This document shows positions 1 to 44,194 of a DNA stretch of 44,194 nt, in pieces; position 1 is the stretch's first letter, and the number at the start of each line of letters is the position of its first letter. Under the pieces are notes generated by a model. That model was not told the DNA's origin. It saw only the letters and a program-made list of their open reading frames with translations, and searched no databases. The position numbers and the translations under genes were made by a program. This DNA is from an uncultured Lachnospiraceae bacterium (GTDB lineage: Bacteria; Bacillota; Clostridia; Lachnospirales; Lachnospiraceae): positions 1-44,194 of the forward strand of contig CAMWXB010000035.1 of NCBI GenBank assembly GCA_947178125.1, written 5' to 3'.

Positions 1-67
1 CGTCAAATTTCTGTTCTGCAATAAGTGTCTGACCATAATCAAACAATATCATTTTAGGTATTTTCAT
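1..67 (-). CDS. HAD-family hydrolase, N-terminal end only (runs off window)
   Basis: Only the first 22 codons are inside the window, read leftwards from the ATG at 67-65. They give MKIPKMILFDYGQTLIAEQK and continue off the edge. The FDYGQTL stretch fits motif I of haloacid-dehalogenase hydrolases (DxxxT/V, with Asp as nucleophile). A GGAGG ribosome site lies at 76-80, eight bases before the ATG, inside the upstream remnant gene. The ATG overlaps the last codons of that remnant (stop at 54-56), so the two are probably co-transcribed. Substrate cannot be told from this fragment; a phosphatase or phosphoglucomutase-type enzyme is the default for the family. Confidence 0.6.
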   Translation of the reverse strand, partial: MKIPKMILFDYGQTLIAEQKFD

Positions 68-461
68 ACAATTTGCCTCCACATTCAAAATACCCCTCTT
101 GTATCAGTAATTCTAATACAAGCGCCTCTCGTTCCAACATTACCTGAGTGAAATCATCCAGTATCGTTTTCCTGTTTACATCTATTGCAAGCTGCGGCTC
201 CAGAAATTCAAGCGTAAAGCCTTCATCTGCTTCATACTTGTCCAAATTTTGTTGTTCTATATCATCTTTTACGCAACACAGGAAATAATAATTATATTTC
301 TTACTATATACCATTGCTATGAAAGCCACTTTTACCTGTTTCAAATCATGATATTTAGCGACAAAAATCTTCATTATTTCTTCATCTGGCTGCCATAAAT
401 CCGGAATCATTACAGTTTTACATCCTGCTCTGTATGCGGATATCAAATCATTTTCAATCAC
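54..461 (-). pseudogene. Remnant: HAD hydrolase C-terminal piece joined to a Nudix-like tail
   Basis: The 135-codon frame opens with a GTG that has no ribosome site, and an in-frame TAG lies four codons upstream. Residues 1-44 (ENDLISAYRAGCKTVMIPDL, then WQPDEEI and LKQVK) resemble the C-terminal third of HAD phosphatases, where a D-rich loop is followed by AGMKxIMIPDL. The rest (YYFLCCV, LDKYEADEGFTLEFLEP, EREALVLELL) resembles the C-terminal half of a clostridial Nudix hydrolase. The Nudix box GX5EX7REXXEEXG is absent. Both catalytic regions are therefore missing, and the best explanation is a fused double remnant. The family calls are from memory; the missing start and missing motifs are seen directly. 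It could still be expressed as leader sequence for the HAD gene that overlaps its end. Confidence 0.5.
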
Positions 462-576
462 AAATCTGTGCTAACACTGACAACATCCCAGTCCTGACTC
501 ATAAATAGGGAAAGCATAGTTATAAAAGAATAAGAATATACAGACAATAGAAAAACATCACCGATTGCCGCACGAA

Positions 577-608
577 CGCACCTCTGCATCCGCGCGGCAT
601 CATAGATA
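577..608 (-). terminator. Hairpin downstream of purB
   Basis: GCCGCACGAACGCA (577-590) and TGCATCCGCGCGGC (595-608) can pair over 14 positions in the minus-strand RNA, including three G-U pairs, with a GAGG loop. A short T-run (GTTTTTC) follows about ten bases later rather than at once, so termination may be weak or factor-assisted. It lies 22 bases after the purB stop codon. Confidence 0.55.
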
Positions 609-629
609 TAACAAGAAAATCAAATTCTA

Positions 630-2081
630 TCACACGCTGATTTCCGCCTTCACTCCAAGCAGTTCCCGATTTTCTTCAAGAATCGGTTCAACGACTTCGG
701 CAAGGAATTTCTCGACCTGTAAGGGCGCCCGTCCGACATACTTGGCAGGCTCCATTGTTTCCTGCAGTTCTTCGAGGCTCATATTGAAGGCCGGTTCTGC
801 GGCAATCAACTCCAGCAGATTGTTTTCTTTTCCTTCTTTCTTCACATTGGCGCCCGCCTGCATGGAAAGTTCGCGAATCTTCTCATGCAGTTCCTGACGG
901 TTTCCGCCCATCTTTACGGCATCCATCATAATATTTTCCGTCGCCATGAAAGGCAGTTCACTCATCAGGCGTCTGGTAATGACTTTGTCGTATACAACAA
1001 GGCCGTCCACAACATTCAGGCACAAGTCCAAAATGCCGTCCACCGCCAGAAAAGCTTCCGGTATGGAAAGGCGCTTATTGGCGGAATCATCCAATGTCCG
1101 TTCGAACCACTGGGTCGCGGAAGTAATCGCCGGATTCAGCGCATCCACCATGACGAATCTGGAAAGGGATGCAATCCTCTCGCTCCGCATCGGATTTCTC
1201 TTATATGCCATCGCTGAAGAACCGATCTGACTCTTCTCAAAAGGCTCTTCCACTTCCTTTAAATGCTGTAACAAACGGATGTCATTGGACATCTTATGGG
1301 CCGATGCCGCAATCCCCGCTAATACATTGCACACTCTCGTATCCACTTTCCGGGAATAGGTCTGACCGGATACGGGATAACATTTCTCAAAACCCATTTT
1401 TTTCGCGATCATCGGGTCAATCTTGTCAATCGTCTCCTGGTCTCCGTCAAATAATTCCAGAAAAGAAGCCTGTGTGCCGGTCGTTCCTTTGGAACCGAGC
1501 AGTTTCATTGTTGAAAGGACATAATCCAAATCCTCCAGATCCAGACAGAACTCCTGCGCCCACAAAGTCGCCCTTTTTCCCACGGTCGTTGGCTGTGCCG
1601 GCTGAAAATGGGTAAAGGCGAGGGTCGGAAGCGCCTTATATTCTTCGGCAAAGTCCGCCAGCTTCGCGATCACATTTACCAGTTTCTTTTTTACCAGCTT
1701 CAAAGCCTGCGTCATAACAATGATATCCGTATTGTCACCAACGTAACAGGATGTCGCTCCGAGGTGGATGATACCGGCCGCCTTCGGGCACTGCTGCCCA
1801 TAGGCATATACATGGCTCATCACGTCGTGACGCACTTCCTTCTCTCTTGCCTTTGCCACATCATAATTGATATCTTCCGCATGAGCTTTCAGTTCATCAA
1901 TCTGCTCCTGCGTGATAACAGGCTTTCCGTTCTGACTCAGGCCCAATTCCATTTCCGTTTCCGCAAGTGCAATCCACAGCTTTCTCCATGTCCGAAATTT
2001 CATATCGGGTGAAAAGATGTACTGCATCTCTTTACTGGCATATCGTTCCGACAACGGACTCACATATCTGTCTGTCCCCAT
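630..2081 (-). CDS. purB: Adenylosuccinate lyase
   Basis: Cytosolic enzyme acting twice in purine synthesis: it releases fumarate from SAICAR to give AICAR, and from adenylosuccinate to give AMP. The 483-residue product begins MGTDRYVSPLSERYASKEM and shows the fumarase/aspartase superfamily signature GSSAMAYKRNP at about residues 287-297 (flexible loop with the catalytic Ser). FTHFQPAQP near 156 carries a catalytic-type His, and GATSCYVGDNTD lies near 108. Length is normal for the family. I chose the ATG at 2081 because GGAGG stands four bases before it; an upstream GTG at 2126 has no ribosome site and adds an unconserved 15 residues. The gene follows purF by 51 bases and completes a purC-purF-purB cluster. 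Confidence 0.95.
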   Translation of the reverse strand: MGTDRYVSPLSERYASKEMQYIFSPDMKFRTWRKLWIALAETEMELGLSQNGKPVITQEQIDELKAHAEDINYDVAKAREKEVRHDVMSHVYAYGQQCPKAAGIIHLGATSCYVGDNTDIIVMTQALKLVKKKLVNVIAKLADFAEEYKALPTLAFTHFQPAQPTTVGKRATLWAQEFCLDLEDLDYVLSTMKLLGSKGTTGTQASFLELFDGDQETIDKIDPMIAKKMGFEKCYPVSGQTYSRKVDTRVCNVLAGIAASAHKMSNDIRLLQHLKEVEEPFEKSQIGSSAMAYKRNPMRSERIASLSRFVMVDALNPAITSATQWFERTLDDSANKRLSIPEAFLAVDGILDLCLNVVDGLVVYDKVITRRLMSELPFMATENIMMDAVKMGGNRQELHEKIRELSMQAGANVKKEGKENNLLELIAAEPAFNMSLEELQETMEPAKYVGRAPLQVEKFLAEVVEPILEENRELLGVKAEISV

Positions 2082-2132
2082 ATATCCTCCATTCTCACTC
2101 AGCCCGTAATATTTGGGCGTAAGCACAATCTT

Positions 2133-3569
2133 CTATCGTTCAAACTCTCCCCTGATATCTTCTTTGGGGGGTTCTATCGGATAGCTTCCGGTAAAACATC
2201 CTTTACAGATACCGAGATGCCCCGCAATCTCATCCAACCGTTCCATTTTCAGATAGGCCAGCGTATCTGCTCCGATAATCTCGCGTATTTCCTCTACCGA
2301 ACGGCCATAGGCAATCAGCAGGTCTCTTGCCGGCACATCTGTGCCGAAATAACAGGGCCACAAAAAGGGTGGTGAACTCACCCGCATATGTACTTCTGCA
2401 GCGCCCGCTTCCCGAAGCATTCTGACAATCCTGTCAGAAGTCGTTCCCCGGACGATGGAATCATCAATCATGACAATCCTTTTTCCCTTCACCGCTTCCC
2501 GAATCGCATTCAGCTTCACCCGGACACTGCTCTCCCGGTTCTTCTGCCTCGGTTTGATAAAGGTCCGGCCCACATAAGCATTCTTTACAAAAGCCTGGCC
2601 ATAAGGAATCCCGGACTGCATCGAATAACCGAGTGCGGCGCAATTTCCGGATTCGGGCACGCCGACAACAAGGTCTGCCTCTACCGGAGAATCCATGGCA
2701 AGATATTTGCCCGCAAGAATGCGGGAATCGTATACGCTCACACCGTCAAGATGACTATCCGGCCTTGCGAAATAGATATACTCAAATACGCATCTTGCCT
2801 GTTCTTCTTTCGCAATACAATGCCGCTTATCCGATTCGATTCCTCCCGCAGGCGAAATCGTAACAATTTCCCCCGGCTCTACATCCCGGATATATTCTGC
2901 GCCAATCGTGTCCAGCGCACAAGACTCTGACGCCAGAATATAAGCATTGTCGCGTTTCCCAATGCAAAGCGGTCTGAATCCATAGGGGTCTCTTGCCCCG
3001 ATGAGTTTCCGGGGCGACATGATCACAAGGGAATATGCCCCCTTAATCTTCTGCATGGCACGTCCTACGGCCTCTTCCACAGTACCGCAGTTCAAACGTT
3101 CCCTCGCGATGTGATACGCGATCACTTCCGAATCAATCGTCGTCTGAAAGATTGCGCCGGAATATTCCAATTCATGACGCAGCTCGGGCGCATTGATTAA
3201 ATTGCCGTTGTGCGCCAGCGCCAGCGTTCCTTTCACATAATTGAGTACGAGCGGCTGTGCATTCTCCCGCGTGCTGCTGCCCGCCGTCGAATATCTGACA
3301 TGCCCTACTCCAATGTCACCTTCCAGCTTTTCCAAATCCTCCTGCGTAAAGACTTCGTTCAAAAGTCCCATTTCCTTCACGCTCCGGACTCTGCCCTTCG
3401 GCCCCTTCGTATCGCTGACCGCAATCCCGCAACTCTCTTGTCCTCTGTGCTGCAGAGCGAACAGTCCATAATAAATGCTGGAAGCCACATCATTTCCATC
3501 AAAATCATAGATACCAAAAACACCACATTCTTCCCTTAGTCTGTCTGTTTTTTCCATCTGATTTTTCAT
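2133..3569 (-). CDS. purF: Amidophosphoribosyltransferase (glutamine PRPP amidotransferase)
   Basis: Catalyses the first committed step of purine synthesis, making phosphoribosylamine from PRPP and glutamine. The 478-residue protein has a short leader (MKNQMEKTDRLREE) before Cys15 in ECGVFGIY. That is the usual propeptide arrangement, in which cleavage exposes the N-terminal nucleophile Cys of the glutaminase domain. The phosphoribosyltransferase domain carries the PRPP loop VMIDDSIVRGTT at 366-377. The C-terminal cysteines (ICKGC) suit the iron-sulfur-cluster subtype known from Bacillus subtilis. AAAGGGT lies about eight bases before the ATG. It lies 79 bases after purC; two perfect hairpins fill that gap and may influence its expression. 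Confidence 0.96.
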   Translation of the reverse strand: MKNQMEKTDRLREECGVFGIYDFDGNDVASSIYYGLFALQHRGQESCGIAVSDTKGPKGRVRSVKEMGLLNEVFTQEDLEKLEGDIGVGHVRYSTAGSSTRENAQPLVLNYVKGTLALAHNGNLINAPELRHELEYSGAIFQTTIDSEVIAYHIARERLNCGTVEEAVGRAMQKIKGAYSLVIMSPRKLIGARDPYGFRPLCIGKRDNAYILASESCALDTIGAEYIRDVEPGEIVTISPAGGIESDKRHCIAKEEQARCVFEYIYFARPDSHLDGVSVYDSRILAGKYLAMDSPVEADLVVGVPESGNCAALGYSMQSGIPYGQAFVKNAYVGRTFIKPRQKNRESSVRVKLNAIREAVKGKRIVMIDDSIVRGTTSDRIVRMLREAGAAEVHMRVSSPPFLWPCYFGTDVPARDLLIAYGRSVEEIREIIGADTLAYLKMERLDEIAGHLGICKGCFTGSYPIEPPKEDIRGEFER

Positions 3570-3582
3570 TTATTTACCCTTT

Positions 3583-3600
3583 TGCGCGCCTGGGCGCGCA
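3583..3600. promoter_or_regulatory. 18-base GC palindrome upstream of purF
   Basis: TGCGCGCC-TG-GGCGCGCA is a perfect inverted repeat with eight-base arms and a two-base centre. It ends 14 bases before the purF start. A two-base loop is too tight for a good RNA hairpin without opening the inner pairs, so a protein-binding site is equally possible. No T-run follows. Confidence 0.45.
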
Positions 3601-3612
3601 TACCAATCAATA

Positions 3613-3632
3613 TTTGAAAGTTTACTTTCAAA
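3613..3632. promoter_or_regulatory. Second inverted repeat in the purC-purF gap
   Basis: TTTGAAAG-TTTA-CTTTCAAA is a perfect eight-base stem with a four-base loop, 16 bases after the purC stop. It could be a weak terminator or processing hairpin between purC and purF. It is AT-rich and lacks a following T-run in the minus-strand sense. Confidence 0.4.
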
Positions 3633-3648
3633 CTTTATTCTTCTACCT

Positions 3649-4353
3649 CTATAAGCCTAATCTCTTGAATACTTCATTGTACGCCTCTTCCACATTACCC
3701 AGGTCTCTGCGGAAACGGTCTTTATCCAGTTTCTCATTGGTGTGGACATCCCACAGCCTGCAGGTGTCAGGGCTTGTCTCATCCGCCAGAATAATTTCTC
3801 CGTGATAGCGGCCAAATTCAATCTTGAAATCGATCAGTTTGATATCCGCCTGCAAAAAGTAATTCTTCAATACTTCATTTACTTTGAAAGCATATTTTTT
3901 GATTGTTTCAATCTCTTCCCATGTAGCGAGTTTCATCGCCACTGCAAAATAGCTGTTGATAAGCGGGTCTCCGAGTTCATCGTTCTTATAGCTGAACTCG
4001 ATTGTCGGCTCCTCAAAGGGTGTTCCTTCTTCCACGCCAAGTCTCTTGGAAAAGCTTCCTGCCGCCACATTACGGATAATGACTTCGAGCGGAACGATTT
4101 CCACTTTTTTCACCGCTGTTTCTCTGTCGCTCAATTCTTCAATGAAATGCGTCGGAACGCCTTCCTTTTCCAGAAGCTTGAAAACGTGATTCGTCATCCG
4201 GTTGTTGATAACGCCCTTTCCGACAATCGTTCCTTTCTTTTCCCCGTTAAAAGCCGTTGCATCATCCTTATAATCCACGATCAATACATCCGGGTCCTCC
4301 GTCTTAAATACCTTCTTTGCTTTCCCTTCATAAAGCTGCTCCAGTTTCTGCAT
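3649..4353 (-). CDS. purC: Phosphoribosylaminoimidazole-succinocarboxamide synthase (SAICAR synthetase)
   Basis: Joins aspartate to CAIR with ATP, forming SAICAR in the purine pathway, in the cytosol. The 234-residue protein is full length for the bacterial enzyme. It begins [16 protein letters not shown], the usual nucleotide-binding start, and has the conserved [13 protein letters not shown] block at 190-202. GGAGGATCATC precedes the ATG. It is the first gene of the purC-purF-purB cluster; the product of PurC is a substrate of PurB. No purine riboswitch is evident upstream; the leader instead contains two copies of a hairpin repeat (4443-4570). Confidence 0.96.
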
Positions 4354-4442
4354 GATGATCCTCCTTTATATTATAAAACATTCCTGCCAATGTTACTCCG
4401 CCCCCTCTGAAAGCATCGCTCCGCATACCTTCCCTATACCCT

Positions 4443-4490
4443 GGAAGAATCGCCTCGCGATTCTTTCGTCTGAGAAAGATTTGCAACGCA
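4443..4490. repeat. Hairpin repeat family, truncated copy
   Basis: A 48-base copy of the first two-thirds of the element at 4508-4570. It has the GAATCGC-ctc-GCGATTC hairpin, then GTCTGAGAAAGATTTGC, and stops before the closing arm. One base in the first hairpin loop differs from the neighbouring copy. The pair is a short tandem duplication between the membrane coiled-coil gene and purC. Confidence 0.75.
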
Positions 4491-4507
4491 TCCCCTCACC
4501 ATAACCC

Positions 4508-4570
4508 GGAAGAATCGCCTTGCGATTCTTTCGTCTGAGAAAGATTTGCAACGCAAATCTTTCTCAGACT
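4508..4570. repeat. Bipartite hairpin element, full copy after the coiled-coil gene
   Basis: Two perfect hairpins: GAATCGC (4512-4518) with GCGATTC (4522-4528), and a 17-base stem GTCTGAGAAAGATTTGC (4533-4549) with its complement at 4553-4569, loop AAC. In the minus-strand RNA it begins three bases after the stop codon of the gene ending at 4574. Related elements occur at 5861, 31641 and 32344 with different stem sequences but the same layout. Confidence 0.8.
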
Positions 4571-4573
4571 ATT

Positions 4574-5752
4574 TTACATAGTTTTCTCATACTTTTCAAC
4601 CGTTTCTATGATTTCCTTACCATACTCCGGATAACGGTGCACAAGTTCCTTGATTTCCTTCTTGGCGCTGCCCGCCACCATATCCTTATTATAATCCATT
4701 CTTCTTCGCAGAGACTGCCTTCTGATGATCAGCCCATGCCGAATTTCCACCATTTCCTTGTGGTCAAGGATGGCCTCTGTCTGGTGGAGCCAGATTGCAG
4801 GATCCTTGACCTGGTATCTTCTTAATATTTTCAAGAGTTCCTGCTGTGTATAATCCAGATCCAGCTCGGCCCGCCTGCACTTCTCCCGTTCTTCCTTTTC
4901 CTGATAATACAGGTTCCATGCTTTTTCCAGTTCTTCCGCGCTGGTCACGTCATATTTCAGATAGAGATAATCCAGCAGATTCGTATTGTTTACATAACGT
5001 ATTTTAACGCGGTTCTGCAGCAGGATAATTTTGTTAATACTCAATTCGACCCGCTTTAATTCCCGTTTCGCCTCCATATGCTTCACATAAATCATCGTGA
5101 TTGCCAATGCCGCTACCCCGGCCGTGATCAGATAACCGAGTTTTGTATCCATTTCCAACAGAAACTGCAATCCCAGCAGCAAGGCAAAGCACAGGCCCAG
5201 CGCGGTCACGCAGATGACCGCCATGCCTTTTGTATCCGCAATTGTGCCGATCAGTTCATTTTTCCGATAAAAGTACGCGTGTTTTTCCCCTTCCAGCCTG
5301 CTCAAATCCTTTTTGATCAGTTCCTGATACTGCTCCGCTTCTTTCAGCTTACTGCATCCCTCTTCGACTTCATCAAGCATCCTTTCTATCTGCTGAAAAC
5401 GCGAATCACTCATCCGGCGTTTTCTGCCCATATAGTCATCCCGGCTGTTCTGCAGAAGTTCTACCCGCTTGGCACAGCTTTTCAGTTCTTCTGCTTCTTC
5501 TTCCGGAATCGCCTCGATTTCTTCCATATCTTTCAAATAAGAAGTCACTGTATTGTACTCAAAATTCAGATTTTCCAGTTCCTTCGCGGCTTCCGCTATT
5601 TTTCCCAGGCAATTACGGACATACTCTTCCCGCACTTCCCGATTGGTAAAGTCAACACGCTCTTCCTCTGTGGACTCTTCCCATTCCTCTTCATAATCAA
5701 TTTCTTCCGGTTTCTTTCTGAACTTATCAATGAACTTTTTAAAAATACCCAT
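4574..5752 (-). CDS. Coiled-coil membrane protein of unknown function
   Basis: I do not recognise a named family. The 392 residues start with a basic, then very acidic, cytosolic segment (MGIFKKFIDKFRKK, then EEEWEESTEEE). A long charged heptad-like region follows (about 60-165), then two hydrophobic segments (about 175-195 AVICVTALGLCFALLLGLQFLL and 205-222 YLITAGVAALAITMIYV), then a second coiled-coil region to the C-terminus. This predicts a hairpin membrane anchor with both ends in the cytosol. AAAGGGTT precedes the ATG. It is the last gene of the four-gene DUF5717-like operon and may tether the other products to the membrane; that role is inference from position only. Confidence 0.7.
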   Translation of the reverse strand: MGIFKKFIDKFRKKPEEIDYEEEWEESTEEERVDFTNREVREEYVRNCLGKIAEAAKELENLNFEYNTVTSYLKDMEEIEAIPEEEAEELKSCAKRVELLQNSRDDYMGRKRRMSDSRFQQIERMLDEVEEGCSKLKEAEQYQELIKKDLSRLEGEKHAYFYRKNELIGTIADTKGMAVICVTALGLCFALLLGLQFLLEMDTKLGYLITAGVAALAITMIYVKHMEAKRELKRVELSINKIILLQNRVKIRYVNNTNLLDYLYLKYDVTSAEELEKAWNLYYQEKEEREKCRRAELDLDYTQQELLKILRRYQVKDPAIWLHQTEAILDHKEMVEIRHGLIIRRQSLRRRMDYNKDMVAGSAKKEIKELVHRYPEYGKEIIETVEKYEKTM

Positions 5753-5860
5753 TTTTCAACCCTTTCATCCTACCGTCCCGCCGGCCTAAACTAATCCAAA
5801 TGAAATCCGATGATTTCATTGCAGAATGACCCGACAAGAGCATTCTTAGAACATAGTCAT

Positions 5861-5910
5861 GGAAGAACCGCATCAGCGATTCTTTCGTGTGAAGAGGGGT
5901 TCTTCACACT
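5861..5910. repeat. Bipartite hairpin element overlapping the TPR-gene stop codon
   Basis: First hairpin GAACCGC (5865-5871) / GCGATTC (5876-5882) with one G-U pair. Second hairpin GTGTGAAGA (5887-5895) / TCTTCACAC (5901-5909), loop GGGGT. The second arm contains the stop codon of the gene ending at 5904, so the last codons of that gene are part of the element. Confidence 0.7.
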
Positions 5911-6752
5911 TTCATACACTCCCTGTAATCGTCCTTGAGTGCGCTCGTCAGCTTTTCTATCTCGCCATAATATGGCGTCGCATTCCCGGCAGTGCTGCTT
6001 CCCTCTTCCTTACACACCCGCAGGGTAAAAAGCATTCGGTTCTCATCCGTCATATCATATTCGCCTGCTGCCTGCTCCACCACTCTTTCCACCTGCAGCG
6101 AAGCGTCATACCATTCGGGATGGCCGGCAATGAAATCAACGTATTCTTCTTCTTTGTCCTGCATACGGTGCGCTGTCAGAAAAAGCTTCAGGCTTTCAAC
6201 ACTGCCATTCGACTGATAAGCCGCCAGAAAATCTTCCTGAGCGCGCTCAAATAAGAACAATCTGGCATTGACGACACCTCTGTTATGCAGCACTTTCCCG
6301 CGCAGTTCCCGCTCTCCGGACGGAAGTCTGGACAGCAGTTCATCATACCGGTCCAGAGCCAGCATATAGCGGCCGTTCTGTAACATATAATCCGCTTTGG
6401 TCTTTTGCCGCTCATATGGATTTAAGCCCGCGCTGTTGCGAATCACCGTTTCCACATGGGAAATCGTTTTGGCCGGATATAAGCCTGCATATTCCAGTAT
6501 CATTCCTACATACGCGCTCGCCGAGCCCCGCTGGTTCACCAGCGCATACAGCGCATGGGCAAGTGTCGGAAGACCGCATTGCTCGTCCAGCCAGCGCGCC
6601 AGCTTATCGCTCACGATTTCCTGGTCTATCAGCTCCACGTTTTCCACAAAACAATAACAGAGTTCTTCCAGAGAATATAGGTTTACATAAGTTTTTTCAA
6701 AAAAATATGGGATTTCCGCATAATTCCCCGTTCCCAATATAATGCGGCTCAT
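5904..6752 (-). CDS. TPR-like helical protein of the DUF5716/5717 operon
   Basis: 282 residues with no signal peptide or membrane segment, so cytosolic. The central part (about 130-200: ADYMLQNGRYMLALDRYDELL, then LHNRGVVNARLFLFERAQEDFLAAY) has the spacing of paired TPR helices, with the typical small residue and aromatic positions. The N-terminus (MSRIILGTGNYAEIPYFFE) and C-terminus are not recognised. AAAGGCGGG precedes the ATG. It lies 29 bases after the DUF5716-like gene and 151 bases before the coiled-coil membrane gene. A scaffold or adaptor role in that module is inference; the TPR call is from sequence pattern only. Its end overlaps a hairpin repeat. Confidence 0.7.
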   Translation of the reverse strand: MSRIILGTGNYAEIPYFFEKTYVNLYSLEELCYCFVENVELIDQEIVSDKLARWLDEQCGLPTLAHALYALVNQRGSASAYVGMILEYAGLYPAKTISHVETVIRNSAGLNPYERQKTKADYMLQNGRYMLALDRYDELLSRLPSGERELRGKVLHNRGVVNARLFLFERAQEDFLAAYQSNGSVESLKLFLTAHRMQDKEEEYVDFIAGHPEWYDASLQVERVVEQAAGEYDMTDENRMLFTLRVCKEEGSSTAGNATPYYGEIEKLTSALKDDYRECMKV

Positions 6753-6781
6753 ACGCTGCCCGCCTTTCTCTTATGCCTTCT

Positions 6782-8110
6782 CTATGTGATGGCGAACTGC
6801 TTTGTCCATACCTTTTTGCTGGGCGGAAACAGTTCCCCGAATCCCAAATCCGTAATCTGCGCCTCAACGCATTCTGCAGAAGTCATTCTGATCTTGATAT
6901 CATACCTGCTGAATGCGCCCGTCCTGACCGGTGCATCCTCGAGAATAAATTCCCGAAGCTGGGCACGCTTGCCCGTCAGCGGCGTAACGAGAAAAGAAAT
7001 CACATTTTCATCCCCCGGTAAAAGAATATCGCACTCTTTCTGCACCTCGTACCAGTTCTCTCCTGCATCGAGCAGAGCGAAATATGACTCTTTCCCCCGC
7101 CGGAGCACATTCATGCCGATATTGGCCTTCAGCTTGTCCGCACCGAGAAAAATATGCTCTTTTCCCATCTGGCTCGGCTCCAGCTTCTCTAAAAGTCCGA
7201 AACAGGCCCCTTTGCAGAACAGATTATTTCCCTGAAAAACACGGCGGTTCCTGCATAGAAAACGCAGGGATTCTTTCGCCCATTCTTCGCGGAAACCGTC
7301 CCCCAGCAGATAGACCGCCGAAACAATTCTGTCCGCGCACTGTTCCTTTAAAAGCTCCAGAAACTTTTCGTCCGCCAGTTTAAAGCTGTCCGCCCGGATT
7401 TCCTCCTCTTCCTGTTCATTCGGAAGAATCAGGGAAGAACAGGTCTGCTCTTCAATCAGAACGACCATCGGCGTTGTCTTTTTATTCCGCTCGAACCGGT
7501 AAATCTTTAATCGCAGACGGTTATGTTCACAGACAAGCACCTGATAATTCCACAATTCCTCCGGCTGATGCAGTACGAAATGATATAAACTCTCAATATG
7601 GCTCTGAAAATATATCTGCGATGTCTTCAGATTCAGATTCACGGCCGCTTTTGCCAGCACATCCACCATCCTGTCGTCTAAATGCTCTACCGTGAACATG
7701 ATAGCCCCTATATTTTCCGTCGTCACCATGAAATTCAGCAAGGCAAGACTTCTTTTTAAAAACAGCGTCAGCAGGGCCACCGGATCAAAGGCTTCCTCTT
7801 CTATTGTAATCATTCCGCCTTTTCTTGCAAGCCCTATCAGATCAGTCACAAGAAATCCGTCCTCCTCCTGGCTGTATTTGACGGCATCCTTGCCGTACAG
7901 CCACTGGTTCACCCCTTTTCGTTTACATAACACTGTCGGAATATTATACTGTTTTGTCCCGATCACGGTCGCCACACTTTCCACCACGTTTTCCCCGTAA
8001 ACGCAATAGCTGATCTGAGAAAAATCATCCCCCAGATCATAACCCACCAGAATGCTTCCTTTATGCACTTTTTCTTCTGTCTTTTTATTAAAAAGCATAT
8101 CCAACACCAC
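6782..8110 (-). CDS. DUF5716-like protein with actin/Hsp70-type fold features
   Basis: 442 residues, cytosolic. ILVGYDLGDDFSQISYCVYG near residue 20 resembles the phosphate-1 loop of actin/Hsp70 ATPases (DLGTTxS). Later segments follow the same order as Hsp70: a K-D-A region near 75, TTENIGAIMFTVEHLDDRMVDVLAKAA near 130, an IESLYHFVLHQ stretch near 170, and VYLLGDGF near 275. The nucleotide-binding glycines are not all kept, so it may be a degenerate ATPase. I recall adjacent DUF5716 and DUF5717 genes in Lachnospiraceae; the family name is from memory. The listed GTG is two bases from the DUF5717-like stop. An ATG at 8098 (MLFNKK) is an equally possible start; neither has a strong ribosome site. 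Function unknown. Confidence 0.7.
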   Translation of the reverse strand: MVLDMLFNKKTEEKVHKGSILVGYDLGDDFSQISYCVYGENVVESVATVIGTKQYNIPTVLCKRKGVNQWLYGKDAVKYSQEEDGFLVTDLIGLARKGGMITIEEEAFDPVALLTLFLKRSLALLNFMVTTENIGAIMFTVEHLDDRMVDVLAKAAVNLNLKTSQIYFQSHIESLYHFVLHQPEELWNYQVLVCEHNRLRLKIYRFERNKKTTPMVVLIEEQTCSSLILPNEQEEEEIRADSFKLADEKFLELLKEQCADRIVSAVYLLGDGFREEWAKESLRFLCRNRRVFQGNNLFCKGACFGLLEKLEPSQMGKEHIFLGADKLKANIGMNVLRRGKESYFALLDAGENWYEVQKECDILLPGDENVISFLVTPLTGKRAQLREFILEDAPVRTGAFSRYDIKIRMTSAECVEAQITDLGFGELFPPSKKVWTKQFAIT

Positions 8111-8112
8111 TT

Positions 8113-11100
8113 TTACTGTAAGGTAAACAGTTTATCGGTCATAAAATCCTTCTTATAATATTCTTCCAGCAGCGTATTCACCGTATCATAATCCTGCATG
8201 GTCTTACCGATCATGATATCGTTCAGCAGCTGAAAACGGCTGCCTGCATGAAACTGGCTGCTGCTATCATTCTTACTGATCGTGCCGCTTTCCGTCACCT
8301 GCTCCTTACCATCGGCTTCCTCCGTGATATAATATTGCAGCCGCTCTCCAAAAAAGAGAATAAACTCCTTGACACAGATTCCCCCGAACATATCCCGCAT
8401 CGTTTCCTTACAGTATTCCTGTTCTTTTCCGTCTTCCCGCTGAATCAGATAATGGATCATCACACGCCGCCCCGGCTTCGCACGATATTCCAAAATCGCC
8501 TTATCCTGCAGCATATCGAGCGCGGGAAGATAACCCTGGTAGGATTTGAACAACGGCAGAACGATTTTCTGATGCAGCAGGTCACGCAGAAAATCCGTGA
8601 TCATTTCTTTCATGTCTTCCGTAAGTTCTTTCGGATTTTCCTCATAATATTTCAAATAAGCTAATTTACACACGAGATGCAGTTCTTCCTTCTCCCTGTA
8701 CATCTGCCGGATGCTGCGGAAAATGGCATTATCCACTACTTTTTCCCCAATGACATAATCATAGCAGATCTGCGACAGGAAAGCGGAAATAACCTCTTCC
8801 TTTCCGCCGGCTTTGGTATAGGCATCAAAAATTTCCATCTCTTCGCCAATATACGAACCGGTATACAAAGTCTGTACGATGATCCGTTCGCTGATCTCAT
8901 AGGCGTCCACGCCGAAATCCACTGCCGCCTTCCAGATATCCCGCATATCTTTGATGCTGCCGTTATAGTGCCGATTCAGATATTTTAAGATCTGTTCGTC
9001 ATATTTTCTTTTTTTGACAACATACTGAAGAATGCCCGTCATAAAAGGGTCCTCTTCCATTTCCGCTTCGTGCTGTGCGAGCAGCCTGCTGAACAGTCTG
9101 ACAAGTGTCTTCACATCGATGCGGTAAGGCCCGGTACAGCGTACCCACTCGTAAGCCTCTTTATACATTCCCCGAAGTACCATAATGCGTACGACTTCCT
9201 TTCGGTCATCCTCCGCAATCTGTTCCGGATTCAGTGAAAGCAGATACTCATCCAACTCCCACATTCTGTCTTTTTCATAGTAGAACTGCACAAGTCCGAT
9301 TCTGATTTCCTGACGTTTTCCTTCCGTTAAAAAATCTGAATCGGCCAGATACCGGAAACGCTCTACATTTTCCTCCTGTATGCTCAGACCGCTCTTATGG
9401 TCATAGCAGACATACAGAGAATAACCCAGATGTTCCCTGATGAAAGGGGATGCGAGCTGAAACAACCGGTTCGTCGTGATCAGCTGTTCCGCTCTGCAGG
9501 TAATGCTGTTCGTATAACGGTTCCGCGCCCCGTCCTCTAACACGATCTTACACTCCTCATCAAACACCGGAACCTGCGCCCGCCTGTTCGTGACGGAATA
9601 CATCATCTCCTTCACGCCATACGGATAGACTAAAACAACCTGCTTAATGGCATCACTCTCCACCGTAATATCCTGCATGAACAAAAGTTCCATGAGCGCC
9701 TTCGCCACGTCTGCATCGACCATGGACTGTTCCAGAACATTCCGGTACAGATAAGCCAGATTTTTGTTGATCCTGCCATGCTTTATCTGTTCGATGACAA
9801 AATGCTCGATAGCGGACAGATAGCTGATATAAATATCCGGAATTTCCTCCTGATGCTTCCACACATAGGCGTACAGCCATGCCGTTATTTCATAATGCAG
9901 ATCGCTCTGATAGGAAAAATACATCAATATCATTTTGGGAAGAGTCTGCCTGTCATCCAGTGTAATCGACATCATATAATATTCATATAACCGCGTGATC
10001 CGCAGATTCTGCTCCACACCGGCCTGATACCATTTGAAATACTTACTGCCCTGCTTGTTCCCCCGCATCAGAGTCGCACAGATTGCATGAAGAATATCGC
10101 TCTGCGGCTTTTTCTCATAACAGGAGATCAGAATCCGCAGTAAAAGCTCAGAATATCCTTTCTGTTTCTGCGCCAGATACAGAAGCTGTATCATGACATC
10201 ATCCTTCATTGCTTCATTTTTGGCCGCAAAATTCAGAATCTGCAATTCAAAATCACCAAGCTTCATCAGCATGGCCGGATTCATACAGATTAAATTCCAC
10301 GCCTCGAGATAAACGATCGGACTATAACATCTATATGCAAAAAGTTCTTCCAAAAGCGCCCATTTTCTGGCCGCACTTCTCGTATATTCCTCCGATATGA
10401 ACAGCAGCAGCCATGCAATCCGCCAATTGCCGCGGTTCCTCTCATACAGGCCTGCAATTCGCCGGGATATCCCGTCCACATACCGGTCACTTTTGCTGTT
10501 AAGGGTCGTCAGATACAGATAATAACAGCCTATTTCCGGCTTTTCCCCCCATAGTTCTTCTATTTCACCCTTGCTCTGTTCCAAAATCCACTCCGCTTCG
10601 TGAAAACGTTCCTGTGTCATAAAAAGCTGGGCCTGAAACAGCTTTGCCGAAATATCATTGCCGTCCACTTCCTTCAAACGCTCCACCAGGCTGCCCGATT
10701 CTTCCATCCAGGTCCTGGCGCTGATCCTTTTCAGCCGATAGGCCTGGTAATTCTGTATGAGCTGCATCGTCACGCGTTTCTGTTCCCGTTTCATTTCCGA
10801 TAACTTCCGCCCGATCTCCGCACGGCAGATAATTGTCACCGGAATCGTGACTGTCTTTTCAAAACTGATCAGGCGGATACATCCGTAATTATTCCCCGCA
10901 TGAAGCTTTTCATCCTGTATATAATAATATAAACGATACAGATTCCCAAGAAAAGCGTCCTCCGTAACAAGTTTTTCATCTACCTTCAGGAAATCTCCCT
11001 CCGTCTTGACACGAAGGCATGTATACCCCCATCCGTTTCGGTGAATGACAAGGGTATAACGTGTCATTGCCGCAGGCTCCTCAATCCTGATTTCTGCTTC

Positions 11101-11694
11101 TTCCGGCAAAAACTCCACCGGCTTCTTTTTATTGATCTCCAACAGAAACTCTTCCACATTATGCTCATTGCCATAGACTGCTGAAAGACCTTTATAGGCC
11201 GCATAATGCTGCTTACCGTTTCCGGCGAGTATCTGTTCAAATGCAGGACTGTAAAAAAGCTTCACCGCCTCCGGCCAGTTGCTTTTTGCGAGATTGGTAA
11301 AGTGAAAAAGGTTCTTGATCTCTCCCAGGCTGGACGTTATCTCTTCCGCCGTAATGGAAACTGAAAAAGGGAGATAATATTCTCCCTGATTTGATATCAT
11401 ATGAAAAGCGCCTTTGACCTCTTCTCCGGCCGCTGAGCCGGAAGCATCGAACCGATAAAAGATCTCATCCTGACTGCCTCCGAAAGTAGATGCAAGACAG
11501 GCCATCCGCAGGTCTGAAGACACGATATAACCTTCCGTCACAACATTTTTGGCCCCATACAGGACAAAAGACCCCTCCGCCGTCTCACCCGCCTGTACGG
11601 ACAATTCGACCCGCGGGCATGAAAAATCCAGCGTGCTATTTTCATACTTAAAATTTCCGTCTAATATTTCACGAATGATCTGCTTCAACTTCAC
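8113..11694 (-). CDS. DUF5717-like giant helical protein
   Basis: 1,193 residues with no signal peptide. The N-terminal ~300 residues are beta-rich (VELSVQAGETAEGSFVLYGA, SVSITAEEI). The remainder is almost entirely alpha-helical with TPR/alpha-alpha repeat character (for example QAQLFMTQERFHEAEWILEQSKGE and MVLRGMYKEAYEWVRCTGPY). Length and arrangement match my memory of the DUF5717 family of Lachnospiraceae, which stands next to DUF5716. It starts at a GTG with GGAAGCG upstream. It is the first gene of a four-gene operon driven by a good promoter at 11730-11759. No function is known; the operon content suggests a large cytosolic scaffold working with an actin/Hsp70-like partner, which is inference. 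Confidence 0.75.
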   Translation of the reverse strand: MKLKQIIREILDGNFKYENSTLDFSCPRVELSVQAGETAEGSFVLYGAKNVVTEGYIVSSDLRMACLASTFGGSQDEIFYRFDASGSAAGEEVKGAFHMISNQGEYYLPFSVSITAEEITSSLGEIKNLFHFTNLAKSNWPEAVKLFYSPAFEQILAGNGKQHYAAYKGLSAVYGNEHNVEEFLLEINKKKPVEFLPEEAEIRIEEPAAMTRYTLVIHRNGWGYTCLRVKTEGDFLKVDEKLVTEDAFLGNLYRLYYYIQDEKLHAGNNYGCIRLISFEKTVTIPVTIICRAEIGRKLSEMKREQKRVTMQLIQNYQAYRLKRISARTWMEESGSLVERLKEVDGNDISAKLFQAQLFMTQERFHEAEWILEQSKGEIEELWGEKPEIGCYYLYLTTLNSKSDRYVDGISRRIAGLYERNRGNWRIAWLLLFISEEYTRSAARKWALLEELFAYRCYSPIVYLEAWNLICMNPAMLMKLGDFELQILNFAAKNEAMKDDVMIQLLYLAQKQKGYSELLLRILISCYEKKPQSDILHAICATLMRGNKQGSKYFKWYQAGVEQNLRITRLYEYYMMSITLDDRQTLPKMILMYFSYQSDLHYEITAWLYAYVWKHQEEIPDIYISYLSAIEHFVIEQIKHGRINKNLAYLYRNVLEQSMVDADVAKALMELLFMQDITVESDAIKQVVLVYPYGVKEMMYSVTNRRAQVPVFDEECKIVLEDGARNRYTNSITCRAEQLITTNRLFQLASPFIREHLGYSLYVCYDHKSGLSIQEENVERFRYLADSDFLTEGKRQEIRIGLVQFYYEKDRMWELDEYLLSLNPEQIAEDDRKEVVRIMVLRGMYKEAYEWVRCTGPYRIDVKTLVRLFSRLLAQHEAEMEEDPFMTGILQYVVKKRKYDEQILKYLNRHYNGSIKDMRDIWKAAVDFGVDAYEISERIIVQTLYTGSYIGEEMEIFDAYTKAGGKEEVISAFLSQICYDYVIGEKVVDNAIFRSIRQMYREKEELHLVCKLAYLKYYEENPKELTEDMKEMITDFLRDLLHQKIVLPLFKSYQGYLPALDMLQDKAILEYRAKPGRRVMIHYLIQREDGKEQEYCKETMRDMFGGICVKEFILFFGERLQYYITEEADGKEQVTESGTISKNDSSSQFHAGSRFQLLNDIMIGKTMQDYDTVNTLLEEYYKKDFMTDKLFTLQ

Positions 11695-11729
11695 ACCACG
11701 CTTCCGAAAGGTTTTTACTCATTTCTGTT

Positions 11730-11759
11730 ATTATAGCATTTAACCATCGGTCTTAGCAA
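11730..11759 (-). promoter_or_regulatory. Sigma-A type promoter of the DUF5717-like operon
   Basis: On the minus strand TTGCTA (11759-11754), an 18-base spacer, then TATAAT (11735-11730) preceded by TGC, i.e. an extended -10. It is about 35 bases upstream of the GTG start. Confidence 0.7.
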
Positions 11760-11830
11760 GGTGAAAGATGTCTGAAAGTAGTCTGATGAAGGTAGTTCGA
11801 AGGGGAATGTCAAGCCTTTATCAGACAAAA

Positions 11831-11862
11831 ACCGGGACAGAAGATTCCTCTCCCGCCCCGGT
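11831..11862 (-). terminator. Terminator after the sleC-like gene
   Basis: In the minus-strand RNA, ACCGGG (11862-11857) pairs with CCCGGT (11836-11831) across a 20-base loop, followed by TTTTTG. It stands 24 bases after the stop of the sleC-like 3' half. Confidence 0.5.
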
Positions 11863-11885
11863 CCTCTTTTTTAAACTCTTTTTCA

Positions 11886-12479
11886 TCAACCCGGTTCCGA
11901 TATCCGGCTGACACCCACATAGACGTCTGAAATCTCATACCATGTAGGATAATCCGTAATCCCGCTCTGCGGCAGTCCGAATACTTTCTGGAACACCCGC
12001 ACGGCCTCTGCCGTCGAAGAACCATAGATACCGTCCACCGTAAGTTTCGGAATCGCCGGATAATTCTGTGCAATCCGGTTGAGCTGCTGCTGCAGCTGTC
12101 TGACCTTATCCCCCGATGCGCCGATTCCGAGATTATACCCCGGCCAAGAGGAAGGTACGCCGGCCACGCTGACTGCCGAATTAATATACATATCGCTGCC
12201 ATAATAATATCGAATGATCTCAATGGCAGAATATCCTTCATCCCCAAGATATTTGGAGCCCCATTGGCTGAGGCCGTCGCAGGTCACACGCTGGCCGTCG
12301 CAATAGGATGTAAAAATGGGCTGCCTGACTCCCGGTCTGGAAAGAAAATTCGTAAAAATACTGTCTACCAGCCTGTCGATATTCTCAAATGTATTTCTGC
12401 CCCGAATCCACTTCTGGTCATAAGCGGTAGAGGAAGTGATCGTAAAGTTGTAGCCCTGGTTGCGATACCGCGAGACCAC
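11886..12479 (-). CDS. sleC: SleC-like spore cortex-lytic enzyme, 3' half (split gene)
   Basis: C-terminal half of a SleC-type germination enzyme, which degrades spore cortex peptidoglycan. Codons from Y5 onward (YRNQGYNFTITSSTAYDQ, then CDGQRVTCDGLSQWGSKYLG) continue the SpoIID-like lytic domain. Residues about 117-183 form a peptidoglycan-binding domain (LGIGASGDKVRQLQQQLN, AVRVFQKVFGLPQSG). The first four codons of the open frame come from the inserted element; its GTG has no ribosome site and is not a native start. The upstream half lies at 17537-18223. Joining at the shared TACC gives 228 + 193 = 421 codons without a frameshift, the length I expect for SleC (about 420-440). It ends at its own terminator. 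It is silent unless the element is excised. SleC identity is from memory of the clostridial proteins. Confidence 0.8.
   Translation of the reverse strand: MVSRYRNQGYNFTITSSTAYDQKWIRGRNTFENIDRLVDSIFTNFLSRPGVRQPIFTSYCDGQRVTCDGLSQWGSKYLGDEGYSAIEIIRYYYGSDMYINSAVSVAGVPSSWPGYNLGIGASGDKVRQLQQQLNRIAQNYPAIPKLTVDGIYGSSTAEAVRVFQKVFGLPQSGITDYPTWYEISDVYVGVSRISEPG
12466..12469. other. Left attachment core (TACC)
   Basis: The last point at which host sleC sequence (GCCCTGGTTGCGA-TACC on the plus strand) matches an uninterrupted gene. To the right, the sequence no longer encodes SleC. Four identical bases are shared with the right junction, typical of the short cores used by large serine recombinases. Confidence 0.8.
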
Positions 12480-12486
12480 CGCTCAT
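12478..12486 (+). repeat. ACCGCTCAT direct repeat, left copy
   Basis: Identical nine bases occur at 17505-17513, close to the other end of the element. In the circular excised form the two would lie on either side of the core in the same orientation. Possible recombinase-binding repeat. Confidence 0.5.
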
Positions 12487-12489
12487 TCG

Positions 12490-13569
12490 TCATGAACCGG
12501 TAATGGAAATGGCGTGCATATACGCATCGTTACCACGCGCACAGGTCACTGTAACTTTCTTACCGCTTACCAGCACCTTGCAGTTATTGACACTGCTTAC
12601 TGAATCCAGCTTCAACTCCATCTCCCCATAACTCGTCGATAAGTAGAGCAGATTTTCATTGGACTTGCTTCCGACCGTTCCTGTTACCGTCGAGGCAGAA
12701 GACGTATCCACCGATACCGACGAACTGTCTTTTGATGCAAAAATCGTCGCCGCGTGCATGTAAGCATCCGAGCCGCGGTAAACCGAAACTGTCAGCTTAT
12801 TGCCGGGCGTAAGAACGATGCCGTTTCTGGAATCCGTATTATTATCAATCGCAATCTGCATCACACCATTACTGGTCGATAAATAGAGCAGATTTTCTTT
12901 TGTATCACTCGTTACCGTACCGGATACCGTTGATGTATCTACATTGACGGCCGAAACCGGCGCCGGCGTTACGCCTGTATAATTCGTTCCCGACGAACCG
13001 CTTGTCCCCGATGAACCCGACGCTCCATCCGTAATGCTCACCGCGTGCATATAGGCATCTGAGCCCCGCACACATACAATGCTGTATGTCTTATCCGCCA
13101 CAAGAACGGAACAGCCGCTCAGATTTGTCGTAGGATCCATCTTAATCTCCATATCCCCCTGCGGTGTCTTAAAGAAAAGCACATCGCCATTGCTTTTGTT
13201 CCCGATCGTTCCCGTCACCGTAGTGGATGTCGAAGAATCCAACGTCGTTGCCGGTGCCTGGGTTTCTCCTGAAAGCTTTACCGCATGAAGATATCCGTCA
13301 GAACCATGTGACACAGAAACCGACACCTTACTATCCGGCAGCAAAATCTTACAGCCGCTCGTATCCGTTCCGCTATCCAGCTTGATCTGCATTTCACCCT
13401 CTTTGGTAGAAAGCCGCAGCAAATCGGAAGTCGTACCGGATGCCACTGTCCCCTGCACCGTCGCAATTATCTCCGCCGCCTGTATTTCCAGCGAATTGAC
13501 CGGTACCGCCGCTATGCCGCATACAAGGCCGGCCGTCAGACATAACTTTGCAAATTTATCCCGTTTCAT
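12490..13569 (-). CDS. Secreted protein with four beta-rich repeats (element cargo)
   Basis: 359 residues from the ATG at 13569, chosen because AGGAG lies about ten bases upstream and because it gives a clean signal peptide (MKRDKFAKLCLTAGLVCGIA, cleavage near QAAE). An in-frame extension to 13626 lacks this. Four repeats of about 65-75 residues follow. Each starts V(T/S/Q)GTV, passes through LLYLST..GEMxIKLD and ends in a motif like GSDAYMHAVSI. Ser/Thr/Gly linkers separate them. The repeats recall DUF5666-type OB-like domains (GTV...LTV...VKVD), but this match is only by eye. It is the leftmost gene of the element, 20 bases from its edge, and lies downstream of the DUF5722-like gene with its own promoter region. 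Function unknown. Confidence 0.75.
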   Translation of the reverse strand: MKRDKFAKLCLTAGLVCGIAAVPVNSLEIQAAEIIATVQGTVASGTTSDLLRLSTKEGEMQIKLDSGTDTSGCKILLPDSKVSVSVSHGSDGYLHAVKLSGETQAPATTLDSSTSTTVTGTIGNKSNGDVLFFKTPQGDMEIKMDPTTNLSGCSVLVADKTYSIVCVRGSDAYMHAVSITDGASGSSGTSGSSGTNYTGVTPAPVSAVNVDTSTVSGTVTSDTKENLLYLSTSNGVMQIAIDNNTDSRNGIVLTPGNKLTVSVYRGSDAYMHAATIFASKDSSSVSVDTSSASTVTGTVGSKSNENLLYLSTSYGEMELKLDSVSSVNNCKVLVSGKKVTVTCARGNDAYMHAISITGS

Positions 13570-13645
13570 AAATATCACACTCCTATTCCCGTTTGCGAAG
13601 AATGGCTCTTCATTCCCTTTATACACAAAAAAAGGCCACTATCCC

Positions 13646-13672
13646 ATATTATGTAAATATATATTATGTAAA
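13646..13672 (-). promoter_or_regulatory. AT-rich promoter region with 12-base direct repeat
   Basis: ATATTATGTAAA occurs twice (13646-13657 and 13661-13672), starting 15 bases apart. On the minus strand this reads TTTACATAATAT twice and supplies several overlapping -35/-10 possibilities for the four-repeat secreted protein. No single promoter stands out; a repeat-binding regulator is possible. Confidence 0.35.
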
Positions 13673-13750
13673 GTCATCATACAATATTTACCACGGAAAA
13701 TCAACATTTTTTTAAAGAAATATAGAAGTTATGGTAACAATATTCCGCCC

Positions 13751-13786
13751 AAAAAGAAAGGCAGAAGCCCCGTTCCGGCTCCTGCC
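13751..13786 (-). terminator. Intrinsic terminator after the DUF5722-like gene
   Basis: In the minus-strand RNA GGCAGGAGCC (13786-13777) pairs with GGGCTTCTGCC (13770-13760), followed by TTTCTTTTT. It begins about 36 bases after the stop codon at 13822 and separates the two cargo genes. Confidence 0.75.
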
Positions 13787-13821
13787 CGCATTTTATAAAT
13801 ATCCCAAAAGCTTCCGTTCTG

Positions 13822-15465
13822 TTACTGTACTACGCCTGTTCCGCTTCTGGTCCACATAATATTCTGACTGATCATTTCATCAATATCCATTCCGATGATT
13901 TCGGACGCCCTTGCTTTCGCTGCCGCCTCATTCGCTGTGCCAAGGCTCTTGTAAATCTCATAAGACGGCTTTTTGTTTCCGTTCAGGTCGAAAAGGCCAA
14001 GCGCAAGATGACTTTCCATTTCGCTCGCTTCATCGGTCTGTCTGAACAGGATAAAGGAATCGATCTCCGGGAACGACGCCGCTTTCAAGTAACCATAAAC
14101 GATAGAGGCCTCCTGCTGTTCGTTTCCGAAGCTGGAAGTATATCCGATTTCCGCAAGGGAAATACTTCTCACCTCTCCCGCCGGATTCAGGAAACTGCTC
14201 TGGTGCATATAATCAATCAGAATACCGAGATTCTGCATTGTAATGTAAGGCGACGTAATGCTGTTCTGTACCCACACTGCAGGACCGTTCCAGGCATAAG
14301 GATCATACAGAGGCGAATTATATGGATGGAAGGAAAGTCCCCAATCTATATTGCCTTCCCGCGTCATATAGTAATTAAATCTGTCCAGATAATCTTTGGA
14401 CAAAAAGCTTCCGGGATTGGATTTCCGGTTCCATTCCTGGTCGATGGAATTATAAATCCGCACATTTGCATTCATGCTCTTCATCTCATTATAGATGATA
14501 CGGAACGCTTTCACATAAATACCGACATTATAATCCAGCGAATCAGAATTCGTATACCACCATGAAGTCCTCGCATTGACTTCATTTCCCAGAATCCAGT
14601 TATCGACCTGCCCGCAGCCGAACTTGCCTGAATAACGCTGTGCCAGAAAAGCGCCGACCGCCTTCAGATGACCAACACCCGCTTCATCTTCCACATTCAA
14701 TGCGTATCCCGGACATTCCGCCCCAACAGCCTTCGGATGAACCATATCCTGTGAAAAAGGACTTTCTCCGCGGTTCAGAAGTACAATATTGACCTGTACG
14801 CCATAATTGTTAAAACTTTTGAACATAGAATCAAATTTACCGATCATCCCGCCGTTAAAATAATAGGTCGTTCCATTATAGGTAAATGGAATCGCACCCG
14901 GCTCCGACTCTGCAGAACAGATATCATCGACTGCCATATTGTACACGACCTGTTTGATGCCAAGCTCCTGCACTTCTTCTTTGGAAGACTTCGTTAAATC
15001 CGGCAGGATTCCCTTGATACCGTTATCCATGCGCGCTGCCGTATAGGCCGCGATTGCTTCCGGGTTCGTAATATAATGTTCGTCGCTCACCTGAATCATC
15101 TGTCCATTCTGTTTTACCGCAATAATGAACTTACGGCTCAGATTAGATTCCGCAGTATTATAATTCAGCGGAAAACTGATTGAAACGGAAGTTCCTGCAT
15201 CTGCTGTTGCAACAATACTCCCTGTCGTTCCATCCTGAAAGACTTCATCCGCATAAACGTAAAATTTGCCGTCATCGCTTGCCGGAACACTGCTCGTACT
15301 GAGTTTGCAGACGACATCCGTTCCGGAAATCAGACAGGAATCAATCGATACGGAACGCCCCGCAGCCTCAACATACTGCTGTCCGCTGTCACCAACACAT
15401 ACGCCGCCCACAACCAACAGGAGCGCCGCTATCACCGCTGTCAAAAGTCTTCTTCTGTTACTCAT
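13822..15465 (-). CDS. Secreted DUF5722-like TIM-barrel protein, probable glycoside hydrolase relative (element cargo)
   Basis: 547 residues from the ATG at 15465, which has GGAGG five bases upstream. The signal peptide is MSNRRRLLTAVIAALLLVVG with likely cleavage after VEAA. Residues 38-130 look like a beta-sandwich; the rest looks like a (beta/alpha)8 barrel. WILGNEVNA (E295) and SLAEIGYTS (E439) have the form of the acid/base and nucleophile Glu of clan-A glycoside hydrolases, and SFHPY near 378 is also typical. The overall pattern matches my memory of DUF5722. Substrate unknown. It is transcribed from a strong promoter at 15524-15552, divergent from the recombinase genes, and ends at an intrinsic terminator. 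Being inside the element it would be lost from a cell that excises it. Confidence 0.8.
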   Translation of the reverse strand: MSNRRRLLTAVIAALLLVVGGVCVGDSGQQYVEAAGRSVSIDSCLISGTDVVCKLSTSSVPASDDGKFYVYADEVFQDGTTGSIVATADAGTSVSISFPLNYNTAESNLSRKFIIAVKQNGQMIQVSDEHYITNPEAIAAYTAARMDNGIKGILPDLTKSSKEEVQELGIKQVVYNMAVDDICSAESEPGAIPFTYNGTTYYFNGGMIGKFDSMFKSFNNYGVQVNIVLLNRGESPFSQDMVHPKAVGAECPGYALNVEDEAGVGHLKAVGAFLAQRYSGKFGCGQVDNWILGNEVNARTSWWYTNSDSLDYNVGIYVKAFRIIYNEMKSMNANVRIYNSIDQEWNRKSNPGSFLSKDYLDRFNYYMTREGNIDWGLSFHPYNSPLYDPYAWNGPAVWVQNSITSPYITMQNLGILIDYMHQSSFLNPAGEVRSISLAEIGYTSSFGNEQQEASIVYGYLKAASFPEIDSFILFRQTDEASEMESHLALGLFDLNGNKKPSYEIYKSLGTANEAAAKARASEIIGMDIDEMISQNIMWTRSGTGVVQ

Positions 15466-15523
15466 TTTTTCCTCCATTCCAACGTGTCTCTCAAAGTTCT
15501 TCCTTATATTTTATGTATGCCTT

Positions 15524-15552
15524 ATTATAACATACCGCATTTTAAATGTCAT
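15524..15552 (-). promoter_or_regulatory. Sigma-A type promoter of the DUF5722-like gene
   Basis: Minus strand: ATGACA (15552-15547), 17-base spacer, TATAAT (15529-15524) with TG one base upstream (extended -10). The start codon is 58 bases downstream. Confidence 0.75.
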
Positions 15553-15584
15553 TACCGCCTTTCAAAAAATTGAACAGTGAAAAT

Positions 15585-15613
15585 GAATATACCGGCCTTT
15601 CCCGCAATACGAT
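15585..15613 (+). promoter_or_regulatory. Sigma-E-like promoter candidate for the recombinase operon
   Basis: GAATATA (15585-15591), 14-base spacer, AATACGAT (15606-15613). Against the Bacillus sigma-E consensus KMATATT-N14-CATACANT this is 6 of 7 and 5 of 7 defined positions at the standard spacing. A start about seven bases on would leave a short leader with a GGGG-type ribosome site before the ATG at 15647. No convincing sigma-A pair is seen here. The resemblance is by eye. Confidence 0.45.
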
Positions 15614-15646
15614 AAATAGAAAGACATCATTCCGGGGAAAAGAAAT

Positions 15647-15856
15647 ATGCCTACCAGAAAAAACTGCACGAAAGAAATCCACCGGGAAATCGATTATGGC
15701 CCTGCTAAAATCCATCTCATACTGCAATTTCCTTCCGGACAGTTCCCAACTGACCGGTTTCCGCCCACCGCCTCTCCCCCGCCCCCGGAAGACACTCTCA
15801 GGCAGGAAGTCCTTGCAATCCTGAGCCGGGAATTATCCGGAAAGGCTTTCCCGTGA
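15647..15856 (+). CDS. Small protein translationally coupled to the serine recombinase
   Basis: 69 residues: MPTRKNCTKEIHREIDYGPA, then a strand-like KIHLILQF, a proline-rich linker (FPPTASPPPPED) and an amphipathic helix (LRQEVLAILSRELSG). CGGGG precedes the ATG by about nine bases. Its TGA stop overlaps the recombinase GTG as GTGA, which argues strongly for translation. I do not recognise the family. Small genes next to large serine recombinases sometimes encode recombination directionality factors, and a regulator or excision partner is the natural hypothesis here, but that is inference. A longer overlapping frame (15546-15824) lacks coupling and looks like a shadow. Confidence 0.6.
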   Translation: MPTRKNCTKEIHREIDYGPAKIHLILQFPSGQFPTDRFPPTASPPPPEDTLRQEVLAILSRELSGKAFP

Positions 15857-17505
15857 AAAGGGTGCGCATTCTGCTGAGGGTCAGTTCGAATCAACAGTTG
15901 GAAGCCGACGGAGATTTATCCGTACAGCGCCAGCTCGTTCAGGACTACATACAGCAGCATGAAGACTGGCGGTTAGATAATAAGGAATATTTTGAAGGAA
16001 GCAGCAGCGGCTATAAAAATGCAGTTGACAAAAGAGATATTTTGCAGGAAGCGCTGGCAGACGCCAAAAAGGGCGAATATGACATTCTGGCCGCTTATAA
16101 GGACGACCGGATCGGCCGGCGCATGTGGGAAATCGGCGCGTATGTCATGACGCTGAAAAGCTGCCATGTCGATATCTACACGGTCAAAGACGGCTGTATC
16201 TCCCCGGAAGACAACGATATCATGGGACAGATGATGCTTGCACTGCGCTATGGAAACGCACAGAAAAGCAGTTCCGATACAGGAATGCGGGTAAAGGATA
16301 CCGCCGAAAAACTGGTCAGGAAAGGAAAATTCATGGGCGGCGCCGCACCTTACGGCTACCGGCTGGTCTTTTCCGGAGAACTGAGTAAGCACGGGCGGGC
16401 GCTTCACCGATTGGAAATCGTTCCTGAACAGGCGGAATTTGTCAGGAAGATTTATGACCTTTCCTTCTATCAGGAATTTGGCTCCGTGAAAATCGCAAAG
16501 ACTTTGAACGCAGATGAATATGCAAAAAAGATGGCCCCCGGCGGCGAATGGAAATGCGGCACGATTACCGGTATTCTGACCAATCCCGTCTATGCCGGCT
16601 ATCCCGCCTACAAGCGTCGGGAGCGAATCGGCGGAACATATCACAGGCAGGCACAGGATGCCTGGGTCATGGCCGAAAAGCCTGCCTCCGGTATCCGTAT
16701 CATCGACGGCGCCCTCTGGAATCTGGTACAGGAAAAAAGAAAAAAACGGGCCGCCAGATATCAGCCGGCAGGGACGGCCCGTGAAAAGGACCGGAACCCC
16801 CCTGTTATCTCCAGAAATGACGGCATCCTTTCCCTGCGCGATGTACTCTACTGCGGCTGCTGCGGCAGAAAGATGACGAACGGAACTCGTTATAGCTACT
16901 GGACCCTTCAAGGCACCGGAGAAAAGCGAAGCAGAAAAATTCCACTTTACCGCTGCCCATCGGCCCATAACGGAATCCCCCACGACGGAAGCGCACAGTT
17001 CCAGGCAGATGTGCTGGAAACGGCAGTCTTCCGCTGTCTTGCGGATTACATTGGCTGGCTGCTAAAAGAAGACGATATCACCGTGATCTGCGAAGAAAAC
17101 CGCTCTTCGCAGAAAAAAGCGTTGGAAACAGAGCAAAAACACCTTCAAAAGGAACTTGTCAAGGTCACACAGGATATCCTTATCATGCAGGAGCACATAC
17201 CGGATGCCATGTCCGGCGCTTATCCATTTTCCGTCACGGAACTTGCGGACGCCATCAGGCGGCATACGGAGAAAAAAGACCTGTTAGAAAAAGAATGGCG
17301 CACGAGAAATGATGCGCTTAAAAAGTTCGATGCCGAAACAACTGCACATGTCCTGTTCCCGCAGGAAGAGAACCGCCCGCCGCTCACCTGGATACAGGTC
17401 TTTGATGGCGCCTCCGCCGAAACAAAGCGTGTAATCGTAAACAGACTTCTCGAACGGATTGAAATATCAAAAGAGCAGCTCATAATACGTTTTCGGAACT
17501 GCTGA
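15853..17505 (+). CDS. Large serine recombinase
   Basis: 550-residue site-specific recombinase that would cut and rejoin the element ends. The N-terminal resolvase domain has RVSSNQQ with catalytic Ser11, and KDDRIGRR (83-90) supplies active-site arginines. A recombinase domain follows (about 160-290: GGAAPYGYRL, ITGILTNPVYAGYPAYKRR). The zinc ribbon has C334/C337 (LYCGCCGRKM) and C368 (YRCP). A long coiled coil (about 405-470) and a C-terminal strand region complete the standard large serine integrase plan, as in SpoIVCA of skin elements. Start is GTG, with GGAAAGG seven bases upstream, overlapping the stop of the small ORF. It is the rightmost gene, 32 bases from the right att core, in opposite orientation to sleC. 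Confidence 0.93.
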   Translation: MKRVRILLRVSSNQQLEADGDLSVQRQLVQDYIQQHEDWRLDNKEYFEGSSSGYKNAVDKRDILQEALADAKKGEYDILAAYKDDRIGRRMWEIGAYVMTLKSCHVDIYTVKDGCISPEDNDIMGQMMLALRYGNAQKSSSDTGMRVKDTAEKLVRKGKFMGGAAPYGYRLVFSGELSKHGRALHRLEIVPEQAEFVRKIYDLSFYQEFGSVKIAKTLNADEYAKKMAPGGEWKCGTITGILTNPVYAGYPAYKRRERIGGTYHRQAQDAWVMAEKPASGIRIIDGALWNLVQEKRKKRAARYQPAGTAREKDRNPPVISRNDGILSLRDVLYCGCCGRKMTNGTRYSYWTLQGTGEKRSRKIPLYRCPSAHNGIPHDGSAQFQADVLETAVFRCLADYIGWLLKEDDITVICEENRSSQKKALETEQKHLQKELVKVTQDILIMQEHIPDAMSGAYPFSVTELADAIRRHTEKKDLLEKEWRTRNDALKKFDAETTAHVLFPQEENRPPLTWIQVFDGASAETKRVIVNRLLERIEISKEQLIIRFRNC

Positions 17506-17513
17506 CCGCTCAT
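17505..17513 (+). repeat. ACCGCTCAT direct repeat, right copy
   Basis: Matches 12478-12486. It begins at the last base of the recombinase stop codon and ends 24 bases before the right core. Confidence 0.5.
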
Positions 17514-17536
17514 ACCCCGAATCAGCATCGGTTCCG

Positions 17537-18223
17537 CTACCACTCCGTATATACTCTGTTCAGCGTAAAGGACAGAATCGCCAGAATATTTGCATAAATG
17601 CTGCTTTCCGGCCAGGTTGCATAAATTTCGGAAGAAGCTACATTTTTGATATAATCCTTGTACCTTACATAATAATTGGGAGCGCTGCTGTCATTGGGAA
17701 CGCCATCGTGAACGACGACGTATTCCGGCACGACCACCCTGCTCAAAACAATCTCACCGGTCTCATCCATCGGTTTGATTTCCTCTTCCGGAATTTTCGG
17801 CGGGTATTCCCCATACAATGTATGGTCCGGAATCACGAGAACTTCTTCCGGCTCATTTGCAGTCTCCGTCGGCGTCATCCGGATATTCTGCACGGCGGTC
17901 ACATCCGGCAGCACTTCCACGCCGGAAATCATGACCGGCTCATATCCGGGCGCTTCTACGGTCACATTGTACTCCGTATAAGGCATCGGGGATTCCGGTG
18001 TCAGGCTGTAAGAAAGGGGCGGTGCGGAGAGCTGTACCTCCTCTGCCTGCCCGGATATATCTGTCTCCAGTTTCTCCACTTCTGTCTCGGGTGTTCTTGT
18101 ATAGGCAATGGAAATCACGGCGTTCTGAATCGGAATCAATCCGATGTCTGAGGTCACATTAATCTGCAGTCCGCCGGTCTGCTCCCCTTCCCCTTGCGCC
18201 ATTTTAAACGTTTTCCCGTTCAT
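17537..18223 (-). CDS. sleC: SleC-like spore cortex-lytic enzyme, 5' half (split gene)
   Basis: N-terminal 228 codons of the split germination enzyme. Residues 17-120 form the pro-region of SleC-type proteins (LQINVTSDIGLIPIQNAVIS, LSAPPLSYSLTPESPMPYTE, APGYEPVMISGVEVLP). VVVPEYVVVHDG (163-174) lies where Csp proteases mature known SleC proteins. SSEIYATWPE (197-206) opens the SpoIID-like lytic domain. The frame then stops at RVYTEW-TAG, exactly at the element junction. GCAGGTAACT precedes the ATG. SleC is made in the mother cell and acts in the spore cortex at germination. The gene stands alone behind the htpG terminator, with a promoter at 18258-18286. As it stands, translation would give only the pro-region and part of the catalytic domain. 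Confidence 0.8.
   Translation of the reverse strand: MNGKTFKMAQGEGEQTGGLQINVTSDIGLIPIQNAVISIAYTRTPETEVEKLETDISGQAEEVQLSAPPLSYSLTPESPMPYTEYNVTVEAPGYEPVMISGVEVLPDVTAVQNIRMTPTETANEPEEVLVIPDHTLYGEYPPKIPEEEIKPMDETGEIVLSRVVVPEYVVVHDGVPNDSSAPNYYVRYKDYIKNVASSEIYATWPESSIYANILAILSFTLNRVYTEW
17538..17541. other. Right attachment core (TACC)
   Basis: Host sequence resumes here: plus strand TACC-ACTCCGTATATACTC, encoding ...RVYTEW on the minus strand. The bases to the left (GGTTCCGC) are element sequence and create the TAG stop. Confidence 0.8.
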
Positions 18224-18257
18224 ATAGTTACCTGCTTTAACCTTATTATCTTTCTAA

Positions 18258-18286
18258 TTATCATATGCAGTTTTCGGCATATTGAC
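18258..18286 (-). promoter_or_regulatory. Promoter of the sleC-like gene, shared motif with ytaF
   Basis: Minus strand GTCAAT (18286-18281), 13-base spacer, CATATGATAA (18267-18258), ending 34 bases before the ATG. The same two blocks with the same spacing precede ytaF. It can also be read as sigma-A: TTGTCA-N17-TATGAT. CATATGATA fits the CATAnnnTA form of a sigma-K -10 and partly that of sigma-E, but the -35 does not match either cleanly. Confidence 0.55.
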
Positions 18287-18322
18287 AAAAAGCCCTGCGG
18301 CCATACATCAGGCCGCAGGACT
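18287..18322 (-). terminator. Intrinsic terminator after htpG
   Basis: Minus-strand RNA: AGTCCTGCGGCC (18322-18311) pairs with GGCCGCAGGGCT (18302-18291) with one G-U pair, then TTTTTG. It isolates sleC from htpG transcription. Confidence 0.8.
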
Positions 18323-18393
18323 TCTTCCCTTACGTCATTTTCTTATGCACTTCTACTGTATACGTTTCTTACGCAATTACGCGTCTTACCCGA

Positions 18394-20604
18394 TCACGCC
18401 TTCGTAAGAAGCATCATGATCTCATTGCTTCTCGCAACAAATTTCGTCATCGCTTCCGGTTCGAGCGGTGCATGCTGCAACAGGGCAAGGTCATAAAGCT
18501 GTTCGCAGATCGTCTTGACATTTTCACCGTCTTTATGCTCAAGCACATACTGTACCAGCGGGTGATTTGCATTCAGAATCAACGTTTCGCCCTCTTTGCC
18601 GCCGAACATTCCGGCATCCATACCCGGCATGGAGTACATCTTCATCATATCCTGCATTCTTCTGCTCTCTTCGGATAAGGTGATCATGGAAGAAATCTTC
18701 TTATTTTTCAATTTCTCGACTTTGACGGTAATGGAATCTTTCTTCAATACCTTTTTCATGATGCCGGCAATTTCTTCCGCCTGCTCTTCCATTTCCTTCT
18801 CTGCTTTCTTGGAAGTTTTCGCCTTAAAGGTATCGGTCAGGTCCGCATCGATCCTCTGGAATTTAATTCCCTCATTCTTCGCCTCCAGCTGGGATACGAA
18901 AGGCTGGTCGATATTGTGTGTCAGGATAACGGCATCCATCTTGGCAGCCTTGAACATATTGATATACTGACTCTGCTGCTTCTCGTCTGTCACATAGTAG
19001 ATGATCTTCTCTTTCTTTTCGCTATCTGCTTCTTCCTCATCTCCGTCGGCATCTTCCGCGCCTTCGTCCACGACTTCCGCTTCTACCTTTTCACCGTTCT
19101 CATCGACCGCATCTGCTTTCCCGGCATTTTCGTCAGTGCCTTCCGCATCTGTCTTCTCACCGTTCTCATCGACAACTTCGGCCTCTACTTTGTTTCCGTT
19201 CTCGTCCACGACCTCGGCTTCTACTTTGCTGCCGTTCTCGTCCGTCGCGGATGCTTCCGTTTCATCCGGGTCGGTCTTACCGACTTCCAGACATTCGGGA
19301 AGGGTCAGATATTTACCGTCCAGATTCTTGAACAGAATATAATCCGTCATCTTCTCGCAGAACTTATCGTCTTTCAGGCAGCCGAATTTGATGAACGGGC
19401 TGATATCATCCCAGTATTTCTCATATTCTTCCTTTTCAGTCTTACACATACCGGAAAGCTTGTCTGCGACTTTCTTCGTAATGTATTCATTAATCTTATT
19501 GACAAATCCATCGTTCTGCAGCGCGCTTCTGGATACGTTGAGCGGCAGGTCAGGACAGTCGATGACACCTTTTAACAGCATCAGAAATTCCGGAATGACT
19601 TCCTTGATATTGTCCGCAATGAACACCTGATTGTTGTACAGCTTGATCGTCCCCTCGATGGACTCATACTCCATATTGATCTTCGGGAAATATAAAATTC
19701 CTTTCAGATTAAAAGGATAATCCATGTTCAGATGAATCCAGAACAAAGGCTCCTTATAATCCTGGAAGACCTTCCGGTAAAATTCCAGATATTCTTCTTT
19801 CGTGCAGTCGTTCGGATGTTTGCTCCAGAGCGGCTGCGTCTCATTCAGAAGTTCCGGACGCTTCTTTATCTTTAATTTCTGCTCGTCCTCTTCTTTTTCT
19901 TTCTTGATCTCTTCTACGACAATATCCGTATCCAGTTTCTCGGCTTCCGTAATCGTCTGGGTATCCGTCGTATTGGCTTTGGACAGATAGATTTCAATCG
20001 GCATGAAGGAGCAGTATTTCTTAATGACCTCACGCGCCTTATATTCATTGCAGAATTCCAGACAGTCTTCGTTCAGGAAAAGGGTGATCTCCGTTCCGAC
20101 TTCACTCCTTGTTCCCTCTTCCATGTCGAACTCCGTGCCGCCGTCGCATTCCCAATGTACAGCTGCCGCGCCGTCCTGATAGGAAAGACTGTCAATATGC
20201 ACCTCATCCGCAACCATGAACGCGGAATAAAATCCCAGACCGAAATGACCGATGATCTGGTCTTCATTCGTCTTATCCTTATATTTCTCGATGAACTCTG
20301 TCGCTCCCGAGAAGGCAATCTGATTGATGTATTCTTCTACCTCATCGGCGGTCATTCCGAGTCCGTTATCGATAAATTTCAATGTCTTTTCTTCCGGATT
20401 CACGATGACCTGAATTTTGGCCTTATAACCGTCAGGCAGGGCATATTCGCCCATCATATCCAGCTTCTTCAATTTTGTCACCGCATCGCAACCGTTGGAG
20501 AGCAGTTCGCGGAAGAAAATATCGTGGTCCGAATACAACCACTTCTTGATGATCGGGAAAATATTATCGCTATTGATCGATAAACTACCATGTTTTGCTG
20601 CCAT
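18394..20604 (-). CDS. htpG: Molecular chaperone HtpG (Hsp90 family) with acidic repeat insertion
   Basis: ATP-dependent cytosolic chaperone, 736 residues. The N-terminal GHKL ATPase is clear: FFRELLSNGCDAVTKLKKLD (helix with the Mg-binding Asn), KFIDNGLGMTADEV and IGHFGLGFYSAFMVAD. The middle and C-terminal domains follow in order (LPLNVSRSALQND, then TLILNANHPLVQYVLEHKD). Unusually, about residues 450-520 form an insertion of near-repeats of the type DENGxKVEAEVV, very acidic. They lie between the middle-domain region and the YYVTDEKQQSQYINMFK segment. This makes it longer than typical bacterial HtpG (about 620-640). AAAGGAATG precedes the ATG. A CIRCE operator and promoter lie upstream, so HrcA control is likely. 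A terminator follows. Confidence 0.95.
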   Translation of the reverse strand: MAAKHGSLSINSDNIFPIIKKWLYSDHDIFFRELLSNGCDAVTKLKKLDMMGEYALPDGYKAKIQVIVNPEEKTLKFIDNGLGMTADEVEEYINQIAFSGATEFIEKYKDKTNEDQIIGHFGLGFYSAFMVADEVHIDSLSYQDGAAAVHWECDGGTEFDMEEGTRSEVGTEITLFLNEDCLEFCNEYKAREVIKKYCSFMPIEIYLSKANTTDTQTITEAEKLDTDIVVEEIKKEKEEDEQKLKIKKRPELLNETQPLWSKHPNDCTKEEYLEFYRKVFQDYKEPLFWIHLNMDYPFNLKGILYFPKINMEYESIEGTIKLYNNQVFIADNIKEVIPEFLMLLKGVIDCPDLPLNVSRSALQNDGFVNKINEYITKKVADKLSGMCKTEKEEYEKYWDDISPFIKFGCLKDDKFCEKMTDYILFKNLDGKYLTLPECLEVGKTDPDETEASATDENGSKVEAEVVDENGNKVEAEVVDENGEKTDAEGTDENAGKADAVDENGEKVEAEVVDEGAEDADGDEEEADSEKKEKIIYYVTDEKQQSQYINMFKAAKMDAVILTHNIDQPFVSQLEAKNEGIKFQRIDADLTDTFKAKTSKKAEKEMEEQAEEIAGIMKKVLKKDSITVKVEKLKNKKISSMITLSEESRRMQDMMKMYSMPGMDAGMFGGKEGETLILNANHPLVQYVLEHKDGENVKTICEQLYDLALLQHAPLEPEAMTKFVARSNEIMMLLTKA

Positions 20605-20676
20605 TTTACCACATTCCTTTCTCTCTTTGATCTAACTTCCTGATATATCTCTCTTTTATCCTTTTTTCTAAAGAAC

Positions 20677-20705
20677 AGTTTAATGCGCTCCCATACAAAA
20701 GTCAA
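20677..20705 (-). promoter_or_regulatory. Sigma-A type promoter of htpG
   Basis: Minus strand TTGACT (20705-20700), 17-base spacer, TAAACT (20682-20677). The -35 begins seven bases after the CIRCE element. A second possible promoter (TTTAGA-N15-TAAAAT) lies upstream of CIRCE, so the operator could act on either. Confidence 0.65.
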
Positions 20706-20712
20706 GAAAAAA

Positions 20713-20739
20713 TTAGCACTCGACAAATGCGAGTGCTAA
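20713..20739. promoter_or_regulatory. CIRCE operator (HrcA binding site)
   Basis: TTAGCACTC (20713-20721), nine-base spacer, GAGTGCTAA (20731-20739): a perfect match to the CIRCE inverted repeat bound by the heat-shock repressor HrcA. It is usually found before groESL and dnaK operons; here it precedes htpG. Confidence 0.95.
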
Positions 20740-20812
20740 CAATTTGTTGAAAACCTACTATTTTACGAGCTTTCCTAATTTCTAAATTTTTTCTAAACTG
20801 CATAAATGCTAT

Positions 20813-21877
20813 TTAAAACTCAAAGCTTGCATTGAATAATTCAAGAAAATCGGAAGTCTTGACATTTTCATCATGAATGAAGCCGATGCTTTCCCACAGT
20901 TCTTCGTTCAGCTTTCTCGTCAAGGTTTCCACAAAGGCGTCATATTCCTGGCCGAACACTTCCTCCCGCCGCTGTTCTACGATCTTGACCTTATTGCTGT
21001 CTGTCTCTTCCTTATCAAAAGTACTGATACATTTGATAATATGATAGCCTTCTTCCGTCTCTACGATATCGCTGATCTCATCTGTTCCCAGATTAAAAGC
21101 CGCTTTTTCAAATTCGGGATCCATCTCGCCTTTCCCAAAAGCGTAGGTGCTCTTTTCCCCTTCATTATAATGCCTGATCAGCTCGTCGAAATCGTCCCCG
21201 GCCATTGCCTTTTCCAATACTTCACATGCGGTTCGATAGGTATCCTCTTTTGCTTTCTCCGTATATTCAATCCTTCTGCCCGTTCCGTCCATTGCATAAG
21301 TCTTTAACAAAATCTGCTGCACCTTAATGGTCCGGGCCTCATCATCGCTGATTTCCGGATTGATATCCTTGATGATATACTGATAAACTTTACGGGCAAG
21401 GGCATATTCTTCATAAAGTTCTCTGACTGTATCCTGCGTGATTCCCATCGCCTCGACCTCAGTCTCGTTCAGGGATGCGTAATAAACTTTGGCAATGTAT
21501 TCGGTCTGTTCCTTCTCTTCCGCCGTCAACTCGACCTGATATTTTTCCGCCATCAGATTCATCGTCTTGATCTGCGCAATCTGTGCCAGCGCCATATCCT
21601 TCACATTCTGCTCAAGCGTCATATCGCCCAGCCTGATATTCCAGATTTCCGTTCCATAGACGCTCTCGTACTGATTCTGAATATTGGTCAGATAGACCAT
21701 CATTTCGGGCAGCGTACAGGAAATCGTTTCGATGCGGAATACCTCGTCCTTGCCAAATCCGGTCGTCAATACGACCTTCATGCCGTCCGTACCGCTGCCG
21801 CTGCATCCGGTCAGCATGAACAAAAGCACTGATACGGATAATAGCAGCGCCGCCGTTTTTTTCCTTCTTTTCATCAT
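20813..21877 (-). CDS. PrsA-like foldase lipoprotein (SurA-N / parvulin type)
   Basis: About 354 residues. The N-terminus MMKRRKKTAALLLSVSVLLFMLTGC is a lipoprotein signal with lipobox LTGC, so the mature protein should be lipid-anchored outside the membrane. A SurA-type helical chaperone region follows (about 60-175). A parvulin-like peptidyl-prolyl isomerase domain comes next (about 185-300: VQQILLKTYAMDG, DDFDELIRHYNEGE, ISDIVETEEGYHIIKCIS). It would help fold secreted proteins. Start is uncertain: GTG 21889, ATG 21877 and ATG 21874 are in frame, with an AGAAGG site closest to the ATGs. The stop is 73 bases upstream of the CIRCE repeat, and no terminator is obvious between this gene and htpG. 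Confidence 0.85.
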   Translation of the reverse strand: MMKRRKKTAALLLSVSVLLFMLTGCSGSGTDGMKVVLTTGFGKDEVFRIETISCTLPEMMVYLTNIQNQYESVYGTEIWNIRLGDMTLEQNVKDMALAQIAQIKTMNLMAEKYQVELTAEEKEQTEYIAKVYYASLNETEVEAMGITQDTVRELYEEYALARKVYQYIIKDINPEISDDEARTIKVQQILLKTYAMDGTGRRIEYTEKAKEDTYRTACEVLEKAMAGDDFDELIRHYNEGEKSTYAFGKGEMDPEFEKAAFNLGTDEISDIVETEEGYHIIKCISTFDKEETDSNKVKIVEQRREEVFGQEYDAFVETLTRKLNEELWESIGFIHDENVKTSDFLELFNASFEF

Positions 21878-21921
21878 CCTTCTATTCACACTCTATTCTC
21901 ACTCTTTTCTCCGCCTGTCCG

Positions 21922-22686
21922 TCACTCCATTTCCAGGCGCTCTCCTTCTTTACTGTACCAGTATTCACCGTTTGTCAGCACATAATCCTCACCCGACAGA
22001 ACGGCTGTGATATAATCTGCAGCCGATGTGAGTTTTCTGCGGAATGCAACGCCGCCGCCAAGCAGCATTGTACGATGGATATCGGACCCTGCTGTCATTG
22101 GCAGATGATGTTTCGCGGCATAAGCAATCGCCTTTGTATCGAAATTCGGGTCGTTGTGGGCGAGACTTCGCGAACTGGAATGCGTGGCATTGACACCCTC
22201 AACGCCATCGACCCATTCCGGAAAAAGGCGTACTTCCGGAATATAATCTTCCTCCCTGTACGGATGCGCATGAATGACCATACCGCCGGCCGCATGCACG
22301 AGTTCATACTGTTCTTTGACATCCGCCCGCCAAATAGCGGGATTTTCAAGCATCCATTCTTTATCGACACCGTAAATCAGAAATTCCGTTCCATAAAAAC
22401 CCGCCTCGTAACCGAAAAAAACATCCAGCCCAATCCGGTCGCCTTCCGCTTTGGCATTTTCGTATCCGGTACAAAATTCGCCGACCCATTCCTCCCAGGT
22501 CTTTTTCCGATCCACCGCCGTGTTACCGCCCCAGTTATGGTCTGTCACAAAAATTCCCGTATATCCATATTCCTTACAGGCCGCCGCCATCTCCCTGCCC
22601 GTATTGCGTCCGCATGCACTTCCCTCGGCCGTATGAAGATGCGTCTCATATAAATAAGGATATTCTTTCTTGATTCGGTCATACAT
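21922..22686 (-). CDS. PHP-domain metal-dependent phosphoesterase
   Basis: 254-residue cytosolic protein with the ordered metal-binding motifs of PHP (polymerase and histidinol phosphatase) domains: ETHLHT near 14-19, VTDHNWGG near 47, VIHAHPYREED near 138, and AGSDIH near 203. The family includes histidinol-phosphate phosphatases and nucleotide phosphoesterases. The short length and motif set fit the stand-alone 'PHP domain protein' group, whose substrate is not assigned. AAGGATGT precedes the ATG. It is downstream of ilvE but separated from it by an intrinsic terminator, so it probably has its own promoter. It runs toward the PrsA-like gene with a 44-base gap and may be co-transcribed with it. 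Confidence 0.85.
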   Translation of the reverse strand: MYDRIKKEYPYLYETHLHTAEGSACGRNTGREMAAACKEYGYTGIFVTDHNWGGNTAVDRKKTWEEWVGEFCTGYENAKAEGDRIGLDVFFGYEAGFYGTEFLIYGVDKEWMLENPAIWRADVKEQYELVHAAGGMVIHAHPYREEDYIPEVRLFPEWVDGVEGVNATHSSSRSLAHNDPNFDTKAIAYAAKHHLPMTAGSDIHRTMLLGGGVAFRRKLTSAADYITAVLSGEDYVLTNGEYWYSKEGERLEME

Positions 22687-22720
22687 CCTTCATAACCATG
22701 TCCTTTCACAAGCCTTCTGC

Positions 22721-22753
22721 AAAAAAACCGCAGGCCACACAGCCTGCGGTTTT
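22721..22753 (-). terminator. Intrinsic terminator after ilvE
   Basis: CCGCAGGC (22728-22735) and GCCTGCGG (22742-22749) pair perfectly with loop CACACA. The minus-strand RNA ends in seven T (22727-22721). Confidence 0.9.
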
Positions 22754-22760
22754 ATATATA

Positions 22761-23786
22761 CTATTTAATAACGTGAATCCAGCCATCCGGCGCTTCGATG
22801 CGCCCCATCTGGATTCCTGTCAAAGTATCATATAGCTTCTTCGTCACAGGCCCCATCTCTGTCATACCGCTCGGGAATATGATTTCCTTTCCATGGTCTA
22901 CCACTTTGCCGACCGGTGAAATGACCGCCGCCGTACCGCAGAGACCACACTCTGCAAAGTCTTTGACTTCCTCTAATGCAACCGGTCTCTCTTCCACTTC
23001 AAGACCGAGATAGTCTTTCGCAACAGCCACCAGAGAACGGCGTGTTATGGAAGGAAGAATGCTGTCCGACTTAGGCGTTACGATTTTATTGTCTTTCGTT
23101 ACGAACAGGAAATTGGCTCCTCCCGTTTCTTCCACATACGTTCTCGTTCCTGCATCCAGATACATATTCTCATCAAAACCCTCTTCGTGTGCCGTCACGA
23201 TCGCATAAAGGCTCATCGCATAATTCAGACCGGCTTTGATATGGCCGGTACCGTTCGGCGCCGCCCGGTCGAAATCGCTCACTTTGATCGTAAGCGGTTT
23301 TGCACCGCCCTTAAAATAAGGACCAACAGGCGTTGTAAAGATTCTGAACTGATATTCGTCCGCCGGTTTTACGCCGATAACGGAAGAACTTCCGAACATA
23401 TAGGGCCGGATATACAAAGTCGCACCCGAACCATAAGGAGGCACATAAGCTTCATTAGCGGCTACGGTCTGCGTAACTGCTTCCACAAAACGTTCCTTAG
23501 GGAAAACCGGCATTTCCAGCCGCTTACAGGAATCTTCCATACGCTGTCCGTTTAAATCCGGGCGGAAAGTCACAATATGTCCATCCTCCGTCGTATAAGC
23601 CTTCAATCCCTCAAAACAGGTCTGCGCATACTGCAGAACGCCCGCACATTCATTGATCGTGATGGACGCATCCGTGATCAACGCGCCTTCATCCCATGTA
23701 CCGTCTTTATAATTTGCAACAAATCTCTTATCGGTCTCATGATATCCGAATCCGAGATTTGCCCAGTCTATGTTTTTCTTCTCCAT
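22761..23786 (-). CDS. ilvE: Branched-chain amino acid aminotransferase
   Basis: PLP enzyme making leucine, isoleucine and valine from their 2-oxo acids with glutamate, in the cytosol. The 341-residue protein belongs to fold-type IV aminotransferases. It has CFEGLKAYTTEDG near 60, the PLP lysine region GHIKAGLNYAMS near 185, VEETGGANFLFV near 215, and FAECGLCGTAAVISPV near 285. It matches the longer, eukaryote-like BCAT group common in Firmicutes. AAGGAGAGG lies upstream of the ATG. It has its own promoter (23873-23901) and terminator, so it is monocistronic. A palindrome sits in the promoter spacer. Confidence 0.93.
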   Translation of the reverse strand: MEKKNIDWANLGFGYHETDKRFVANYKDGTWDEGALITDASITINECAGVLQYAQTCFEGLKAYTTEDGHIVTFRPDLNGQRMEDSCKRLEMPVFPKERFVEAVTQTVAANEAYVPPYGSGATLYIRPYMFGSSSVIGVKPADEYQFRIFTTPVGPYFKGGAKPLTIKVSDFDRAAPNGTGHIKAGLNYAMSLYAIVTAHEEGFDENMYLDAGTRTYVEETGGANFLFVTKDNKIVTPKSDSILPSITRRSLVAVAKDYLGLEVEERPVALEEVKDFAECGLCGTAAVISPVGKVVDHGKEIIFPSGMTEMGPVTKKLYDTLTGIQMGRIEAPDGWIHVIK

Positions 23787-23872
23787 AACCTACTGCCTCT
23801 CCTTCCTCAGTCCGTATCTCCATTTTTATTGCCGTTTCATCCTCTGATGAAACGTCACCAGAAGTTCTTTTC

Positions 23873-23901
23873 ATCCTAATACTTTTGTCCGTAAAAGTCA
23901 A
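23873..23901 (-). promoter_or_regulatory. Promoter of ilvE with palindrome in the spacer
   Basis: Minus strand TTGACT (23901-23896), 17-base spacer, TAGGAT (23878-23873), just after the kinase stop codon. ACTTTT-gtccgt-AAAAGT (23881-23898) is an inverted repeat covering the spacer, suggesting an operator. A separate hairpin CGTTTCATC/GATGAAACG lies in the leader near 23834-23855. Confidence 0.6.
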
Positions 23902-23903
23902 GC

Positions 23904-25880
23904 CTACAACGCGGATGAAACGATTTCCATCGCCACATCATAAGCAAAGTCATTGACCGCTTTTTCACACATACGGAGCAGTTTCCGGTTTTCATCCGTC
24001 AAAAGGCAGTTCCTCAATTCCTGAATGCTCTTCAACACGCTGTCCCCGTCAAAATCATCCAGCTGCTGATGGATATCCCCCAGTTTCTTCTTCCATTCCT
24101 CTTCGGAAATCTGCTGTCTCTCCGCCGGCTCTTCTTCTTTTTCCTCACTGGCTTCCGGCATTTCCGTCTCCATATATCTGTCCAGATTTTCACCCAGCGT
24201 CCGCATCATGCTGAAAAGGATTGGTGACTGCACTTCGACTTCTTCCAGTCTGCCGGCCTTACTCTTTTTCTCCAGTTCAAAAGCTTCCTCCGCCAGTTCA
24301 TCGGCGCCCACATTACGCGCATTCCCTTTCAATGCATGCACAATGATCGCATAACCGGAGACATCCTCTTTGCTCAGCATATTCTTTAACTGCTCTTCCT
24401 TTTCATGCAGGATATCCCGGAAATCGCGCAGAACCTTTTCATACAGGGAATGGCTTCCGCCCATATATTTCAGGCCGTTCGCCGCATTGATGCCCATATC
24501 CGTCAGTTTTTCTTCGTTCAGGCCGCCTGTCCCGTCATCCGCCTCTATGGGCATCTCTTCATCATCCGTCAGATAAACGAGTTCTTTGGGCAGATATTGA
24601 ATCAGCATATCCTCTAACTTCTCCGGCTCAATCGGCTTCGACAGATAATCTTCAAAACCCGCATTAAGATAAAACTCTTTGGCGCCCACGACCGCATTGG
24701 CCGTCAGCGCGATGACCGGAATGTTGCGGGACGGGTTGTCTTCCATCTCCCGGATGGCATGGAGCGTCTGCACACCGTCCATGACCGGCATCATATGGTC
24801 CATACAGATCAGATGATATTCTTTCCGTTTCAGCATTTCCAGACATTCACCGCCGCTGGACGCAACATCTATCTGCAGCTTTGTTTTGCGTAAAAGGTCC
24901 TGTGCAACCGCGAGGTTCATCGCATTGTCGTCCACCACGAGTATCTTCGCGAGCGGCGCAATGAATTTCTCCCGGTAACTGATGGAATTTTTGAGACTTC
25001 TGTCATATTGCTCCTGAAAATCGCCGAGCGGCGCCTTATTGACAATCTTCTGCGGAATCGCAAAGGAAAACACGGATCCTTTTCCATACTCGCTCTTTAC
25101 TTCCAGTTTACCGCCCATCATTTCGACCAGCTGATTCGTCACAGCGAGTCCGAGGCCCGTTCCCTCTTCATTCCTGCTCGCCGCCATATCCAGTCTGTTG
25201 AAAGTCTCAAAAATTCTGGAAATATCCTTTTCCTTCACACCGACACCGGTATCCTCCACCGCAATTTCCAACAGAAGCTTCTCTTCTTCCAGCTGTTTCC
25301 ATTTAAGATGAAGCGTTACTGTTCCTTTTTGCGTATATTTGACGGCATTCGTTAAAAGATTCCCGATGATCTGCCGCAGGTGCACCTCATCGCCCGATAA
25401 TTTATAAGGAACATCCGATGCAATATCCAACGCCAGACGCAGTTTTTTCTTCCGCAGGGGAATAGAAATGCTGTTGATCAGATCATTCAGCAGAGAACTG
25501 ATATCATAGGTTCCCTCCGCAAGTTCCATTTTGCCGGACTGCAGTTTGGAGAAATCCAGAATATCACTCACGAGCGACAAAAGGACCGTTCCCGCCTGCT
25601 TGATATCGAGCGCATACCCCCGAATCGTCTCATCCTGACTTTCCCGCAGGATCAGTTCGTTCAGCCCGAGCATCGTATTGATAGGAGTCCGTATTTCATG
25701 AGACATGTTTGCAAGAAAAACATCCCTTGCACGGCTTGCCCTTCTGGCATCGAGCATGGCATTCTCCAACTCGATATTCTTTTTTTCCAGTTCGTCCTTT
25801 GCAAGAAGCAGTGAAACCGCCTGCTTTTCCAACTTGGAAGTAAAACCGCTTCTTTTCTCCCGTTTCTTTTCTTCGTCCAT
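23904..25880 (-). CDS. Soluble hybrid histidine kinase (HisKA-HATPase-REC-Hpt)
   Basis: 658 residues and no membrane segment or recognisable sensor domain. A coiled coil (1-50) leads into the HisKA box FLANMSHEIRTPIN with His61. HATPase motifs follow (NLLTNAVKYT, DTGVGV, GTGLGLAV; about 165-275). A receiver domain has phospho-acceptor Asp361 (LICMDHMMPVMDG) and lysine in LSKPIEP. An Hpt domain has His515 (VHALKGNARN). All four phosphorelay sites are intact. GGGAGG precedes the ATG. It lies 22 bases after folA, in an apparent MBL-folA-kinase operon. Input must come from a partner protein or through the coiled coil; the output regulator is not nearby. Confidence 0.92.
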   Translation of the reverse strand: MDEEKKREKRSGFTSKLEKQAVSLLLAKDELEKKNIELENAMLDARRASRARDVFLANMSHEIRTPINTMLGLNELILRESQDETIRGYALDIKQAGTVLLSLVSDILDFSKLQSGKMELAEGTYDISSLLNDLINSISIPLRKKKLRLALDIASDVPYKLSGDEVHLRQIIGNLLTNAVKYTQKGTVTLHLKWKQLEEEKLLLEIAVEDTGVGVKEKDISRIFETFNRLDMAASRNEEGTGLGLAVTNQLVEMMGGKLEVKSEYGKGSVFSFAIPQKIVNKAPLGDFQEQYDRSLKNSISYREKFIAPLAKILVVDDNAMNLAVAQDLLRKTKLQIDVASSGGECLEMLKRKEYHLICMDHMMPVMDGVQTLHAIREMEDNPSRNIPVIALTANAVVGAKEFYLNAGFEDYLSKPIEPEKLEDMLIQYLPKELVYLTDDEEMPIEADDGTGGLNEEKLTDMGINAANGLKYMGGSHSLYEKVLRDFRDILHEKEEQLKNMLSKEDVSGYAIIVHALKGNARNVGADELAEEAFELEKKSKAGRLEEVEVQSPILFSMMRTLGENLDRYMETEMPEASEEKEEEPAERQQISEEEWKKKLGDIHQQLDDFDGDSVLKSIQELRNCLLTDENRKLLRMCEKAVNDFAYDVAMEIVSSAL

Positions 25881-25902
25881 CTACCTTTTCCTCCCGCCTG
25901 AT

Positions 25903-26421
25903 TTACTCACGCTTTATATCCCCTGTCCGCTCATATTTCACAAAACTGTAAGCGATATCAAAATAAGTCTGTTCCTCACTGTCGGCGGTAATCTCCCATT
26001 CCGCCGACTTGTCCAGATCTGGAAAATAAGCATCCGCTTCATAAACATGGTCGATCTTTGTCACATGCGCGACCTGACAGTATGGCAGCATCATGCGGTA
26101 AACGCTTTCACCGCCGATGATATAAATATCCTCATCCCGATATTTCTTTAATTCCTCAAGCAATTCCTCTTTGCTGTGTACAACGACCGCTCCCTTTACC
26201 CGGTAAGCCGGATTCGAGGAAAGAATGATGTTCGTCCTGTCCGCGAGCGGCATACCCTGTGGAAAAGTCGCAAGCGTCTTTCTTCCAAGAACGACTACTT
26301 TACCAGCCGTTTCTGCCCGGAATGCCTTGTGGTCATTCGGAATGCTCACGAGCAGACTTCCCTTACAGCCGATGCCCCAATGATTATCAACTGCAACAAT
26401 TAGATTCATTTTCGTAACCAT
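25903..26421 (-). CDS. folA: Dihydrofolate reductase
   Basis: Reduces dihydrofolate to tetrahydrofolate with NADPH, supplying purine and thymidylate synthesis. 172 residues, with MNLIVAVDNHWGIGCKG at the N-terminus, KVVVLGRKTLATFPQG (NADPH-binding region) near 40-56, and IYIIGGESVYRMMLP near 98-112. The acidic substrate-binding residue usually found in the PxD position appears shifted: SIPNDHKAFR gives Asp at that place. Start is ambiguous. The listed ATG has GAAAGG too close, and an ATG four codons on (26409) gives the more usual MNLIVAVD. The gene follows the MBL RNase gene by 22 bases. Confidence 0.93.
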   Translation of the reverse strand: MVTKMNLIVAVDNHWGIGCKGSLLVSIPNDHKAFRAETAGKVVVLGRKTLATFPQGMPLADRTNIILSSNPAYRVKGAVVVHSKEELLEELKKYRDEDIYIIGGESVYRMMLPYCQVAHVTKIDHVYEADAYFPDLDKSAEWEITADSEEQTYFDIAYSFVKYERTGDIKRE

Positions 26422-26443
26422 GCCTTTCTATCAATCTAACACC

Positions 26444-28045
26444 TCATTGTCTGTCATATTTATCGCACAGCGCATTGATCTGATCTGCAAATCTGCCCAA
26501 CTCTTTATTCGTACCGCCTTCGTTCTTATAGATGACTGCCATAAGCCGCTGTCCCGCAGCCACCAGTCTCGCAAAGACATCCGAAACAAGATGTCCTTTT
26601 TTCTTGATGATAACGGGTTCTGCCTCGTAAATAAATTCGTTGGCGAGCAGGTCGAAACGCGTCCCGCTGTAAGGCGCATACGCCTTCTGTCCATGTTCAC
26701 CTTTCAGGCATTCCGTAAAAATCTTACAGATTCTGTCTTCTCCATGTACGACAAAGACCCGTTCCGGTTTCTTCTCAAAACCTTCCAGCCAGCGCAGCAG
26801 CCCCGCCTTGTCCGCATGGCCGCTCATGCCCACCAGTTTCTCTATTTCGGCGCGGATTTCTATCGTCTCGCCAAAAAGTCTGACTTCCTTAGCGCCTTCC
26901 ACGATTGCCCGGCCAAGCGTACCGACCGCCTGATACCCGACGAAAAGAACCGTACATTCCGGGCGCCACAGATTATGTTTTAGATGATGCCGGATTCTTC
27001 CGGCCTCACACATGCCTGAAGCCGAAATAATGACTTTCGGCGTATTTTCAAAGTTGATCGCTCTGGACTCATCGCTCGTGATCGCAAGGTGAAGTCCCGG
27101 AAAGGTAATGGGATTAATTCCCCTTTTGATCAGTGCGACCGCATCTTCGTCAAAGCATTCCAAACTGTTTCTCTGAAAAATGCCGGTCGCCTCCACTGCA
27201 AGCGGACTATCCACATAGACAGGAAACCCTTCATGCCCTTTGATACGCCGTTCTTCTTTGATCTGACGTAAAAAATACAGTATTTCCTGTGTTCTTCCCA
27301 CCGCAAAGGAAGGAATGACGACATTGCCGCCCCGGTCCAAAGTCTTCTGCAGAATCTGAGTCAGTTCTCCGATAAAGTCCGTCTTTACTTCACTGTGATA
27401 TTTATCGCCATAAGTGGACTCCATGATAACATAATCGGCTTCCTTTGTCATTCTGGGGTCTTTCATGAGCGGAAGGCCGATATTTCCGATATCACCGGAA
27501 AAGACCAGCTTTTTCGTAATATTCTCTTCCGTTGCCCAGACTTCAATGCTCGCCGAACCTAACAGATGGCCGATATCCGTAAAACGTATCGTCACACCTG
27601 GACATACCTCAATTTTTTCCTCATATTCACAGGGAATCAGCCTTTTGATCACGCCGTCCGCATCTTCCATCGTATAGACCGGCTCGACCTGTTCATTATT
27701 TGCGGTCCTCTTCGCTTTACGGTTCTTCCATTCCGCTTCCTGCATCTGGATATGCGCACTGTCCCGCAGCATAATACTGCACAGGTCCGCCGTGGCATCC
27801 GTCGTATAAATGCTTCCGCGAAAGCCTCTGGCATAGAGAAACGGAAGCATACCGGAATGGTCGATATGTGCATGGGTCAGAAAAATATAATCGATCAACG
27901 CAGGTTCGACCGGCAGTTCGCAGCTCTGATAGGTCTGTGCTCCCTGTTCCATTCCATAATCCACTAAGATATTTTTTTCATTGACACAAAGATAATGACA
28001 ACTCCCTGTCACCTCATGATCCGCCCCGATAAACATCAGTTCCAT
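26444..28045 (-). CDS. Metallo-beta-lactamase fold, beta-CASP RNase-like protein
   Basis: 533 residues from the ATG at 28045, chosen because GGGAGG stands seven bases upstream; the longer frame from 28090 adds an unconserved hydrophobic stretch. The zinc site HAHIDH is at 58-63, preceded by VTGSCHYL and ILVDYGMEQG, and FSGDIGNIG (near 190) is a further metal ligand region. The beta-CASP part follows (VVIPSFAVGRTQEIL, VYVDSPLAVEAT, VIISASGMCEAGRIRHHLKHNL, MSGHADKAG). This is the CPSF-73/Ysh1-type architecture; bacterial members are exo- or endoribonucleases. The C-terminal ~80 residues (VIIKKKGHLVSDVFARLV) are an extra helical tail. It is first in the likely operon with folA and the hybrid kinase. 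Confidence 0.9.
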   Translation of the reverse strand: MELMFIGADHEVTGSCHYLCVNEKNILVDYGMEQGAQTYQSCELPVEPALIDYIFLTHAHIDHSGMLPFLYARGFRGSIYTTDATADLCSIMLRDSAHIQMQEAEWKNRKAKRTANNEQVEPVYTMEDADGVIKRLIPCEYEEKIEVCPGVTIRFTDIGHLLGSASIEVWATEENITKKLVFSGDIGNIGLPLMKDPRMTKEADYVIMESTYGDKYHSEVKTDFIGELTQILQKTLDRGGNVVIPSFAVGRTQEILYFLRQIKEERRIKGHEGFPVYVDSPLAVEATGIFQRNSLECFDEDAVALIKRGINPITFPGLHLAITSDESRAINFENTPKVIISASGMCEAGRIRHHLKHNLWRPECTVLFVGYQAVGTLGRAIVEGAKEVRLFGETIEIRAEIEKLVGMSGHADKAGLLRWLEGFEKKPERVFVVHGEDRICKIFTECLKGEHGQKAYAPYSGTRFDLLANEFIYEAEPVIIKKKGHLVSDVFARLVAAGQRLMAVIYKNEGGTNKELGRFADQINALCDKYDRQ

Positions 28046-28142
28046 AAGCACGCCTCCCTGTAAAAAAATTTTAAATCCCAAGACAAACAAATCGTAAAAC
28101 TTCTCTTCACACTATCTTATCATTTTTCTGGAATTGCGTACA

Positions 28143-28171
28143 GTCAATTTCCAAAGTTTTACATATGATAA
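28143..28171 (+). promoter_or_regulatory. Promoter candidate of ytaF, shared motif with sleC
   Basis: GTCAAT (28143-28148), 13-base spacer, CATATGATAA (28162-28171), ending 36 bases before the ATG. Same two blocks and spacing as upstream of the sleC-like gene. As a sigma-A site its -35 (CAGTCA) would be poor. Confidence 0.5.
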
Positions 28172-28207
28172 ATTAAATTACAACAAAATACGATCTGAGG
28201 TAGCGCC

Positions 28208-28843
28208 ATGTTCATCAACATGATACCTGTGCTGCTTTTTATGCTCGCCGTTTCCGTCGATTCACTGACCGCAGGACTTTCCTACGGCGCGTCCAGAGTC
28301 CATATCAAGCCGCTTTCCGCAGTTTTTCTCGTGTTCATTCCTTCCGTTTCCATTACGCTTATGACACAGATTGGCACCTTGTTCTTTTCCCTTTTTCCGG
28401 CCCATGTTTTTTCAATCCTGTCGTTTCTGCTTCTGTTCTCCCTCGGCTTTGAGAAGCTGTTGGAATGCCTGATACGCCGCCTGTCAGAAGCATACTCGGA
28501 CATTATCGGCAACTGGACCTGTAAGATCAAGCAGCTCAATATCATTTTTACCATTTATTTTTCACCGGAAGAAGCAAACCGACAGGAAGTTCAGGTCCTG
28601 AGCGGCAAAGAAGCTTTTTTCCTGAGCCTTGCCCTGTCCCTCGACAGCGTACTCGCCAGCATGGCTTTTTCCTGTCAGGTGACTTCTCTGCCTTTCTTGT
28701 TCCTGTCGGCTGTGTTCTTCCATTTTCTGCTCTTTTTGCTCGGTTATCTTTCCGGTCTGCTCCTGTCAAAAAAATTCTCCCTCGACCTCTCCTGGCTCAG
28801 TGGGCTGTTTCTTCTGCTGCTGGCATTTGGCACGCTTCTGTGA
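28208..28843 (+). CDS. ytaF: Sporulation membrane protein YtaF-like (MntP/DUF204 relative)
   Basis: 211-residue integral membrane protein with about six hydrophobic segments. The opening PVLLFMLAVSVDSLTAGLSYGASRVHI is the typical Asp-containing first repeat of the MntP/YtaF family. A second such repeat appears near 142 (LALSLDSVLASMAFS). YtaF is annotated as a sporulation membrane protein in Bacillus; MntP relatives export manganese. The cytosolic loop between repeats (about 95-125) is longer than in MntP, as expected for YtaF. GAGGT is seven bases before the ATG. It is a lone plus-strand gene; its last 47 bases overlap the 3' end of the convergent calcium ATPase gene. Exact function unknown. 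Confidence 0.8.
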   Translation: MFINMIPVLLFMLAVSVDSLTAGLSYGASRVHIKPLSAVFLVFIPSVSITLMTQIGTLFFSLFPAHVFSILSFLLLFSLGFEKLLECLIRRLSEAYSDIIGNWTCKIKQLNIIFTIYFSPEEANRQEVQVLSGKEAFFLSLALSLDSVLASMAFSCQVTSLPFLFLSAVFFHFLLFLLGYLSGLLLSKKFSLDLSWLSGLFLLLLAFGTLL

Positions 28844-31547
28844 CGCCTTTCTTTTCCACGCCGTAGTGAACGGCAACAAGCAGCTCATGAACGATGACCG
28901 GCGTCAGCGATAAAGCAAGCAGCTGTCCCCACTCCATCCAGGCCAGTTTCACCGTTCCGAAAAGCACGATCAGGGGTTCGATCTCCGTTACCGCGAACTG
29001 TAAAAACAGACCGAAAACAAGCGCCAGGAGCATGAACGGGTTTTTCTTATGGTTCATTCGGAAAATAGAACGGTTCACATCCCGCATACCGACCGCATGA
29101 AAAAGCTGGCTCATGCCGAGTACCGTAAAGGCATGGGTCTGCGCTTTGACAAGGACTGCGGAAATCTGATAGCTTTCTACAATATTATGTAAACTTATCG
29201 GCAGATTCTCAGCGATCAGCCTGTCATAAGGTACCTTCAAAAAAGCGGCAAGGCTCACGCCGCCGATCACGAGGCCGTAACAGAGAACACAGAGCAGTCC
29301 GCCTTTGGCAAAGAGCGATTCTCCCTTTTTTCTGGGCGGCTCTTTCATCAGTAAATCCGTCTCATTGTCATCCACCCCCAGCGCGAGCGCCGGCAGAGAA
29401 TCCGTGATCAGATTGATCCACAAGATAAAACTCGCCTTTAAGGGACTCGGAAAGCCGGCGATAATCGTAACGAGCATTGTCATGATCTCGCCCAGGTTGG
29501 AAGAAAGCAGAAAAAGCACCGATTTCCTGATATTTTCATAGATTCCCCTGCCCTCGCGGATGGCGAGATGTATCGTCGCGAAATTATCGTCCATCAGCAC
29601 AAAGTCGGCGGCGTTGCGCGCCACATCCGTGCCGTTCTTTCCCATGGCGATTCCGATATCCGCGGCCTGCAAGGACGGAGCATCATTCACACCGTCGCCC
29701 GTCATCGCCACCGTCTTATCGAGTTTCCTGAATCCTTCCACAATTTTCACTTTATGCTCCGGTGTCACTCTTGCGAATACTTTCAAAAACGGCAGTTTTT
29801 TCAGGAAAACGGATTCTTCCATCGTATCCAGTTCCCGTCCCGAAATACATTCATTCGGAGACTCGGCAATGTCCAGCTGCCTTGCAATGGAAAAGGCGGT
29901 ATTCCTGTGGTCTCCGGTGATCATCACCGTCGAAACACCGGCCTTTCGGAACTCTTCCACGGCCTCCATCGCCTCCGGTCTGACCGGGTCCTGCATACTG
30001 ACAAAACCAAGAAAGACCATTTCGCTCTCCTGTAATCCGCCGTCCGGCTTCATCGCAATGGCAAGCACTCTTCTGCCCTCACTCATCAGCCCGTCCAATA
30101 CACGACCAAGCGCTGTCCTGTCGCTCTCACGCAGTTCGCTCCGCCTTCCGTTCTGGTAAAAAGCCGTGCACCGCTCTAGTATTTTCTCGGCGGCACCTTT
30201 GGAATAAGCAATCCGGCTGCTTCCCTGTGAAATCCCCCGCATCAGGTGGGACGTGGTCATCATCTTCCGCTCCGAATCAAAACCCTTTTCATCCTGTCTG
30301 GGGAAACGGCTCCTGAGTTCATCGATGGAAAGCCCGCACTCTTTCGCCATATGGACGAGCGCCATTTCCGTCGGGTCGCCTAAGTCGCTTTCCGAAAAAG
30401 CATCATTACATAAAATACAGCCTAACAGAAAATGAGCCCGGCCGTTTTTCTCCCATTCCGTTCCCTGCCACATCTGATTCGTAAAAAGGCGGGGAAATTT
30501 CTCTTTCTCAATCATACGGCCATCCAGATAACATTCCGTGACCGTCATCCGGTTCTGCGTCAGCGTCCCCGTCTTGTCCGAACAGACGACATCCACCGCC
30601 CCCAATGTCTCTACAGAAGAAAGTTTCCGCACGATGGTCCTCGCACGCACCATCCGCGATACACTGAGCGCAAGCACGATGGTAACAATAGCCGGAAGGC
30701 CTTCCGGAACCGCTGCCACAGTCAGGGAAACAGACGTTAAGAGCATTTCCCCAACGTTTCGCTTCTGCCAGACAGCAATAATAAAAAGAAGGGCGCAGAC
30801 TGCCACAGCGAGAATGCTGAGCACTTTTCCGAGTTCTCCCAGTTTTTTCTGCAAGGGAGTCAGTCTTTCTCCCGTCTCATGAAGCATATCCGCGATATGA
30901 CCGATACGGGTATCCATGCCGATTGCCGTCACGATGCCTTTTCCCCGGCCTCTCGTCACATAAGTGGACATATAGGCCATATTCGCACAGCTGTTATCAC
31001 CCTGCGCTTCTTCCACATAGTCCGCTTCTTTCTCTACCGGAGCAGACTCTCCTGTTAGGGTAGACTCCTCAATCTGAATCCCCTGTACTTCAAGCAGACG
31101 CAAATCGGCCGGAACCATGCTGCCGGCTTCCAACAGGACAATATCTCCCGTAACCAGTTCTTCGGCAGCTATTTTCATCGTTTTTCCTTCCCGGACGACG
31201 ACTGCCTGCGGACTGGAAATCTTTTTGAGCGCCTCTACCGCTTTGCCCGCTTTTCCTTCCTGAATCACACCGATGGCCGCATTCAGTACGACAACCGTAA
31301 CAATGATGATCGCGTCGCCCGCTTCTCCGAGCAGAAGGGAAATCGCCATTGCCACGATCAGAATCAGGATCAGTGGGTCGTTGAGCTGCCCCAGTATCAT
31401 CTGCCAAACGCTTTTCCCCGTCTGTTCCCGCAGCCGGTTAGCACCCTGTCTTGTCCTTCTTTCAAGAACTTCCCGCCCGTCCAATCCTTTTTCCCGGTCG
31501 GAATGCAGCAACCTGATGGTTTCTGCCGCTGTCTTCATTTCATACAT
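28797..31547 (-). CDS. P-type cation-transporting ATPase, calcium (P2A) type
   Basis: 916-residue membrane pump. The phosphorylation site is CSDKTGTLT with Asp324. The actuator motif is LTGESAPV near 164. TM4 carries VAAVPEGLPAIVT (281-289), with the Glu that coordinates Ca2+ in SERCA-like pumps. The hinge motif is MTGDGVNDAPSL near 620, and TM6 carries NLITDSLPALALG. These favour calcium export over other ions, though manganese is possible. About ten transmembrane segments are present and length is full. GGAGGAAAGGAT precedes the ATG. It lies downstream of greA, separated by a structured repeat, and ends inside the 3' end of ytaF on the other strand. Confidence 0.93.
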   Translation of the reverse strand: MYEMKTAAETIRLLHSDREKGLDGREVLERRTRQGANRLREQTGKSVWQMILGQLNDPLILILIVAMAISLLLGEAGDAIIIVTVVVLNAAIGVIQEGKAGKAVEALKKISSPQAVVVREGKTMKIAAEELVTGDIVLLEAGSMVPADLRLLEVQGIQIEESTLTGESAPVEKEADYVEEAQGDNSCANMAYMSTYVTRGRGKGIVTAIGMDTRIGHIADMLHETGERLTPLQKKLGELGKVLSILAVAVCALLFIIAVWQKRNVGEMLLTSVSLTVAAVPEGLPAIVTIVLALSVSRMVRARTIVRKLSSVETLGAVDVVCSDKTGTLTQNRMTVTECYLDGRMIEKEKFPRLFTNQMWQGTEWEKNGRAHFLLGCILCNDAFSESDLGDPTEMALVHMAKECGLSIDELRSRFPRQDEKGFDSERKMMTTSHLMRGISQGSSRIAYSKGAAEKILERCTAFYQNGRRSELRESDRTALGRVLDGLMSEGRRVLAIAMKPDGGLQESEMVFLGFVSMQDPVRPEAMEAVEEFRKAGVSTVMITGDHRNTAFSIARQLDIAESPNECISGRELDTMEESVFLKKLPFLKVFARVTPEHKVKIVEGFRKLDKTVAMTGDGVNDAPSLQAADIGIAMGKNGTDVARNAADFVLMDDNFATIHLAIREGRGIYENIRKSVLFLLSSNLGEIMTMLVTIIAGFPSPLKASFILWINLITDSLPALALGVDDNETDLLMKEPPRKKGESLFAKGGLLCVLCYGLVIGGVSLAAFLKVPYDRLIAENLPISLHNIVESYQISAVLVKAQTHAFTVLGMSQLFHAVGMRDVNRSIFRMNHKKNPFMLLALVFGLFLQFAVTEIEPLIVLFGTVKLAWMEWGQLLALSLTPVIVHELLVAVHYGVEKKGVTEACQMPAAEETAH

Positions 31548-31640
31548 ATCCTTTCCTCCTATAGCGCCGCTGATATAGTATGTCCACTTTCAGGACATCC
31601 CACTGATGAATGCCTCGTAAGAGACATCCTCTGGTCAGGA

Positions 31641-31752
31641 GAATGCCCGTATTTGGGGCATTCTTTGGTGTGAGAAAGATTTGCCTCTGGCAGATCGTAG
31701 AACTTCTTGGCGAAGCACCCACTGGTGCAAGCCTTAGAAGTTCTTCTCACAC
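31641..31752. repeat. Multi-stem hairpin element after greA
   Basis: Several nested perfect stems: GAATGCCC (31641-31648)/GGGCATTC (31656-31663); outer GTGTGAGAA (31668-31676)/TTCTCACAC (31744-31752); inner AGAACTTCT (31699-31707)/AGAAGTTCT (31736-31744). Small stems GATTTGCC/GGCAGATC and GCACC/GGTGC lie between. It fills most of the 254-base gap between greA and the ATPase gene. Same plan as the elements at 4508 and 5861, with an enlarged second arm. Nothing else is visible in the gap. Confidence 0.75.
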
Positions 31753-31801
31753 TATACCTTATGCTGCCTTGGAAAAAGATATGCCAGCCTTTAGAATCCC
31801 A

Positions 31802-32305
31802 TTAAAAACTCCTGAGTTTATCGCTGCCGTCATCGACAGTATTTTCAATGGATTTCACGACAACATAATAACCGTAGGAAGGATTGACCTCGATATATAC
31901 CCGGTCGCCTGCCTTATGACCGAGAAGCGCTCTGCCAAGCGGCGCCTCCGTGCTGATCAGGCCTTCCAGCGAATTTCCACGGACCGTCGTTACGAGTTTA
32001 TATTTTTCGGTCGTTCCATCCTCTTCAAAGTATACCTCTATGGTATTGTTTAAACCAACTTCGTCCTCTGCGGACTCATCCGAGACGATAACTGCAGTCC
32101 GAATCATCCGCTCCAGATACCGGATACGGCTCTCGTTCTGGTTCTTCACCTTTTTGGCCGCATGGTATTCAAAGTTCTCGCTCAGATCTCCGTGCGCCCG
32201 TGCCGTCTTGACATCCTCCAGCGCCTCCTTGCGCACCACCAGCTTCCGGTACTCGATTTCTTCCTTCATCTTCTCGATATCTTTCTGCGTTAATTCGTTG
32301 TGCAT
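31802..32305 (-). CDS. greA: Transcription elongation factor GreA
   Basis: Rescues backtracked RNA polymerase by stimulating cleavage of the RNA 3' end. The 167-residue protein has the N-terminal coiled coil (TQKDIEKMKEEIEYRKLV, then RAHGDLSENFEYHAAKK; the acidic DLSEN tip is intact). The C-terminal FKBP-like domain follows (NNTIEVYF, LISTEAPLGRALLGHKAGDRV). Length is normal (about 158-160) with a few extra C-terminal residues. GAAGGAGACACAACG precedes the ATG. It is followed by a structured repeat and preceded by the glgD terminator, so it is a separate unit. Confidence 0.93.
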   Translation of the reverse strand: MHNELTQKDIEKMKEEIEYRKLVVRKEALEDVKTARAHGDLSENFEYHAAKKVKNQNESRIRYLERMIRTAVIVSDESAEDEVGLNNTIEVYFEEDGTTEKYKLVTTVRGNSLEGLISTEAPLGRALLGHKAGDRVYIEVNPSYGYYVVVKSIENTVDDGSDKLRSF

Positions 32306-32333
32306 CGTTGTGTCTCCTTCTATATATTTTTAC

Positions 32334-32370
32334 AAAAAACAAAGGCAGAATGGCTGTACGCCATTCTGCC
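32334..32370 (-). terminator. Intrinsic terminator after glgD
   Basis: GGCAGAATGGC (32344-32354) and GCCATTCTGCC (32360-32370) pair over 11 bases. The minus-strand RNA continues TTTGTTTTTTG. It forms the second hairpin of the repeat element here. Confidence 0.9.
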
Positions 32371-32471
32371 AGGTGAATAGATTTACGAAGTAAATCGTAG
32401 AAGTTCTTGGCACTGCGTCCATTGGCGCCACACCACCAGGTGTGTTTGTCTTTTAGAACTTCTTTTCACCT
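32344..32471. repeat. Multi-stem hairpin element after glgD
   Basis: Outer stem AGGTGAA (32371-32377)/TTCACCT (32465-32471); inner GATTTAC (32380-32386)/GTAAATC (32390-32396); AGAAGTTCT (32399-32407)/AGAACTTCT (32455-32463). A terminator hairpin at 32344-32370 completes it. Same order of parts as 31641-31752. In the minus-strand RNA it starts four bases after the glgD stop. Confidence 0.75.
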
Positions 32472-32475
32472 TTTT

Positions 32476-33618
32476 TTAGACCGTCTGGTTCTTCCCGATA
32501 TATACCGGGAAACTATCCGTTCCTTTCATTTCCTTACCGGCTGTAATCGTAACATTCTTGTCTGTTACCAAATATTCCACTTCTGCGCCTGCTTCCACTA
32601 CGGTTCCCTGCATCAGCACACAATTCTTGACTTTGGCGCCTTTGGCAATCTTCACGCTTCTAAAGAGAATACTGTTCTCGACTTCACCTTCGATGATACA
32701 GCCGTCCGCCGCCATCACATTCTGCGCTTTGGCGCCTTCCATGTATCTTGTCGGATTGCCGCCATGCAGCTTCGTATAAATCGGCGGGCCGGAGAATAAA
32801 GCGTTCAGATTATAGTCATCCAAAAGCTTCATATTTTCGTCGAAATAACTCTTCAGGTCATTGATGCGGGCAATATAGCCGTCGCATTTATATGCCTGCA
32901 CATTTAACTGATTCAGTTTCGGCACGAGAATGTCGCGTTCAAAAAACTCATGTCCGTGTACATAAGCCTCTTCAATCAGACTGATCAGCAATTCCCTCTC
33001 CAATATATACATATTCATGGAGAAATTCTGAACGCCGCCTTCTTTTGAGTTTACATAAATTTTAGTCACTCTACCGTCATCGATATCAAAAGTATAATAG
33101 AAACATCTGCCATTAGACGGAAGCTTTATCAGGCTCTCCGGCAATTCCTGTTCATTATAGGCAATCGTGACATCTGCACCGTTGTCTATATGCGCCTGGA
33201 TCATCGCTTTAAAATCAAGGTTGACGGCTATATTGGCATCCGTCAAAATAACATAAGTCTCTTTCTGGCCTTTTAAAAAGTTCAGAATACCCGCCAGCGC
33301 ACCAACACGGCCGACATATGGCTTCGCATCTTTTTCCGCAAAAGGAGGGAAAATATTCAGGCCGCCGTTTTTACGGACCAGATCCCATTCACGGCCGGAA
33401 CCCAAATGGTCCATCAGAGAATGATAATTATTATTGACCATAATGGAAACATTTCCGATATCGCTGTGCGTCATACTGGACAATGTAAAATCAATCAGGC
33501 GATAACGGCTTGCAAAAGGAATCGATGCCATCAAACGAATGTTGACCAGCTCCGGAACCAGCAGATCATAACTGTTAGGGAAAATAATGCCGAGTGCATT
33601 TGTATTTGTATTTAACAT
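32476..33618 (-). CDS. glgD: Glucose-1-phosphate adenylyltransferase, GlgD subunit
   Basis: Second, regulatory-type subunit of ADP-glucose pyrophosphorylase in glycogen synthesis. 380 residues with the nucleotidyltransferase fold but a degenerate N-terminus ([20 protein letters not shown]) in place of the GlgC GGGxGxRL loop, as expected for GlgD. It keeps [16 protein letters not shown] and [20 protein letters not shown]. The C-terminal part has left-handed beta-helix hexapeptides ([21 protein letters not shown]). It overlaps the glgC stop by seven bases, which suggests coupled translation and a GlgC-GlgD hetero-oligomer. It ends at a terminator. Confidence 0.92.
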
Positions 33619-34820
33619 TGCTCTTCACCGCCTTCTACATTTTTATTGACCATGGCATTCGGACCAATCTTCGCATTATCACCAATCGTAATTCCCGCAC
33701 CGATGGTCGCAACGCCCTTCTCATCACCGGAAGGCATCGCGCCTACTACCGCGTTCTCACCAATCGTAACACATTCCGCTACGATACAGTGTCTTACAAC
33801 GGCGCCCGCTTTCACGACCGTATTCCCCATGATAACGGCATCCTCGATGACAGCGCCTTTTTCCACCTTAACGCCTTCAAACAGGATTGAATGTCTGACC
33901 GTTCCTTTGATCTGGCAGCCGTCCGTCACCATCGAATTTTCAACGACTGCGCCTGCGGATATTTTCTGTCCGGGCAGCGCCGCTTTCCTGCTATAAATCT
34001 TCCAGTCCTCGTCAAACAGATTGATACCGCTGTTATCCGGGTCCAGAACTTCCATATTCGCTTCCCATAAGGAAGAGATGGTTCCTACATCTTTCCAGTA
34101 GCCGCTGAAATGATAAGCGTACATCCTGCGTTTATCGCGGAGCAGGTTCGGGATAATGTTGTTACCAAAGTCATTCTCGGAATTCGGGTCAGCCTCATCC
34201 TCTTCCAGATATTTTTTCAAAATATCCCAGTTAAATATGTAAATACCCATCGAAGCCAGATTAGATTTCGGATTCTTGGGTTTCTCCTGAAACTCTGTGA
34301 TCTTATCGTTCTCATCTGCTACCATCAGACCGAAACGGGATGCCTCTTCCCACGGCACTTCCATGACCGCAACGCTGAATTCCGCATCCTTCTCTTTGTG
34401 GAATTTCAGGAAATCGCTGTAATCCTGTTTACAGATCTGGTCGCCGGACAGAATGATAACATATTCCGGGTCATATCTTTCAATAAAAGAAAGATTCTGA
34501 TAGATCGCGTTGGCTGTTCCCTTATACCAATCTGACTTGTTCGCCTTCTGGTAAGGCGGGAGAACATGTACGCCCCCATATAGCCTGTCTAAATCCCACG
34601 GCTGACCGTTCCCCACATACTCATTCAGCACAAGCGGCTGATACTGTGTCAGAATACCTACCGTATCGATTCCGGAGTTCACACAGTTAGACAGCGGAAA
34701 GTCAATAATACGATATTTTCCGCCAAAAGGAACTGCCGGTTTTGCAAGCTTCTCTGTCAATGCGTACAGACGGGAACCCTGTCCGCCGGCAAGAAGCATT
34801 GCTATCATTTCTTTTGCCAT
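33612..34820 (-). CDS. glgC: Glucose-1-phosphate adenylyltransferase, catalytic GlgC
   Basis: Makes ADP-glucose from ATP and glucose-1-phosphate, the first committed step of glycogen synthesis. 402 residues. The nucleotide-binding loop [26 protein letters not shown] is near residue 9, with [14 protein letters not shown] following. [12 protein letters not shown] and [15 protein letters not shown] lie near 100-130; [10 protein letters not shown] is the glucose-phosphate region near 180. The C-terminal beta-helix ([16 protein letters not shown]) is complete. GGAGGGTTAAATT precedes the ATG. It is the first gene of the glgC-glgD pair. No clear promoter consensus was found in the 105-base gap upstream, although a TATGAT is present. 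Confidence 0.95.
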
Positions 34821-34925
34821 AATTTAACCCTCCATCATATAGTCTTGATACTAAAATCATACATCATTTTGACGATAAAAGGAAGCGTAAGATTGTAAAT
34901 TTTGTTAAAAATTTCCTTTTCAATT

Positions 34926-36296
34926 TCAATGATGATATGGCTGGTCATTCAGGCGGTTCTTCGCATACCATTCCATCTTATCCGCATACATCTGCATATC
35001 CGCTTCGGCAATCAGATCATCCATATTTTCTCTCCCATCCCCACGCCATACAGAGCCGAGTGCCATAAGTGCATTTGCCCTGTGCATATCCACTTTCATC
35101 GCTTCGATTCTTTCCTGCATTTCCTCCTGGGAAATTCCTTCACACAGAACGAGAAATTCGTCTCCGCCCACACGGAACAGCGCATACTCGCCAAACGCTC
35201 TGCGCAGACATTCGCTTGCGCGGACCAAAAGCGCATCTCCCGCATTATGCCCCATGGAATCATTTTCCCTTTTTAATCCCATCACATCGCAGTACAGGAT
35301 TCCAATGCTCTTCTCCGGCATTACCTTTGCAGCGGCATCATTCATCGCATGACGGTTGCCGATTCCCGTCAATTGATCCAAAAAGCACAGTTCTTCCAAC
35401 TGCCTGACCAGATTCCGGCGCCGGAGAACGGAAACCAGAAAATACCCCATGATCTGAAGCATATAGGTGATGTGGCTTAAAAATTTCTCCGGCGGATTGT
35501 CCACGCCATAAAAACCGATGATCTTATTCTCGCTGATCAGAGGACTTACCACCAACGATTTTATATTCTGCGGTTTCAGATATTCATAAACATCAGGGTC
35601 TTTTTCGCGAACGCTTTCCACATTGCTGACAATGACGCTTTTCCCATTTAAAAATCTCTTATACCAAAGGGACACTACCTCGACCGGTACATTCTGCAGA
35701 TTCTCCTTCTGCGGTGCAACACCCCCTGCACACCATTCATATGTATTCCGGCAGATTCCGTTTTCCACTTCCTCGAAAATATAAGCCCTCTCGCTCTCAA
35801 AATACTGTCCGATATATTCCATCAACACTTCGATGGATTTTTCCGGTGTGGGAGCGGCCAATGCAATCCGCAGTCCCTCGATGATCACAACTTCATTTAA
35901 TTCATATTCGTTATCCTGCCTTCCCAATTCCCCGATATTCACAGCAAGTTCAAAACGGTATCTCCTGCCGTCCGCTTCCAGTACGGTATTCTTTACCAGC
36001 ATTCTTTTCCCTACGACCGGTCTGTAACACACCTCTTCCACAAAACTTCCCTGTTCCAGTCTTTTATCATTACACAGCGCACAAGGCGTTAAACTATCCG
36101 AAATAACCTCATGACATTTTTTCCCTTTTATTTCTTTGAGTGACTGTATCCCGTATATCGCCCTTGCCAGCCGGTTCATATAAACGAGTTCATGGCTGTC
36201 CATATCCGCAACATATACGATTTCATTCAATTCCTCATAAAATTCCCATATCTTCCTTATTTCGTCGAAACTTGTTTTTTCCATAAATGATTTCAT
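34926..36296 (-). CDS. PAS/GAF-GGDEF protein, probable diguanylate cyclase
   Basis: 456 residues, no membrane segments. Residues about 15-120 are PAS-like (EIVYVADMDSHELVYMNRLA) with clustered cysteines (KCHEV, CALC) that could bind metal or sense redox. Residues 145-290 are GAF-like (SIEVLMEYIGQYFESERAYI, VVSPLISENKIIGFYGVDNP). The GGDEF domain has the intact signature RVGGDEF and DQLTGIGNRHAM, so it could make cyclic di-GMP. No RxxD inhibitory site precedes GGDEF. The N-terminal start is uncertain between codon 1 and codon 5: GAGGAGA lies close to the first and at normal distance from the second. It is monocistronic in a cluster of unrelated genes. Confidence 0.88.
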   Translation of the reverse strand: MKSFMEKTSFDEIRKIWEFYEELNEIVYVADMDSHELVYMNRLARAIYGIQSLKEIKGKKCHEVISDSLTPCALCNDKRLEQGSFVEEVCYRPVVGKRMLVKNTVLEADGRRYRFELAVNIGELGRQDNEYELNEVVIIEGLRIALAAPTPEKSIEVLMEYIGQYFESERAYIFEEVENGICRNTYEWCAGGVAPQKENLQNVPVEVVSLWYKRFLNGKSVIVSNVESVREKDPDVYEYLKPQNIKSLVVSPLISENKIIGFYGVDNPPEKFLSHITYMLQIMGYFLVSVLRRRNLVRQLEELCFLDQLTGIGNRHAMNDAAAKVMPEKSIGILYCDVMGLKRENDSMGHNAGDALLVRASECLRRAFGEYALFRVGGDEFLVLCEGISQEEMQERIEAMKVDMHRANALMALGSVWRGDGRENMDDLIAEADMQMYADKMEWYAKNRLNDQPYHH

Positions 36297-36459
36297 TCTC
36301 CTCGCTCTTTTTCATACGCTGATTCCCCAATCATTTTATTAATACCCTGACAAATGCCAATGTCTTGTTTTCCATGATATCAAAAAAAATACCCGGAAAA
36401 ATAATTTGGGTACAATTCGTCAATTTCAAGGTATCATTTGCAGTTTTACCGACGCGCGG

Positions 36460-36505
36460 CATCCAAAACGGACATCCAAAACATCCAAAACGCGCATCCA
36501 AAACA
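36460..36505. repeat. Four CATCCAAAAC repeats between DUF1905 and GGDEF genes
   Basis: CATCCAAAAC occurs at 36460-36469, 36473-36482, 36483-36492 and 36496-36505, with GGA, no gap and GCG between copies. It starts five bases beyond the DUF1905 stop on the minus-strand side. The rest of the 214-base gap holds no gene that I can see. Confidence 0.85.
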
Positions 36506-36510
36506 GAAAT

Positions 36511-36798
36511 TCATTCCCGCTCTCTGACTGTCACCCGCACCCTGTCTCCGGGCTGTTTCCCGATTTTGGAACGGATATCTTTCCGTATCCCGATCAGATA
36601 GCAGATACTGCCATCCTCATTTTTAACACCCATGTTGACGATACTGCCGTCATAGGGTTCACCATCGAAAACGGCGTGTACTTTTACGCGCCCCTTTCCG
36701 AATTCTTTCCTGATATCATACGGGAAAATGACATAGGCGCCGCCTTTCTGGTCCGCTTCATAAATCAGGGATTCGTATTCGTAGATTTTGTTGTTCAT
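36511..36798 (-). CDS. DUF1905-family protein
   Basis: 95 residues from the ATG at 36798, chosen for AAAGGGG six bases upstream; the frame extends to 36840 but that part has no ribosome site. The protein is a single small beta-barrel-type domain (YEYESLIYEADQKGGAYVIF, YDIRKEFGKGRVKVHAVFDG, KPGDRVRVTVRE-like end). This matches DUF1905, a family of unknown function often found alone or fused to YdeI/OmdA-type domains. It diverges from the response-regulator gene across 66 bases, so shared regulation is possible, but nothing indicates a functional tie. A four-copy 10-base repeat follows its stop. Confidence 0.8.
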   Translation of the reverse strand: MNNKIYEYESLIYEADQKGGAYVIFPYDIRKEFGKGRVKVHAVFDGEPYDGSIVNMGVKNEDGSICYLIGIRKDIRSKIGKQPGDRVRVTVRERE

Positions 36799-36864
36799 GA
36801 TATTCCCCTTTCTGCCTAAAATACAGTATAATATGTTCAATCCCCAAAAAACAAGAGGTACCTC

Positions 36865-37569
36865 ATGAACAACATATTAATTATAGAAGATGATAAAACC
36901 CTTGCAGACGGCCTCGTGCGCGCTCTTTCTTCGGGACAGAACGCGGCGGAGAGCTGCGGCTGTATTCAGTCAGCAAGGGAGAAAATCGTGCAGAACAGCA
37001 TACAGCACTACTCTCTGATCCTTCTGGATGCCAATCTTCCGGACGGAAACGGTTTCGATTTTCTTACAGAGCTGAAAAAACATTATGATATCCCCGTCAT
37101 CATGCTCACCGCAAACGATCTGGAAACGGACATCGTCTCCGCGCTGGAGCAGGGAGCCGACGATTATATCACGAAACCCTTCAGCCTCGCAATCCTGCGG
37201 GCAAGGGTAGGCATACAGCTTCGCAGGATACAGCCCGGAGGCGGGATGACAGGAGACCAGAGCCGCCACGGATTCCGATATCAGGCAGACGGCTGCCTCT
37301 TTGATTTTGAGAATATGCTGTTCTCTCATGACGGAAACACGATAGAACTGAGCAGAACCGAACAGAAGCTTCTGCGCATTCTGACCGAAAATGCCGGCAT
37401 CACGCTTCCCCGCAGCCGTCTCATCGATTATGTCTGGACAGGTAATGCAGATTTTGTGGACGAAAACGCGCTCTCCGTCACCATAAAACGACTGCGGGAT
37501 AAACTGGGGACGCAGGAATGTATTGAGACGGTTTATGGGATTGGTTATAAGTGGAAAGGGATTCTATAA
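36865..37569 (+). CDS. OmpR-family response regulator
   Basis: 234 residues. The receiver domain has Asp9/Asp10 (IIEDD), phospho-acceptor Asp55 (LILLDANLPDG) and Lys104 (YITKPF). A winged-helix DNA-binding domain follows (about 135-234: TIELSRTEQKLLRILTENAG, NALSVTIKRLRDKLG, ECIETVYGIGYKW). GAGGTACCTC precedes the ATG. Its TAA stop overlaps the kinase ATG (TAATG). It heads a regulator-kinase-ABC cluster of the kind that senses and expels cell-envelope peptides, so the ABC genes are the likely targets. Confidence 0.94.
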   Translation: MNNILIIEDDKTLADGLVRALSSGQNAAESCGCIQSAREKIVQNSIQHYSLILLDANLPDGNGFDFLTELKKHYDIPVIMLTANDLETDIVSALEQGADDYITKPFSLAILRARVGIQLRRIQPGGGMTGDQSRHGFRYQADGCLFDFENMLFSHDGNTIELSRTEQKLLRILTENAGITLPRSRLIDYVWTGNADFVDENALSVTIKRLRDKLGTQECIETVYGIGYKWKGIL

Positions 37570-38507
37570 TGTATCAATCTATTATTATTGTTATGACTAT
37601 TATTTGTATTCTTACCTCTGTCATTGTAACAATCCACAGCTATCTGTCCACAAAACGTACAATGGAACATATGAACCATATGCTGGAGCGCGCGATAGAA
37701 GGAACTTTTTCGGTAGAGCAGATTGACGAATCCATACTTTCCGCACTGGAATTTAAACTGGCCCATTATCTGGACGCCTCGGCCGTTTCGGCTCGAAATG
37801 TTGCGCTTGAAAAAGAACATATCCAAATGCTGCTTTCGGATATTTCCCATCAGACCAAAACGCCGATTGCCAATCTCCGGCTTTATGGCGAGCTTTTACA
37901 GGAGCAGTCGTTGGATGAAGAAAGCCGCGGTTATGTGAATGCACTCAATATCCAATCGCAGAAACTGGATTTCCTGATTTCCTCTCTCGTCAAGATGTCC
38001 CGGCTGGAAACCGGCGTTCTGGCACTGCATCCGAAGGACAATGCCGTTATGCCGATGCTCGTAAAGGCATGTGACGAATTCGCACCGGCAGCCGCCGCAA
38101 AAGGGCTTTTCCTCCGGCTCATTCCTATGGAATCCAGCTTGGAGCCGCACGCTTTTTTTGATGAAAAATGGACACTGGAAGCACTCGGCAATTTATTGGA
38201 CAACGCCGTAAAATACACGGAAACGGGCGGCATCACGGTAAAAATTATCGCCTTCGAGCTGTTCTGCCGCATCGAAATTGCGGACACGGGAAGCGGCATC
38301 GCCGAAGAAGAACAGGCACAGATTTTTTCCCGCTTCTACCGCTCACAGAAAGCCGCTGATGTACAGGGCATCGGCGTCGGTCTTTACCTTGCCAGAGAAA
38401 TCATCGCAAAAGAAGGCGGCTATATCAAACTCTCTTCCACACCCGGAAAAGGCTCCGCCTTTGCGGTCAACCTGCCCGTCAAAACGCCAAATCTTTCAAA
38501 ACCGTAA
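37569..38507 (+). CDS. Sensor histidine kinase of the ABC-linked two-component system
   Basis: 312 residues from the ATG at 37569, chosen because AAAGGGA lies eight bases upstream and the start overlaps the regulator stop. One N-terminal membrane segment (IIIVMTIICILTSVIVTI) and almost no extracellular part are present, so it probably does not bind a ligand itself and may take its signal from the transporter. His94 is in SDISHQTKTPIANL. HATPase motifs are NLLDNAVKYT, DTGSGIAEE and GIGVGLYLA. No HAMP or PAS domain is obvious. It is followed by an intrinsic terminator before the ABC genes. Confidence 0.92.
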   Translation: MYQSIIIVMTIICILTSVIVTIHSYLSTKRTMEHMNHMLERAIEGTFSVEQIDESILSALEFKLAHYLDASAVSARNVALEKEHIQMLLSDISHQTKTPIANLRLYGELLQEQSLDEESRGYVNALNIQSQKLDFLISSLVKMSRLETGVLALHPKDNAVMPMLVKACDEFAPAAAAKGLFLRLIPMESSLEPHAFFDEKWTLEALGNLLDNAVKYTETGGITVKIIAFELFCRIEIADTGSGIAEEEQAQIFSRFYRSQKAADVQGIGVGLYLAREIIAKEGGYIKLSSTPGKGSAFAVNLPVKTPNLSKP

Positions 38508-38560
38508 GAATCTTTTTGGCACGCGGAAAGATTGTGGAAAGAATCTGATGATAACATAAG

Positions 38561-38590
38561 TATTGCAGGGAAAATCCTGCAATATTTTTT
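38561..38590 (+). terminator. Terminator between the kinase and ABC genes
   Basis: TATTGCAGG (38561-38569), loop GAAAAT, CCTGCAATA (38576-38584), then six more T. It ends about 30 bases before the ABC start codon. Any promoter for the ABC genes must therefore lie upstream of it, or transcription must read through. Confidence 0.88.
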
Positions 38591-38620
38591 TAAGCGGATA
38601 AAAAGCGGAAAGGAAAAGCT

Positions 38621-39319
38621 ATGACCATTTTATCAACATCCAATCTGACCAAAATCTATGGAAGCGGCGAAAACGAAGTCCATGCACTGGAACATGTCAA
38701 TCTCACCGTCGAAAAGGGCGAATTTGTGGCAATCGTCGGAACGAGCGGCAGCGGGAAATCCACGCTCCTGCATATGCTCGGCGGCCTCGACCGGCCCACA
38801 TCCGGCAGCGTCACCGTGGACGGCAAAGACCTTTTTTCCTTAAAAGAAGAAGCGCTGACCATCTTCCGCAGACGAAAAATCGGCTTTGTTTTCCAGAACT
38901 ATAATCTGGTTCCCGTCCTGAATGTCTATGAAAACATCGTCCTGCCCATACAGCTCGACGGCAGCGTCATCGACAAAGAATATATTCATTCTATCATCGA
39001 TACGCTGGGCCTGCAGACCAAACTGCAGAATCTTCCGAATCAGCTGTCCGGCGGCCAGCAGCAGCGTGTCGCCATCGGCCGCGCACTCGCCTCCAAGCCG
39101 GCAATTATCCTTGCAGATGAGCCGACCGGCAATCTGGACAGTCAGACATCGCAGGACGTTCTCGGCCTTCTGAAAATCACGAGCCGGAAATTTTCCCAGA
39201 CCATCGTTATGATCACCCATAACGAAGAAATTGCCCAGCTCTCCGACCGGATCATCCGGATTGAGGACGGCATGATTCAGACAGCAGACCAATCGGTCGG
39301 AAAAGGGGGGATGCGATGA
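38621..39319 (+). CDS. ABC transporter ATP-binding protein (MacB/LolD type)
   Basis: 232-residue ATPase that powers the permease encoded next. Walker A is [10 protein letters not shown] (about 39-48), Q-loop is [14 protein letters not shown], signature is LSGGQQQR near 142, Walker B is IILADEP, and the H-loop is MITHNEE. The subgroup motif set matches BceA/MacB ATPases of antimicrobial peptide and envelope-stress systems. GGAAAGG precedes the ATG. Its TGA overlaps the permease ATG (ATGATGA), so the two are coupled. Confidence 0.94.
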
Positions 39320-42129
39320 TGAAAATTCATGTCCGTAATCAAAAATGTATCCGGCATATCAGCTTTCGAAATATGAAAGCCGGAAAAACGAGAAACATTG
39401 TCGCCATCCTTGCCATTTCTTTGACGGCAATTTTATTCACGGCAATTTTTACAGTCGCCATGTCAATCGTCTACGGGTACGAACAGTCCAATTTTCGTAA
39501 GGTAGGCGGCTATTCTCATGGAACATTTAAATATCTGACCAGCGAACAGTTAGAAGAATTACAGGAAGACCCTCTGATTCAGGAATGGGGTGTCAGACGC
39601 TACCTGGGAATGCCCGGCGACGCACCTTTTAACAAATCTCAGGTGGAAATCGGCTATGCCGATACCAATTATGCGAAATGGACTTTCTTAGAACCGGTCG
39701 AAGGCCGTCTGCCGAAAGAAGGCACGAACGAAGCCGCCACCGATACGACCGTCCTTGCGCTGCTTGGCGTAAAACCTGAAATCGGCGCTGAGTTCACGAT
39801 GACTTTCAATGTAGACGGGACAGAGACGACCGAGACTTTTACACTCTGTGGCTACTGGGAATACGACAAAATCACCGTCGCCAATCATGTGTTGCTGCCC
39901 GAAAGCCGCGTTCAGGAAATTCTGGATAAGACAAACTGTCAGTGCTTTGACAATATAACCGGCCGCTATAGTCTGGATGTCATGTTCCAAAATGCCGCCC
40001 ATGTAGAAGAAAATCTGTTGACCATTCTCTCGCGGCACGGCTATCAGTCCGAAGACCCTGCAGCAAAAGATACCTATATCCCAATCGGCGTCAACTGGGG
40101 TTATATGAACGCACAGGTTTCCAATTATATTGATTTTTCCACAATTGCCGCGATTGCCCTCATCATCTTTCTGATCATGCTCACCGGATACCTGATCATT
40201 TATAATGTGTTTCAGATTTCCGTTGCAAACGATATACGTTTCTACGGGCTTTTAAAGACCATTGGCACAACAGGAAAGCAAATCCGGCATATGATTCTTT
40301 TGCAGGCCGTCTTTTTATCTGTCATCGGAATCCCTGTCGGGCTTCTTATCGGATATGGCATTGGCGCGCTCCTGACACCTATTGTACTTGCCAATTTGAG
40401 CGTCTATCAGGATGCGCTCTCCGTCAGCCCATGGATTTTTATCGGCTCTGCCTTATTTTCTCTGCTCACGGTCATCATTTCCTGCCGCAGACCGGGCCGG
40501 ATAGCCGCTAAAGTTTCTCCGATTGAAGCAGTGCGCTATACGGAAGGAGACACCATTCAGCGGGCAGGCCGCTGTTGGAAAGACAGACGTATGAAAGCAA
40601 ACAGGCGCCGGACAGGCAAACACAGTCAGGCGGACAGATGCCGGAAATACAGACGCCACACAGGCCGGATACGCAAAACAGAAAACGGCGCCTCCATCTT
40701 CCGGATGGCCTGGGCCAACCTGAACAGGAACCGGAAAAAAACGACTATCACCGCTTTTTCCCTCTCCCTTTCGATCGTTCTTCTGAATATTACGGTCACA
40801 CTGACGAGCGGTTTCGACATGGATAAATATCTGAGCGATATTACCTCGGACTTTATCTTTGCCAACGCCGGCTATTTTCAGACAGGCGCAGGCAGGACGT
40901 TCTTTTCCGAGGCAATGGGCGTTTCCGAAGAGGTTATTGCCGAACTGAACGCACAGAGCGGTGTAACGGACGGCGGAAGAACTTACGGAAAATACAGCGT
41001 AGCACAGGAATTTATTACAGAGGATTATTACAGGCTGTCTGAACGACGATACTATTCGGAATCACAAGTAGAAGAACGACTTGCGAATGAGGAAAAAGAA
41101 AACGGCCTGATCCTCAAGACCGTACAGCTCTATGGCATGGAACCTTTCTGTCTGGATAAACTGACGGTATACGAGGGAGATCTGTCGAAATTATATGATG
41201 GCAGCGGATATGATACCGGAGACACTTCCGCTGACGCAGCAGATGATATCCATTATGTCGCTGCGGTATTCATGGAAGATGACTACGGCAATATTGAACC
41301 AGACAGCCATTGGGCCAAAGTAGGCGACCAGATAACCATCCGTTATATCGACGAAATGGAAATCTATAATATTGTCACCGGAGAAATCTATCCCGATGTG
41401 GAGAGCATTCCCAGTATAGAGCTCCCGAACGTCGATATACGCCTCTTAAAACATCGGGATATCGTATACGAAGTTGCCGCTCTCGTCCATATACCCACCG
41501 CTATTACTTACCGCTATTATGGGAATAACGAATTTATTATGGGCGCGGACACTTTCCGTCAAGACACCGGAACCGACTCCGTTCTATATTATATTTTTGA
41601 CGTAGAAGATACGGCTGTCGATACCATGGAGAACTACATCGCCGATTTTACGAATAATGTCGTGCCGCAGTATGACTATGAAAGCAAACAGACCTATATT
41701 GAAGGATTCGAATCCGAGAAACGGATGTTCCTGCTCTGCGGCTGTGTTTTAAGCTTCATTATCGGGCTGATCGGTATTCTGAATTTCCTGAATGTCATCC
41801 TGACAAATATGATCACGCGCCGCAAAGAATTTGCCGTTCTGCAGTCCGTCGGCATGACGGGCAGACAATTAAAAAAGATGCTGATTCTGGAGGGCGAACT
41901 GCTGACGCTCGGCTCCGTCTGTTTCTCGCTTCTTCTGACCGTTGCAACGGCACCGCTTACCGCCGATGCGCTCAGCAGTATGCTATGGTTTTTCAGTTAT
42001 CACTTTACGGTGATGCCTCTTCTGCTCGTCGCGCCGGTCTTTGCATTGCTCGGCGTTCTGGTTCCACTCATCTCTTATCGTCATGCGGCCGGAAAATCGA
42101 TTGTGGAAAGGCTTCGGGAAGGGACGTAA
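39316..42129 (+). CDS. FtsX-type ABC transporter permease, large
   Basis: 937-residue membrane protein with two FtsX-like halves. TM1 is near 25-50 (NIVAILAISLTAILFTAIFT), followed by an extracellular domain to about 270, then three TMs (about 280-390). After a linker, TM5 is near 480 (TITAFSLSLSIVLLNITVTL), then a second large extracellular domain (to about 800) and three TMs (LLCGCVLSFIIGLIGILNFL and on). This is the duplicated MacB/FtsX plan; it probably acts with the upstream ATPase in export of, or protection from, an envelope-active compound. The cytosolic linker at about 412-456 is extraordinarily basic (WKDRRMKANRRRTGKHSQ and on). Ends next to a bidirectional terminator. Substrate unknown. 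Confidence 0.88.
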   Translation: MMKIHVRNQKCIRHISFRNMKAGKTRNIVAILAISLTAILFTAIFTVAMSIVYGYEQSNFRKVGGYSHGTFKYLTSEQLEELQEDPLIQEWGVRRYLGMPGDAPFNKSQVEIGYADTNYAKWTFLEPVEGRLPKEGTNEAATDTTVLALLGVKPEIGAEFTMTFNVDGTETTETFTLCGYWEYDKITVANHVLLPESRVQEILDKTNCQCFDNITGRYSLDVMFQNAAHVEENLLTILSRHGYQSEDPAAKDTYIPIGVNWGYMNAQVSNYIDFSTIAAIALIIFLIMLTGYLIIYNVFQISVANDIRFYGLLKTIGTTGKQIRHMILLQAVFLSVIGIPVGLLIGYGIGALLTPIVLANLSVYQDALSVSPWIFIGSALFSLLTVIISCRRPGRIAAKVSPIEAVRYTEGDTIQRAGRCWKDRRMKANRRRTGKHSQADRCRKYRRHTGRIRKTENGASIFRMAWANLNRNRKKTTITAFSLSLSIVLLNITVTLTSGFDMDKYLSDITSDFIFANAGYFQTGAGRTFFSEAMGVSEEVIAELNAQSGVTDGGRTYGKYSVAQEFITEDYYRLSERRYYSESQVEERLANEEKENGLILKTVQLYGMEPFCLDKLTVYEGDLSKLYDGSGYDTGDTSADAADDIHYVAAVFMEDDYGNIEPDSHWAKVGDQITIRYIDEMEIYNIVTGEIYPDVESIPSIELPNVDIRLLKHRDIVYEVAALVHIPTAITYRYYGNNEFIMGADTFRQDTGTDSVLYYIFDVEDTAVDTMENYIADFTNNVVPQYDYESKQTYIEGFESEKRMFLLCGCVLSFIIGLIGILNFLNVILTNMITRRKEFAVLQSVGMTGRQLKKMLILEGELLTLGSVCFSLLLTVATAPLTADALSSMLWFFSYHFTVMPLLLVAPVFALLGVLVPLISYRHAAGKSIVERLREGT

Positions 42130-42130
42130 C

Positions 42131-42170
42131 GATATAACAGGCTGTGGAATCATCCACAGCCTGTTATATC
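42131..42170. terminator. Bidirectional terminator between the ABC permease and rhaD
   Basis: GATATAACAGGCTGTGG (42131-42147) pairs perfectly with 42154-42170 over 17 bases, loop AATCAT. It stands between two convergent genes, one base after the permease stop and one before the rhaD stop. No long T-run is present on either side; the strong stem may suffice. Confidence 0.8.
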
Positions 42171-42171
42171 C

Positions 42172-43029
42172 TTAAACGACTTCGCCGCCAATCTTAAATT
42201 CCGGCTTTTCAAATAAAAACCGCTCCGGAAGTTCAACACGAAAAGCCTTTCCGACCGCTCTGAGATTATCGGCTGTGATCGTCTGCAGCTTCTGCGGTAC
42301 CACGGAATAAACTTTTACTAAAATTTCAGCGGACTTCTCGACTGTATGAAGCAGTCCAAATGTCAGGTCAAAATCTTCACCGGAACAGAACATTCCATGA
42401 TGCGCCCATATCGCCACATCATACTGCTCCATCAGCTTACTCGTCGCGATAGCGATTTCCTGGCCGCCCGGCACCATCCAGTCCACTACACCTACACCCT
42501 GGGGGAAAACTACCGGGCATTCCGTCGCCGCCTCCCAGAGTTCTCTCGTAAAGACGTCATCGCGCAGAGGAAGGATAAAAGTCAACGCAATGATATTCGT
42601 TGTATGTGCATGATAAATCACACGGTGCTTTCCGTTCGTCACACGTTTTTTGACCTCATGATTCATCAAATGGGACGGCAATTCGCTGGTCGGCACCCCG
42701 CCTTCCACCAATCCCCACCGCAGACGATAATTCTCGCCTTTATCATCCAGCTCAATGATCGCGATGCAGGCTTCAGGGTCTACGATAATATTTCGAAAAT
42801 ATTTACCGCTTCCCGTAACAAGAAAAAATTCTTCCGCAAGTCCGGGGACACTCGCCCCAATAGGTGTCCAGACACCGCTGTCGTTCAATCTCGTCCGGAT
42901 TCCCTCCACTTCTTCCGGTTTCAGGCGATAAGATAAATTCCCGCCGTTTCTTTCATGCCACCCCTGTTGAAAACCGTCATCCGCCATTTTGATAAAACCC
43001 CGAACAAATTTTGTATCCAAAATTCTCAT
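42172..43029 (-). CDS. rhaD: Rhamnulose-1-phosphate aldolase
   Basis: Class II zinc aldolase that splits L-rhamnulose-1-phosphate into dihydroxyacetone phosphate and L-lactaldehyde. 285 residues, close to E. coli RhaD (274). Conserved blocks include GWHERNGGNLSYRL near 23, LVTGSGKYFRN near 70, and VPTSELPSHLMNHEV near 111 (active-site Glu). YHAHTTNIIALT near 139 holds two zinc His residues, and WAHHGMFCSG near 208 the third. AGGAGGG precedes the ATG. No rhaA, rhaB or transporter is adjacent, so it is an orphan here. An extended -10 (TGGTATAAT, 43094-43086 on the minus strand) lies about 57 bases upstream. Confidence 0.93.
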   Translation of the reverse strand: MRILDTKFVRGFIKMADDGFQQGWHERNGGNLSYRLKPEEVEGIRTRLNDSGVWTPIGASVPGLAEEFFLVTGSGKYFRNIIVDPEACIAIIELDDKGENYRLRWGLVEGGVPTSELPSHLMNHEVKKRVTNGKHRVIYHAHTTNIIALTFILPLRDDVFTRELWEAATECPVVFPQGVGVVDWMVPGGQEIAIATSKLMEQYDVAIWAHHGMFCSGEDFDLTFGLLHTVEKSAEILVKVYSVVPQKLQTITADNLRAVGKAFRVELPERFLFEKPEFKIGGEVV

Positions 43030-43085
43030 GCCATACCCTCCTGTTATCCTATTACTTAAAGATTTACTTCCCTGTATTTTACCCC

Positions 43086-43094
43086 ATTATACCA
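43086..43094 (-). promoter_or_regulatory. Extended -10 element for rhaD
   Basis: TGGTATAAT on the minus strand, 57 bases upstream of the ATG. No good -35 accompanies it, as is common with extended -10 promoters. Confidence 0.5.
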
Positions 43095-43132
43095 CAATAG
43101 AATAAGAAAAGTTCTTTTGAGATGTTTTTTTA

Positions 43133-43161
43133 TTTTACCGAAAGGGTTTTTCCGCTAAACT
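43133..43161 (+). promoter_or_regulatory. Promoter candidate of the tyrosine recombinase
   Basis: TTTTAC (43133-43138), 17-base spacer, TAAACT (43156-43161), 25 bases before the ATG at 43187. Confidence 0.5.
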
Positions 43162-43186
43162 GAAACAAAAAAAGGGAGGCTATATC

Positions 43187-44107
43187 ATGAATACTTTACA
43201 GACACATATCGACCATTACCTCACATACTGCCGTTATCAGAAAAGACTGGATGAAAAAACCTTAAAAGCGTACCGCATCGACCTGACCCAATTTCTTTCC
43301 CAGATTTCCTGCTCTGCACCCGAGGAAATAAACTCTACCATTATAGAAGACTTCATCGTCATCCTTCACCAACACTATAAACCTAAGACTGTAAAAAGAA
43401 AAATCGCTTCCTTAAAAGCACTCTTTCACTATTTCGAATATCGAGAGCTGATCGAACGCAATCCATTTCATAAAATACAGGTACGGTTCCGTGAACCCGT
43501 TATTCTTCCCAAGACCATTCCTCTCCACACAGTCGAAACATTCCTGTCCACCATCTATAAGCAGCATGCAGATGCCAGGACCAATTACCAGCAAAAAAAT
43601 GCGCTCCGGGACATTGCTGTCATCGAACTTCTTTTTGCCACCGGAATGCGGATTTCGGAATTGTGCGCTTTGAAAGTCAACGATGTGAATCTCTATGATA
43701 AAAACGTCCTTATCTATGGCAAGGGCGCAAAAGAAAGACGGATTCAGATTGGAAATGATGATGTTGTCCGCGCATTGGAAGAATACAGGAAGGCATTTGA
43801 AGAGAGCATTCAGAAATGCGGTCACTTTTTCGTCAATCAGACAGGGCGTCCCCTGTCAGACCAGTCCGTCCGCAGGATGATCAATAAGTATACCGCTCTC
43901 GCCGCCATCAAGCAGCATATCACGCCGCATATGTTCCGGCATACTTTTGCCACAAGTCTGCTGGAGGCGGATGTGGACATCCGGTATATTCAGGAAATGC
44001 TGGGGCATAGTTCGATTAATGTTACGGAAATCTATACGCATGTGGCGATGGCGAAGCAGAGGGATATTCTGGTGACGAAGCATCCGAGGAAGGATTTTAG
44101 GGTTTGA
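43187..44107 (+). CDS. Tyrosine recombinase (XerC/XerD-like)
   Basis: 306 residues with the two-domain plan of Xer/phage-type recombinases: an N-terminal SAM-like core-binding domain (5-95: KTLKAYRIDLTQFLSQI, KRKIASLKALFHYFE) and a C-terminal catalytic domain. All catalytic residues are present: Arg155 (GMRISEL), Lys179 (YGKGAKERR), His248/Arg251 (HMFRHTFAT), His274 (LGHSS) and nucleophile Tyr283 (IYTHVAM). GGGAGGC precedes the ATG. It differs from housekeeping XerC/D enough, and lies alone enough, that it may instead serve a local invertible or integrated element. An inverted repeat follows its stop at 44136-44158, close to the window edge. Confidence 0.92.
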   Translation: MNTLQTHIDHYLTYCRYQKRLDEKTLKAYRIDLTQFLSQISCSAPEEINSTIIEDFIVILHQHYKPKTVKRKIASLKALFHYFEYRELIERNPFHKIQVRFREPVILPKTIPLHTVETFLSTIYKQHADARTNYQQKNALRDIAVIELLFATGMRISELCALKVNDVNLYDKNVLIYGKGAKERRIQIGNDDVVRALEEYRKAFEESIQKCGHFFVNQTGRPLSDQSVRRMINKYTALAAIKQHITPHMFRHTFATSLLEADVDIRYIQEMLGHSSINVTEIYTHVAMAKQRDILVTKHPRKDFRV

Positions 44108-44135
44108 TGCGAGGGATGGTGAAAGGGGGATTTGT

Positions 44136-44158
44136 ACGGATAATTAAAAGTTATCCGT
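44136..44158. repeat. Inverted repeat after the tyrosine recombinase
   Basis: ACGGATAA (44136-44143) and TTATCCGT (44151-44158) form a perfect eight-base stem with a seven-base loop. No T-run follows. Either a weak terminator or one half of a recombination site. Confidence 0.45.
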
Positions 44159-44194
44159 TGGAAATCAGATTAGGATTAAATGTAGGATAATACC

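What the first reader, a model, noticed from the sequence alone, without database searches (positions are those of the whole stretch)
12466..17541. A sleC-type germination gene is split by a precisely removable 5,072-bp serine-recombinase element
Seen directly: the 5' half ends RVYTEW at a TAG created by the junction, and the 3' half starts YRNQGYNF. Both junctions share TACC, and joining them yields one 421-codon frame with no base gained or lost. The element encodes a large serine recombinase with its catalytic residues and has no transfer or phage structural genes. Established knowledge: in sigK (skin), and in some other sporulation genes of Bacillus, such elements are excised from the mother-cell chromosome, which is later discarded. 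SleC is also made in the mother cell. Inference: this may be a developmentally controlled excision that gates production of the cortex-lytic enzyme and hence germination. A simpler alternative is a recent insertion that inactivated the gene.
Basis: partly seen in the sequence, partly recalled or inferred. Interest (0 to 1): 0.95.

Follow-up and report, generated by a model that had tools for sequence, protein, structure and literature searches.

The report
Germination gene split by excisable element
In this gut bacterium the gene for the spore-germination enzyme SleC is cut in two by a 5-kb DNA element that encodes a recombinase, and the same cut at the same codon recurs in dozens of related species whose gene halves stay intact, so the element is likely cut out in the mother cell during spore formation to rebuild the gene.

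Summary
An uninterrupted relative aligns with a solved SleC (PDB 9h68, E=1.8e-139). It is no isolated accident: of the 80 closest relatives of its recombinase kept from public genomes, 77 have a SleC half in the same locus; the other 3 contigs end 5-99 bp after the recombinase. No stop was found in 57 split 5' parts or 58 split 3' parts. The element ends mirror each other (13.2 of 22 bases, 5.5 in shuffles). A sigma-E-like, 16-bp-spaced promoter pattern precedes the recombinase in 51 of 75 loci (4.4 expected), and a small protein, a candidate directionality factor, lies between. In 2 of 2 other species tested, an uninterrupted sleC differing by 1-2 residues exists in public data; none was found for the window's species. 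Near-identical recombinases in hosts with very different sleC show that the family moves. Best reading: a mobile, non-phage sleC-intervening element, likely excised in the mother cell, like skin and gin but in a new target gene. Excision, its timing and any effect on germination are not shown.

The parts
17537..18223 (-). sleC 5' part, codons 1-228, ending TGG then a TAG stop made by the junction
   Evidence: SleC identity through the uninterrupted relative P0006
11886..12467 (-). sleC 3' part, codons 229-421 and stop, no start of its own; PG_binding_1 domain
12468..17539 (.). The 5,072-bp intervening element, cut placed in GG^TA read along sleC (TA^CC on the plus strand)
12466..12469 (.). TACC core copy at the sleC 3' part
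17538..17541 (.). TACC core copy at the sleC 5' part
12468..12491 (.). Element arm beside the sleC 3' part, one half of the symmetric attP
   Evidence: 14 of 22 bases mirror the other arm, core left out
17516..17539 (.). Element arm beside the sleC 5' part, other half of the attP
15853..17505 (+). Large serine recombinase, 550 aa, GTG start
   Evidence: R9, S11, R86, R89 invariant in nine aligned relatives; that these are the catalytic residues is recalled
15647..15856 (+). 69-aa frame overlapping the recombinase start; candidate recombination directionality factor (inferred)
   Evidence: no Pfam or PHROG match; the window copy is missed by the strict pattern but shows LQFP and EVLAIL by eye
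15585..15609 (+). Predicted sigma-E-like promoter: GAATA, 16 bp, AATA
13822..15477 (-). DUF5722 protein, 551 aa; a host gene of the genus carried in the element
12490..13569 (-). 359-aa protein with an N-terminal hydrophobic stretch (secretion inferred by eye); a host gene of the genus carried in the element
18264..18272 (-). sleC upstream region with a mother-cell-type -10-like box: CATA is at 18264-18267, 44 bp before the ATG
   Evidence: CATA(T/C)(A/G/T)ATAA in 7 of 7 genus members printed

Best explanation
A 5,072-bp non-phage element that encodes a large serine recombinase splits sleC between codons 228 and 229, and it is likely excised precisely in the sporulation mother cell so that a whole sleC can be made there, while the spore chromosome would keep the element. 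Shown: the exact split, the recombinase gene, the mirror-image element ends, recurrence at the same codon in many genera, open and conserved halves, and uninterrupted near-identical genes in two other species. Inferred: that the recombinase acts on these ends, that the small overlapping protein gives it the excision direction, that the promoter is read by sigma-E (perhaps with SpoIIID), and that excision is confined to the mother cell. The element belongs to a mobile family that can sit in sleC harmlessly because the gene would be rebuilt when needed; some copies carry host genes, here DUF5722 and the P0005 protein.
For: SleC identity. 77 of 80 recombinase relatives have a SleC half in the locus; in an even draw of 397 family genomes 12 had the recombinase (own included) and the 11 others all show a SleC half at the junction within the fetched flanks. 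Same GG^TA core: TA in 58 of 60 attL and GG in 58 of 74 attR after dropping repeat records. Ends mirror each other: 13.2 of 22 bases on average in 42 loci, 5.5 in shuffles, peak only at offset 0. No stop in 57 split 5' and 58 complete split 3' parts; dN/dS medians 0.060 and 0.099. Promoter pattern 51 of 75 (4.4 expected; 4 on the reverse strand; 3-12 at other spacers), spoIVA control 12 of 19, SASP 4 of 19. Uninterrupted same-species sleC in 2 of 2 other species whose joined protein was searched. Intact sister species lack the cargo gene: 5 of 5, against 0 of 6 split ones.
Against: No read, PCR or expression data. No uninterrupted copy at 98% or more for the window's species among 120 listed proteins. 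Presence is patchy: 12 of 397. A weight-matrix scan for sigma-E was not significant. The uninterrupted copies may be element-free strains. The recombinase of E. plexicaudatum ASF492 is broken into 432- and 122-aa frames, so not every copy can be working. Other cortex-hydrolase-type genes exist.
Confidence: 0.78

Rival explanations
1. A mobile element that simply prefers sleC as attB. Insertion inactivates the gene, carriers do without SleC, and precise loss happens only by chance.
For: Patchy presence, 12 of 397; recent transfer, recombinases 99.4-99.9% identical with sleC 62-79% identical; Mob_Pre and VapE/primase genes in two copies; other cortex-hydrolase-type genes exist; broken recombinase in ASF492.
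Against: No stop in 57 + 58 split parts, and low dN/dS between split pairs; L070 and L071 share the element and differ by dS 0.30 but dN 0 in the start-less 3' part. The promoter pattern is kept in 51 of 75 loci.
Confidence: 0.12
2. Excision is real but not developmental: a switch that flips in part of the growing population, giving germinating and non-germinating subpopulations.
For: Uninterrupted near-identical genes exist in public sequence for two carrier species; the yin element of yabG is found excised at all time points in culture (PMC10747680, passages).
Against: Promoter pattern shared with spoIVA and not with SASP. If an element carrying host genes left growing cells it would take DUF5722 with it (inference).
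Confidence: 0.08
3. Assembly or binning artefact.
For: The window lies in a 131-contig genome.
Against: The same split is in long contigs of other records, such as Schaedlerella arabinosiphila DSM 106076 (6.3 Mb) and Eubacterium sp. 14-2 (2.2 Mb).
Confidence: 0.01

Closest known systems
gin element in gerE of Bacillus cereus ATCC10987 (PMC5595907: abstract, Discussion and one Results section read)
   Same: Non-phage element in a mother-cell sporulation gene; serine recombinase; inverted-repeat att site; a tiny directionality factor (GirX, 42 aa).
   Different: Target is gerE, not sleC; three recombinases; excision shown by experiment there and only inferred here; here elements range down to 2.7 kb and occur across many genera.
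skin in sigK of B. subtilis and C. difficile (PMC5025042, passages)
   Same: Large serine recombinase rebuilding a mother-cell gene; spoIVCA is under sigma-E and SpoIIID in B. subtilis; C. difficile uses a 72-aa directionality factor, CD1234.
   Different: Those are prophage-like elements in sigK; in C. difficile the recombinase is expressed constitutively from a sigma-A promoter, unlike the pattern predicted here.
yin in yabG of Clostridium botulinum (PMC10747680, passages) and SP-beta in spsM of B. subtilis (PMC4191935, search listing only)
   Same: Precise excision restores a late mother-cell gene.
   Different: Prophage or prophage-like; other target genes; yin was found in one strain only.
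Other interrupted mother-cell genes: spoVFB and spoVR in B. weihenstephanensis (PMC6957869, passages)
   Same: Mobile elements in mother-cell genes, argued to persist because the spore genome keeps them.
   Different: sleC is not among the interrupted genes named in the passages I read.

Membership tests
SleC, spore cortex-lytic enzyme | End-to-end sequence match to a known SleC | tested here: met
   Uninterrupted relative P0006, residues 17-419 with PDB 9h68, E=1.8e-139; window halves match it in register
Large serine recombinase | Resolvase N-terminal, Recombinase and zinc-ribbon domains, all over cut-off | tested here: met
Sporulation gene-intervening element | Interrupts a sporulation or germination gene at a short direct repeat with the joined frame restored exactly | tested here: met
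Sporulation gene-intervening element | Precise excision observed | not testable with these tools
   No reads; uninterrupted near-identical genes in two other species are compatible
Sporulation gene-intervening element | Excision under mother-cell control | tested here: inconclusive
   Promoter pattern 51 of 75 vs 4.4 expected, but matrix scan not significant; expression untested
Sporulation gene-intervening element | Directionality factor for excision | tested here: inconclusive
   Small protein directly upstream; strict pattern 46 of 80, 0 on the reverse strand; no activity tested
Prophage or prophage-like element (skin, SP-beta, yin) | Phage structural or lysis genes in the element | tested here: not met
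   Window element: none among its proteins scanned; nearest recombinase in phage records 26% identical

The most novel reading that the evidence does not exclude
sleC is a family-wide developmental DNA-splicing site of gut Lachnospiraceae. A dedicated family of mobile elements, reducible to a 2.7-kb 'DNA intron' of little more than recombinase and small protein, lives in this one gene, survives by timing its exit to the mother cell, stacks with a second insertion in the same gene in some species, and takes up host genes, so that the growing cell and the spore carry a genome different from that of the mother cell that builds the germination enzyme.
Probability: 0.55. Interest if true: 0.92.

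Novelty: new variant of a known kind. Interest (0 to 1): 0.86.

Why it matters
If true, an enzyme that opens the spore cortex at germination is assembled by DNA rearrangement in many commensal species. That would add sleC to the mother-cell genes reported as rebuilt or interrupted in the papers I saw (sigK, spsM, spoVFB, spoVR, gerE, yabG), show that such elements can be tiny, non-phage and horizontally spread, and explain why some genomes show no intact sleC. It also offers compact recombinases with defined sites and a candidate directionality factor, and makes the question whether host or element gains from such splits testable by comparing split and intact sister species.

Tried and rejected
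Phage or ICE origin of the window element: not supported. Recent dead insertion: disfavoured. Strict vertical co-inheritance: recombinase and sleC identities correlate only weakly (Mantel r 0.30 and 0.24, though 0 of 999 permutations reach them) and clear transfers exist. A sigma-E weight matrix gave no significant excess (p=0.07 against shuffles; mean 7.8 against 8.8 on the reverse strand); the unbiased gapped-pair search then gave the pattern refined. So the pattern was found on the same loci on which it is counted; shuffles, other spacers and the reverse strand are its controls, and the loci are related. One search read control promoters without regard to strand and was redone as (19 of the 23 SASP loci used). 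The strict small-protein pattern missed 34 of 80 loci, the window among them. The five intact sister species may never have had the element: the sleC tree groups them apart (93/90) from five of the six split ones, while the 1,193-aa protein tree nests them; some of these assemblies are 80-86% complete. Uninterrupted window-species gene: none at 98% or more. Papers: eight searches listed no report of an element in sleC; preprints and most subscription journals are not held. DUF5722 was searched in 36 of 37 genus genomes (not G027). Rows dropped: L132, L140, L165 as copies of L070, L072, L071; SleC2-type loci by identity cut-offs; 80 upstream regions reduced to 75; nine repeat records.
Full report
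THE OBSERVATION. The window (G000:C35; 4.14 Mb in 131 contigs) carries two pieces of one gene on the minus strand. The 5' piece (17537-18223) ends NRVYTEW followed by a TAG; the 3' piece reads YRNQGYNF from 12467 downward. TACC occurs at 12466-12469 and 17538-17541, 5,072 bp apart. 228 + 193 codons make 421, the length of the uninterrupted gene of relative G036, which aligns over residues 17-419 with the solved SleC pre-pro-form 9h68 (E=1.8e-139).

WHAT IS INSIDE. The element encodes a 550-aa serine recombinase (15853-17505, plus) whose R9, S11, R86 and R89 are invariant in nine aligned relatives (that these are catalytic is recalled). A 69-aa frame (15647-15856) overlaps its start. Two further genes lie on the other strand: a DUF5722 protein and a 359-aa protein. 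Both are host genes of the genus. DUF5722 usually lies within about 3 kb of the second SleC paralog (at least 12 genomes: G001, G005, G009, G010, G012, G013, G019, G020, G023, G026, G031, G032), and the 359-aa protein was found in 18 of 25 genus genomes searched.

RECURRENCE. A scan of the genome-contig collection with an alignment of nine such recombinases found 141 relatives and kept the best 80. In 77 of these 80 a SleC half lies in the locus; the other three (L112, L114, L173) end 5-99 bp after the recombinase. In 68 of 80 the recombinase 3' end lies within 400 bp of the break, 23 facing the 5' half and 45 running into the 3' half. The 61 more distant relatives were not seen. An even draw of 397 family genomes (at most 3 candidates scored in each) gave 12 hits at E<=1e-60 including the window; all 11 others show a SleC half at the junction within the fetched flanks. 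In the window's genus at least 9 of 37 genomes are split: G000, G002, G006, G008, G015, G024, G030, G034 and G035, with G002 and G015 spread over two contigs. Four loci are in the SleC2-type paralog by identity (L122, L123, L124, L153). In phage records the best recombinase match is 26% identical, and five IMG/VR contigs have a relative, four of them at 52% or more.

SAME CODON, MIRRORED ENDS. The element side begins TA in 62 of 64 attL junctions and ends GG in 65 of 82 attR junctions (TG 9, CG 8); without repeat records 58 of 60 and 58 of 74. The core is GG^TA between W228 and Y229. The two element ends mirror each other: in 42 loci on average 13.2 of 22 bases, core left out, against 5.5 in shuffles and 3.2-5.8 at other offsets; the window has 14. 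This is the form of a serine-recombinase attP as described for gin (PMC5595907, Discussion).

THE HALVES ARE KEPT. In split loci none of 57 5' parts and none of 58 complete 3' parts has an in-frame stop in the aligned stretch. Median dN/dS among split pairs with dS below 1.2 is 0.060 (19 pairs) and 0.099 (16 pairs). L070 and L071 share the element and differ by dS 0.30 but dN 0 in the 3' part, which has no start of its own.

UNINTERRUPTED COPIES. The joined SleC of Eubacterium sp. 14-2 (L171) finds P0127, P0128 and P0129 (423 aa), which differ by 1-2 residues and run straight through TEWYRN. The joined SleC of Mediterraneibacter catenae (L147) finds P0247 and P0248 (421 aa), with 1-2 differences. 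So in 2 of 2 species tested this way the predicted joined gene exists in public sequence; whether from element-free strains or from excision is not known. For the window's species, sought through the relative's protein, the best whole gene is 95.6/93.8% identical (P0047).

EVOLUTIONARY LOSS. Eleven genus members form a supported clade (99/99 and 100/100). Six are split (G000, G006, G008, G024, G030, G035) and all carry the DUF5722 orthologue, inside the element in five and just upstream of sleC in G008. Five are intact (G004, G011, G017, G021, G036) and all lack it, though 23 of the other 25 genus genomes searched have it. The tree of the neighbouring 1,193-aa protein puts the split pair G024+G030 outside the other seven sampled members (100/100), so loss of element plus cargo fits. 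The HtpG tree leaves the order open, and the sleC tree groups the intact five together (93/90), which would also fit their never having had the element.

PREDICTED CONTROL. A gapped-pair search upstream of 75 non-redundant recombinases found GAAT-N17-AATA in 35 (3.0 in shuffles). The wider pattern [GT][AC]AT[AG]-N16-[CA]ATA occurs in 51 of 75 (4.4 in shuffles), against 3-12 at spacers 10-15 and 17-22 and 4 on the reverse strand. The spoIVA genes, the sigma-E control, have it (N15-17) in 12 of 19 (2.2 expected); SASP genes, the forespore control, in 4 of 19 (2.1). In C. difficile sigma-E and sigma-K promoters share the -10 and differ by ATA versus AC at -35 (PMC3789822, passages). A SpoIIID-like KRT(A/G)ACARK box is in 17 of 75 (3.9 expected); the C. 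difficile box is KRTAACARK (PMC5025042, passages). A matrix scan was not significant, so this stays a prediction. B. subtilis spoIVCA is under sigma-E and SpoIIID, and C. difficile sleC is a sigma-K gene. Upstream of sleC, 7 of 7 genus members printed share a CATA(T/C)(A/G/T)ATAA box.

SMALL PROTEIN. A short frame precedes the recombinase in most loci; a strict pattern for its core hits 46 of 80 loci and none on the reverse strand. Five examples match no Pfam or PHROG family beyond weak, sub-threshold hits. By position and size it resembles the directionality factors CD1234 (72 aa) and GirX (42 aa). That role is inferred.

MOBILITY AND CARGO. L143, L144 and L147 have recombinases 99.8-99.9% identical in DNA while sleC is 73-79% identical; L119 and L120, 99.4% against 62%. 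Where both halves were seen within the 8-kb flanks, elements are 2.7-9.2 kb (36 loci; larger ones could not be seen). Twenty long cargo proteins were scanned: ABC transporters, a CHASE2 cyclase (also a Pycsar-cyclase hit), a hybrid histidine kinase, GH2, purine-type transport, iron alcohol dehydrogenases, DUF6020, FliD_C, a leucine-rich-repeat protein and two without a match, with Mob_Pre (L120), VapE/primase (L183) and rve (L147) as the mobility-type hits. The smallest elements still hold an unassigned frame of 142-162 aa beside the recombinase.

OTHER SLEC GENES. The window genome's second SleC paralog is itself cut: its 5' part lies on C5 beside another recombinase, its 3' part on C16, with integrase, repressor and ParA-type genes on the C5 side and an endolysin on the C16 side. 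Four Hydrolase_2 matches exist, one of them on the phage side of C5, so loss of SleC need not block germination. In 9 of 15 named genomes searched, several chosen because their 3' part looked cut, sleC is in three pieces with a second break near codon 292-303.

VERDICT. A real, recurrent, precisely bounded element family in sleC. Excision in the mother cell is the best explanation and is untested.

Noticed in passing
L068 (G000:C5:8000-24000) 9561-10520 and L069 (G000:C16:50000-60205) 5799-6836: The window genome's second SleC paralog is split at another site, with a recombinase, integrase, repressor and ParA-type genes on one side and an endolysin on the other: a prophage in a second cortex-lytic gene.
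   Followed up: partly
L249 and L250 (E. plexicaudatum ASF492), also G457-G463 and G465: sleC in three pieces: besides the codon-228 element, a second insertion near codon 292-303 (about 66 kb in ASF492, with ParA-like, ABC-transporter-like and several recombinase-like frames by eye).
   Followed up: partly
L249 4553-6266: In ASF492 the sleC-element recombinase is broken into frames of 432 and 122 aa, so this strain may be unable to rebuild sleC.
   Followed up: no
L073 (G008:C1) 8320-9981: DUF5722 lies outside the element, between htpG and the sleC 5' part, although it is inside in five relatives: host genes seem to cross the element border.
   Followed up: no
L072 (G024:C4) 2658-13752: The G024 element holds two recombinases of the family (54% and 37% identical to the window's) about 5.5 kb apart, as if two elements had fused.
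   Followed up: no
L080 (G049:C15) 4866-9831: In another family of the order sleC is split near residue 69 of the window's 3' part by a 3.7-kb stretch with an unrelated recombinase: independent targeting of the same gene.
   Followed up: no
L077 (G034:C69) about 4944: The sequence just before the 3' part repeats the sleC-like TATACCGAATGG that ends the 5' part, unlike most other loci; a different junction history is likely.
   Followed up: no
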